36,033 bases of DNA. Origin: a virus. Shown here piece after piece: positions 1 through 36,033 of this stretch. The stretch covers positions 1 to 36,033 of IMG/VR virus record IMGVR_UViG_3300041586_000038; one strand, 5' to 3'. A program made the position numbers and the translations under genes. Below the pieces are notes generated by a model, which did not search any database, had not been told where the DNA came from, and was given only the letters and a program-made list of their open reading frames with translations. Numbering within the stretch: position 1 is the stretch's first letter; each line of letters opens with the position of its first letter.

Positions 1-158
1 GGGCCGGTCGGGCCAGTGTCGCCTTTATCCCCAAGCCCTGAAACGCTCACAAGCAATTGGTTTTCGCCCGAAGGCTCCACCACAACCACGTCAGCTACCG
101 CCGCGTCGATAAACACTGTTTCAGCAATACCGCCAATGATTGTGACGTTATCGCTCAC
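1..158 (-). CDS. Collagen-like tail fibre, 3'-truncated by window edge
   Basis: A GTG at 158 overlaps the upstream TGA (GTGA) and opens a frame that runs off the window. The ~52 visible residues begin MSDNVTIIGGIAETVFIDAA, continue with strand-like VVVVEPSGENQLLVSVSG, and reach GDKGDTGPTGP, which is Gly-X-Y collagen repeat. Phage fibres often place such a triple-helical shaft between a base and a receptor-binding tip. The first 40 residues probably bind the Ig-like protein just upstream. Too short for a stand-alone frame prediction, but coupling, composition and repeat make it convincing. Confidence 0.7.
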   Translation of the reverse strand, partial: MSDNVTIIGGIAETVFIDAAVADVVVVEPSGENQLLVSVSGLGDKGDTGPTG

Positions 159-568
159 AGCGTTACCTCGCCCTCGATCACATACGATCCTTTGAAGTAG
201 GTTTTGACATCACCTGTTGGGAAAGTGACCTGAACATCGTATTGATATGCACCAGCCATTGTCGGAACCGGGTGATACCCGACACGGAAAATGCCGTTTA
301 TCGCGTCTGTGATTACGATGCTTGTTCCATCAGTTGTTGACAGGTCCAGAATTGGCAACTGGCCGGCACAAGCCCGCACCTGCATCTTGATGCTTGCGTC
401 AGTCAGATCAACCGCCACGCTATTCCGCTGAATGGTGAACGACAAAGCATCTGCCGTGTCACCTGCGTATTGGGGGGGCCAGTCATACAATCCGGGGCGC
501 ATCAGGACATTCCACTTCATCTTGTGGATGCCTATGGGATATGTGGCATCCATCCGGGGAAGCCGCAC
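155..568 (-). CDS. Ig-like fibre-base protein (BppU N-terminus-like)
   Basis: This is up to 137 residues. The body (DTADALSFTIQRNSVAVDLT, then DASIKMQVRA, then NGIFRVGYHPVPTMAGAYQY) is an Ig-like beta sandwich of the kind found at the N-terminus of baseplate/fibre-base proteins such as BppU. The start is uncertain: GTG 568 has CACAGGA touching it with no spacing, ATG 553 and ATG 520 have weak sites, and the same frame stays open upstream to 661 with protein-like sequence but no ATG, GTG or TTG. The stop TGA is interlocked with the GTG of the next gene (GTGA, 155-158), so the two are coupled. It probably attaches or displays the following fibre. Confidence 0.75.
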   Translation of the reverse strand: MRLPRMDATYPIGIHKMKWNVLMRPGLYDWPPQYAGDTADALSFTIQRNSVAVDLTDASIKMQVRACAGQLPILDLSTTDGTSIVITDAINGIFRVGYHPVPTMAGAYQYDVQVTFPTGDVKTYFKGSYVIEGEVTL

Positions 569-624
569 GTCCTGTGCGTCATTGCCCGAATAGATACCAG
601 ATGTAGCGATCCGTTTCCAGTGGC

Positions 625-3600
625 TTAGTTGATCGGGGGCGCAAGGTCGCCCCGCAACCGATCATTCAGCCTCGGGTTCAGGGAAACGCCGCCCTCATTC
701 CTTTGCGAAGCGCGCATCCGCCCCTTGAACGATTGTCTGATCGTGGCGCCCGTGATCGGATATTCAGGGAACCGTGTGTTGAAGTCCCGCACATCATCCA
801 TGACGCTTTCAGGGATAGGCTGGCCTTCCTTCAAGGCGTTTGAAGCTGCCTTGTGGATTGCCTTGCGCTCGTCCATCACTTCACTCTCTTTGTTTTTCAG
901 GCGAGTGTTCATGTCGTATTGCTCGGCAACGCGCGCCGGGGTGAAGCCATTGGCCTGCAACAGCAACTCCCATGGGTTCACGTCCTCGATCAGCGTATCT
1001 CCGTTCCATGTTGTCACGCCTTCAAGGGCATATCGGCCTGTCCGAAGCACATCGCGCACAAATTTTGGCGTGGAGGATTCGACGCCGCGCGCCAGTGTGT
1101 CACCAGAACCAGTCGCAATGCCCTCTGCGATGTTGGGTAAGCCTCGACCAAGGACGCTGTAGGCAATCCCGCCGATAGGACCGGCCAACTCGTTGATGTA
1201 GTGCTGAACCAAATCCGAACCCTCCAGGTTGCGATCTGATCCCCGGAACCAAAGATCGGGCATCCCGATACGGTTGGTCAGCGCCGCGCCGGTCAGCTGG
1301 CCCGGAATGCCGTTCAAGAATGCGCCAGCCGCATAGTTGGCGGCCGCAACGCCAAGGCTGTCACCCTCCATCAAAAGCGCGTCCTGCATCCATTCCTCAA
1401 CATCGTCAGCATCGCCGGGGAAAAACAGGGCCAACAAGCCCATAAGCAGGCCGTAGCCCCACACACCCTTGAAGCCAGCGTGTGCCATCATTGAAAGCGT
1501 GATCCCGACAAGCTGAGTACGCGCCTCTTTGCGTTCGGCCTTGCTTGCCCCCTGCAATGACTGGTGCGAATCGCGGAAAAGACGATACAAAATGTTGGTA
1601 GAAAACTGGCGAAAGATGAAAATCACCTTGGGAATATCGCCCTGCATGAACCTCGGGCGGTCACTATTCTGGTAAGAAAAGTGCGTTTTCCAAGTCAGGT
1701 CCGCGCCCTTTTCAATCGCGTCTGTATGGTTCATCCCATCGGCCCGCGCAAGGCGGTAAGCCGCAAGGAATGTCACCTCGCGGTTTACCCGCTCTGCATG
1801 GTGGAACGCAAAGCCGATCCGGCGCATCCACTTTTCGCGCACCGGGTTGAACTCGACGCCCGTTTCAGCAACCGCCGCCAAGTCATGTGCCTGCGTCTTG
1901 TCGATTGTGCCGCGGCGATACCCCTCGATCATAGCGGCCTTTTCATCGGCGGAAAGCGTTGGTGAATTTTCAGCCGACCAAGTGTCTTTCCATGAAACGC
2001 CTTGCCCCTTGCCAAAGTCTTTGGCCGCGCGCCCCAATTCGGTCATTATCTTGCCAATGGTCGCGTTTTTCAGACCAGCCTTGAGAATGGCGGGGCCGAT
2101 CACGGTTGTCTGGGTGATGTTCACCAGCGCAGCGGCAGGGCTGACCCCCAGATACCAGACAAAGGCCAGCGATGAAGCCATGGCCGACCATGCCGAACCT
2201 GTCGGGTTCATGGTCCATTCCATCCGCTTGCGCATTTCGTTCACAACTGCCGTTGCCCGGTTGGGATCATCAGCCCGCCGCGCCTCCTCGGACGCATCAT
2301 CGAGGCTGTCTTGCATCTCAAGCGAATATTTCAGCCTAGCAAGCTGGTGGGCTCCATGGAACGTGTGCGATGTGTAGGACCGCAAGGCGTCACGATTGAA
2401 GCCCTCGCGCCCCTTGCGGTGGATCTTCGATGTTCTGATCGACTGATCGGGCATGGTTTCAAGATACCGCTGCCAGATCGCGTCCATGACCTCCGGGGAT
2501 GCCCCGCTGTCGGCCAGCATCATTTCCACGTCAGCCACAAACTTGGGGTCTACCTGATCCTTCATGTCGGCGCTGCTGGACATAAGCCCATGACGAACGC
2601 GGCCCGGGTTTTCCGCCTCTTGCTCGGTGCGGAACACCTGCTGCTTGGATTCGCTGTCAAACCGGCTGAAATTGATCACCTCGCCTTTTTCATCGCGCAC
2701 CGTGACAAAGTAATTCCCGAAGCGCGCCAAGGGGAAGTATGGGCCTTTCAGCCTTTGCCCCTCGAACACCTTGCGCATGGTCCTGATCTGGCTTGCCGAT
2801 CCATTGGCCGCCCGCGCCCGCACTTTTGCCAAGATAGTATCGGCCTCGTCCAGCGCCGCCTGACGTTCTGTTCCTTTCAGCCCATCATCGTCCATTTTGC
2901 GCAGCGTCTTGCGGTGTTCACGCTCGGCGCGCTTCAATGCAATCTTGGCCCCGGCCTTGATATTGTCCTCCAACGCGATATCAAAGTCATTCGCCAGCTT
3001 TTCGTAGGAATCCTTCACCTTGACGTAGAATGCCTGATAATCGGCGGGCAAAGCATCATACAGCGCCTTGATCGCGGCATATGACCGCTTGCGGGTTTTC
3101 TCATCAGCCAATTTCTTCTTGGCCCAATCGGGCGCGCTTTCGCCCAGCCGCGAATACTCGATCTTCGCCATGCGCAAGAAATTATCATCCTTGCCCCAAG
3201 GATCAGGCTTGGAAGGGTCAACGCCCGTCATTGTCGATCGGTGCATCAGGTCCATCATGCCATCATTGGCCGTTGGGCTTTTCTTCTGCATGTCGATCCA
3301 CTCTTGCGCCACGCCTGCCGCATCAGAGTGCCATTCGTTGCGCAGGGTGTCCATTTCTTCTTTCGCGCGCAGATATCGCTTGGTGGAAAGCATCTTACTG
3401 CCCATTTCAGCAAACAGGGCCCGCCCCGGCACAAGCGCCAGGACGCTCATTTTGTCGCCGGTCATGCTGTCTGTCGTGATGTTGCGCAGAACCTCTTTGG
3501 GATCACGCCACAGCCGCGCGCTGACAAGGCCCTGATACTTGGCGCGGACAGTGCCCGCCAAAGCCGTCATTTCGGGGGCTGCGGTGGCGTCAGTCTTCCG

Positions 3601-6600
3601 AACATTAAACGCTTGCTCCCCGTTTTCCAGATCGACCAAATCGACAAAATATCCTTTCTTGCGCAGCCCCTCATAGAAAGATGCGCCATCTTTTGTTAGT
3701 TCATACCCGCTAAGGAACCGACCACCGTTTTGATTGGCCCATTCGATTGCTGCGTCATGCAATGCCGTAGAGACGCCCATGCGCTGCATTTTGGCGGGAA
3801 CCTCGGTGATATCTGCCTGCAAGCCGCCATCGTCCATCTTGTAGGCAATAAGGGTTGCGGTTTCGCCGTTTCTGGTCACAGAGAATGTCACCGTGTTCTT
3901 GGATTCCGTCTCCGTGACCGATCCCATATCCGCCCGCATTTCTGCGCCATCCTTACGCGCCTGGCCGCCGCCCGGTCCATCCGGCCCCCGCCCGCCGACC
4001 TTGCCGCTTGCAATCCGCTCCATGGTCAGCGCCGCCGAACCAAAGCCCCGGCCCCGCAGCATGTTTGCCATTGCCACGATGAAAGCCTCGACCTTGGCCA
4101 TGGCCTTTTCAATGCCGGAATACTGATCGCGGTTCTGCGCCCAAAGGCGATACAACTCCGCGACCATTTCCTCCGACTGCATGGCGGCAGGCTGGTCTTT
4201 GTAACGCTGCATCACACTTGCCACGATTTCAGGCTCACGCCGCGCCTCTTTCACAAGCCCGCGCCATTCCTCCGCCGAAAACAGACCATGCGGCTTGTTC
4301 CAAAGAGCCTCGTTGCGCAGCGCATGGATGATTTCGTGCCGCATGATGCCGATCTTCTCAATCCCGGCATTGGCCGCAACCGTTATCCCCTCGCTCACGC
4401 CAAACCGGCCCGCAATAGCGTTGCCAGACACATGGCTTACCAATCTGCGCACCACGCGCACCGTAACCTTGCCAGACAGGCCTGTGCGCGCCAGTTCCGC
4501 GTTCATGTCGCGGGTGATGCCGCTGATATCGTCAGGCGTGATCTGTGCGTCATTGCCGGGGGCAAATTCGCGCATTTCGCTGGCGCGCACTTCCTCTGTC
4601 CCATCCAGAGGATAGGTATCTACAACCTCAAATGCGGTGCCAAGGGGTGCTTCGCCCTTTTCAACTTTTACCTGCGATTGTTCGATCACCAGCAACACTT
4701 GATCGCCATCAGCGGAAACACCGCGCGCAAACACACGGTTTACCTCGGTGCCTGCCCGCGCCAACCGTTCATCCAGCGCGCCAAAGGGTGCGGTGTAGGT
4801 CTTGCCGCCAATCGTGTGAACAAAAGGATTTCCATTGTCCATCAAAGGCGCATCGCTGCTTTGATCTGTTGCAAGATCACGCCCTTTGTCGTCCATTTTA
4901 GCAAAGCGGTTTGGCTTACCAAGGCGGTCCTTTGCTGTCTCGACCTCGGCCAAGCGAACAAGCCCTTTGAATTTTCCAACATCTCGCGCCAGCTTGCGCG
5001 CAATGCTCCGATCCACCACCGATGCGGCCCGTTCCTCCATGCGCGGGGTGGCCTTTTTGGTATCGCTGATTTGGCGTTCTTGGTTTGCAATGAACCGATC
5101 CACGGCCATCTTAACCGAATTTGGCGACAATCCACCGATCAGGGCACGCGAGTTAAGGACGTTTTTGATCGCAATACTGTTGCTTAGAAGTGTGCGCCTG
5201 CGACCATTGATTGTGACATCGGCCCCATAAGCCACATCAGAACCCAAGCCTTGAAAGCTGTTTACGGACAAAATTACGCCATCGCCAAGGTTTATAGGCC
5301 GCGCGCGCGCAAACCCATACTCACGGCCCACCGTTGGGTCGCCAACCACTTCCAGCGCGTCCAGAACAGCCTTGTAGTAGGCATCAGGTTTGCCACCTTC
5401 CGGCAGGATGGTTGGGACCGGCTGTTCAAACTTCGGAAGCAACTCTGCCTTTTGGCCTTTCGGTCTATCAGCATTGCGTTTGCGTGCAGCGTCAGCCTCA
5501 ATCTCATTGGCGGCCTTGGCGTCTTGGTGCGCATCAATTGCGGTATTGTAATCCGACCACATTTTGCCAGCGTCTTTGAACCCGTCAAATGACAGGGTTT
5601 CAGCCGCTTTTACATCATCGGTCCAGCCCGCGATATTTGCTGGCGCTTCCCGTAGGAAACTTTTGGCTTCACCAACGGCCAAAAGCTGCGACGACTGGCT
5701 GGCCTCGGTGTCGCGCAGTTCTTTTTCTGCCTCCATCTTCTTCAAGAACACGGGGTTGCCGGTGGATTGCGCCATAAACGCGGCATAGCTTTCCGCATCA
5801 CTGTCGTCAGGCTCGATCAGATTGTCCGCTGTGGAGTTGAGGAATTGCTCAATCCCAGAGGCTTTGCGCTCAAGCACCTGCCACAGCACCACGTCAGAGG
5901 TTTTTTCCGTGGCGTAAGCCGTGATTTCAATCTCAAAGCCTTCTGGATCGTTTTCATATAGAGAGTTGCCTTGCCGGATGATCCGGCCTTCGCGTTGCTC
6001 CATGTCCGAAGGACGCCAGGGGGCATCAATGTGATGCAATCCCACAAGCCGCTCCTGCGCGTTCATTCCGGCGCCCATTTTGAAGGTAGAGCCAATCAGC
6101 ACCCGCACCCGGCCAGCATTCACATCGTCAAACAATCCGGCCTTCTTGTCGGCGGTATCATAGTCGTGGATGAATGCTACCTCCTTTGGGTCAATGCCGT
6201 TTTCGACAAGATAAGCCTTCACATCGTCATAGAATGAAAACCCGCTGTCGGCGGTTTGCGCCAAGGATACGGCTTCACGGCCCTCGCCGTTCATCCATTC
6301 CTCAATGGTGTCCAGCGCGGCAAGGCTAAGAGTTCCGCCCTCGATGCGCGCCTCAACGGCCTCCATTGCCTCCCCGGCCTGTTGCAGCCATGGCTTGCCA
6401 ACATCGGAAGCAACCCGTGCCTTGGCTTGCGCAGGGGTCATGCCAGAACGCTTCCACACATCCATGACGGATTGCTTCACGCCCTTCAAAGCGGTCTTGG
6501 TGGGCACAGAACTGTCAGCAAATATAAGCTGCGCGCCCCTTACTGCCTCCCAATTCGCTGCAATGCGAAGCACTTCGTTACCAGCAATCACCACTTTGGA

Positions 6601-9600
6601 ATTTTTATCTCGCTTGGCGCTGGGGTCGATGGTCCGAATGTCGATCGAGGCTTTGCGCGCGTCCGACAGAACCCAAAGCATGTTGTCAACGCTCGGGTAT
6701 GCCTTATTGCCCGCGTTTCGCTTGATCCCATCGCTGCGCATCACAAGGTAATCGGTAAACTCGTTTTGATCCGGTGTGGAGGTGACGCTGATAAGGCGGC
6801 GGCCACCACCCTTGATTTTCGGGGTCGGAAACTTGGTGGATTTGTGCTTGCTCTTGTCTTTGATCTTGGCGTTTTCCGCCTCGATCTGCTCTTTATACAT
6901 CGCCTCAACCTGCGGGCGCATGACGATATCGGCAAAGGATTTGTAAATCTGCGCCAGAGGGCCAAGGTTGACGAGCCCAGACATGACGCGCCGCTGCTTC
7001 AATTTCATGGCAGGCGTATATTCAAACCGCTCTTTGGCCTGAATAAATGCGGCCGACCATGTGTCGAAGTGCATCAGACCCATTTTGCGAAGCATACCCG
7101 GTGCTTGGTACTTCATGATCGTGAAAATCTCGACCAAGCTATTGCTGACCGGCGTACCTGTCAAAAAGCCCAAAGCCCCATCACGATTGGATATGCTGCG
7201 GGTCTTGATGTAGAGGTCCAGCGCGCGCTGTGAACCTTCAGGATTGTTCATCCCGACAATTCTCTGCGCGGACGTGGCATATTCAAGGTTTTTGAACTCG
7301 TGCGCCTCGTCAATGACAAGGTTATCAATCCCCGTTTGGTTGAAGTTGAAGCCGATATCATCGGACTTCACCTCGACCAGCATTGCCTCCAGCTTTTCCT
7401 TGTACTTTTTGACCTTGGAATTGATCTGCGAAACGGTTGATCCGCTTTCTTTATTTGCCTTGGCCGCGTTGAGGGCTTCCTCAAGGTCGTCAATCTGTTC
7501 TTCCATGATCAGCCGAACGTCAGCCGGATCATTTTCTATGTTCTTCAGTTGCGAGTGACCAATGATTATGGCGTCATAATCGCCGGTCGCAATGCGGGCA
7601 ATCAGCTTGCGGCGGTTCTGCTGGGAGAAGTCCTTTTCCGTGGCCACCAGAATGTTGGCTCCTGGATACAGTGCGTAGAAGTCACGCGCCCACTGGCCGA
7701 CCAAGTGATTTGGAACGGACACAAGTGTTTTTCTGGACAGGCCCAGCCTCTTGCGCTCCATGATCGCGGTTATGGCGGTGAATGTCTTACCTGCGCCCAC
7801 AATATGATGCAGAAGGGTCGATGGTGACAGGATCATGCGCCAAGCGCCGTTCTTCTGGCTGTTGCGCATCTGAATGTCAGGGTTTTGCCCCACGGTCGTC
7901 AGGTAATTCACCCCGTCATATTGACGGTCTTTGACCACGTTCATCTTTTCATTGAACGCATTGACGATTTTCGATTGGCGCTCCGGGTTCAGATAGGCCC
8001 ACTTCATGAACTCCTCGGCCATGCGCTCTGCTGCGGCGTTGGCGTTCATGGTTTCACGCTCGTTCTTGACCGATTTACCGTCATGTGCCCGATCTGAAAC
8101 CACAATCTGCTTGCCGCGCGCCACGGCCTCAAAGATTTCAATGGCGCTTTTGCGTTCGGTTCGGAATTGCGCGCCAAACTCTGACGCATCGCTGCCCTCG
8201 ATGTCCATGTGAATTGTGCCGGATAGCGGGTCAGGCCGGATCTTGGCCTTTTTAGCGCCTAGAGCCCGTGCAAATTCCTCGAACACCTCGCCGGGAATCC
8301 ATTGCGACCGGATCACGGGGCTGATCTGTTCGGCGCGCTTTGGCTCTGGCATTGCAGCTTCCAGCGCCTTCACGTTTTCGCCCATGCCTGCTTTCTCGGC
8401 GTCCTCGATCTTTTCAGCGAGGTTGCCAGACAGATATTCGTCGGCCAGCACATACTCATCGCGCTTGGGGTCTTTGAAGATCATAGGCTTGTCGCCCGCG
8501 GTCAACTCCTTGCGCACCTGTTCAGGGGTCTTTTTCGTCAACTTGGCAATCAGCGGGATATCCAGCCGCCCGCGCTCACGCAACGAAATCTGAACACCAT
8601 CGGCGGAACTGTCTGCGCTGGTGGCCTCGGTGTAAGGCACAATCACGCGCTTTTTCAGAATAGCGGCAGGATCAGCCGTTTCCTCAATGCCCTTTTCCTT
8701 GTTGGCTTTCTTGTAGCGGCTTTCAAGCGCAGCCTCGATACCCGGAACGCCGCCCAGAACGGCATCATTTGCCGCATTGTTGACGAAGCCATGCGCTTTG
8801 ACAAAGGTGGTGTATTCCTTGCGCAATGCCGCCCGCATTTTATCCATATCTGGATTGTTGGCGTTTTCTGCGGCCAGCAAGGCAAGCGTGTTGTTGCGCA
8901 GGGAGAGCAACCCGCGCAGCGTCTTGAACTTCTTGTCGCCAATTTTTTTGGTTTCGATTGCGGCGGTCAACTCCTTCAGGGCTGCCGCCTGTGCTTTGCC
9001 AAAGTACGGGTTTTGATCGGTCAACGCCTCAAGCATAGTGCCAAAGGCTCCATGCGCCTGCTTGCCCATACCTGGAGGCGGTGTTTTCTTGTGGCTGAAT
9101 TTTGCCCCATCCTCGGCCTTGTCGTTAAAGCTGACCGATAATGCTTCTACCATGCGGATCAGCGCACGATCTACGGCCACGGCCTGCTGGTCCGGTGTGC
9201 CTGACTTGATCGCATCACGATAGGCTGTCAGCGCGTCCCGTGCGGCCACCATTGGCAGCGCCGCATCGCCCCATAGCGTGTCCTTGTTGACCTCGATCAC
9301 CTGCGCGTTGCCTTCGGTATCATCATCGCGGCGCATCATGATCTTACCATCAGGCAACAGTATGCTTTGACCAATGGCAAGGTCGCTGGTTGTCGGGCCC
9401 TCTACCACCGCCGCCTCAAGGGCTTCGGTGTGGGTTGGCAATTCGCCATCAATCTTCGCCAGCGCGCCAGACAGGGCTGTGCCAAGGTCGCGGCCATCGC
9501 TGTGAAGGGTGAACTCCGTCCCATCACCGCGCCGCATAGTCCCATCCATGGCAGGTCGGCCAAGCATCATTTCGGGATTTGCGGCAAAGTAGCCGTTCAG

Positions 9601-12600
9601 TGTCGTGCCGTTTGGTCCAGCCACGTTGGTTTCAAGCCATGACAGGTCGCCCGTTGGATCGCCTTCTGGCCGCTTCTGGAACCAAACGATATCGGTTGTC
9701 ACCTCCGTACCTGCGTTGGCCAAGAAAGCGTTGTTGGGCAAGCGCACCGCGCCAAGGAAGTTGAAGTGACGCGCAAGGTAGCTGCGCGCCTGCGGGTTTG
9801 CCACATCAAGGAAGTTGCGGGTCACGACCATGCCCATGATCCCGCCATCGCGCAGGTGCATACCCGTTTTCGCAATAATGAAGTTGTGGATGGACATGGG
9901 CGGTATTTCGGGGTGCATCTTTGACAAAATAACCGACGATCCAAATGGCGGGTTGCCGATCGCTACGTCGATGGTGCCATTGCGGAACGGCGCGTCCTGA
10001 AACGCTGTGCCGCCAAAAATGGTTGCATCAGGGTAAAGGTGCTTGGCAATTTTGCCTGTCGTGTCGTCCATTTCGGCGGCGAACCATTCAGTCTTGCCAG
10101 AAATATCGGCAGGCATAAGCCCGACAAAGTTTCCCGTGCCGATGGTCGGCTCCATGGCGCGGCCACCTTCAAAACCAAAGCGGCGCATGGTGGCCCACAT
10201 GCCGTTTACGATGGTGCGTGAGGTATAGTGCGCGTCCGCTGTCGATGTGCCGGCTGCGCGGTATTCGTCCTTGGTCAGCAATTCACGAAGGGTTGCTTGG
10301 GCGCGGCCAAACTGTGTGGTTTTGCCTGCCTCGCCCGGGTCAAACACGCGCTTTAATCCACCCCATCCGACATAGCGGGCCAACACGGCCTGTTCGTCCT
10401 TGGTGGCAAAGCGGTTCTGCGTTTCCAACTCATTAACCAGTCGGATCGCTGCGATGTTGTTGTCAATTTTTGTTCCGTCAGTGCCTTCCCCAAGCGGGAA
10501 GTCTGGCGTGATTACAAAGTTTCCGGGGCTGCTTCCGCTACGCTCGGTTGTGGGTGTGCGAGGTACTCCGGCGCTATCTCCGACCACGCCTCCTGCCAGC
10601 CCATTCCCCGCTGGTCTTTCATCCTCTGCACGTCCTTCGCCGCCTGCAACGATAGGCTCGCGCTCAACGAACGGTCTTGCATCATCAGCGGGGCGTTGCT
10701 GTTCACGTCCGCCCAAGCCTCCCTGATCCATCCCAGAATCTTCGTTTGGAGTGTCTCGTTCATTTTCCACGTCCTTGGCAGGTGGTTGTGCCTCAATGGT
10801 ATCACGTTTTGGGGCTTTTTGCGAGGGTTTTGCAGATTGTGAAATTGATTGACCAACCATGCTTTTTATTTCGGCAGCGTATGCACCCCAAATGGCATCA
10901 CCATCTTCAGCGTCCACGCCAAGTTCTTCGGTGATTTCTTCTGTTGAATCAGAGCTGTAGTTTCCGCTGTATTGCTCCACGTCTAGTTCAAAACCGCCCA
11001 ATGAATCCATGGCGCTGGTCCCGAGTTTTTGCCAAGACCAAATCCCATTGGTAAACATGGTCGGCGACCATACCATTCTGATCTGCAACAGCTTTCGTGT
11101 CCCGTCAGAAGAAGGAGATATTGCGGCCCGCGCCTCAATCATAATGTTATTGGTCAGATATCCAGCGTTCATCCATCCACTATCACCTTCTGCATCGTCT
11201 TCTGTGTCAGTGATACGATCTGGCGATGTTGCCCACTCTGGAATATCGTCAACAATTTTGCCAGTTTTTACCTTGTTGGCCGCTTGTGGCAGTTTTGGTT
11301 TTGCAGTTGCCTCGGCTGCAAGAACCTTGCGGGCCTCGGCCATCACGTCAATGGCGCTATCCATGCCCGAAATATCTTCCCCGGCCATGTCCATTTCGTC
11401 GCGCGCGTCATTGTAGGATGCGCGCATAACCCGCTGGACCTGCTTGGCGGTCAGGCCGGTATCGTCCATGAAGTTGCGCAGGTTTTCGGCAAAGCCCCTG
11501 ATCCCATCCTCGATGTTGAGAATGACCAGTTCGACACCCAGCGCCAACAGCTTTGGATCAAGGCCGCTGCTTGTCTGGTTCCGCATGGCCGCTGCCATTT
11601 CAGCGCGGATTGCGTCACGGCGGGCCTGTTTCTCGGGCGACAGACTGGAGGTGCGGACCGGTGCTGCGGCGGGCTCGGGCGCTGCGGCGTCTGGCTGCAC
11701 GCCAAGGGGTGACATGCCTGCCATTGGCGCGACTTGTGGCGTTGGGCGGGGTTTTGGCATTGGTGCGGCGGCATTAACCCTCTCGGCCTTTTCCACACCA
11801 GCGTCATAAGCCTCCATGGCCAGATCGGCGGCTTCATCCCCAAGTCTATCGCGGATCAGGTCAACAATGGGCTCTGGTCCTGCAATCATGTTGTTGCCGA
11901 TATCCAGTACGCGCGCTTTGTCGGCCAGCTTGGCCAGATTGGTACTTCCAATCCCGATCAAGAACTCACCAAGGCGCCCCATGCCGACAGCGTGTGGCGC
12001 TTCTGCCTGCTCAAATCGCGAAAGGCTACTGCGAACCCGCGCAATGATGAAATCAAGGTCGTCGTTTGGCGATTTTTCGGGTGCAGGCGCGGTCGGCTTC
12101 CGCGCGGCATCGGCGCGCTGCGCACGTTTCACAGCATCGTTGATCGCTTCGACGCGGGTTTTTCCGTACCCACCAATGACAGAGTATGGGTTTTGGCGAA
12201 AGATATTGGCCTTGAAGTCGCCTGTGACCCAATTCCCGCTGCTGGCTTCTGGATCACCCGCTGAACGTGCCGCCATATTGGCATTCATCTTGACCGCGCT
12301 TCCGAGAGTGAAGTCTTTTGGCATGGGAAGTTCTGCCACTGGCGATGGAGGATTCCCGTCGATGATTTCTAATTGGCCACTGTCTTGAGCGGCTTTAATG
12401 ATCGAGGCATTGATGTTTTCCTGCGTTGGCGCTTTGGGCGGTGCGTAGCGGTCATGCGCCGCAACGATCTTCTGTGCCAGATCAATGGCAGTCAGGCCCT
12501 TGGGGTTCATAAACTGGTTGGAACCAGACCCATATGGATCGGACGCCTGCGAAATGCGCCACATCATCTGCGGATTTCCGCCAGAACTGAACGACTCTCC

Positions 12601-15600
12601 GATTTTGAGGTAAACGCCACGCGCGCTGCCTTCCGGCCCGATCATCGTCATGGAAACATCGCCAATGTTTGACGTGTTCCCTTTTTGAATGCTGATTTCC
12701 TTGGCGGCCTTGCCTTTCTTGTCCGTGATAGGAGTCCAGCCAGCCTCTTTCAGCACTTTTACCGTGGCGCGCAGCATGGTGTTGGCGGCGTCATGGAACG
12801 CAATGCGAGTTTCATTGAACCGTCCATCCTCGCTGCGATCATCCTCATAATATCCGTCCAGATTTCCATCCATATCAGGAAAAGCGCGCGTGGCCCCCGC
12901 TGATGCAGCCTTTGGCGCGGCGGCCTGTGCTGGCTTTTCCGCTTCTGGTGCTGTGTCACCGATACCCAAGGCGTTCTTCACCTCATCGGCGCGCGCGCGT
13001 GAGAAGATGAAACCACCTTCTTTTGCGTCCCACTTGAATGAAATATTGCCGACAACGGGCGGGGCGTCCTGCGCCACTCCCAAAAGAACGGCGGCCCTAT
13101 CACGGACATTCTTGATCGTAGGGGCGTCTTTAGGCGGATTTTTCGCCATATCGGCTGTAACGCTGTCAACCTCGGCCATCTGGGGGCCAAGCGGCAACTT
13201 GTGATCGCCATTTTTGATCCACATCAGGAACTCAACCGCCGACATTTCGGTAATGTTTCCAAAGCGCAACGGCCCAGAGTTGTCCGAGAACCCACGGTAA
13301 TAATTGGCCTTGGCTACATCAGGACCGGGATACCCGATCATGGACTTGGTTTCATCGAACTTTCCGGTATCGGGGTTGATCTGGTCGATCACCCAAACGG
13401 TTTCGGCCTTTGGATCGGGGCCCATGTAGAAGTCGAGGTGATCCCCATCGGCCCCGGTTGTGCCCAGTATCCGGCCATAGTCGGCGGGCATGGTGACAGA
13501 CCAAGCCTCGCCACCGGCATCAGTGCCGCTGCGGGTCGATCCCTTCTTGTTCTCAATGGAAAGCGTCAGGCCGCGCCAATTCACCTTGCCAGTCTTGTAG
13601 TTTTCAGCTTCGGCCTGCGCCGGGGTGGGGTTGGGATTGGTTTCAGCGGCGGCGGCATCGACCTCGGCGCGGGTCGGCGCGGCGTCCTTGATTGGGAACG
13701 CATCTGCAAGCGCAAGCGCCAAGGCATCCGGGCGCGATAGCTTTTGTGATGCCTCACCCAAAACGCGAAGGACCACTCCATCCTTGCGAACGATGGAGCC
13801 CCAGAACACATTCGTGGCAGAACTTCCAATGTCTGTCAGGCGGTAAACTGTGCCATCTGGCATCCGCACCGCCTTTTCGCCACTCCTGCGGGTCATAGCC
13901 TCGGTGAAGTCCTCCGGTCCGTTGACTTCCTCTGCGGGCCCTTCGTCACTCACGGCGGCTGGGGGTGTTGACTCCGCCGTGACGGAGGTAATCGGTTTAT
14001 CTCCGTCACGGGCGGGCACAGGCGCGGCATTGTCCTCTGCCGGGGTTCCCAAGTAATCTTTGGCCAGGTCGGCGTTAATGAACCATCCTGGTGAACCATC
14101 GGCCATTGCCTTCTTGAAGCTGTAGCTGTCGATCTTGTCAGCATCAGCCTTTTTGAAATCGCTGGCCGGGATCACTACGCCTGTCTTTTTTTTGCCCAAA
14201 TTGGTGATGTGCGTCACAGGATCGCGCGCAAGGGCGTCCCCTACGGCGCTGCGCAACGTCTCGTCCGAAGGTAGGGGAGAGGTAGGGGAAGGTGGGGGAA
14301 GGTCGGCATCTGTGGCCGGGTTTACTGCACCTCCACCGTTGCCGGTTGCAGTTGCACCATCCACACCATCATTATCAGCGGGAATAACGGGTCCGTCAGC
14401 GGCATCGACTGGCCCGCCTTCAGGAACCGTTGTAGTGATTTCTCCTGTTTCCGGGTCAAAAGTTTCATTTGGAGCAAGGCCGCTACGGACTCCTGCGCTG
14501 TCAGCCACATTGGAAGGTGCGGCAGGTTTTGGGGTAAAGGCTTCCCCTGCAATGGAGACAAGGTTGTCATATTTCTTGCGCAGCCCTTTCGTCCAACCAC
14601 CTTTTTCGGCGCGGTCCTCAATGGCGCGGGCCTCATTTGCGGCGATTTGCTCATTGTTCAGGTTTGGTTTTGCGGGCGCGGGCGGTGCTTCCGCCTTTGG
14701 CGCGGGCGTGGGCGTGGGCTTTGCGCCCGCTGGCTTTGCCTTCGCTGCCTCAGCGGCCAAGAGGTCTGTGGCCTTGGCTTCATTCACCGCTTTGTCGAAT
14801 GTTGCGGGCGGCACGGGCATTTCCCTGCCATCCACGCGCACGATCGCCACGCCATTTTCCTCGCGCTGGAACACAGCGTCCACCACGGCACCGGCACGGG
14901 TCTGCATCCTGACCGTTGTTCCGGGCTTGAACTCCGAAAACATGGGCGGCGGGGGATCAACGGGATCGGCCTCTGGGATTGGGGTCAAGTCGGGCGCGCT
15001 GGCCGCGATGGATTCGATGGGGCCAGGGGGGTTGGCAGTAACCCCGCCCATCACCGGGAGGGAATCCGGAGGGGAAGCGGGCGGGGCTACCTGACCTTGA
15101 CCGCTGCCTTCGGCCAAGGTGTTCTGTTTGCGCGGTGGGGCACCCATATCGCGCTCGAAATTCGTAGGGTCTTGCGGGCCGGGTCCAACCGGGCCCTCAC
15201 CAAAGATCGTGCCGCCGTTTGTGGGGGATGGAAGCGCAAGCATGGGCGGCGCTTGTGTCTCGTCCTGACCTCGCGCGCCACCGGGGATACCGGCCAAACC
15301 ACCGGGTCCAACACCGCCAAGCGCGCCAAGGATGAAATCCCCGAACGTGCCTTCGGTGACGTTGATATCCATTTTGGCGGCTTTGCCTGTGCCATAACGG
15401 GTAGCGATTGTCTCGGCGGCTTCCTGCAAGCCTTCCTCGGTGGAAGATAACGCCGCCTTGCCTGCCACGCGGGTGGCGATACCCTTGCCAGCAAGCGCGG
15501 CTGTGGGCTTGGTCAGGATTGCACCTGTCAGATAGCCACCAAGGCCACTGATCGGCGCAGTCATAAGGAACGCTGCACGCTCTGTTTCGCGCAAAACAAC

Positions 15601-16548
15601 GTCAAGCGCCTCTTGCGGTGTTTTGCCGCCTGCAATCTCGTCGCGGTAGGCCGCCGAATTGACTTCCAGCACGCTGCGACCATCGGGGGCTTTTTCGTTA
15701 TAGGCATCCATCACGATACCGCGTGCGGTTTCGGAGGCAGAACCACCACCCATTGCGCCGCCGACGACTGCGCCTGCCGCTGGGCCTGCAACCACACTTG
15801 CGGCCACAACAGGAAGCAATGAACCAAGAACATCGGCCATAAGCATGGCATACCCGCGCGGTGACGGGGCTTTACCTGCGGTCCATGTGTCAGGCTTTGT
15901 CAGATCACCATCGGGCGTGCTGTCCATCATGGCCTGTCGGCCCTCAGCGGAAACACCCTTTTGGATATTTTCGCCCCAATTGCGCACCACATCGCCGCCA
16001 GCCTTGCCCAGATCGCGGCCAAGGTTTTGCTCACCTGAACGTGTGCCTGTTGCGGCCTCGACCATTGGTGCAAACAGGTTGTCGTTCACAACGTCGATTG
16101 CGGCGTCAACTCCTTGGCCAACGCCCTCGACCATCGCACCGCCACCCTTGACAATGCTGCCGCCAAACTGTCGGCCAAGGTCGCCTGCAACGGAAGGTTT
16201 GGCTTTTGGCGCGGGCGCTGCCGGGTACATTTCATCTGCAATGTCATAGGCGCGGTTCATCAGGGCTGCGGCCTGGGCCGGATCGCCTGTGGCCTCTGCA
16301 ATCATGGCGTCGATGGATTTGCCTTGACCAATACCAGCGGCAAGAGACTGCGCAAACGCCTCGCTGTTGGACCCTTTGCCGCCTGTAGCCTCGTCCAGTG
16401 CAAAGAGGACGTTGGCAGGGACGTTGTATTTTGTGGCAAAGCCCTCAATCGCTTGGCGCGGGTCTTGCTGCGTGACCTCTTTTGGCTTCGCGGCCCCCAT
16501 CGCGCGCATTTGTGCATCATACGGATTGCCGGAAAATACGTTAGCCAT
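625..16548 (-). CDS. Giant polyvalent protein: pyrophosphatase-like, methyltransferase, SF2 helicase, zincin, GNAT-like, LPD38-like
   Basis: This is about 5307 residues from ATG 16548 (a GTG at 16584 would add 12 residues but sits on its own Shine-Dalgarno). Order of domains: hydrophobic, Gly/Ala-rich segments (~232-270 and ~330); Pro-rich linkers; a pyrophosphatase-like (InPase) domain ~980-1125 (WSVTMPADYGRILGTTGADG, DHLDFYMGPDP); an adenine N6-methyltransferase with EPTIGTGNF (2133-2141) and NPPFG (2199-2203); a DarB-like SF2 helicase with HHIVGAGKT (2914-2922), DEAH (3080-3083) and QREGRIIRQG (3518-3527); a zincin HEIIH (4071-4075); a GNAT-like domain with QRMGVSTAL (4255-4263); and a long C-terminus with hydrophobic stretches (~4795-4815, ~5015-5043) resembling LPD38. 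Polyvalent proteins of phages and conjugative elements enter cells with DNA and counter host defences. Confidence 0.92.
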   Translation of the reverse strand: MANVFSGNPYDAQMRAMGAAKPKEVTQQDPRQAIEGFATKYNVPANVLFALDEATGGKGSNSEAFAQSLAAGIGQGKSIDAMIAEATGDPAQAAALMNRAYDIADEMYPAAPAPKAKPSVAGDLGRQFGGSIVKGGGAMVEGVGQGVDAAIDVVNDNLFAPMVEAATGTRSGEQNLGRDLGKAGGDVVRNWGENIQKGVSAEGRQAMMDSTPDGDLTKPDTWTAGKAPSPRGYAMLMADVLGSLLPVVAASVVAGPAAGAVVGGAMGGGSASETARGIVMDAYNEKAPDGRSVLEVNSAAYRDEIAGGKTPQEALDVVLRETERAAFLMTAPISGLGGYLTGAILTKPTAALAGKGIATRVAGKAALSSTEEGLQEAAETIATRYGTGKAAKMDINVTEGTFGDFILGALGGVGPGGLAGIPGGARGQDETQAPPMLALPSPTNGGTIFGEGPVGPGPQDPTNFERDMGAPPRKQNTLAEGSGQGQVAPPASPPDSLPVMGGVTANPPGPIESIAASAPDLTPIPEADPVDPPPPMFSEFKPGTTVRMQTRAGAVVDAVFQREENGVAIVRVDGREMPVPPATFDKAVNEAKATDLLAAEAAKAKPAGAKPTPTPAPKAEAPPAPAKPNLNNEQIAANEARAIEDRAEKGGWTKGLRKKYDNLVSIAGEAFTPKPAAPSNVADSAGVRSGLAPNETFDPETGEITTTVPEGGPVDAADGPVIPADNDGVDGATATGNGGGAVNPATDADLPPPSPTSPLPSDETLRSAVGDALARDPVTHITNLGKKKTGVVIPASDFKKADADKIDSYSFKKAMADGSPGWFINADLAKDYLGTPAEDNAAPVPARDGDKPITSVTAESTPPAAVSDEGPAEEVNGPEDFTEAMTRRSGEKAVRMPDGTVYRLTDIGSSATNVFWGSIVRKDGVVLRVLGEASQKLSRPDALALALADAFPIKDAAPTRAEVDAAAAETNPNPTPAQAEAENYKTGKVNWRGLTLSIENKKGSTRSGTDAGGEAWSVTMPADYGRILGTTGADGDHLDFYMGPDPKAETVWVIDQINPDTGKFDETKSMIGYPGPDVAKANYYRGFSDNSGPLRFGNITEMSAVEFLMWIKNGDHKLPLGPQMAEVDSVTADMAKNPPKDAPTIKNVRDRAAVLLGVAQDAPPVVGNISFKWDAKEGGFIFSRARADEVKNALGIGDTAPEAEKPAQAAAPKAASAGATRAFPDMDGNLDGYYEDDRSEDGRFNETRIAFHDAANTMLRATVKVLKEAGWTPITDKKGKAAKEISIQKGNTSNIGDVSMTMIGPEGSARGVYLKIGESFSSGGNPQMMWRISQASDPYGSGSNQFMNPKGLTAIDLAQKIVAAHDRYAPPKAPTQENINASIIKAAQDSGQLEIIDGNPPSPVAELPMPKDFTLGSAVKMNANMAARSAGDPEASSGNWVTGDFKANIFRQNPYSVIGGYGKTRVEAINDAVKRAQRADAARKPTAPAPEKSPNDDLDFIIARVRSSLSRFEQAEAPHAVGMGRLGEFLIGIGSTNLAKLADKARVLDIGNNMIAGPEPIVDLIRDRLGDEAADLAMEAYDAGVEKAERVNAAAPMPKPRPTPQVAPMAGMSPLGVQPDAAAPEPAAAPVRTSSLSPEKQARRDAIRAEMAAAMRNQTSSGLDPKLLALGVELVILNIEDGIRGFAENLRNFMDDTGLTAKQVQRVMRASYNDARDEMDMAGEDISGMDSAIDVMAEARKVLAAEATAKPKLPQAANKVKTGKIVDDIPEWATSPDRITDTEDDAEGDSGWMNAGYLTNNIMIEARAAISPSSDGTRKLLQIRMVWSPTMFTNGIWSWQKLGTSAMDSLGGFELDVEQYSGNYSSDSTEEITEELGVDAEDGDAIWGAYAAEIKSMVGQSISQSAKPSQKAPKRDTIEAQPPAKDVENERDTPNEDSGMDQGGLGGREQQRPADDARPFVEREPIVAGGEGRAEDERPAGNGLAGGVVGDSAGVPRTPTTERSGSSPGNFVITPDFPLGEGTDGTKIDNNIAAIRLVNELETQNRFATKDEQAVLARYVGWGGLKRVFDPGEAGKTTQFGRAQATLRELLTKDEYRAAGTSTADAHYTSRTIVNGMWATMRRFGFEGGRAMEPTIGTGNFVGLMPADISGKTEWFAAEMDDTTGKIAKHLYPDATIFGGTAFQDAPFRNGTIDVAIGNPPFGSSVILSKMHPEIPPMSIHNFIIAKTGMHLRDGGIMGMVVTRNFLDVANPQARSYLARHFNFLGAVRLPNNAFLANAGTEVTTDIVWFQKRPEGDPTGDLSWLETNVAGPNGTTLNGYFAANPEMMLGRPAMDGTMRRGDGTEFTLHSDGRDLGTALSGALAKIDGELPTHTEALEAAVVEGPTTSDLAIGQSILLPDGKIMMRRDDDTEGNAQVIEVNKDTLWGDAALPMVAARDALTAYRDAIKSGTPDQQAVAVDRALIRMVEALSVSFNDKAEDGAKFSHKKTPPPGMGKQAHGAFGTMLEALTDQNPYFGKAQAAALKELTAAIETKKIGDKKFKTLRGLLSLRNNTLALLAAENANNPDMDKMRAALRKEYTTFVKAHGFVNNAANDAVLGGVPGIEAALESRYKKANKEKGIEETADPAAILKKRVIVPYTEATSADSSADGVQISLRERGRLDIPLIAKLTKKTPEQVRKELTAGDKPMIFKDPKRDEYVLADEYLSGNLAEKIEDAEKAGMGENVKALEAAMPEPKRAEQISPVIRSQWIPGEVFEEFARALGAKKAKIRPDPLSGTIHMDIEGSDASEFGAQFRTERKSAIEIFEAVARGKQIVVSDRAHDGKSVKNERETMNANAAAERMAEEFMKWAYLNPERQSKIVNAFNEKMNVVKDRQYDGVNYLTTVGQNPDIQMRNSQKNGAWRMILSPSTLLHHIVGAGKTFTAITAIMERKRLGLSRKTLVSVPNHLVGQWARDFYALYPGANILVATEKDFSQQNRRKLIARIATGDYDAIIIGHSQLKNIENDPADVRLIMEEQIDDLEEALNAAKANKESGSTVSQINSKVKKYKEKLEAMLVEVKSDDIGFNFNQTGIDNLVIDEAHEFKNLEYATSAQRIVGMNNPEGSQRALDLYIKTRSISNRDGALGFLTGTPVSNSLVEIFTIMKYQAPGMLRKMGLMHFDTWSAAFIQAKERFEYTPAMKLKQRRVMSGLVNLGPLAQIYKSFADIVMRPQVEAMYKEQIEAENAKIKDKSKHKSTKFPTPKIKGGGRRLISVTSTPDQNEFTDYLVMRSDGIKRNAGNKAYPSVDNMLWVLSDARKASIDIRTIDPSAKRDKNSKVVIAGNEVLRIAANWEAVRGAQLIFADSSVPTKTALKGVKQSVMDVWKRSGMTPAQAKARVASDVGKPWLQQAGEAMEAVEARIEGGTLSLAALDTIEEWMNGEGREAVSLAQTADSGFSFYDDVKAYLVENGIDPKEVAFIHDYDTADKKAGLFDDVNAGRVRVLIGSTFKMGAGMNAQERLVGLHHIDAPWRPSDMEQREGRIIRQGNSLYENDPEGFEIEITAYATEKTSDVVLWQVLERKASGIEQFLNSTADNLIEPDDSDAESYAAFMAQSTGNPVFLKKMEAEKELRDTEASQSSQLLAVGEAKSFLREAPANIAGWTDDVKAAETLSFDGFKDAGKMWSDYNTAIDAHQDAKAANEIEADAARKRNADRPKGQKAELLPKFEQPVPTILPEGGKPDAYYKAVLDALEVVGDPTVGREYGFARARPINLGDGVILSVNSFQGLGSDVAYGADVTINGRRRTLLSNSIAIKNVLNSRALIGGLSPNSVKMAVDRFIANQERQISDTKKATPRMEERAASVVDRSIARKLARDVGKFKGLVRLAEVETAKDRLGKPNRFAKMDDKGRDLATDQSSDAPLMDNGNPFVHTIGGKTYTAPFGALDERLARAGTEVNRVFARGVSADGDQVLLVIEQSQVKVEKGEAPLGTAFEVVDTYPLDGTEEVRASEMREFAPGNDAQITPDDISGITRDMNAELARTGLSGKVTVRVVRRLVSHVSGNAIAGRFGVSEGITVAANAGIEKIGIMRHEIIHALRNEALWNKPHGLFSAEEWRGLVKEARREPEIVASVMQRYKDQPAAMQSEEMVAELYRLWAQNRDQYSGIEKAMAKVEAFIVAMANMLRGRGFGSAALTMERIASGKVGGRGPDGPGGGQARKDGAEMRADMGSVTETESKNTVTFSVTRNGETATLIAYKMDDGGLQADITEVPAKMQRMGVSTALHDAAIEWANQNGGRFLSGYELTKDGASFYEGLRKKGYFVDLVDLENGEQAFNVRKTDATAAPEMTALAGTVRAKYQGLVSARLWRDPKEVLRNITTDSMTGDKMSVLALVPGRALFAEMGSKMLSTKRYLRAKEEMDTLRNEWHSDAAGVAQEWIDMQKKSPTANDGMMDLMHRSTMTGVDPSKPDPWGKDDNFLRMAKIEYSRLGESAPDWAKKKLADEKTRKRSYAAIKALYDALPADYQAFYVKVKDSYEKLANDFDIALEDNIKAGAKIALKRAEREHRKTLRKMDDDGLKGTERQAALDEADTILAKVRARAANGSASQIRTMRKVFEGQRLKGPYFPLARFGNYFVTVRDEKGEVINFSRFDSESKQQVFRTEQEAENPGRVRHGLMSSSADMKDQVDPKFVADVEMMLADSGASPEVMDAIWQRYLETMPDQSIRTSKIHRKGREGFNRDALRSYTSHTFHGAHQLARLKYSLEMQDSLDDASEEARRADDPNRATAVVNEMRKRMEWTMNPTGSAWSAMASSLAFVWYLGVSPAAALVNITQTTVIGPAILKAGLKNATIGKIMTELGRAAKDFGKGQGVSWKDTWSAENSPTLSADEKAAMIEGYRRGTIDKTQAHDLAAVAETGVEFNPVREKWMRRIGFAFHHAERVNREVTFLAAYRLARADGMNHTDAIEKGADLTWKTHFSYQNSDRPRFMQGDIPKVIFIFRQFSTNILYRLFRDSHQSLQGASKAERKEARTQLVGITLSMMAHAGFKGVWGYGLLMGLLALFFPGDADDVEEWMQDALLMEGDSLGVAAANYAAGAFLNGIPGQLTGAALTNRIGMPDLWFRGSDRNLEGSDLVQHYINELAGPIGGIAYSVLGRGLPNIAEGIATGSGDTLARGVESSTPKFVRDVLRTGRYALEGVTTWNGDTLIEDVNPWELLLQANGFTPARVAEQYDMNTRLKNKESEVMDERKAIHKAASNALKEGQPIPESVMDDVRDFNTRFPEYPITGATIRQSFKGRMRASQRNEGGVSLNPRLNDRLRGDLAPPIN

Positions 16549-16559
16549 AGGAAAGCCCC

Positions 16560-16592
16560 CAAAAGACAGATTGGTGGGAGGCACTTCCTGTG
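16560..16592 (-). promoter_or_regulatory. Bipartite leader element upstream of giant gene
   Basis: On the minus strand: CACAGGAAGTG, 15 nt, TCTTTTG, ending 11 nt before ATG 16548. Both blocks and the spacing are identical to the element at 27983-28015 in the capsid-gene leader, while the 15-nt spacers differ mostly. Chance identity of 18 aligned positions in two short leaders is very unlikely. A phage-specific promoter is the first guess; an RNA-level control site is the alternative. Confidence 0.6.
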
Positions 16593-16646
16593 GCTACCTT
16601 ATCTTCAATCAATACCCCATTTAGGGGGCATCAGACAAGAACCGTA

Positions 16647-18713
16647 TCACGGGCGGCGCAACACGGGCGGCATTGGGGCTGTTCCACCCTCCATCGGCGC
16701 GGGACTGCCCTGCGCCGACTGGCCTGCCAGTGCCGCCTCGGCCTCGGCCCGTGCTTCGCCGTATGTCAATGTGACCGTCCCATCCAAGCCCTTAGACGCT
16801 TCAAGAATGACCTCCGTCACTTCATCAATGCGTTTTTCGCGCTTTTCCTCGGCCTGCGCTACTGTTTTTGCATCAGGCACAGCCCCAAGTGCCGCCGCCT
16901 TGGCCGCCTCGGTCCTTTGCTTCCAGTATTCAAAAGCCTGCTCTGGGGCCAAGAGCGTGATGCCCATGGTCACAACGTCCTCTGGGTTGTCGTATTCCTG
17001 CTCGAAGGTCTTGCCTGTCTTTTCATCGCGGAACACAATTCTGGCCCCGGCAATGTCGCCTTTGCGGTTGGTGATGTTCCCCTCGGCGTCCATGAACCCC
17101 GATTTGTCTGTCACAATGGTTGTATCATCGCCAAAGTAATCAAGGCGGTTATACCCTTCCATGATTTCGCTGGCAAAGCTGTCAAAGTCACCCACGGACG
17201 CGGCAAAGCTGGCGCTCGCCCAATTCCGCATCCCAGCCTTGACCTGGCCCTGATCCATGAACTCTTGAAACTCTTGGGCCTTGTCGATCTGGCCCCGGCG
17301 CAAAAACTCTTTCATTACGATTGGGGCGCCGACCTCGCGGTAGCGTTCAAGGAATGAATCAGCGGCACGTTCGCGCTGCGCTTCGGTGAAGGGGCGATTG
17401 CCTGCGGCCCCTAGCTGCGGTGCGTCTTGTGCCGCTGCCGCTGCTGCGGCCTCAATAGCTGGCGTGCTGGCGGTTCCCATTGCGGCTGTGGCCGCCCCGG
17501 CAAGCTGCTTGGTCGCGGGGGATGCGTTTTCAGGCACATTCGACACGCGCGGGCCGGGGCCTGTGGCTGATGCGGGCTGTTGCTGCGGCGGCTGGCCGGG
17601 ACTGACCGGGGGCTGACCCTGGGCCTGCGGGGCCTGCTGCATCTGCGGTGCTGCGCCCAATGTCGGAAGATATGGCAATTCAACACCGTCAGGCCCGCCT
17701 GTCGCATATTTCAGCACCGGGTTGATCTGTCGGTTCAAGGCATTGCTGGTCATGATCACGGCATTTGCGGCGGCGGTTGGAATAGCGTCTATCGCCGCTA
17801 TTCCACGGTTTTTTGCTTCTCGCAAATCAGGACCGAGGCCATTCTCACCGAATTTGAAGTCATAGTTTGGCTTTGATGCGTCAAGCTGTTCTTGAATATT
17901 CTTGCGAAAACCGTCCATGTCAAAATTGGGTGCGGCGGTTGGCGTGGCACCCTTGGTTTGTGTCGCCTTCCATTCTTCTTCCAGTGCCACGGCATCAGCC
18001 ATGGCCGACCGATACTCGGCTGTGTTTCTGGGCGTCTGCTGATCTTCTGGAGGCAACATAGGCTCAAGCCTGCGCAAACGCTCGGACGCCATTGCGCGCC
18101 GCTCGTCAAGGGTAGGCGGCTGCTGCCCCACACGTCGATCATCTTGAGGCATTTGCATCTGTGGCTGCGCCTGCGGAGGCTGTGGCTGCATCTGCTGCGG
18201 CTCTTGGCCTACGCGCCTGTCGTCCATCGGCGCATCTGCGCGGCGCGGCCCCGCCTGTGCGCCCATCGGTGCGCTTGGATCGAATCCACGCTCAAACGCG
18301 GCAACGGACGCCGAACCACGGGTCGCTGTGTCTACCGCAGCCCCAAGGTTCCTCGCCACTTCGCTTGCCGGTCCTGGGGGAGGTGCGCCCATCGTGCTTG
18401 TTCTGGCTTCCCCCGCTCCCGCGCCGCCTCCTGATCCATTTGGAGGTGCGCCGAGGGTCGCGTCATAGGCATCCTGTGCGGCCTTGCGATAAGCATCATC
18501 ATCAGCGCGCGCGCGATCATAGTCAGACACAGCGCGGCCTTGGTTGCCGCGCGCCCATTCATGCCGTTCAGAAATTCGCCCTTGTTCATCCGCATAATAC
18601 CCATCCATCTTTTCTTGACGCTTTTTTGCGTCCTTACGATCATCCCAACCGTTGCGGATTTCGCGGCCTCTGAAAAAGCCATCGACAAGCCCTGCAATAC
18701 CATAAGCACTCAT
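16647..18713 (-). CDS. Large internal virion protein with disordered Pro/Gln middle
   Basis: This is a 688-residue protein. It starts MSAYGIAGLVDGFFRGREIR, a motif that resembles the start of the upstream hydrolase-like protein. Residues ~90-220 and ~355-430 are strongly Pro/Gln/Ala/Gly-rich and probably disordered, with repeats of DDRRVGQ and GAPP. The C-terminal ~250 residues are helical (QRERAADSFLERYREVGAP, then EAKTVAQAEEKREKRIDEV-like). No catalytic motif was seen. Its position, coupling (ATGA) and composition suggest a core or ejection-channel protein that passes into the cell with DNA. It precedes the giant gene by a 98-nt gap. Confidence 0.7.
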   Translation of the reverse strand: MSAYGIAGLVDGFFRGREIRNGWDDRKDAKKRQEKMDGYYADEQGRISERHEWARGNQGRAVSDYDRARADDDAYRKAAQDAYDATLGAPPNGSGGGAGAGEARTSTMGAPPPGPASEVARNLGAAVDTATRGSASVAAFERGFDPSAPMGAQAGPRRADAPMDDRRVGQEPQQMQPQPPQAQPQMQMPQDDRRVGQQPPTLDERRAMASERLRRLEPMLPPEDQQTPRNTAEYRSAMADAVALEEEWKATQTKGATPTAAPNFDMDGFRKNIQEQLDASKPNYDFKFGENGLGPDLREAKNRGIAAIDAIPTAAANAVIMTSNALNRQINPVLKYATGGPDGVELPYLPTLGAAPQMQQAPQAQGQPPVSPGQPPQQQPASATGPGPRVSNVPENASPATKQLAGAATAAMGTASTPAIEAAAAAAAQDAPQLGAAGNRPFTEAQRERAADSFLERYREVGAPIVMKEFLRRGQIDKAQEFQEFMDQGQVKAGMRNWASASFAASVGDFDSFASEIMEGYNRLDYFGDDTTIVTDKSGFMDAEGNITNRKGDIAGARIVFRDEKTGKTFEQEYDNPEDVVTMGITLLAPEQAFEYWKQRTEAAKAAALGAVPDAKTVAQAEEKREKRIDEVTEVILEASKGLDGTVTLTYGEARAEAEAALAGQSAQGSPAPMEGGTAPMPPVLRRP

Positions 18714-19459
18714 TGTGGGTAATCTCCCTGCCGCATCGTTGGTTGTGGTGCGCCAAGCGCGCGCGGCTTCACCGAACCGCCATTGGCTTCAAATTTGGCG
18801 ATTGCCTGGTCAAGGTCAGCATCAGAAACGCTGTGAAACCCCTCCCATTCGGCGCGCAGCCCTGCACGTTTTGCCGCGGGGGTTTTTCCGCCCGATATCC
18901 GCTGGCCCGCAAGGTGGTTTACCATGTTGGTTTGGGTTTCTTGATTGAACACCGTGTCACTGGGCAAGCCCATTTGCTGCGCGGTGTTGCGCATGGTTGT
19001 GCCGACGATCTGCCCAAAGCCCATGGGCGTTGCCACACGCCCAACCTTGCCTTTGACCCATTGGCCATACTCGCCCGAAGGCTTGGAAAACTCGGCCAAT
19101 TCGTCCAGCGTCATTTTGGAAACGTCCACGCCCGCGAATCTTCCGCCGTTCTGGCTGTGGCCAAACAGGGTGTCATAGCGCCCGCCACCTTCCTTTGCGG
19201 CCAGAAGGCTTGCAAAATCCCCATTGCCGGGAACACCTGCACCGCCCGATCCGGGCTTGCCATAGCCAAAACCGCCCGCGCCGGGTTGCATTTTAGTATA
19301 GGCGGGGCCCGCACCCTGCGGAGGTGCGCCCATGCTGCCCATCTGGTCGGCACGATTGTTGTGATAAGTCATCCAATCGTCGTGGCGCTTTTGTTCGTTT
19401 TTCCGTTCACGCGATGCGCCAAAGCCTTGCGCAAACCCTGCAATTGCTGACAGGCTCAT
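18710..19459 (-). CDS. Internal virion peptidoglycan hydrolase-like protein
   Basis: This is a 249-residue protein. After an N-terminal segment (MSLSAIAGFAQGFGASRERK) and a Gly/Pro linker (GAPPQGAGPAY), residues ~80-190 resemble lysozyme/transglycosylase-like phage hydrolases: FASLLAAKEGGGRYDTLFG with E89 as a candidate catalytic acid, then DVSKMTLDELAEFSK and PMGFGQIVGTTMRNTAQQMG. Such a protein could open the cell wall during DNA entry. Overlaps of 4 nt (ATGA) with the genes on both sides show translational coupling. The catalytic assignment is by pattern only. The C-terminus ends ALGAPQPTM, echoing a motif in its two neighbours. Confidence 0.75.
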   Translation of the reverse strand: MSLSAIAGFAQGFGASRERKNEQKRHDDWMTYHNNRADQMGSMGAPPQGAGPAYTKMQPGAGGFGYGKPGSGGAGVPGNGDFASLLAAKEGGGRYDTLFGHSQNGGRFAGVDVSKMTLDELAEFSKPSGEYGQWVKGKVGRVATPMGFGQIVGTTMRNTAQQMGLPSDTVFNQETQTNMVNHLAGQRISGGKTPAAKRAGLRAEWEGFHSVSDADLDQAIAKFEANGGSVKPRALGAPQPTMRQGDYPQ

Positions 19460-20388
19460 ACTGCCATCCTCTGCTTTGGTGCGCCCAAGGCTTCCACCTT
19501 ATCGGCAAGCTGTTTCACAGCCCCCATGGTCAGGCCCATCATGCTGATAGCGTCGATAGACTTCCCATCTCCCATGCCAGTGTGCTTGGCGAAATCCTCG
19601 GCATAGGGGCCAACGTGGCGTTTCCCATCACCCTCGCCCTTATTGTAGGTCCACGCCTCGACCGGCATCTTCTTGACCGCGCCAAGGGCGTCCATGGGCT
19701 TTTTGTCGTGCTTGATGTCTTTGGAGGAAAAGAACGCCCCCGCCACGCTTCCAAGCGCGCCGCCTATGGCCCCAAGGCTCGATTGCTTGGCCTGCCACGC
19801 CTGCATCTGTTGATCGTACTGCTTGCCAAGGATATTGGCCTGCTGGCCGTAGCCCTGCATTGCCCCGCCAAATCCCGCTTGCCCTGCGCCATTGGAAAGG
19901 CCCATTGATGTGCCGGGGTTTACGGCAAGGCCAGACCCCATGTTTATTGCACTGGCCCTCATGCCTTGGCCGACCTGCTCGACGTTGCGGCGCGCGAGGT
20001 TCTTGGCCCCGGCCATTGCCAGCGCCCCATCTGTCCCGGCCTTGGCGCTGGCGTTCATAAACCTTCCAGACATGGGGCTTACGCCCGTTGCCATTGCCTG
20101 CCGCGTGCGCTGATCCCCTGCCTGCCGTGTGGCCAAGGCAACATCGGCCCCGGCCTCATTGGCGGCGCCCTGCATCCGCGCTGGGCTGGCATAATCCCGT
20201 GCCTCTTGGATGAACTGATCTTGAAGGGGCTGGAACACGTTTTTGTAGCGGTCACGATCTTCACCGGCCCACTGATTTGTGACGACCGCCTGATCCTTCA
20301 TCCATGCAAGCATTTCCTGCCCGGTTTGAGCGGACATTTTGGCAGCAATGCCCATGTTAGGATCTGGCCTTGGTGCTGAACCGCCCAT
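19456..20388 (-). CDS. Internal virion protein with C-terminal S74 intramolecular chaperone
   Basis: This is a 310-residue protein. Residues 1-203 are helical, Ala/Gln/Gly-rich and carry no fibre signature. Residues 204-220 form a glycine-zipper-like hydrophobic stretch (SLGAIGGALGSVAGAFF). Residues 221-300 match the peptidase S74 chaperone domain: SSKDIKHDKKP, then EAWTYNKGEGDGKRHVGPYA, then EDF and a coiled coil ending KQLADKVEAL. S74 domains trimerise a spike, then cut themselves off at a Ser near the start (S221 or S222 here). An S74 module in the ejected-protein cluster rather than on a fibre is uncommon. The stop overlaps the next ATG as ATGA. Confidence 0.8.
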   Translation of the reverse strand: MGGSAPRPDPNMGIAAKMSAQTGQEMLAWMKDQAVVTNQWAGEDRDRYKNVFQPLQDQFIQEARDYASPARMQGAANEAGADVALATRQAGDQRTRQAMATGVSPMSGRFMNASAKAGTDGALAMAGAKNLARRNVEQVGQGMRASAINMGSGLAVNPGTSMGLSNGAGQAGFGGAMQGYGQQANILGKQYDQQMQAWQAKQSSLGAIGGALGSVAGAFFSSKDIKHDKKPMDALGAVKKMPVEAWTYNKGEGDGKRHVGPYAEDFAKHTGMGDGKSIDAISMMGLTMGAVKQLADKVEALGAPKQRMAV

Positions 20389-20397
20389 ATTAGAACC

Positions 20398-20862
20398 TCA
20401 ATCGCCACTTTGGGCGGTTTGCGTTTCGTAATTGGCAGTTTGTCCAGACGCTTCCCAGCGCCTCATGGAAAACACAATAGCATCTTCTGCCCCCGGTGCG
20501 ATAGCTGGCTTCTTGTATTCAAACTTGAAACCCACCTTCAGCGCCGCGACCTGCGCCGGGATATTGCTTTCCCTGATCGGCGCAAACAGCGTGGACAGTG
20601 CCAACATGCGGGGATGGAACGAAATCAGGAATATTCCCTGCACCAATTCCGGCCCCATGGTGTGACCGTTTATCATCCCAAAGTGCATCTCGGCCGCACC
20701 GCCCTCGAAGCCCTGAAACACGATAATCGCGCTTGGCGGATCATCTGGCTCATTTCGCACGCCGAAAGCCACAGCGTCAGCGCGCCAGCCCGTTGATCCT
20801 GTTGCTGTCTTGGCCGCTTCCAAAAGCTGCGGCTGGTTGGTCTTGTAGAAATTGGCAGGCAT
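20398..20862 (-). CDS. GNAT-like (acetyltransferase-fold) virion or accessory protein
   Basis: This is a 154-residue protein. The central to C-terminal part (ELVQGIFLISFHPRMLALST, then APIRESNIPAQVAALKVGFK, then IVFSMRRWE) follows the GNAT pattern: a strand, a helix, the N-x-x-A-x-x-x-x-x-x-G-F segment that lines the acetyl-CoA pocket, and a final strand. The usual Q/RxxGxG/A acetyl-CoA loop is not obvious, so the fold may be retained without catalysis. GNAT-fold proteins next to internal virion genes are known in podoviruses. The next gene follows after 9 nt, with GAGG spanning the stop. Confidence 0.55.
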   Translation of the reverse strand: MPANFYKTNQPQLLEAAKTATGSTGWRADAVAFGVRNEPDDPPSAIIVFQGFEGGAAEMHFGMINGHTMGPELVQGIFLISFHPRMLALSTLFAPIRESNIPAQVAALKVGFKFEYKKPAIAPGAEDAIVFSMRRWEASGQTANYETQTAQSGD

Positions 20863-20910
20863 CTTGTTTCCCCTCTGATATTCAAGTCACACGTTGGCAA
20901 ACGTGGTGAA

Positions 20911-20940
20911 AATTGGGCGGCCCAATTTAGCCGCCCAATT
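20911..20940 (-). terminator. Probable Rho-independent terminator/attenuator
   Basis: Perfect 11-bp inverted repeat AATTGGGCGGC/GCCGCCCAATT with an 8-nt loop. On the minus strand it is followed by TTTT-like sequence (AATTTTC), giving a weak U-run. It lies 14 nt after the signal-peptide gene and before the next gene, in a 92-nt gap. Confidence 0.55.
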
Positions 20941-20954
20941 CAGGCATTACAGGA

Positions 20955-21296
20955 TTACCAGCTTGGACCGGCGCTGGAGATTTCATTGCCGAACGCATCC
21001 ACAGCGCCACCGCCGCGCAATGCGACCTGCAAGACAACGCCAGCTGGCAGAGTGACGTTTGCCACGGCGAAGGCTCTGGCCTTGTCAGCGTCAAACACAA
21101 TGCTGCGGGTCAGGCCATTCTCGCCAAGTTTCAGAATGTGGCGCTCGCCGGCGACCAGAACGGCCAGCGCAGGCACAAAGATGCCGCTTTCAAGGGTCGA
21201 TGTGCGACTGACCTCATACATGCCGCCAGCCATTGCTGTAGATGTCGAAAACAGCATTGTCAGGGTTGCCATAATGGCAAAAATAATGGCCTTCAT
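20955..21296 (-). CDS. Signal-peptide-bearing small phage protein
   Basis: This is a 113-residue protein. The first ~23 residues (MKAIIFAIMATLTMLFSTST then AMA) form a textbook Sec signal peptide: one Lys, a hydrophobic core and an AMA cleavage site before GGMYEVSRTST. The mature part is about 90 residues, beta-rich, and contains GERHILKLGENGLTR. A good GAGGAAAC ribosome-binding site lies before ATG 21296. A secreted or periplasmic protein inside a virion-structure module is unusual. It may act in superinfection exclusion, lysis or envelope modification; none of these is proven. A hairpin terminator candidate follows its stop. Confidence 0.75.
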   Translation of the reverse strand: MKAIIFAIMATLTMLFSTSTAMAGGMYEVSRTSTLESGIFVPALAVLVAGERHILKLGENGLTRSIVFDADKARAFAVANVTLPAGVVLQVALRGGGAVDAFGNEISSAGPSW

Positions 21297-21338
21297 TTTA
21301 GTTTCCTCACTTCAATACCTGTTACCGACAGGCGCGGT

Positions 21339-22124
21339 TTAGAAAAAGATTACCGCAAGCAGCGCGATGTTGCGCGGGCGGGTTTCATCTCCGCCAGTTG
21401 CATCGACCGTCAGGGGGTGCGTGTGCGCCCCGGCGCTGGAAGTGGTTATATTGCCTGAGTTTTCCGCTTGGCTGCCGATGGTGTCGTAATTGCCGCCGGT
21501 GCCGTCGCCGTCAATGGAAAGGGTGTGCGTATGCGCCCCCGCAGATGCAGCCGTACCCGTGTGCGTGTGAGAGTCGAACGCATCTGCCTGCGCAGAACCA
21601 AAAGCCCGACCTGCATCGACCCCGCGAGCATCATCCCAACCCCTTGCAAACTCTCCGCGCATGTCGGGGAGGTTGAAGGTGGTTGATCCGTTGCCAACGC
21701 CGAAAACAGTGCCAATCTTGGTAAATAGCCTTGCATATGTGGCGCGGGAAACCGCAGCCCCGTTTGCCTTGAGCGTCCCTGATGGCGGGGTTGTCATCGC
21801 AAAGTAGGCGATCTGACCAACCATCATCTCCGCTGCAATAAATGCGATTGCATCCGCGACTGCCGCCGTTCCAAGTTCAAGGTTCGTTCGCGCAACGCTT
21901 GCATTGTTCAAATCAGAGAGGTTGTTGTTGGCCTCCAAAAGCGCAATGTCAGTTGCCGCTTGAATAGCCGGCAATGATAGGAATGCCGTTGCACCGTCAC
22001 CAATGCGCAGCACTTTGGTGTCGGACTCATAGCCAGGTTCACCGGCAGCAAGCACTCGATTTGAGGATGTCCATGCCGCGGCTGTGCCTGTGCGTAACTT
22101 GAGGCGGGCTATAATGTCAGGCAT
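21339..22124 (-). CDS. Tail fibre with Mtd-like N-terminus and tail-collar C-terminus
   Basis: This is a 261-residue protein. Residues ~5-50 (LKLRTGTAAAWTSSNRVLAA then GEPGYESDTKVLRIGDG) match the N-terminal module found in the Bordetella phage major tropism determinant and many fibres. Residues ~105-190 carry the tail-collar signature (YARLFTKIGTVFGVGNGSTT then FNLPDMRGEFARGWDD), followed by His/Thr-rich HTHT repeats and a typical fibre ending RPRNIALLAVIFF. It starts 3 nt after the previous stop. The protein probably contributes to host recognition. No reverse transcriptase or template repeat is in this window, so nothing here shows that it is a diversified DGR target. Confidence 0.85.
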   Translation of the reverse strand: MPDIIARLKLRTGTAAAWTSSNRVLAAGEPGYESDTKVLRIGDGATAFLSLPAIQAATDIALLEANNNLSDLNNASVARTNLELGTAAVADAIAFIAAEMMVGQIAYFAMTTPPSGTLKANGAAVSRATYARLFTKIGTVFGVGNGSTTFNLPDMRGEFARGWDDARGVDAGRAFGSAQADAFDSHTHTGTAASAGAHTHTLSIDGDGTGGNYDTIGSQAENSGNITTSSAGAHTHPLTVDATGGDETRPRNIALLAVIFF

Positions 22125-22127
22125 GGC

Positions 22128-22646
22128 TTAGGCTCCGATCTGAACGGCAGAAATTTGGGTTGCTGCTGTCGTGGGTGTCAGTGTGGTGAATTCGCTAAGG
22201 CGCTGTGATGCGTTTGCCGTTGTTGAGGTTGCCTGCAAAGTCAGTGTCTTGCGATCTGCAACCGACACAATGCCTGACAGGTGCAGTTGAAATTGATAAT
22301 CCACCCCTGTCAGGTGCGTTTGCTGTGCAGCCATGTAAGCCAATGCACCGTCAAAAATACGCACAGCCTTGTCACCGTTCGCAAACACTCTGAATTGAGC
22401 AACCGCATTGATAAGCCATATGCCCCGGGCGATTGAAATGCTGGGCCCGCTGTACCAGGTTGACGCTGCGGGCATGTATAAGTCTGCGGATAACTCTTTG
22501 GCGGCGCGTGTAATGTTGCGGTTTTCGGCCAGCCCCTTATTCAGTTCATCCAGCCTGACAGCGCGCCGCCCCTCAAGGCCGCGCTTGCCAAGCAGAACCT
22601 CAAGATCGACAAGTCTTGAGGTTTCCATTGGGGTTGTGCCGCGCAT
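22128..22646 (-). CDS. Fibre-like protein with coiled coil and beta-rich head (hypothetical)
   Basis: From ATG 22646, which overlaps the preceding stop, this is 172 residues; the longer upstream frame overlaps the nozzle-like gene and is not used. The first ~55 residues (ETSRLVDLEVLLGKRGLEGR then AVRLDELNKGLAENRNITRA) look like a trimeric coiled coil. They are followed by a strand-rich part (WYSGPSISIARGIWLINAVA, then LHLSGIVSVADRKTLTLQAT) reminiscent of a C1q/TNF-like jelly-roll head. A short trimeric fibre or receptor-binding protein is the likeliest identity. This is an inference from pattern; the family was not confirmed. Confidence 0.6.
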   Translation of the reverse strand: MRGTTPMETSRLVDLEVLLGKRGLEGRRAVRLDELNKGLAENRNITRAAKELSADLYMPAASTWYSGPSISIARGIWLINAVAQFRVFANGDKAVRIFDGALAYMAAQQTHLTGVDYQFQLHLSGIVSVADRKTLTLQATSTTANASQRLSEFTTLTPTTAATQISAVQIGA

Positions 22647-24361
22647 TATACAGCCCCCATCAGTTCTTCGACGGAACCTGCCATCTTGATTGAGGCGATG
22701 GATACGTTTGAAGTCACCTCCACCTCCCAATCGTGGGCAAGAAAGCCTGACTTTATCCGCTCTGCGATATTGGGCCGATTTGATGTGTGGACCTTTTGCC
22801 CATCGGCAAAGACCTCAACAAATATGGTATCTCCAGTCAGAACGGGGCGCTGGGTGCGAACCATGATGCAAGAGAAAATGCTGGGATGGTTTGCGCGGTT
22901 TAGTTTTGACCGCCAAACCAGCGTTGCAACACCTTGCTTTTGATCGTCCCACTTTGAAACGGTGACGCCATCGCTTTGCAGAACAAAAAGATCGCCCGAT
23001 GTAACGTCCGTTAGCATGACGCGAGGCTGGACGATATTGAACGGCAGGAAGTATGGGGTTTCGCCTGACAGGTCAATTGCACCCACCCGCTGTTCTCCAA
23101 ACGCGGTAAGTGGAGCCCCGAAGTCATAGGTGATGATGTCAATATCTGCCGGGTCAGGTGTACCGCCGATCAGGAAATCGGTTGGCAACGTGTCCACACC
23201 CTCTATGCCACCATCAAACAGGTCAAAATCGCCTGACGTATAGGTGAAAATGTACTTTTCATCGTAGTTTGCAGCGGTGAAACTTTCTGGCCCAAGGGCC
23301 TTCCATTGATCGCGGCTGAACATGCCTCTCGTGACAATGTTGGCCTGTGATGCGCTGATGATCACAAGCCCATCTGTGGACGGGTAAGCCGCTGCATATC
23401 CGATATCCACGATTCCGCGCCGGGACAGGCACGGCAGGTTGGCTTCCATCTTCTCCATGACAAAGTTTTCAGGATGGGTGCCTTGGGCGACATAGGGCGT
23501 ACCGCGCGTGAGGACGGCCACGGTTGAACCAAACGCGGCCAAGCCGACGATATCAAAATCGACAGTCAGGACGTATTTTTCCGGCCAAGCATGGGGCTGG
23601 TAGGGTTCACAGAAATACAGGTCTTTGCCGACAAACGCCGCCATCATGCCGTTGGGCAGCGTGGTGATGCCCGCAAGCCCTGCCGGGGGCGGGTCATAGT
23701 CGGTTGACGCGATGAACTCCTGCAATGGGGTAACTGTAGTGTCCAAGGCATAGGTGGTGCTGGCGGCCGCAATTTCAGCGGCAAAGAAAAGCCCGGTTGC
23801 GCCCGATGCGCTTGTCTGGCTGCGGTAGATGCGGATCAGGGTGATGTTGCGGCCTGTGGGCGGCGTGACAAGCGCAGAGAGGTCGATCACCACGCCTTCT
23901 GACCACTGCAATTCATCAGACAGGGGGGATGGTTGGCTTTCTTCACCGAAGGCTGTGACATAGGTGTAGGCGGCATAGACCGTTTGCAGGGCTGCGGGAT
24001 CGGCTGCGGTTGCCAGCGCCACGGTTGGCTTTGTGGTTGGCGCGGCGATTGCCATCCCGTACTCGTCCGTGCCGTTGAGCATCTTTGGCGCACCATCGCC
24101 GGTGAAATACAGGCGGTTGGCGGCGATGGGGGCCGGAACCACATCAACAGGCAAATCCCACCCGATCCACGTTGCCCCGTTCAGGTATGCGGTGTTCTTC
24201 TCCGTTCCAAACACATGCACATTGCGGGTCAGGTTGATGGGTTGCAGCACACCACCTGTCAGCTTCACGTTCAGCGCGGTTTGTGCGAACCCTTCACCCA
24301 GGGCGATTGGTTCAACTCTGGGGGCTTCACCTTTGAAACCTGATATCGCCAACAGGGCCAT
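22646..24361 (-). CDS. Tail nozzle / stabilisation-like protein (beta-propeller-like)
   Basis: This is a 571-residue, beta-rich protein without membrane segments. It begins MALLAISGFKGEAPRVEPIA and has an early strand-rich segment followed by repeated Y-F-x-G, K-x-L-Y-F and W-x-G-type strands (for example VGKDLYFCEPYQPHAWPEKY and TDGLVIISASQANIV). This is the layout of tail-nozzle proteins such as T7 gp12 and P22 gp10-type stabilisation proteins, which close the short tail and bind fibres. The gene lies immediately before fibre genes, and its stop overlaps the next ATG as TAATG. Role inferred from fold pattern and position. Confidence 0.7.
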   Translation of the reverse strand: MALLAISGFKGEAPRVEPIALGEGFAQTALNVKLTGGVLQPINLTRNVHVFGTEKNTAYLNGATWIGWDLPVDVVPAPIAANRLYFTGDGAPKMLNGTDEYGMAIAAPTTKPTVALATAADPAALQTVYAAYTYVTAFGEESQPSPLSDELQWSEGVVIDLSALVTPPTGRNITLIRIYRSQTSASGATGLFFAAEIAAASTTYALDTTVTPLQEFIASTDYDPPPAGLAGITTLPNGMMAAFVGKDLYFCEPYQPHAWPEKYVLTVDFDIVGLAAFGSTVAVLTRGTPYVAQGTHPENFVMEKMEANLPCLSRRGIVDIGYAAAYPSTDGLVIISASQANIVTRGMFSRDQWKALGPESFTAANYDEKYIFTYTSGDFDLFDGGIEGVDTLPTDFLIGGTPDPADIDIITYDFGAPLTAFGEQRVGAIDLSGETPYFLPFNIVQPRVMLTDVTSGDLFVLQSDGVTVSKWDDQKQGVATLVWRSKLNRANHPSIFSCIMVRTQRPVLTGDTIFVEVFADGQKVHTSNRPNIAERIKSGFLAHDWEVEVTSNVSIASIKMAGSVEELMGAV

Positions 24362-25011
24362 TACATGAACCTCGGCTTTGTGCGGATCGGCGCGCGCTGT
24401 TTGCCTTTGATAACCTCGGTGGAGGCTTCCGCCTTGGCTGCATCACACAAAGTCTTGAAGTACCCCGACATATTCCCATCGGTGTATTCCTGATTTGGCA
24501 GGGAAAGGATGCGATACAGTGCGCCATGGGCGATTGCCTCGGCGTGTTCCCGAAACAAAAACATGGGCACTTGGTTTTGCGGCTCGATCCCACCATTGCC
24601 ATGAGTGTTGACCGGTCCCGAGGATGGGGCGAAATATAGCGACATGACCAGAGTACCGGCCTCAAACGGCAGGATAATGAACCGATCGGCGCTGTCTTGT
24701 GTGATCGAGGTCGCGCGGCCCGCCTCGGTCAGGTATTTGGCAATGTCAGCTTCATCGAAGGGCACTGCCGTAAGAGGGTTGCCGTTCAAAAGCGTGGATT
24801 GCACAGCAACGATGGTGGCTCCACCGCATGACGATTGGGGTATCACTGGGTTTGCTGTGATTTGGGTCGTCACCACTTCGCGCCAGCACCGGGTATGCTT
24901 GCAGAAATCGCGCGCGGCGAGGCGAAGGTTCTGCATGACGATCGGTTCTGGGGCTGTCGGGCAATAAGGCATGACCAGCGGCAGGAACAAGGAGAGGGAT
25001 ACGTTTGTCAT
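24361..25011 (-). CDS. Connector/tail-completion protein (hypothetical)
   Basis: This is a 216-residue protein between the adaptor and the nozzle-like gene. The N-terminal part (PLVMPYCPTAPEPIVMQNLR then LAARDFCKHTRCWRE) is a recognisable pattern of podoviral connector-region proteins of unknown detailed role: a Pro-rich strand, then a helix with 'A-R-D-F-C-x-x-T-x-x-W'. The rest is mixed alpha/beta. Its stop shares one base with the next start (24361). A head-tail joining or stopper role is inferred from position. Confidence 0.65.
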   Translation of the reverse strand: MTNVSLSLFLPLVMPYCPTAPEPIVMQNLRLAARDFCKHTRCWREVVTTQITANPVIPQSSCGGATIVAVQSTLLNGNPLTAVPFDEADIAKYLTEAGRATSITQDSADRFIILPFEAGTLVMSLYFAPSSGPVNTHGNGGIEPQNQVPMFLFREHAEAIAHGALYRILSLPNQEYTDGNMSGYFKTLCDAAKAEASTEVIKGKQRAPIRTKPRFM

Positions 25012-25017
25012 GGCGTG

Positions 25018-25743
25018 TTATCCCTCCATCGCCGGGGCGGAATAGGTTGTCTTTGGCGATGCGAGTGACTCGCGCGAATACTTGATGCCAAGGGCCTCGT
25101 TGAATGCCGCGCGGTGCATTGCCGCCCGCGGTGCCATGCCGGGGATTGAAAGGTCCATGGAAAATGCGCGAAACAGCATGTAATCGACCACGGCCTGCCT
25201 GTAGGTTTCCTTGATCGGGACAACGGCGACCCAAGAGTCCAGGATGGTTGCGGCTGACACTGGCGCGGCGATGCGGGCAGGCTCTACCGCGACCATTGCC
25301 TCCACCATTCCGCCGCCTGTGTTGGGTGGATAGACGTAGAAGTGATCCGGCTGGGCCACGTCGAACATGAAATGTTTAACCACGGCATTGGGGCGCGTGA
25401 TGCGCGGGTCGCTCCATTGGGGGCTGACCGCATCAAGCATCTGGCGCGATACCAGCGTGATCTGTGCGCCACCGGCGCGGCCTTGTGGCGATGCTGTGAC
25501 TGTATCAAGGTTGCGGGTGATGCGCAGAAGGATTGGGTATTCGTCTGGCATGTTCTGCAAAGCGCCCTTGACCAGCGGCAATTCAACGGTGCGCGCGAAT
25601 GCATTGGGCTTGTGCAGCATGATCTCACGCAGCGCCCCGTTGAGAAACAGGTTCAGCGTGGGCAACGGCCAGCGGGTAAACAGATCGTCCTGAAGGATAA
25701 GGGACGCCTCAAGCATAACGTCCCGCTGTTGGAAGTCTGCCAT
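25018..25743 (-). CDS. Head-tail adaptor (gp6/DUF6682-like)
   Basis: This 241-residue protein follows the head genes in the connector position. Helical N-terminal features (LQDDLFTRWPLPTLNLFLNGALREIMLHKPNAF) are typical of adaptor proteins that ring the bottom of the portal in podoviruses: a short helix, a W-P turn, then a long helix beginning at LNxF. It continues with beta-rich sequence (KHFMFDVAQPDHFYVYPP) and an alpha-helical C-terminal part (QAVVDYMLFRAFSMDLSIPG). The family call is from pattern memory, not from a search. The next gene follows after 6 nt. Confidence 0.7.
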   Translation of the reverse strand: MADFQQRDVMLEASLILQDDLFTRWPLPTLNLFLNGALREIMLHKPNAFARTVELPLVKGALQNMPDEYPILLRITRNLDTVTASPQGRAGGAQITLVSRQMLDAVSPQWSDPRITRPNAVVKHFMFDVAQPDHFYVYPPNTGGGMVEAMVAVEPARIAAPVSAATILDSWVAVVPIKETYRQAVVDYMLFRAFSMDLSIPGMAPRAAMHRAAFNEALGIKYSRESLASPKTTYSAPAMEG

Positions 25744-25770
25744 GCTGGGGCGTCCTTTATTGTTCGAGGT

Positions 25771-26277
25771 TTATTTGGCTTTGTTTTCTTCGCGGATCGC
25801 TTCAATCTGCGCGATGATCGTTTCAGTCTTTGCTTTGTGGTGCGGGGCGCGGCCAACTTCGGCCACGAACACAGCGCGCAAATCGTCCTCGGTCATATCT
25901 TTCAAGGGGCGGGCTGCGCCTGCGGTGTCAGAGGGCGTGGTGTGCGGGGCTGCTGGCTCCACAATGGCTGCTGGCTCCACAATGCTGGTGGTCACGTCAC
26001 CAAGGTCATCGCCGGAAACGTCTTTTTCAGCGATGATTTTTTTGACCGCGCCTGCAATGATTGCCTTTTGCTTGGCAGCGGGGGGTGTGTTGCCTGCGGT
26101 GTGGATTTTGAAACCCTCGGTGATCGACAGGAGGCGCTGGATATGCTCGGGATCGGCCACCATCGCGATATGGTCGTCGTTCTCGTCGGGCCGGAAAGCA
26201 ACGGTTTTCCCATCGTTCATCTTGATATCGGAGCCGCCTTTGCGTTTTTGCAGGCAGCGAATAAGCATGGCAGTCAT
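25771..26277 (-). CDS. Hypothetical head-module protein with a C-terminal LEM/SAP-like helical motif
   Basis: This is a 168-residue protein. The start at 26277 gives MTAMLIRCLQKRKGG; a later Met exists but the basic, hydrophobic start fits small head-completion proteins. The middle is a low-complexity linker containing SIVEPAAIVEPAAPHT, produced by a perfect 18-bp tandem duplication at 25949-25984. The C-terminus (MTEDDLRAVFVAEVGRAP then a KAKTETIIAQI helix) resembles the short two-helix HeH/LEM or SAP-type motif common in small phage proteins, which is often linked to nucleic-acid binding. Function is not known. It lies between decoration-like and connector genes. Confidence 0.65.
   Translation of the reverse strand: MTAMLIRCLQKRKGGSDIKMNDGKTVAFRPDENDDHIAMVADPEHIQRLLSITEGFKIHTAGNTPPAAKQKAIIAGAVKKIIAEKDVSGDDLGDVTTSIVEPAAIVEPAAPHTTPSDTAGAARPLKDMTEDDLRAVFVAEVGRAPHHKAKTETIIAQIEAIREENKAK
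25949..25984 (-). repeat. Perfect 18-bp tandem duplication in linker
   Basis: The unit GCTGCTGGCTCCACAATG (plus strand) occurs twice head to tail and adds one IVEPAA repeat to the encoded linker. It is in frame and probably arose by recent slippage. Confidence 0.85.
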
Positions 26278-26307
26278 TGTCGTACCCTCGTGGTTTGGAT
26301 TTGTGGC

Positions 26308-26336
26308 GGCTGGCCCTCACTATTTCGGGGCCAGCC
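26308..26336. other. Strong intergenic stem-loop
   Basis: Perfect 9-bp inverted repeat GGCTGGCCC/GGGCCAGCC with an 11-nt loop fills most of the 67-nt gap between the decoration-like gene and the next gene. No U-run follows in the direction of transcription. An mRNA-stabilising or partial-attenuation role is the simplest reading. Confidence 0.55.
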
Positions 26337-26344
26337 AGTTTGCT

Positions 26345-26794
26345 TTAGGCGACGTAGCTGTACCGAACGTGCAGCATCTTGCCTGCGCCTGCGACCACGT
26401 TGGCACTGACTTTCAGGCCGATGGATACTGGCGTGCCTGCATTGCGCGGGATAGCCGCCAGCTGCGCCAGTGTGGACGCATAGATCGTGCCAGCGGCTTG
26501 GGCTGATACCAACTCCGTGCCAACGGTGCGAACCGCTGTGGTGTCGCCGGGATTGCCAGTCATCATGCCGATGTTGATGTTGGTTGTGCCCAACAGACTG
26601 CCTATGTCCGAAATATCGAAGGCAACGATGCGGCCATTTGGCAGAACCGGCAGGATCTCCATCACGTCAGCGGCCAACAGACCTGCGGACAGGTCGATTG
26701 ATGCGACAACCGTGACGACCGAACCGGCCTTGTGCGAGGTTGCGAACGGGACTTGCGCGTTCCCTGCGTAGAATCGAGATTGTTTCGTCGCCAT
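26345..26794 (-). CDS. Capsid-associated/decoration-like protein
   Basis: This 149-residue protein directly follows the capsid gene and has a good AAGGAA Shine-Dalgarno 9 nt before ATG 26794. It is rich in small and beta-forming residues (SVVTVVASIDLSAGLLAADV, then PNGRIVAFDISDIGSL, then GTPVSIGLKVSANVVAGAGK) and ends LHVRYSYVA. That composition and its position are typical of head-decoration or minor head proteins that bind the outer shell. No sequence motif proves this, so the role is inferred from context. Confidence 0.65.
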   Translation of the reverse strand: MATKQSRFYAGNAQVPFATSHKAGSVVTVVASIDLSAGLLAADVMEILPVLPNGRIVAFDISDIGSLLGTTNINIGMMTGNPGDTTAVRTVGTELVSAQAAGTIYASTLAQLAAIPRNAGTPVSIGLKVSANVVAGAGKMLHVRYSYVA

Positions 26795-26833
26795 GGTTAA
26801 AGTTCCTTCTGCTGGCGCTATTGGGGATCAGTT

Positions 26834-26853
26834 GGGCGGCGCTACGGCCGCCC
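26834..26853. other. GC-rich stem-loop after capsid gene
   Basis: Perfect 7-bp inverted repeat GGGCGGC/GCCGCCC with a 6-nt loop in the 65-nt gap between the capsid gene and the next gene. No U-run follows on the minus strand, so it looks like an mRNA 3'-end stabiliser or processing site rather than a classic terminator. Confidence 0.5.
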
Positions 26854-26859
26854 CGCTGG

Positions 26860-27963
26860 TTATGCCGCGTTCGGATCAGTCGAGGCGGTATCAATGGCTG
26901 TCACGCCAAAGTCTTTGCCGTTGTAGCGGACCTTTTTCATGCCGCAGATCGTGCCGCAGTACACGGCAACTTGGTTGTCGGCGTCGAACATCTTTTCGAC
27001 CCAAGAGTAACGCGACCCTTTGTTTCCGCCTTGGCCATAAGCCACAACACCGGCCTGACGACCCAGCAACAGCGCGCGCGCCGCTTGGACGTTGCTGCCT
27101 GCGCCATAGTCGCTGAAACGGCGCACGTTTTCATGCTCGTGCAGGATCAGGCCATTGACCAGACCAAGCCCGCCTTTGGTGATTGGGGATTTACGCCCCT
27201 CGGAGGTGGCAAGCGCCTGCTGAACCTTGGTCCACGACAGATCGCCGGTTTCCGTGCGCAAGGAGTGGGCCTGAAATGGGGACATCAGGACCACATAGCG
27301 CTTTTCGCCTTCGACAGTGACCGGCGACATCTTCACAACGTCAGGGTTCACGGCGTTCATCATGCGCGGTTTCACCGCTACACGCTCAAGCAGGGCAAAC
27401 GACATTTTGTCGGCGGCGGCGATTGTGGCTTTGGACGTTGCAGCGCCACCGAACAAGATATGGTCTGCGTCAGGTGCTTCAACCGCGTTGCCAGCAAACG
27501 CCGCAGGGAATTTGCTGTCTTGGTTGATCGCGGAAAAGCCAGCATCGCCCGACAGGTAGACGAATAACCCTTCGTCCATCCATTCCGCGATATACTCGGC
27601 GCTCCGGTCCTTGGCGAGTTGGCGGAGGTTGTGCAGGGTGCGCTTCCGGCTCATTTTGCCGCCAGCCGATGCGCCTTTCCGCGCTTGGTCGATGCGAACC
27701 TTGTCTTGGTAGAAGGTCAGTGCTTCCTCGGACCCTTCGACCACGCTGTCGCCGTAGGTCATGCCGCCACGCAAGCGCATGTTCAGGTCGAACGATACTT
27801 CGTCGCCTGCATCATCTTCCAGTTCGGTCTTGCGCTGGATGATCGAGTTTTCGTTTGAACCAATGAAACGCGAGAAATACATCTGCTTTTCGGTGTCGGT
27901 TGCGAGGGCAATGCCCCACCGCTTTACGGCCTGTGGCGAGTTAACGCCTACTTGGGTCAGCAT
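26860..27963 (-). CDS. Major capsid protein (N4 gp56 / HK97-fold family)
   Basis: This 367-residue protein builds the icosahedral shell. It follows the scaffold-like gene and shows the layout of the N4 gp56-type capsid family: an N-terminal segment with residues QMYFSRFIGSNENSIIQRK, the block AGDEVSFDLNMRLRGG, then EGSEEALTFYQDKVRIDQ, and a C-terminal part with KPRMMNAVNPDVVKMSP and YVVLMSPFQAHSLR. There is no obvious separate prohead protease or delta domain. The start at 27963 has a strong AGGAGA 9 nt upstream. The leader is unusual: it carries two CACAGGA motifs and a hairpin. Confidence 0.9.
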   Translation of the reverse strand: MLTQVGVNSPQAVKRWGIALATDTEKQMYFSRFIGSNENSIIQRKTELEDDAGDEVSFDLNMRLRGGMTYGDSVVEGSEEALTFYQDKVRIDQARKGASAGGKMSRKRTLHNLRQLAKDRSAEYIAEWMDEGLFVYLSGDAGFSAINQDSKFPAAFAGNAVEAPDADHILFGGAATSKATIAAADKMSFALLERVAVKPRMMNAVNPDVVKMSPVTVEGEKRYVVLMSPFQAHSLRTETGDLSWTKVQQALATSEGRKSPITKGGLGLVNGLILHEHENVRRFSDYGAGSNVQAARALLLGRQAGVVAYGQGGNKGSRYSWVEKMFDADNQVAVYCGTICGMKKVRYNGKDFGVTAIDTASTDPNAA

Positions 27964-27982
27964 CTTGGAAGTCTCCTGTGGT

Positions 27983-28015
27983 CAAAAGAAAAGGTTGACC
28001 CAGACACTTCCTGTG
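27983..28015 (-). promoter_or_regulatory. Bipartite leader element upstream of capsid gene
   Basis: On the minus strand this reads CACAGGAAGTG, 15 nt, then TCTTTTG, ending 19 nt before the capsid ATG. The same two blocks at exactly the same spacing occur at 16560-16592 before the giant gene. A second CACAGGA (27971-27980) overlaps the capsid Shine-Dalgarno, and GGTCAA/TTGACC (27980-27985 with 27995-28000) can form a hairpin between the two copies. It may be a phage promoter or a translational (CsrA-type GGA) control site; sequence alone does not decide. Confidence 0.6.
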
Positions 28016-28048
28016 CATGGTTGTAAGGCTTGATACCACATATAGCGG

Positions 28049-28228
28049 TCATGGTTCAACTGTCTTTGATTTCTCGCGCCATGAGGCGGTTATCAACAGG
28101 TCTTTTGGAGCAACAATGCCGATCGACAGGCGTTGTTCTGATATGCGGGTGATATGGAAAACCACATCACCCACAATCACGGTGCCGGGGCTGTCCGCCA
28201 ATAATTCCACGTTTCTCATTAACATCAT
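28049..28228 (-). CDS. CsrA-like RNA-binding regulator (59 codons)
   Basis: This short gene starts at ATG 28228 (Met codons also at 28225 and 28219), with AAGGGG about 7 nt upstream, and ends at TGA 28049-28051. Residues 20-47 (GDVVFHITRISEQRLSIGI, then VAPKDLLIT) align with the heart of CsrA: GD, a beta-strand, then (V/L)xIGI-x-APK-(D/E)-x-x-(I/V). CsrA proteins are ~60-residue dimers that bind GGA motifs in mRNA leaders and alter translation. Two differences are notable. The N-terminal strand (MMLMRNVELLADSPGTVIV) is longer and diverged. The RNA-contacting Arg44 of E. coli CsrA falls on an Ala, although WREK follows. Altered specificity is possible. It precedes the major capsid gene, whose leader carries CACAGGA motifs. 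Confidence 0.65.
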   Translation of the reverse strand: MMLMRNVELLADSPGTVIVGDVVFHITRISEQRLSIGIVAPKDLLITASWREKSKTVEP

Positions 28229-28247
28229 GCCATGGCCCCTTTTTTGT

Positions 28248-29180
28248 TCAGCTTGCGAGATAGGCTTGCTGGTCTGCCTCTGACATTGCGGCGTACAGGG
28301 CCTCGCTTTTCACCGGGTCTTGGTCCGCGATGCGGTCGATCTGCGCAAAGCGTCCATCCTCCATGCTGTTGCTGTCGCTGGCGTTGGTGAGGTCTGCCAG
28401 TGTGCGGGGCGCGTCCGGGCGCTGGTCAGTGCGCAGCTTGACCTGATCGGCGTCGGCCTTCACATCGGCCTTTTGCCTTGCAGTCAGCACCGGCTGCGTG
28501 GGCAATTGCTTGCCTTCAACACCCTGATAGTGCGCGGCATAGATGCGGTGCGCCTGTTCGATCTTCTGCGCCATGTTCAACGCCTGGTAGGCTGTGTTGG
28601 TGTTGACCATTTTCAGGGCGGCATCCCAATTGTCGTAATGCTCTGGTTCGGCCAAGTAGGCGTGCTTCGCTTGGTAATCCGTGACCCTGGCGAACCACGA
28701 TTCACGGTATGCAGCGAAACCTTGCTCTGCCTGCTGCCCTGCGGCGTTCAGCGCCGCTTGCGCTACGGCCTGATCTTTGACCAAGGTAGAAAGTTGGACC
28801 TTCCACTCCGCGCTGGTGAGGTCGCCATCATCGTACTGCGTTTGCAGCAAATCAATCTTGGCGTCGAGTTCGGCCACGGTTGCTTCGGCGGCGCTCGTGT
28901 CGATCATGGCGGGGAGTACCGGGTCTGGTTTATCCGCGACAACGGGTGCTGTCTTTTCGATCAGATCAAGATCATCATCGGCTTCGCCACCCGGATCATC
29001 CAGCCCATCATCGTTCGCCGGCGCTTTAACGGTCAGGTCTGCATCGGGCAGTATCGGATCATCGCCCTCGTTCATCTCTGCGATTTCTTCATCGGTGAAA
29101 TGCTCACGCAGGCTGGCAAGCGTGAAAACTTCGGGGATATCGTCATGCGTCAAAGCGCTGGGTGTGACAGGGACATTCAT
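28248..29180 (-). CDS. Scaffold-like capsid assembly protein
   Basis: This 310-residue protein sits between portal and major capsid, the normal place for a scaffold. Its composition fits: a very acidic N-terminal half (EEIAEMNEGDDPILPDADL, then a D/E-rich stretch near 60-75), then a predicted coiled coil (ATVAELDAKIDLLQTQYDDG, then QVALNAAGQQ-type helices), and little hydrophobic core. The C-terminal third is helical and polar and ends SEADQQAYLAS. Scaffold proteins diverge rapidly in sequence, so the call rests on position, size and composition rather than on motifs. It is translationally coupled to the portal. Confidence 0.75.
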   Translation of the reverse strand: MNVPVTPSALTHDDIPEVFTLASLREHFTDEEIAEMNEGDDPILPDADLTVKAPANDDGLDDPGGEADDDLDLIEKTAPVVADKPDPVLPAMIDTSAAEATVAELDAKIDLLQTQYDDGDLTSAEWKVQLSTLVKDQAVAQAALNAAGQQAEQGFAAYRESWFARVTDYQAKHAYLAEPEHYDNWDAALKMVNTNTAYQALNMAQKIEQAHRIYAAHYQGVEGKQLPTQPVLTARQKADVKADADQVKLRTDQRPDAPRTLADLTNASDSNSMEDGRFAQIDRIADQDPVKSEALYAAMSEADQQAYLAS

Positions 29181-31498
29181 GCCATGAATCCTTCTGTGGC
29201 AGGTGGTGCTTGGGTTGGGTCTTGTGCTGGGCTTGCGCCCATGGCGGCCTGATCTTCGGCCTGCATCTGCTGCGCGGCTTGCTGTGCCTGCATCATTTGC
29301 TGTTGCTGTGCGGCCTGCTGTTCCGCCTTGGGGTCGCGCATGGCCTCTTGCTGGGCGCTCATGAGAACCCGGTCAGCGGCTTGTGCAACGGCTGGGGCTC
29401 CTGCGATTGCGATTGCGGCCTCCATGGCCTTTTGCAGCAGGTCGATCTGATCAGCGGCGCGGCTACCTTCCAGTTTCAGCGCCTCGGCCAGTGCCTTGCG
29501 GGCCTTGGCTTCCTTTTCGCCCAGGGTGGCCTCTGCATCACGCATTTGCAGATCGTTTTGGGCCTGCTGCGCCTGCTTGCGGTCGATGGTGTCCTGATCT
29601 GGGTTGTCTGGATCGGCGTCCGGGTCGTCTTGGCCGTTCATCTGCCGGATTCGCTTGACCAATTCTTCCTTTTTCGGAACGTCCATAGCTTCGATTACAA
29701 GGTCGAGGATGGAAACAACCATCTGCGGCGCTGTGGCGGCCAGCTTTGAGGACAGATCAAGCAACTGTTCGGCCTGCGCCTGCCGTGCGGACGCGCGCCA
29801 ATCTTCCTCGCTGATGATGAAATCGGCTTTGTTCGATGCGATTTCGCTGTCAGGGTTGGATGGATCGTTGATTTCCATGAAATCAGCGTTGCCGCGCATG
29901 TCTGTGACGCGGAATTGGTCCTTCTCGGTGTAGAATTGCTCCACATTCACGAGTAGCTTTTCGCCATGGATCACACGGGACAGGCGCAGGTTGTCAAAGA
30001 ACATCGAGGTCGCAAGCTGGCCCTGATCTTGACGGGCCACGATTGCCTTGCCCGATGTCGCGTTGCTTTTGCGACCGAGGTTTTCATCGGTCACGCCTGC
30101 AATGCTTTGGATCATCTGGGCATCACGGCTCATAAGGTCCATGTGTGCCTGTGCTACGCCAAAATCAGTCTCGATCTTGGGTGCATTTCGGCCTTGCTTG
30201 TGAACGATCACGCTATCAGGTCGGCCAGCCTCGTCGCGCAGTTCCTCTATATCCGCTACCGCGCCTTCCTCCACAGTGACGCGCACAGAGGACAGGTGGT
30301 GCAGGGCTTTGGATGCGCGCTTGTTCAGATCGCGGTTGATATCGCGGACGCCCCGGATCAGGCCATAGGGCAGGCCGGTTGCATGGTCGCGGTATCCCCA
30401 AACGGGTGTGAACGGGAACCGGCCATGGCGGTACGGGCTTTCGCGCAGGTCCATCAAGCCAGCATCCGTTGCGATTGCCAGAAAGATCAACTCCCGGGGC
30501 CGCGCTACCAGTGACGACTTCCCGTCGATCAGGGATCGGTGGTGACCTGGCGACCATTCGTCAAACAACTCGCCATTGAATTGCCCGCCGCGCAGCACCT
30601 TGGCATCCTTGACCATGCGCTTGTACCACATTTCGATCACACGGACGCGGGGCCGGTCGGAGTAGAACAAAGACCGGAAATTGCCATAGGTCTGGTTGAA
30701 TTGATCCATTTCGGCTTCGTCCATGGGATCATCGCCCATGTCGTCAATGTCCTGCGCGCCCGGAACCACGTTTTTCGCTGACATTTCCAGAACGCCTTGC
30801 CGCTCCGGCCAAAGGGCTGCGCACACATCGAGGTCCAGCCACTTCGTGCGGCACACATAGCGGGCATCACGCAGGTCATATCGGGTTGAGGTGCTGTCCC
30901 AGAGCATCGCGCGCCAGTTTTCGGCCCGGTCGAACACGATTGGTCCATCTTCAGGTGAGGCTTGGCCTGTCTCCAGCCAACCAATGCCAGCTTTCACCGC
31001 GGAACCGAACGCCTGTGAGTGTTCGTGTTCGCTGCGGTTTTCATCAGACAGGTGCTTGAGAAGCTGCGTCTTTTTCTCGGCTGACTTCCCCCCCTCCTTG
31101 ACCCTGGGCAGGATCTTGTAATCCATGGTGGCGCGGCGCTGTGATCCCAATACCCAATTGACCGAGGTTTGGATCATGTTGAACACCAGCGGCGCTTGCC
31201 CACGGGCTGCAAGTTCCGCGATTTCTTCATCCGACCATTGTTTGTGGTCATAGAACGCTTCATCGGTCGCCATTTGCATCCGGTTTGAGGCTTGGCGCTC
31301 CAACTCTCTCATGTAATGGCCCATCAGGCTTGCGTGGCCTTGCTGGTTTTGGTGGCTGTCCAGCGGGTGAGGGCGCTTGGATTGGGCCTCGTAAAGGGCG
31401 GCGCGATTGCCAGTCTCCACCATGTCGAAGTAATCATCCCCCGGCGCGCGGCTTTTGCGGCCTGTGAATGATCCGGCTCCTGGCTCAATATTAAACAT
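29177..31498 (-). CDS. Portal protein (P22-type)
   Basis: This 773-residue protein forms the dodecameric DNA channel at one capsid vertex and docks the terminase and the tail. Supporting features are its size (P22 gp1 is 725 residues), its position after terL, the N-terminal region with QWSDEEIAELAARGQAPLVFN, and the central block GVTDENLGRKSNATSGKAIV at about residues 465-490, which is characteristic of P22-like portals. The last ~130 residues are very rich in Gln and Ala with heptad-like character and probably form the helical barrel/crown. The final TGA overlaps the next ATG as ATGA, the usual portal-scaffold coupling. Confidence 0.93.
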   Translation of the reverse strand: MFNIEPGAGSFTGRKSRAPGDDYFDMVETGNRAALYEAQSKRPHPLDSHQNQQGHASLMGHYMRELERQASNRMQMATDEAFYDHKQWSDEEIAELAARGQAPLVFNMIQTSVNWVLGSQRRATMDYKILPRVKEGGKSAEKKTQLLKHLSDENRSEHEHSQAFGSAVKAGIGWLETGQASPEDGPIVFDRAENWRAMLWDSTSTRYDLRDARYVCRTKWLDLDVCAALWPERQGVLEMSAKNVVPGAQDIDDMGDDPMDEAEMDQFNQTYGNFRSLFYSDRPRVRVIEMWYKRMVKDAKVLRGGQFNGELFDEWSPGHHRSLIDGKSSLVARPRELIFLAIATDAGLMDLRESPYRHGRFPFTPVWGYRDHATGLPYGLIRGVRDINRDLNKRASKALHHLSSVRVTVEEGAVADIEELRDEAGRPDSVIVHKQGRNAPKIETDFGVAQAHMDLMSRDAQMIQSIAGVTDENLGRKSNATSGKAIVARQDQGQLATSMFFDNLRLSRVIHGEKLLVNVEQFYTEKDQFRVTDMRGNADFMEINDPSNPDSEIASNKADFIISEEDWRASARQAQAEQLLDLSSKLAATAPQMVVSILDLVIEAMDVPKKEELVKRIRQMNGQDDPDADPDNPDQDTIDRKQAQQAQNDLQMRDAEATLGEKEAKARKALAEALKLEGSRAADQIDLLQKAMEAAIAIAGAPAVAQAADRVLMSAQQEAMRDPKAEQQAAQQQQMMQAQQAAQQMQAEDQAAMGASPAQDPTQAPPATEGFMA

Positions 31499-31967
31499 CT
31501 TGGATCATGCTCCGCTCGGTTACATCGCCGGTCAGGCGGTTGGTGATGATGATGTCGCCAAACACCTGCCGCTCGCCCTTGGGCGCCGGTGGCATGGCTA
31601 TCAGATCGGACAAGCGGCTGTTAACAACGTCCAGCACAGCCATTTTGTCGGCGGCGCTGTGGGGGTTGCCGGGTAGGAGCCCATCAGCAATCCATTCGGA
31701 CGAAAGGCGGCCGCAATGCTCTGGATCGCCCACGCCGGAATGTGCTGCCCACTTCCACGCGCTATCCAATGCGATGATGCAGGGGATCGTTCGGCCCCGT
31801 GCGATGGGTCGCAGGCCATGCAGCAACACAAGGCAGGGCTGGGTGTGGTTCCCATCGCGCAACCATGTGCCGATAAAGACGATGCCGTGTTTGCTGCCCT
31901 CAAACGCGCGCTTTCGCAGGTCGATAGCCGGGCGATGTATGGAGGTTGTGATTTTTCTGGCGGTCAT
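31491..31967 (-). CDS. Hypothetical protein between terminase and portal
   Basis: From the ATG at 31967, which overlaps the terL stop as ATGA, this is 158 residues. The frame is open farther upstream, but that part runs antiparallel to conserved terL sequence and is not used. It starts MTARKITTSIHRPAID, and has a hydrophobic central strand pattern (GIVFIGTWL, CLVLLHGL, IPCIIALDSAWKWA). The C-terminus reads QVFGDIIITNRLTGDVTERSMIQDV. No motif is recognised. Its stop overlaps the portal start by 8 nt, so it is translated as part of the packaging operon. A head-related or packaging-accessory role is only a positional guess. Confidence 0.75.
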   Translation of the reverse strand: MTARKITTSIHRPAIDLRKRAFEGSKHGIVFIGTWLRDGNHTQPCLVLLHGLRPIARGRTIPCIIALDSAWKWAAHSGVGDPEHCGRLSSEWIADGLLPGNPHSAADKMAVLDVVNSRLSDLIAMPPAPKGERQVFGDIIITNRLTGDVTERSMIQDV

Positions 31968-33595
31968 GCTGTCATTCCTGATGATCTGCGGGTTTTGCGG
32001 GGGATGACGGGCTGACCGTTCTTGACGTAGCCTTGGGCCTTCTGGCGGAAGGCATCGGCACAATGGCTGTGTTCGTTGTGCATGGGCTCGTCGGCCCACC
32101 ATTGGAGGGTGTTGTTCCATCCGCGCGAATAGGCTTCGAGGTGGCCGATGCCTTCCTTCGTGCCTTCTTCGTTAAATTCGTATTGGGGAAACTCCAGCTT
32201 GGCCAAGTCTATGCCGTGCTGGACACGTTGAACGCGGGGCACGACCAGCCAATTCCATGAGGGTCTGATGTTGCGCATCTGGCTGATAGCGTCTGTGGTG
32301 GCATTGATGCCTTGCCGGGTCTGTTCTGCGTCATGGGGCAGGTAGTGCGCGCCCCACACGCATTGCTGTTGCTCCATCCATAAGATGAAATGCAGGTAGC
32401 CTTGTCCTGACGCCTCATAGAACCGGACCCAGCGGTCGCGCCCGCCTATCTCCTGGTGCAACCATATCGCTGTGCTGTCTGTCGCGCCCAAATCCCAGAA
32501 CGAATTGACCGGGACGTGTCGCAGTAGCGGGTAATTGCCAATCCGGCCCTGCTGTCGGGCAACTGACACGGCAACGGCGTAGTATTTGCCCTCGTTGGAT
32601 GCCTGCCAGCATTCATCTGGGGTTGATGGGTACTCGCGCCACATCAGGTCAGGGGTGCTGGAGAAGTCGTTGTCGCGCTTGTTGATGTACCAAGCGCGCT
32701 GATCGAGGTCGATGGAGCAATCCATCTCGACCTCTACCTTGTCGAAATACTCATGCTCTTTGGCGCTGATGCGGATACCTTTGGGGTCGAGGCGATATCC
32801 GTTGTCACTCCACCACGCAAAGAAGTGGAACCGGTAATCTGTCGGCTTCAACTCGACCTTGGCCTGTTGCTGGGCCTGCGCTCTGCGGCTCATGTCGTAA
32901 AAAGCGCCTGCCTTGCCCTCGGCAGTGGATTCGATGAACACCAATCCGTTCTTTGGAACGCCCTGCAATGACCCTGTTGTGATTTCCACGGCCTTTTCCG
33001 GGTACTTGGCCGCGATCTTGCCCATTTCGCTGATGTGGAGGAAGTGCGGTGTGCCGCCGCGCGCGCTGCTGGTGACTTCGATTGACGATCCGTTTTCAAG
33101 AACGATCTGCGTCTGTGTGCGCTCTTTGATCGGTGAACAGCGTTTGATGGCCTCGGGCATGTTGTCGTAGGCGAAACAAACCTTCTTGCGATAGAGTTTT
33201 GTGGCGGCTTCCTTGGTATGGGCGATCACCACGACCTCTTGGTCGTTGTTGAACAGGGCATGATCCAGCGCCATGATTTCAATCAGCGTCGAAAAGCCCA
33301 TCTGACGCGCTTTTAGGATGATGTTTCGGTTGTTCAGGTCTGCCAGCAAGTGTCGCTGTGATGTGTTGGGGCAGAAGGGCACGGCGATTTCAGGAATATC
33401 GTCGCCCTCGTCCTCGTCGTCGCCCTTGGTCGTGATCTTGTAAATCGCGCCTGAAAATATGCGCCACTCCCATGATCCGATAGCGATCATCATCTCCGCT
33501 TCGGATTCCGGGATGAAATGTTCTGTCGCGGGCTTCCCGTCCAGAAATGCGAGGCGCGCGGCAAGCTGGGCCCTTGTGTAGGTCGAGGCGATCAT
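31964..33595 (-). CDS. terL: Terminase large subunit (ATPase and nuclease)
   Basis: This 543-residue protein is the packaging motor that pumps DNA into the capsid and cuts it. Visible motifs are the Walker A-like KARQMGFST (residues 95-103), a Walker B region FLHISE (185-190) with E190 as the likely catalytic glutamate, and the coupling motif ESTAEGKAG (222-230). A C-terminal RNase H-like nuclease follows, with candidate metal ligands D368 (WDLGATDST), D422 (YLPHDAE) and D514 (HSHCADAFR). Length is normal for the family. It overlaps terS upstream, and its TGA overlaps the next ATG as ATGA. Confidence 0.96.
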   Translation of the reverse strand: MIASTYTRAQLAARLAFLDGKPATEHFIPESEAEMMIAIGSWEWRIFSGAIYKITTKGDDEDEGDDIPEIAVPFCPNTSQRHLLADLNNRNIILKARQMGFSTLIEIMALDHALFNNDQEVVVIAHTKEAATKLYRKKVCFAYDNMPEAIKRCSPIKERTQTQIVLENGSSIEVTSSARGGTPHFLHISEMGKIAAKYPEKAVEITTGSLQGVPKNGLVFIESTAEGKAGAFYDMSRRAQAQQQAKVELKPTDYRFHFFAWWSDNGYRLDPKGIRISAKEHEYFDKVEVEMDCSIDLDQRAWYINKRDNDFSSTPDLMWREYPSTPDECWQASNEGKYYAVAVSVARQQGRIGNYPLLRHVPVNSFWDLGATDSTAIWLHQEIGGRDRWVRFYEASGQGYLHFILWMEQQQCVWGAHYLPHDAEQTRQGINATTDAISQMRNIRPSWNWLVVPRVQRVQHGIDLAKLEFPQYEFNEEGTKEGIGHLEAYSRGWNNTLQWWADEPMHNEHSHCADAFRQKAQGYVKNGQPVIPRKTRRSSGMTA

Positions 33596-34389
33596 TATTC
33601 GCCACCCCTGTCGGCGCGATTGATCGGCGCGCGTGAGGTTCTGGCCCTAATCTCCACCAGGGCGGCAGCGAGTGCGTTGACCATGCCCTCGTCGCGCTTC
33701 TGGAATACGCCTGTGCGCTCGGCCAACTGATCGAGAGCATGGGCCTTGTCGGCCATTTTGTATTCGATGCCGTTCTGTGTCTGCTTCACACCGAGGAACA
33801 ATTCACGCTCGGCGGGGTCCATGTCTCTGGTGTCGGCAAAGACAACGTAAGCCTGTCCCAATCCATCGCATTCCGCGCAATCGGGGTTTGCCTTGAGCGT
33901 TCGCCTGTATCCAAAGCCTCCTGACGCGCTTGGTGGCTTTTCACCCTTCTTCGCCGCGGCTGTTTCATCCATCCATTCTCGGGAGGTGCGCCATTGGTAC
34001 TTGCCGCCGATTCCCCAGCAATAGCGACATGCGCCGATGTGGTGCCCCGTCAGCTTGGAAGGGTCGGCTGTCGCAATCAGTTCCAGCTTGGCAACGATAT
34101 CTTCCGCCTTGAGGCTGATGCGCTCCAACAATTCATCCATGCCCACACGGATTGCGGCGGCGATCCCAACATTTCCCAACAATTTCGGACCTGCCACATC
34201 GGCGTGCTTTGGCGCATATCCGGCCTTTCGATAGGCATCAGTAGCGTTGCGGGACGCGAGATACTCGGCCACGAACAGCTTTTGTCTTGGTAAAAGTGGT
34301 CGCACATTAGCCACGCGGATACCCTGCCTTATGTGCCGCATAATGTGCATCAAAATCATCATCCACGCAAGACTGTGTGTTTTAGGCAT
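33595..34389 (-). CDS. terS: Terminase small subunit
   Basis: The core (LLPRQKLFVAEYLASRNATDAYRKAGY, with the later AGPKLLGNVGIAAAI) is the classic small-terminase DNA-binding segment that recognises phage DNA and loads the large subunit. It lies directly upstream of terL, joined by a TAATG overlap at 33593-33597. The longest frame starts at 34389, but the terminator stem ends there, so a transcript starting downstream of it would leave no room for a leader. A GTG at 34314, with AGGG 7 nt upstream and starting VANVRPLLPRQK, is the more likely start (239 residues). An unusual insert carries CRYC and CAEC pairs about 50 residues apart (121-124 and 171-174 from the long start), a possible zinc-binding site. 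Confidence 0.85.
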   Translation of the reverse strand: MPKTHSLAWMMILMHIMRHIRQGIRVANVRPLLPRQKLFVAEYLASRNATDAYRKAGYAPKHADVAGPKLLGNVGIAAAIRVGMDELLERISLKAEDIVAKLELIATADPSKLTGHHIGACRYCWGIGGKYQWRTSREWMDETAAAKKGEKPPSASGGFGYRRTLKANPDCAECDGLGQAYVVFADTRDMDPAERELFLGVKQTQNGIEYKMADKAHALDQLAERTGVFQKRDEGMVNALAAALVEIRARTSRAPINRADRGGE

Positions 34390-34390
34390 G

Positions 34391-34427
34391 AAAAAGCCCG
34401 CTCAACGGTGTGCTGGCGGGCTTTTTT
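34391..34427 (-). terminator. Bidirectional Rho-independent terminator
   Basis: An 11-bp perfect inverted repeat (AAAAAGCCCGC ... GCGGGCTTTTT) surrounds a 14-nt loop. The A/T ends give a U-run on both strands, so it can act in both directions. It lies just after the last small gene (stop at 34479) and immediately before the terminase frame. It therefore separates the small-gene transcript from the packaging/structural transcript. Confidence 0.85.
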
Positions 34428-34478
34428 GGTGGTGGCTGTGTGGTTCAGGCTACTCGTGCGGCTTGGTGCTGCCCTGTA

Positions 34479-34754
34479 TCAATAGCATCCGCCCATTTGC
34501 TCCACTGTTGGTGTGAAGCCGTGCGCCCTCTGAAAATAGTCGCTGTCTCCGTCCTCTTGTGCGCGCAGGTCGTCGGGTGTCGCCAGTGTGAAATTGTTCT
34601 CACTGACCGAGAACCAAGGCGTATCGCTGTCCTTATAGTGATATGTCGGGCCTCCTGTGCGCTCGTACAGTGCCGTGATGGTTTTCACGCCCCAGCACAC
34701 ACCGAAATCATTGGTGTATACCACCTGATCGCCAGCTTTGAATTTGTGCTTCAT
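34479..34754 (-). CDS. Hypothetical small protein with SH3/KOW-like N-terminus
   Basis: From the ATG at 34754 this is 91 residues. A perfect TAGGAGG lies 9 nt before that ATG. A second in-frame ATG at 34763 overlaps the upstream stop but sits directly on the Shine-Dalgarno, so 34754 is preferred. The first 55 residues (HKFKAGDQVVYTNDFGVCWGV, then TYHYKDSDTPWFSVSENNF) look like a small SH3-like beta barrel of the 'GD-V-Y-TND-G' type seen in many small phage proteins. The C-terminal third is polar. Function is unknown. It is the last gene before the strong terminator at 34391-34427. Confidence 0.7.
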   Translation of the reverse strand: MKHKFKAGDQVVYTNDFGVCWGVKTITALYERTGGPTYHYKDSDTPWFSVSENNFTLATPDDLRAQEDGDSDYFQRAHGFTPTVEQMGGCY

Positions 34755-34759
34755 GTCGA

Positions 34760-34978
34760 TCATCCTCCTATGTATTTGGTCAACACTTGCACGGGCCAAT
34801 GGTCTGGGTGGCCGAGGAGCAAGATTGCCTTGATTGCGATTTCTGTTGGCTTTGGAATGGGGTGGTGGCTGTTTTCCAGCTTGTTGACGTAAACCCTGCT
34901 TACCCCGAGGGTGTCGGCCATTTGCTGTTGGGTCATTCCTATAGACTTGCGGGCCGTGCGCAGTTCAATGGGCGTCAT
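34760..34978 (-). CDS. XRE/Cro-C1-type helix-turn-helix regulator
   Basis: This 72-residue protein contains a full Cro/C1-type HTH in its first half: ELRTARKSIGMTQQQMADTLGVSRVYVNKLE, that is, an Arg-rich first helix, the T-Q-Q-x-x-A-D-x-L-G-V-S helix-turn-helix, and a recognition helix ending in KLE. The remainder is a short helical tail with no second domain, so it resembles a small Cro-like repressor or antitoxin-type regulator. An AAAGGA Shine-Dalgarno lies upstream. Its TGA overlaps an ATG of the next gene as ATGA (34760-34763), which implies translational coupling. No clear operator was identified nearby. A DNA-binding role is well supported; its target is unknown. Confidence 0.85.
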   Translation of the reverse strand: MTPIELRTARKSIGMTQQQMADTLGVSRVYVNKLENSHHPIPKPTEIAIKAILLLGHPDHWPVQVLTKYIGG

Positions 34979-34993
34979 GGTGGGGGGGTCCTT

Positions 34994-35305
34994 TCAATTG
35001 TCCGGTTCTTCGTCGCATTCGGCTTCAAAGTTCATGCGGGCCGTTTCAAGCGCGGACTCAAAGCAAATGTCATCGCCGTCCTCGTCACGCATCAGGCGGC
35101 ACACATGCATCAGGTGGCACAGCGCGTCTGTAATCTGGCTTGCGAGGTCATCAACCCCGGTCATGCTCTCCATCAGGTCGCAGAGTTGCAAGCCCTCGGT
35201 GGCACGGTCAAAGTTGGTGCGGACGCGGCGGGGCTTCGGCGCAGCCGCCTCGTGCTGTGCTGTGATCGCGTCTTGCTCTGCAATGTGGTCGGTTAGGTTG
35301 CTCAT
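34994..35305 (-). CDS. Hypothetical acidic small protein
   Basis: This is a 103-residue acidic protein (SNLTDHIAEQDAITAQHEAA, then KPRRVRTNF, then a mostly helical acidic half ending in ECDEEPDN). The ATG at 35305 has only a weak ribosome-binding site. Four cysteines are scattered and form no obvious metal site, although CHLMHVCRLM has a CxxxxxC spacing. I do not recognise the family. Its place between other small genes and the HTH regulator suggests an accessory or early-expressed protein; that is inference only. Confidence 0.65.
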   Translation of the reverse strand: MSNLTDHIAEQDAITAQHEAAAPKPRRVRTNFDRATEGLQLCDLMESMTGVDDLASQITDALCHLMHVCRLMRDEDGDDICFESALETARMNFEAECDEEPDN

Positions 35306-35357
35306 TGCGTGTTCATTTCATGGTGGCGGGGGTTCGCTTTGGCTGACGTGCCATTGA

Positions 35358-35377
35358 TCCAGCGCCGCAACGCTGGA
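35358..35377. other. Intergenic stem-loop
   Basis: Perfect 7-bp TCCAGCG/CGCTGGA stem with a 6-nt loop in the 83-nt gap between two small genes. No U-run follows on the minus strand. Nothing else was seen in the gap apart from an unlikely 13-codon frame. Confidence 0.45.
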
Positions 35378-35388
35378 CTGTAGGGGCG

Positions 35389-35709
35389 TCAGGCGGCGGC
35401 GCGCAGTGCGGCAAGGTATGCGTGGGCCTCGCGCCATTGTGGATCGTTGCCTTGGCAGCGCGGGAACTGGCGACCGATCCAAGAGCCGGCAACCGGATCA
35501 TTCTCCATGATCGTTGGCAATTCGCCGTGGCGCTTGTGATACGCTGCAAGGAATGTGGCGAGGTCACAATCTTCTTCGAGGTAGTAGGCGCCGTTCTTGT
35601 AGAAGCTGCATTCGGTGAAGCTGTGACCATTCAGGCCAAGGGCGAAGGCATCTTCGGCCTGAACCATCAGCCAGCCGTGGCCTGCGTCTGTGATAAGCTG
35701 GAAAGACAT
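35389..35709 (-). CDS. Conserved phage hypothetical protein (GHGWL / YLEEDCD family)
   Basis: This is a 106-residue protein. The frame is open farther upstream (to 35844), but the ATG at 35709 is preferred because AAAGGA lies about 7 nt before it on the minus strand and because the upstream residues overlap the preceding gene. It starts MSFQLITDAGHGWLMVQ and contains YYLEEDCDLATFLAAYH. From memory, small phage and plasmid proteins with a GHGWL start and a YLEEDCD core are common, but their function is unknown. No membrane segment or signal peptide is visible. The gene follows the edge gene by 44 nt, and that gap contains a perfect hairpin (35731-35746). Confidence 0.75.
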   Translation of the reverse strand: MSFQLITDAGHGWLMVQAEDAFALGLNGHSFTECSFYKNGAYYLEEDCDLATFLAAYHKRHGELPTIMENDPVAGSWIGRQFPRCQGNDPQWREAHAYLAALRAAA

Positions 35710-35730
35710 TGGTGTATCCTTTAGGTGAGT

Positions 35731-35746
35731 GGGGGCCGCAGCCCCC
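35731..35746. other. Intergenic stem-loop
   Basis: Perfect 6-bp GGGGGC/GCCCCC stem with a 4-nt loop in the 44-nt gap between two small genes. No U-run on the minus strand. It could protect or attenuate the mRNA upstream of the Shine-Dalgarno of the next gene. Confidence 0.45.
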
Positions 35747-35753
35747 GATTTGT

Positions 35754-36033
35754 TTACGCTATCGCTTTTGGCCCAAACGGGCGGCGGCCTGTGTCGATCA
35801 GGCCAACGCCAATCCAATCGTGCTTCAAGCCTTCTTTGATGCACTTTTCGTTCAGGTAAATCGAAAACAAGCCGCCGATTTCTTCTGCTTTGGTCAAAAC
35901 CCCATTTTCAGAGGCGGCGGCAATCAGTTTGTCCAGTGTTGCATCCATCTTTGCGGCATCTTCGCCAGTGACATGCGCGCTTTCACAATCGCGGTGGCGC
36001 AGAACGATGTAATGACGGGCGGCGATTGCGATC
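35754..36033 (-). CDS. Hypothetical small phage protein, 5'-truncated by window edge
   Basis: The frame ends at TAA (35754-35756). An ATG at 35948 would give 64 residues, but the same frame stays open to the window edge and reads as plausible protein (a segment with HYIVLRHRDCESAHVTGED precedes the Met), and no clear Shine-Dalgarno sits before 35948. I therefore treat the gene as partial at its 5' end. The visible part has an amphipathic helix (MDATLDKLIAAASENG) followed by a mixed alpha/beta stretch ending RRPFGPKAIA. I do not recognise the family and assign no function. It is the first visible member of a run of small genes that ends at the terminator near 34400. Confidence 0.6.
   Translation of the reverse strand, partial: IAIAARHYIVLRHRDCESAHVTGEDAAKMDATLDKLIAAASENGVLTKAEEIGGLFSIYLNEKCIKEGLKHDWIGVGLIDTGRRPFGPKAIA

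Follow-up and report, generated by a model that had tools for sequence, protein, structure and literature searches.

The window, the whole 36,033-nt stretch of viral DNA analysed, encodes a major capsid protein, a giant polyvalent protein and a BppU_N-like (tail-type) protein on its minus strand. A bipartite sequence, CACAGGAAGTG-N15-TCTTTTG, was present in exact copies at 28015-27983 (-) and 16592-16560 (-), ending approximately 20 nt before the capsid ATG (27963) and 12 nt before the giant-gene ATG (16548). This bears out the original prediction of a 33-bp element before these two genes. No further matches were found in the whole window with up to three mismatches, the chance expectation was 0.03 and two copies arose in none of 100 shuffles. 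A third copy of the first block, overlooked in the earlier work and extended to GCACAGGACGTGC, was found at 577-565 (-) preceding the BppU_N-like gene, and a covariance model run on the window returned exactly these three sites. A search of the window against Rfam matched no family above the gathering score. The features of the three leaders, all on the minus strand, are as follows.

28049-28228 (-): phage csrA, a divergent CsrA-like gene (59 aa) immediately preceding the capsid leader
28030-28059 (-): putative late promoter for the capsid mRNA, TTGAAC (28059-28054), 18 nt, TATCAA (28035-28030) within TGTGGTATCAA; read from the sequence
28004-28016 (-): mini-hairpin GCAC-AGGAA-GUGU (the earlier block 1), located where the capsid mRNA is predicted to begin
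28006-28011 (-): closing-stem 5' arm GGAAGU, within the capsid mini-hairpin element; from covariation in relatives and folding
27996-28000 (-): inner-stem 5' arm GGUCA of the capsid leader; from folding and leader alignment
27980-27984 (-): inner-stem 3' arm UGACC of the capsid leader; from folding
27973-27977 (-): capsid Shine-Dalgarno (SD) sequence AGGAG, enclosed in the predicted closed hairpin; from folding
27967-27972 (-): closing-stem 3' arm ACUUCC, immediately before the capsid ATG; from folding and covariation
26860-27963 (-): major capsid protein gene (Phage_capsid_3)
16609-16638 (-): putative giant-gene promoter, TTGTCT (16638-16633), 18 nt, TATTGA (16614-16609); from inspection of the sequence, L013 having the same spacing
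16581-16593 (-): mini-hairpin element CCACAGGAAGUGC of the giant-gene leader
16549-16555 (-): 3' closing arm CUUUCCU, predicted to pair with AGGAAG (16589-16584), placing the AUG in the stem; from folding and relatives
625-16548 (-): giant polyvalent gene, start ATG 16548
591-620 (-): putative third-site promoter, CTGGAA, 18 nt, TATCTA
565-577 (-): third mini-hairpin element, GCAC-AGGAC-GUGC
155-502 (-): third target, the BppU_N-like gene; start probably MRPGLYDW (502), from comparison with L013

Selection on two blocks with a fixed N15 spacing had been proposed, and here the comparison with relatives gave a different answer, as the first block alone is conserved. In the closest relative of the capsid leader (95% capsid identity), TCTTTTG is replaced by ATTATTTTG, and the equivalent position is CTTATTG or TTTTTTG in other capsid-leader relatives and CTGAATTTAGGGG in a giant-gene relative. 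In the capsid leader, TCTTTTG (27989-27983) makes up the loop and the first part of the inner-stem 3' arm; block 2 is loop and stem sequence without conservation. The exact 33-bp pattern had no further match in IMG/VR; the possibility that it is a private repeat was rejected, as relatives keep block 1 only. Block 1 corresponds to a conserved 13-nt element, GCRY-ANGAN-GUGC, that can form a mini-hairpin. The giant open reading frame (ORF) in the program-made list opens at GTG 16584, within the element; the start common to the window and a relative is ATG 16548 (MANVFSGNPYDAQ).

Absence of the element from the leaders of relatives would have told against the original prediction; it was instead found in the leaders of many. 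Of 27 records from this group of phages, 26 contained the pattern GCRYANGANGTGC (46 sites versus 10 with a reversed control pattern); in the IMG/VR contigs there were 22 sites, where the reversed control gave none. Most sites lie approximately 30–60 nt before late-gene start codons. The element is found in Bcep22-like podoviruses of alpha-, beta- and gammaproteobacteria, before capsid, giant, endolysin and virion genes, including five sites in POI1126 (before capsid, gp21, gp26, giant and endolysin) and sites before capsid and endolysin in PEp14. Single matches in the giant genes of JC1, DC1 and BcepMigl lie within coding sequence and were set aside. Positions A5, G7, A8, G10, U11 and G12 are kept across the phages of all three proteobacterial classes and between different genes, while the partner arms change. 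The loop type is common to the sites of one phage: all are ATGA without the fifth base in Atu_ph08, and AUGAN in POI1126.

Across the leaders compared, a -10-like hexamer starts approximately 19 nt (median) upstream of the element, and predicted transcription starts fall approximately 5–8 nt upstream of it. With sigma-70-like promoters just upstream, the element should therefore sit near the 5' end of the mRNA, the transcription start being one that we infer. A TGTGGTA-type sequence occupies the same place in the capsid promoter region of Rhodobacterales relatives. The suggestion that the capsid and polyvalent-protein genes are uncoupled from read-through gains indirect support, since every site has promoter-like sequence before it. 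The element itself was rejected as a sigma-70 or phage-specific promoter, as it contains no recognition hexamers and the -10-like hexamer lies upstream. Palindromic -10 regions were also rejected as a general feature, scoring 3.51 against 3.20 in shuffled sequences, barely above the best shuffled set (3.49).

The 3' half of the site showed complementarity to the remainder of the same leader (47 leaders, mean z -1.65, combined Z -11.3, values that overstate independence as the leaders are phylogenetically related), and a strong stem was found in 26 leaders versus 5.8 in shuffled sets (maximum 12). Two-sided changes were seen across leaders at site position 9 (A-U 10, C-G 19, U-A 5) and position 6 (G-C 20, U-A 7). 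These were counted leader by leader rather than from the MAFFT leader alignment, because the loop lengths differ and MAFFT misaligns the 3' arms. In Atu_ph08 and PBC5, a one-base deletion in the loop is matched by CACTC replacing CACGTC in the capsid 3' arm. As the 3' half can pair with the SD/AUG region and covaries with it, the leaders are specifically closed, and this RNA architecture is well supported.

In predicted folds of the leaders, the free RNA structure hides the SD; no sequestration was seen in the L022_b and L027_b leaders. The cost of switching (ddG) was 8.4 kcal/mol versus 2.6 in shuffled leaders (range 1.9–3.2), the closed state being better on average. The computed unpaired fraction of the ribosome site was 0.29 in free RNA (0.45 shuffled) and 0.52 with the mini-hairpin forced (0.53 shuffled), which returns accessibility to the shuffled level. 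No two-sided compensatory change was found in the mini-hairpin, where changes are only compatible with pairing, and the element could therefore be a linear recognition sequence. For this reason, and since the free ensemble also has GCRY largely paired (~0.8), conservation of GCRY was rejected as proof of the mini-hairpin.

The 59-aa ORF upstream of the capsid leader was absent from the program-made ORF list. Its match to Pfam CsrA was below the cut-off (E=0.0055, 17 bits, cut-off 27); the JC1 and Parlo homologues exceed this cut-off, and RsmE/CsrA chains were matched (2e-6 to 1e-3) by a profile built from 15 phage relatives. When an AlphaFold model of the monomer (pLDDT 83) was searched with Foldseek, the 12 best matches were all CsrA/Rsm, with weak E values (0.2–0.8) and TM of 0.5–0.6, and VIA gave a Z of 4.6 for the best CsrA. 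The ORF is syntenic with annotated CsrA genes, and in this group csrA is usually directly upstream of the capsid gene. The canonical CsrA contacts RNA via Arg44 in strand 5. The window protein has Ala there, while Arg or Lys is found in JC1, DC1, BcepIL02, PEp14, Parlo, Skulduggery and contigs L011, L018, L022, L023 and L027.

By profile or ORF reading, csrA was found in every capsid-bearing record with a leader site that was examined. No leader site was found in the capsid relatives that lack csrA (five phages and contig L012), and the strict site was not found in contig L028 or the F116-like phages, which carry csrA. When six Rhodobacterales host genomes were searched, no convincing csrA of their own was found, and in five of the six the best match was a prophage copy. 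Canonical CsrA requires GGA. The window sites (GC-AC-AGGA-A/C-GU) have GGA in the short-hairpin loop with AC and GU on either side, a feature missing from rhizobial and several enteric phages, whose loops read AUGA or AAGA. These non-GGA loops and the Ala at the Arg44 position in the window protein are observations that run against a CsrA reading.

We propose that late transcripts of Bcep22-like phages begin with a two-state RNA leader, to which the element contributes the 5' arm. In the closed state, the 3' half of the element would pair just before or over the start codon, and a long hairpin would bury the SD and often the AUG. In the open state, the element would fold on itself into a short hairpin (GCRY-ANGAN-GUGC, with a GGA-like loop), freeing the ribosome site. 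The phage CsrA-like protein would most likely bind the short hairpin and keep the leaders open, giving a joint onset of translation of the capsid, giant, virion and lysis genes. Conservation, position, covarying complementarity, the predicted closed and open states and the presence of csrA were established computationally; protein binding, and activation rather than repression, we infer. That late-gene translation is activated by phage CsrA opening a two-state leader is, in our judgement, somewhat likelier true than false. Opinion is evenly balanced on the broader proposal of a group-wide post-transcriptional late regulon, in which phage CsrA would be a translational master activator that captures 5' mini-hairpins and unlocks capsid, giant, virion and lysis mRNAs in podoviruses of alpha- to gammaproteobacteria, including those of hosts without CsrA.

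It is possible, though unlikely, that phage CsrA acts on the same leaders as a repressor, bridging the GGA of the mini-hairpin and that of the SD and keeping late translation shut down until the protein has been titrated out, for instance by entry into virions. CsrA acts most commonly by repression (PMC7492729), one CsrA peptide was found in JC1 virions (PMC9144972) and the SD of Rhodobacterales leaders (CACAGGAG, CAAAGGAG) has a second GGA approximately 30 nt away across the inner stem. However, the sequestering stem and a protein bound to the mini-hairpin state are necessarily in competition, and bridging is not the conserved feature, as a matching second ANGA element is missing from the SD of rhizobial and several enteric leaders. 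Slightly less likely still is a device without any protein, in which the mini-hairpin forms first during transcription and allows a brief translation window before the stable closed hairpin forms, or protects the 5' end of the mRNA, with csrA linked by descent only. The 8.4 kcal/mol advantage of the closed state, the predicted location of the element at the mRNA 5' end and the lack of canonical CsrA contact residues in the window protein are consistent with this. Against it stand the six positions kept while partner arms change, and the single loop type per phage (Atu_ph08, POI1126), which points to a trans-acting reader.

T4-type hairpins silence late genes on early transcripts by hiding the ribosome site. 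A similar silencing, with the closed hairpin only on read-through transcripts from upstream and late transcripts starting inside the arm and freely translated, is improbable here. In its favour, promoter-like sequences are found a short way upstream, and transcripts reading through from the csrA and portal operon would be silenced by the stem. Against it, the starts predicted upstream of the element keep the arm within the late mRNA, and the conserved mini-hairpin is left unexplained. We regard as very improbable an antitermination signal through which a modified RNA polymerase would be loaded at every late promoter. The small stem-loop comes just after several late promoters, the location of put and nut sites, but inspection of the leaders revealed no conserved companion (e.g. 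boxA) between promoter and hairpin, and antitermination gives no reason to expect complementarity to the ribosome site; put sites are without boxA. Least probable of all is a DNA element, either a phage-specific promoter or an operator. The original proposal had allowed for control at the RNA level as well as for a phage-specific promoter, and the element is repeated before late genes with a promoter adjoining. Only the RNA alternative is supported: the site is downstream of the -10, the two-sided changes linking its 3' half to the ribosome-binding region are of the RNA type, and block 2 is not conserved.

A literature search for control of phage late genes by CsrA found no prior description, only the known moron reports. 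Activation by phage CsrA would give genes that have so far been morons of unknown role concrete predicted targets inside the phage, and would recast a gene without explanation as a late-gene switch open to testing. If true, this would be a natural CsrA-type translational-activation regulon with leaders that can be read side by side. It predicts how CsrA specificity may drift together with its sites (AGGA, AUGA and AAGA loops), in hosts such as Rhodobacterales, where a cellular Csr system would not interfere.

T4-type hairpins resemble the phage leaders in having the late-gene ribosome site inside a hairpin, but in the phage leaders the arm is apparently inside the late transcript and has a second, self-paired state. 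The loop GGA in a short hairpin closed by AC/GU pairs recalls the high-affinity CsrA/RsmE hairpins (hcnA, RsmZ), though the ANGAN loop has five bases rather than the usual six and the G at the second loop position is not required in other phages (AUGA, AAGA). Compared with the CsrA SELEX consensus RUACARGGAUGU (PMC7652899), the window sites keep ACA, GGA and GU and are one base shorter. In Escherichia coli ymdA, CsrA activates translation by destabilising an SD-sequestering hairpin (PMC7492729). The phage leaders share the hairpin that hides the SD, the candidate CsrA sites and, as predicted here, opening by the bound protein; they differ in that the phage supplies the proposed regulator, hosts such as the Rhodobacterales searched show no convincing csrA of their own, several late transcripts share a single element at their head and this element doubles as the closing arm. 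The CsrA moron genes of Lessievirus/Bcep22-like phages (JC1 gp47, BcepIL02 gp49, CSP3 orf23) are the same gene in the same place before the capsid gene, and have been published as cargo or host-directed, with no phage target proposed (PMC9144972, PMC10269572, PMC7366521). The plasmid-borne RsmQ is likewise a CsrA homologue on a mobile element and, in Pseudomonas fluorescens, takes charge of how the host behaves (PMC9928087), whereas the probable targets of phage CsrA are the late mRNAs of the phage itself.

The bipartite pattern of the original prediction was found as an exact match twice in the window, against an expected count of 0.03; one copy precedes the capsid gene (ATG 27963), the other the giant polyvalent-protein gene (ATG 16548), as proposed. 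The longest open reading frame of the giant gene starts at GTG 16584 (minus strand), inside the element; ATG 16548 is the start shared with a relative. One further copy was found:

577-565, first half of the pattern only, before a BppU_N-like gene

A covariance model located exactly three sites within the window and found no site in KLEP18-1, AP1 or phi296, phages that lack csrA. The window, a 36-kb virus record, includes P22-like portal, terminase and Phage_capsid_3 genes. Capsid identities of 49-55% to Bcep22-like podoviruses and 65-72% to prophages of Cypionkella, Gemmobacter, Frigidibacter and Paracoccus point to a probable host within the Rhodobacterales.

TCTTTTG, predicted to be a second conserved block, was not kept in the capsid leaders of relatives, and corresponds to the loop and first bases of TGACC. 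These leaders are ordered GCAYAGGANGTGC, an inner stem GGGTCA/TGACC whose loop varies, AGGAG, an arm complementary to the element, and ATG. In phages of Burkholderia, Erwinia, Serratia, Pseudomonas, Klebsiella, Ochrobactrum, Sinorhizobium and Agrobacterium the element has the general form GCRY-ANGAN-GTGC, which matched 26 of 27 records (46 sites, versus 10 for the reversed control). Most sites precede late genes, namely those for capsid, endolysin and virion proteins and the giant gene. In a csrA-positive contig (L028) with a capsid 49% identical, the capsid leader (4976-5250) lacks the strict element; GCGACAAGACGC in this leader may be a drifted version.

The 3' half of the element pairs with the region just upstream of, or spanning, the start codon, and its variable positions covary with the partner arm. 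In Atu_ph08 and PBC5, the loop is one base shorter and the capsid 3' arm is correspondingly CACTCATG, not CACGTCATG. The duplex was stronger than expected from dinucleotide-shuffled versions of the same leader (mean z -1.65, combined Z -11.3, values inflated because related leaders are not independent). Forcing the element to fold on itself as a mini-hairpin cost 8.4 kcal/mol versus 2.6 in shuffles; the ribosome site was 29% open in the free leader versus 45% in shuffles, and 52% versus 53% with the mini-hairpin forced. On these values, the modelled leaders are specifically closed through the element. Individual leaders differ: L022_b and L027_b showed no closure effect, and the stem of some enteric leaders stops short of the Shine-Dalgarno sequence. 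An RNA leader that hides the ribosome site is very likely.

A sigma-70-like hexamer pair was read upstream of the sites: several capsid leaders of enteric and Burkholderia phages have TTGCAT-N17-GATAAT, and Rhodobacterales leaders have TTGA-N18-TATNNN with TGTGGTAT. The -10 with the highest score begins a median of 19 nt upstream of the element, which would place the element at most about 10 nt from the predicted mRNA 5' end; as the scan maximises a score, this is supportive but not proof. Palindromic -10 regions with differing arms (TTCGATAATCGAA, ACGATAATCGT, CCGATAATCGG, CTACCAAATGTGGTAG) were seen in the capsid promoters of four compared records (L031, L032, L033, L038) and at L004:9880-9950, and are perhaps operators for a late regulator; the palindrome effect was weak over all promoters.

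A candidate reader is encoded directly upstream of the capsid leader:

28049-28228, minus strand, csrA-like open reading frame of 59 aa, shorter than a 60-aa cut-off for open reading frames and absent from the original prediction

It is syntenic with the annotated CsrA genes of JC1, Parlo, LASTA, DC1 and BcepIL02. By itself it gave a weak Pfam CsrA match; a profile of 15 phage members matched RsmE and CsrA structures at 2e-6, and the top 12 Foldseek matches of its model (pLDDT 83) were all CsrA/Rsm family, with modest E values of 0.2-0.8. The CsrA SELEX consensus (PMC7652899) shares its ACA, GGA and GU with the window elements, which are one base short of it. Capsid relatives without csrA had no leader site, and in POI1126, PBC5, Atu_ph08 and L019 csrA is apart from the capsid gene yet present, and the sites are kept. 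Other genes lie between csrA and the capsid gene in L015, L037, L039 and L019, with the capsid leader retained; the insert is a lysis or integrase cassette in Atu_ph08, POI1126 and PBC5. Phage F116 (W18) apparently has two CsrA-like genes, at 16463-16600 (minus strand) and 33378-33497 (plus strand).

A search of six Rhodobacterales host genomes found no convincing csrA apart from the prophage copy, and S. meliloti, B. cepacia and B. cenocepacia are reported to lack it (PMC7366521), so the host Csr network is not an evident target in any of them. Several points weaken the CsrA model: the window protein has lost Arg44, the loops of some phages have no GGA, no compensatory changes were seen in the mini-hairpin itself, and the site was not found in csrA-positive phages of the F116 type. 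We consider CsrA a reasonably likely reader of the leaders.

A protein bound to the mini-hairpin state would open the leader, the mechanism by which CsrA acts on E. coli ymdA (PMC7492729), and activation is therefore favoured. The full chain, in which phage CsrA would activate late translation, is on our analysis slightly better than an even proposition. Papers on JC1 and CSP3 term csrA a moron gene, a survey lists phage csrA with no targets given, and no description of these leaders was found in the open literature searched. Translational control by CsrA is itself known; what would be new is its location and its use as a phage late regulon.
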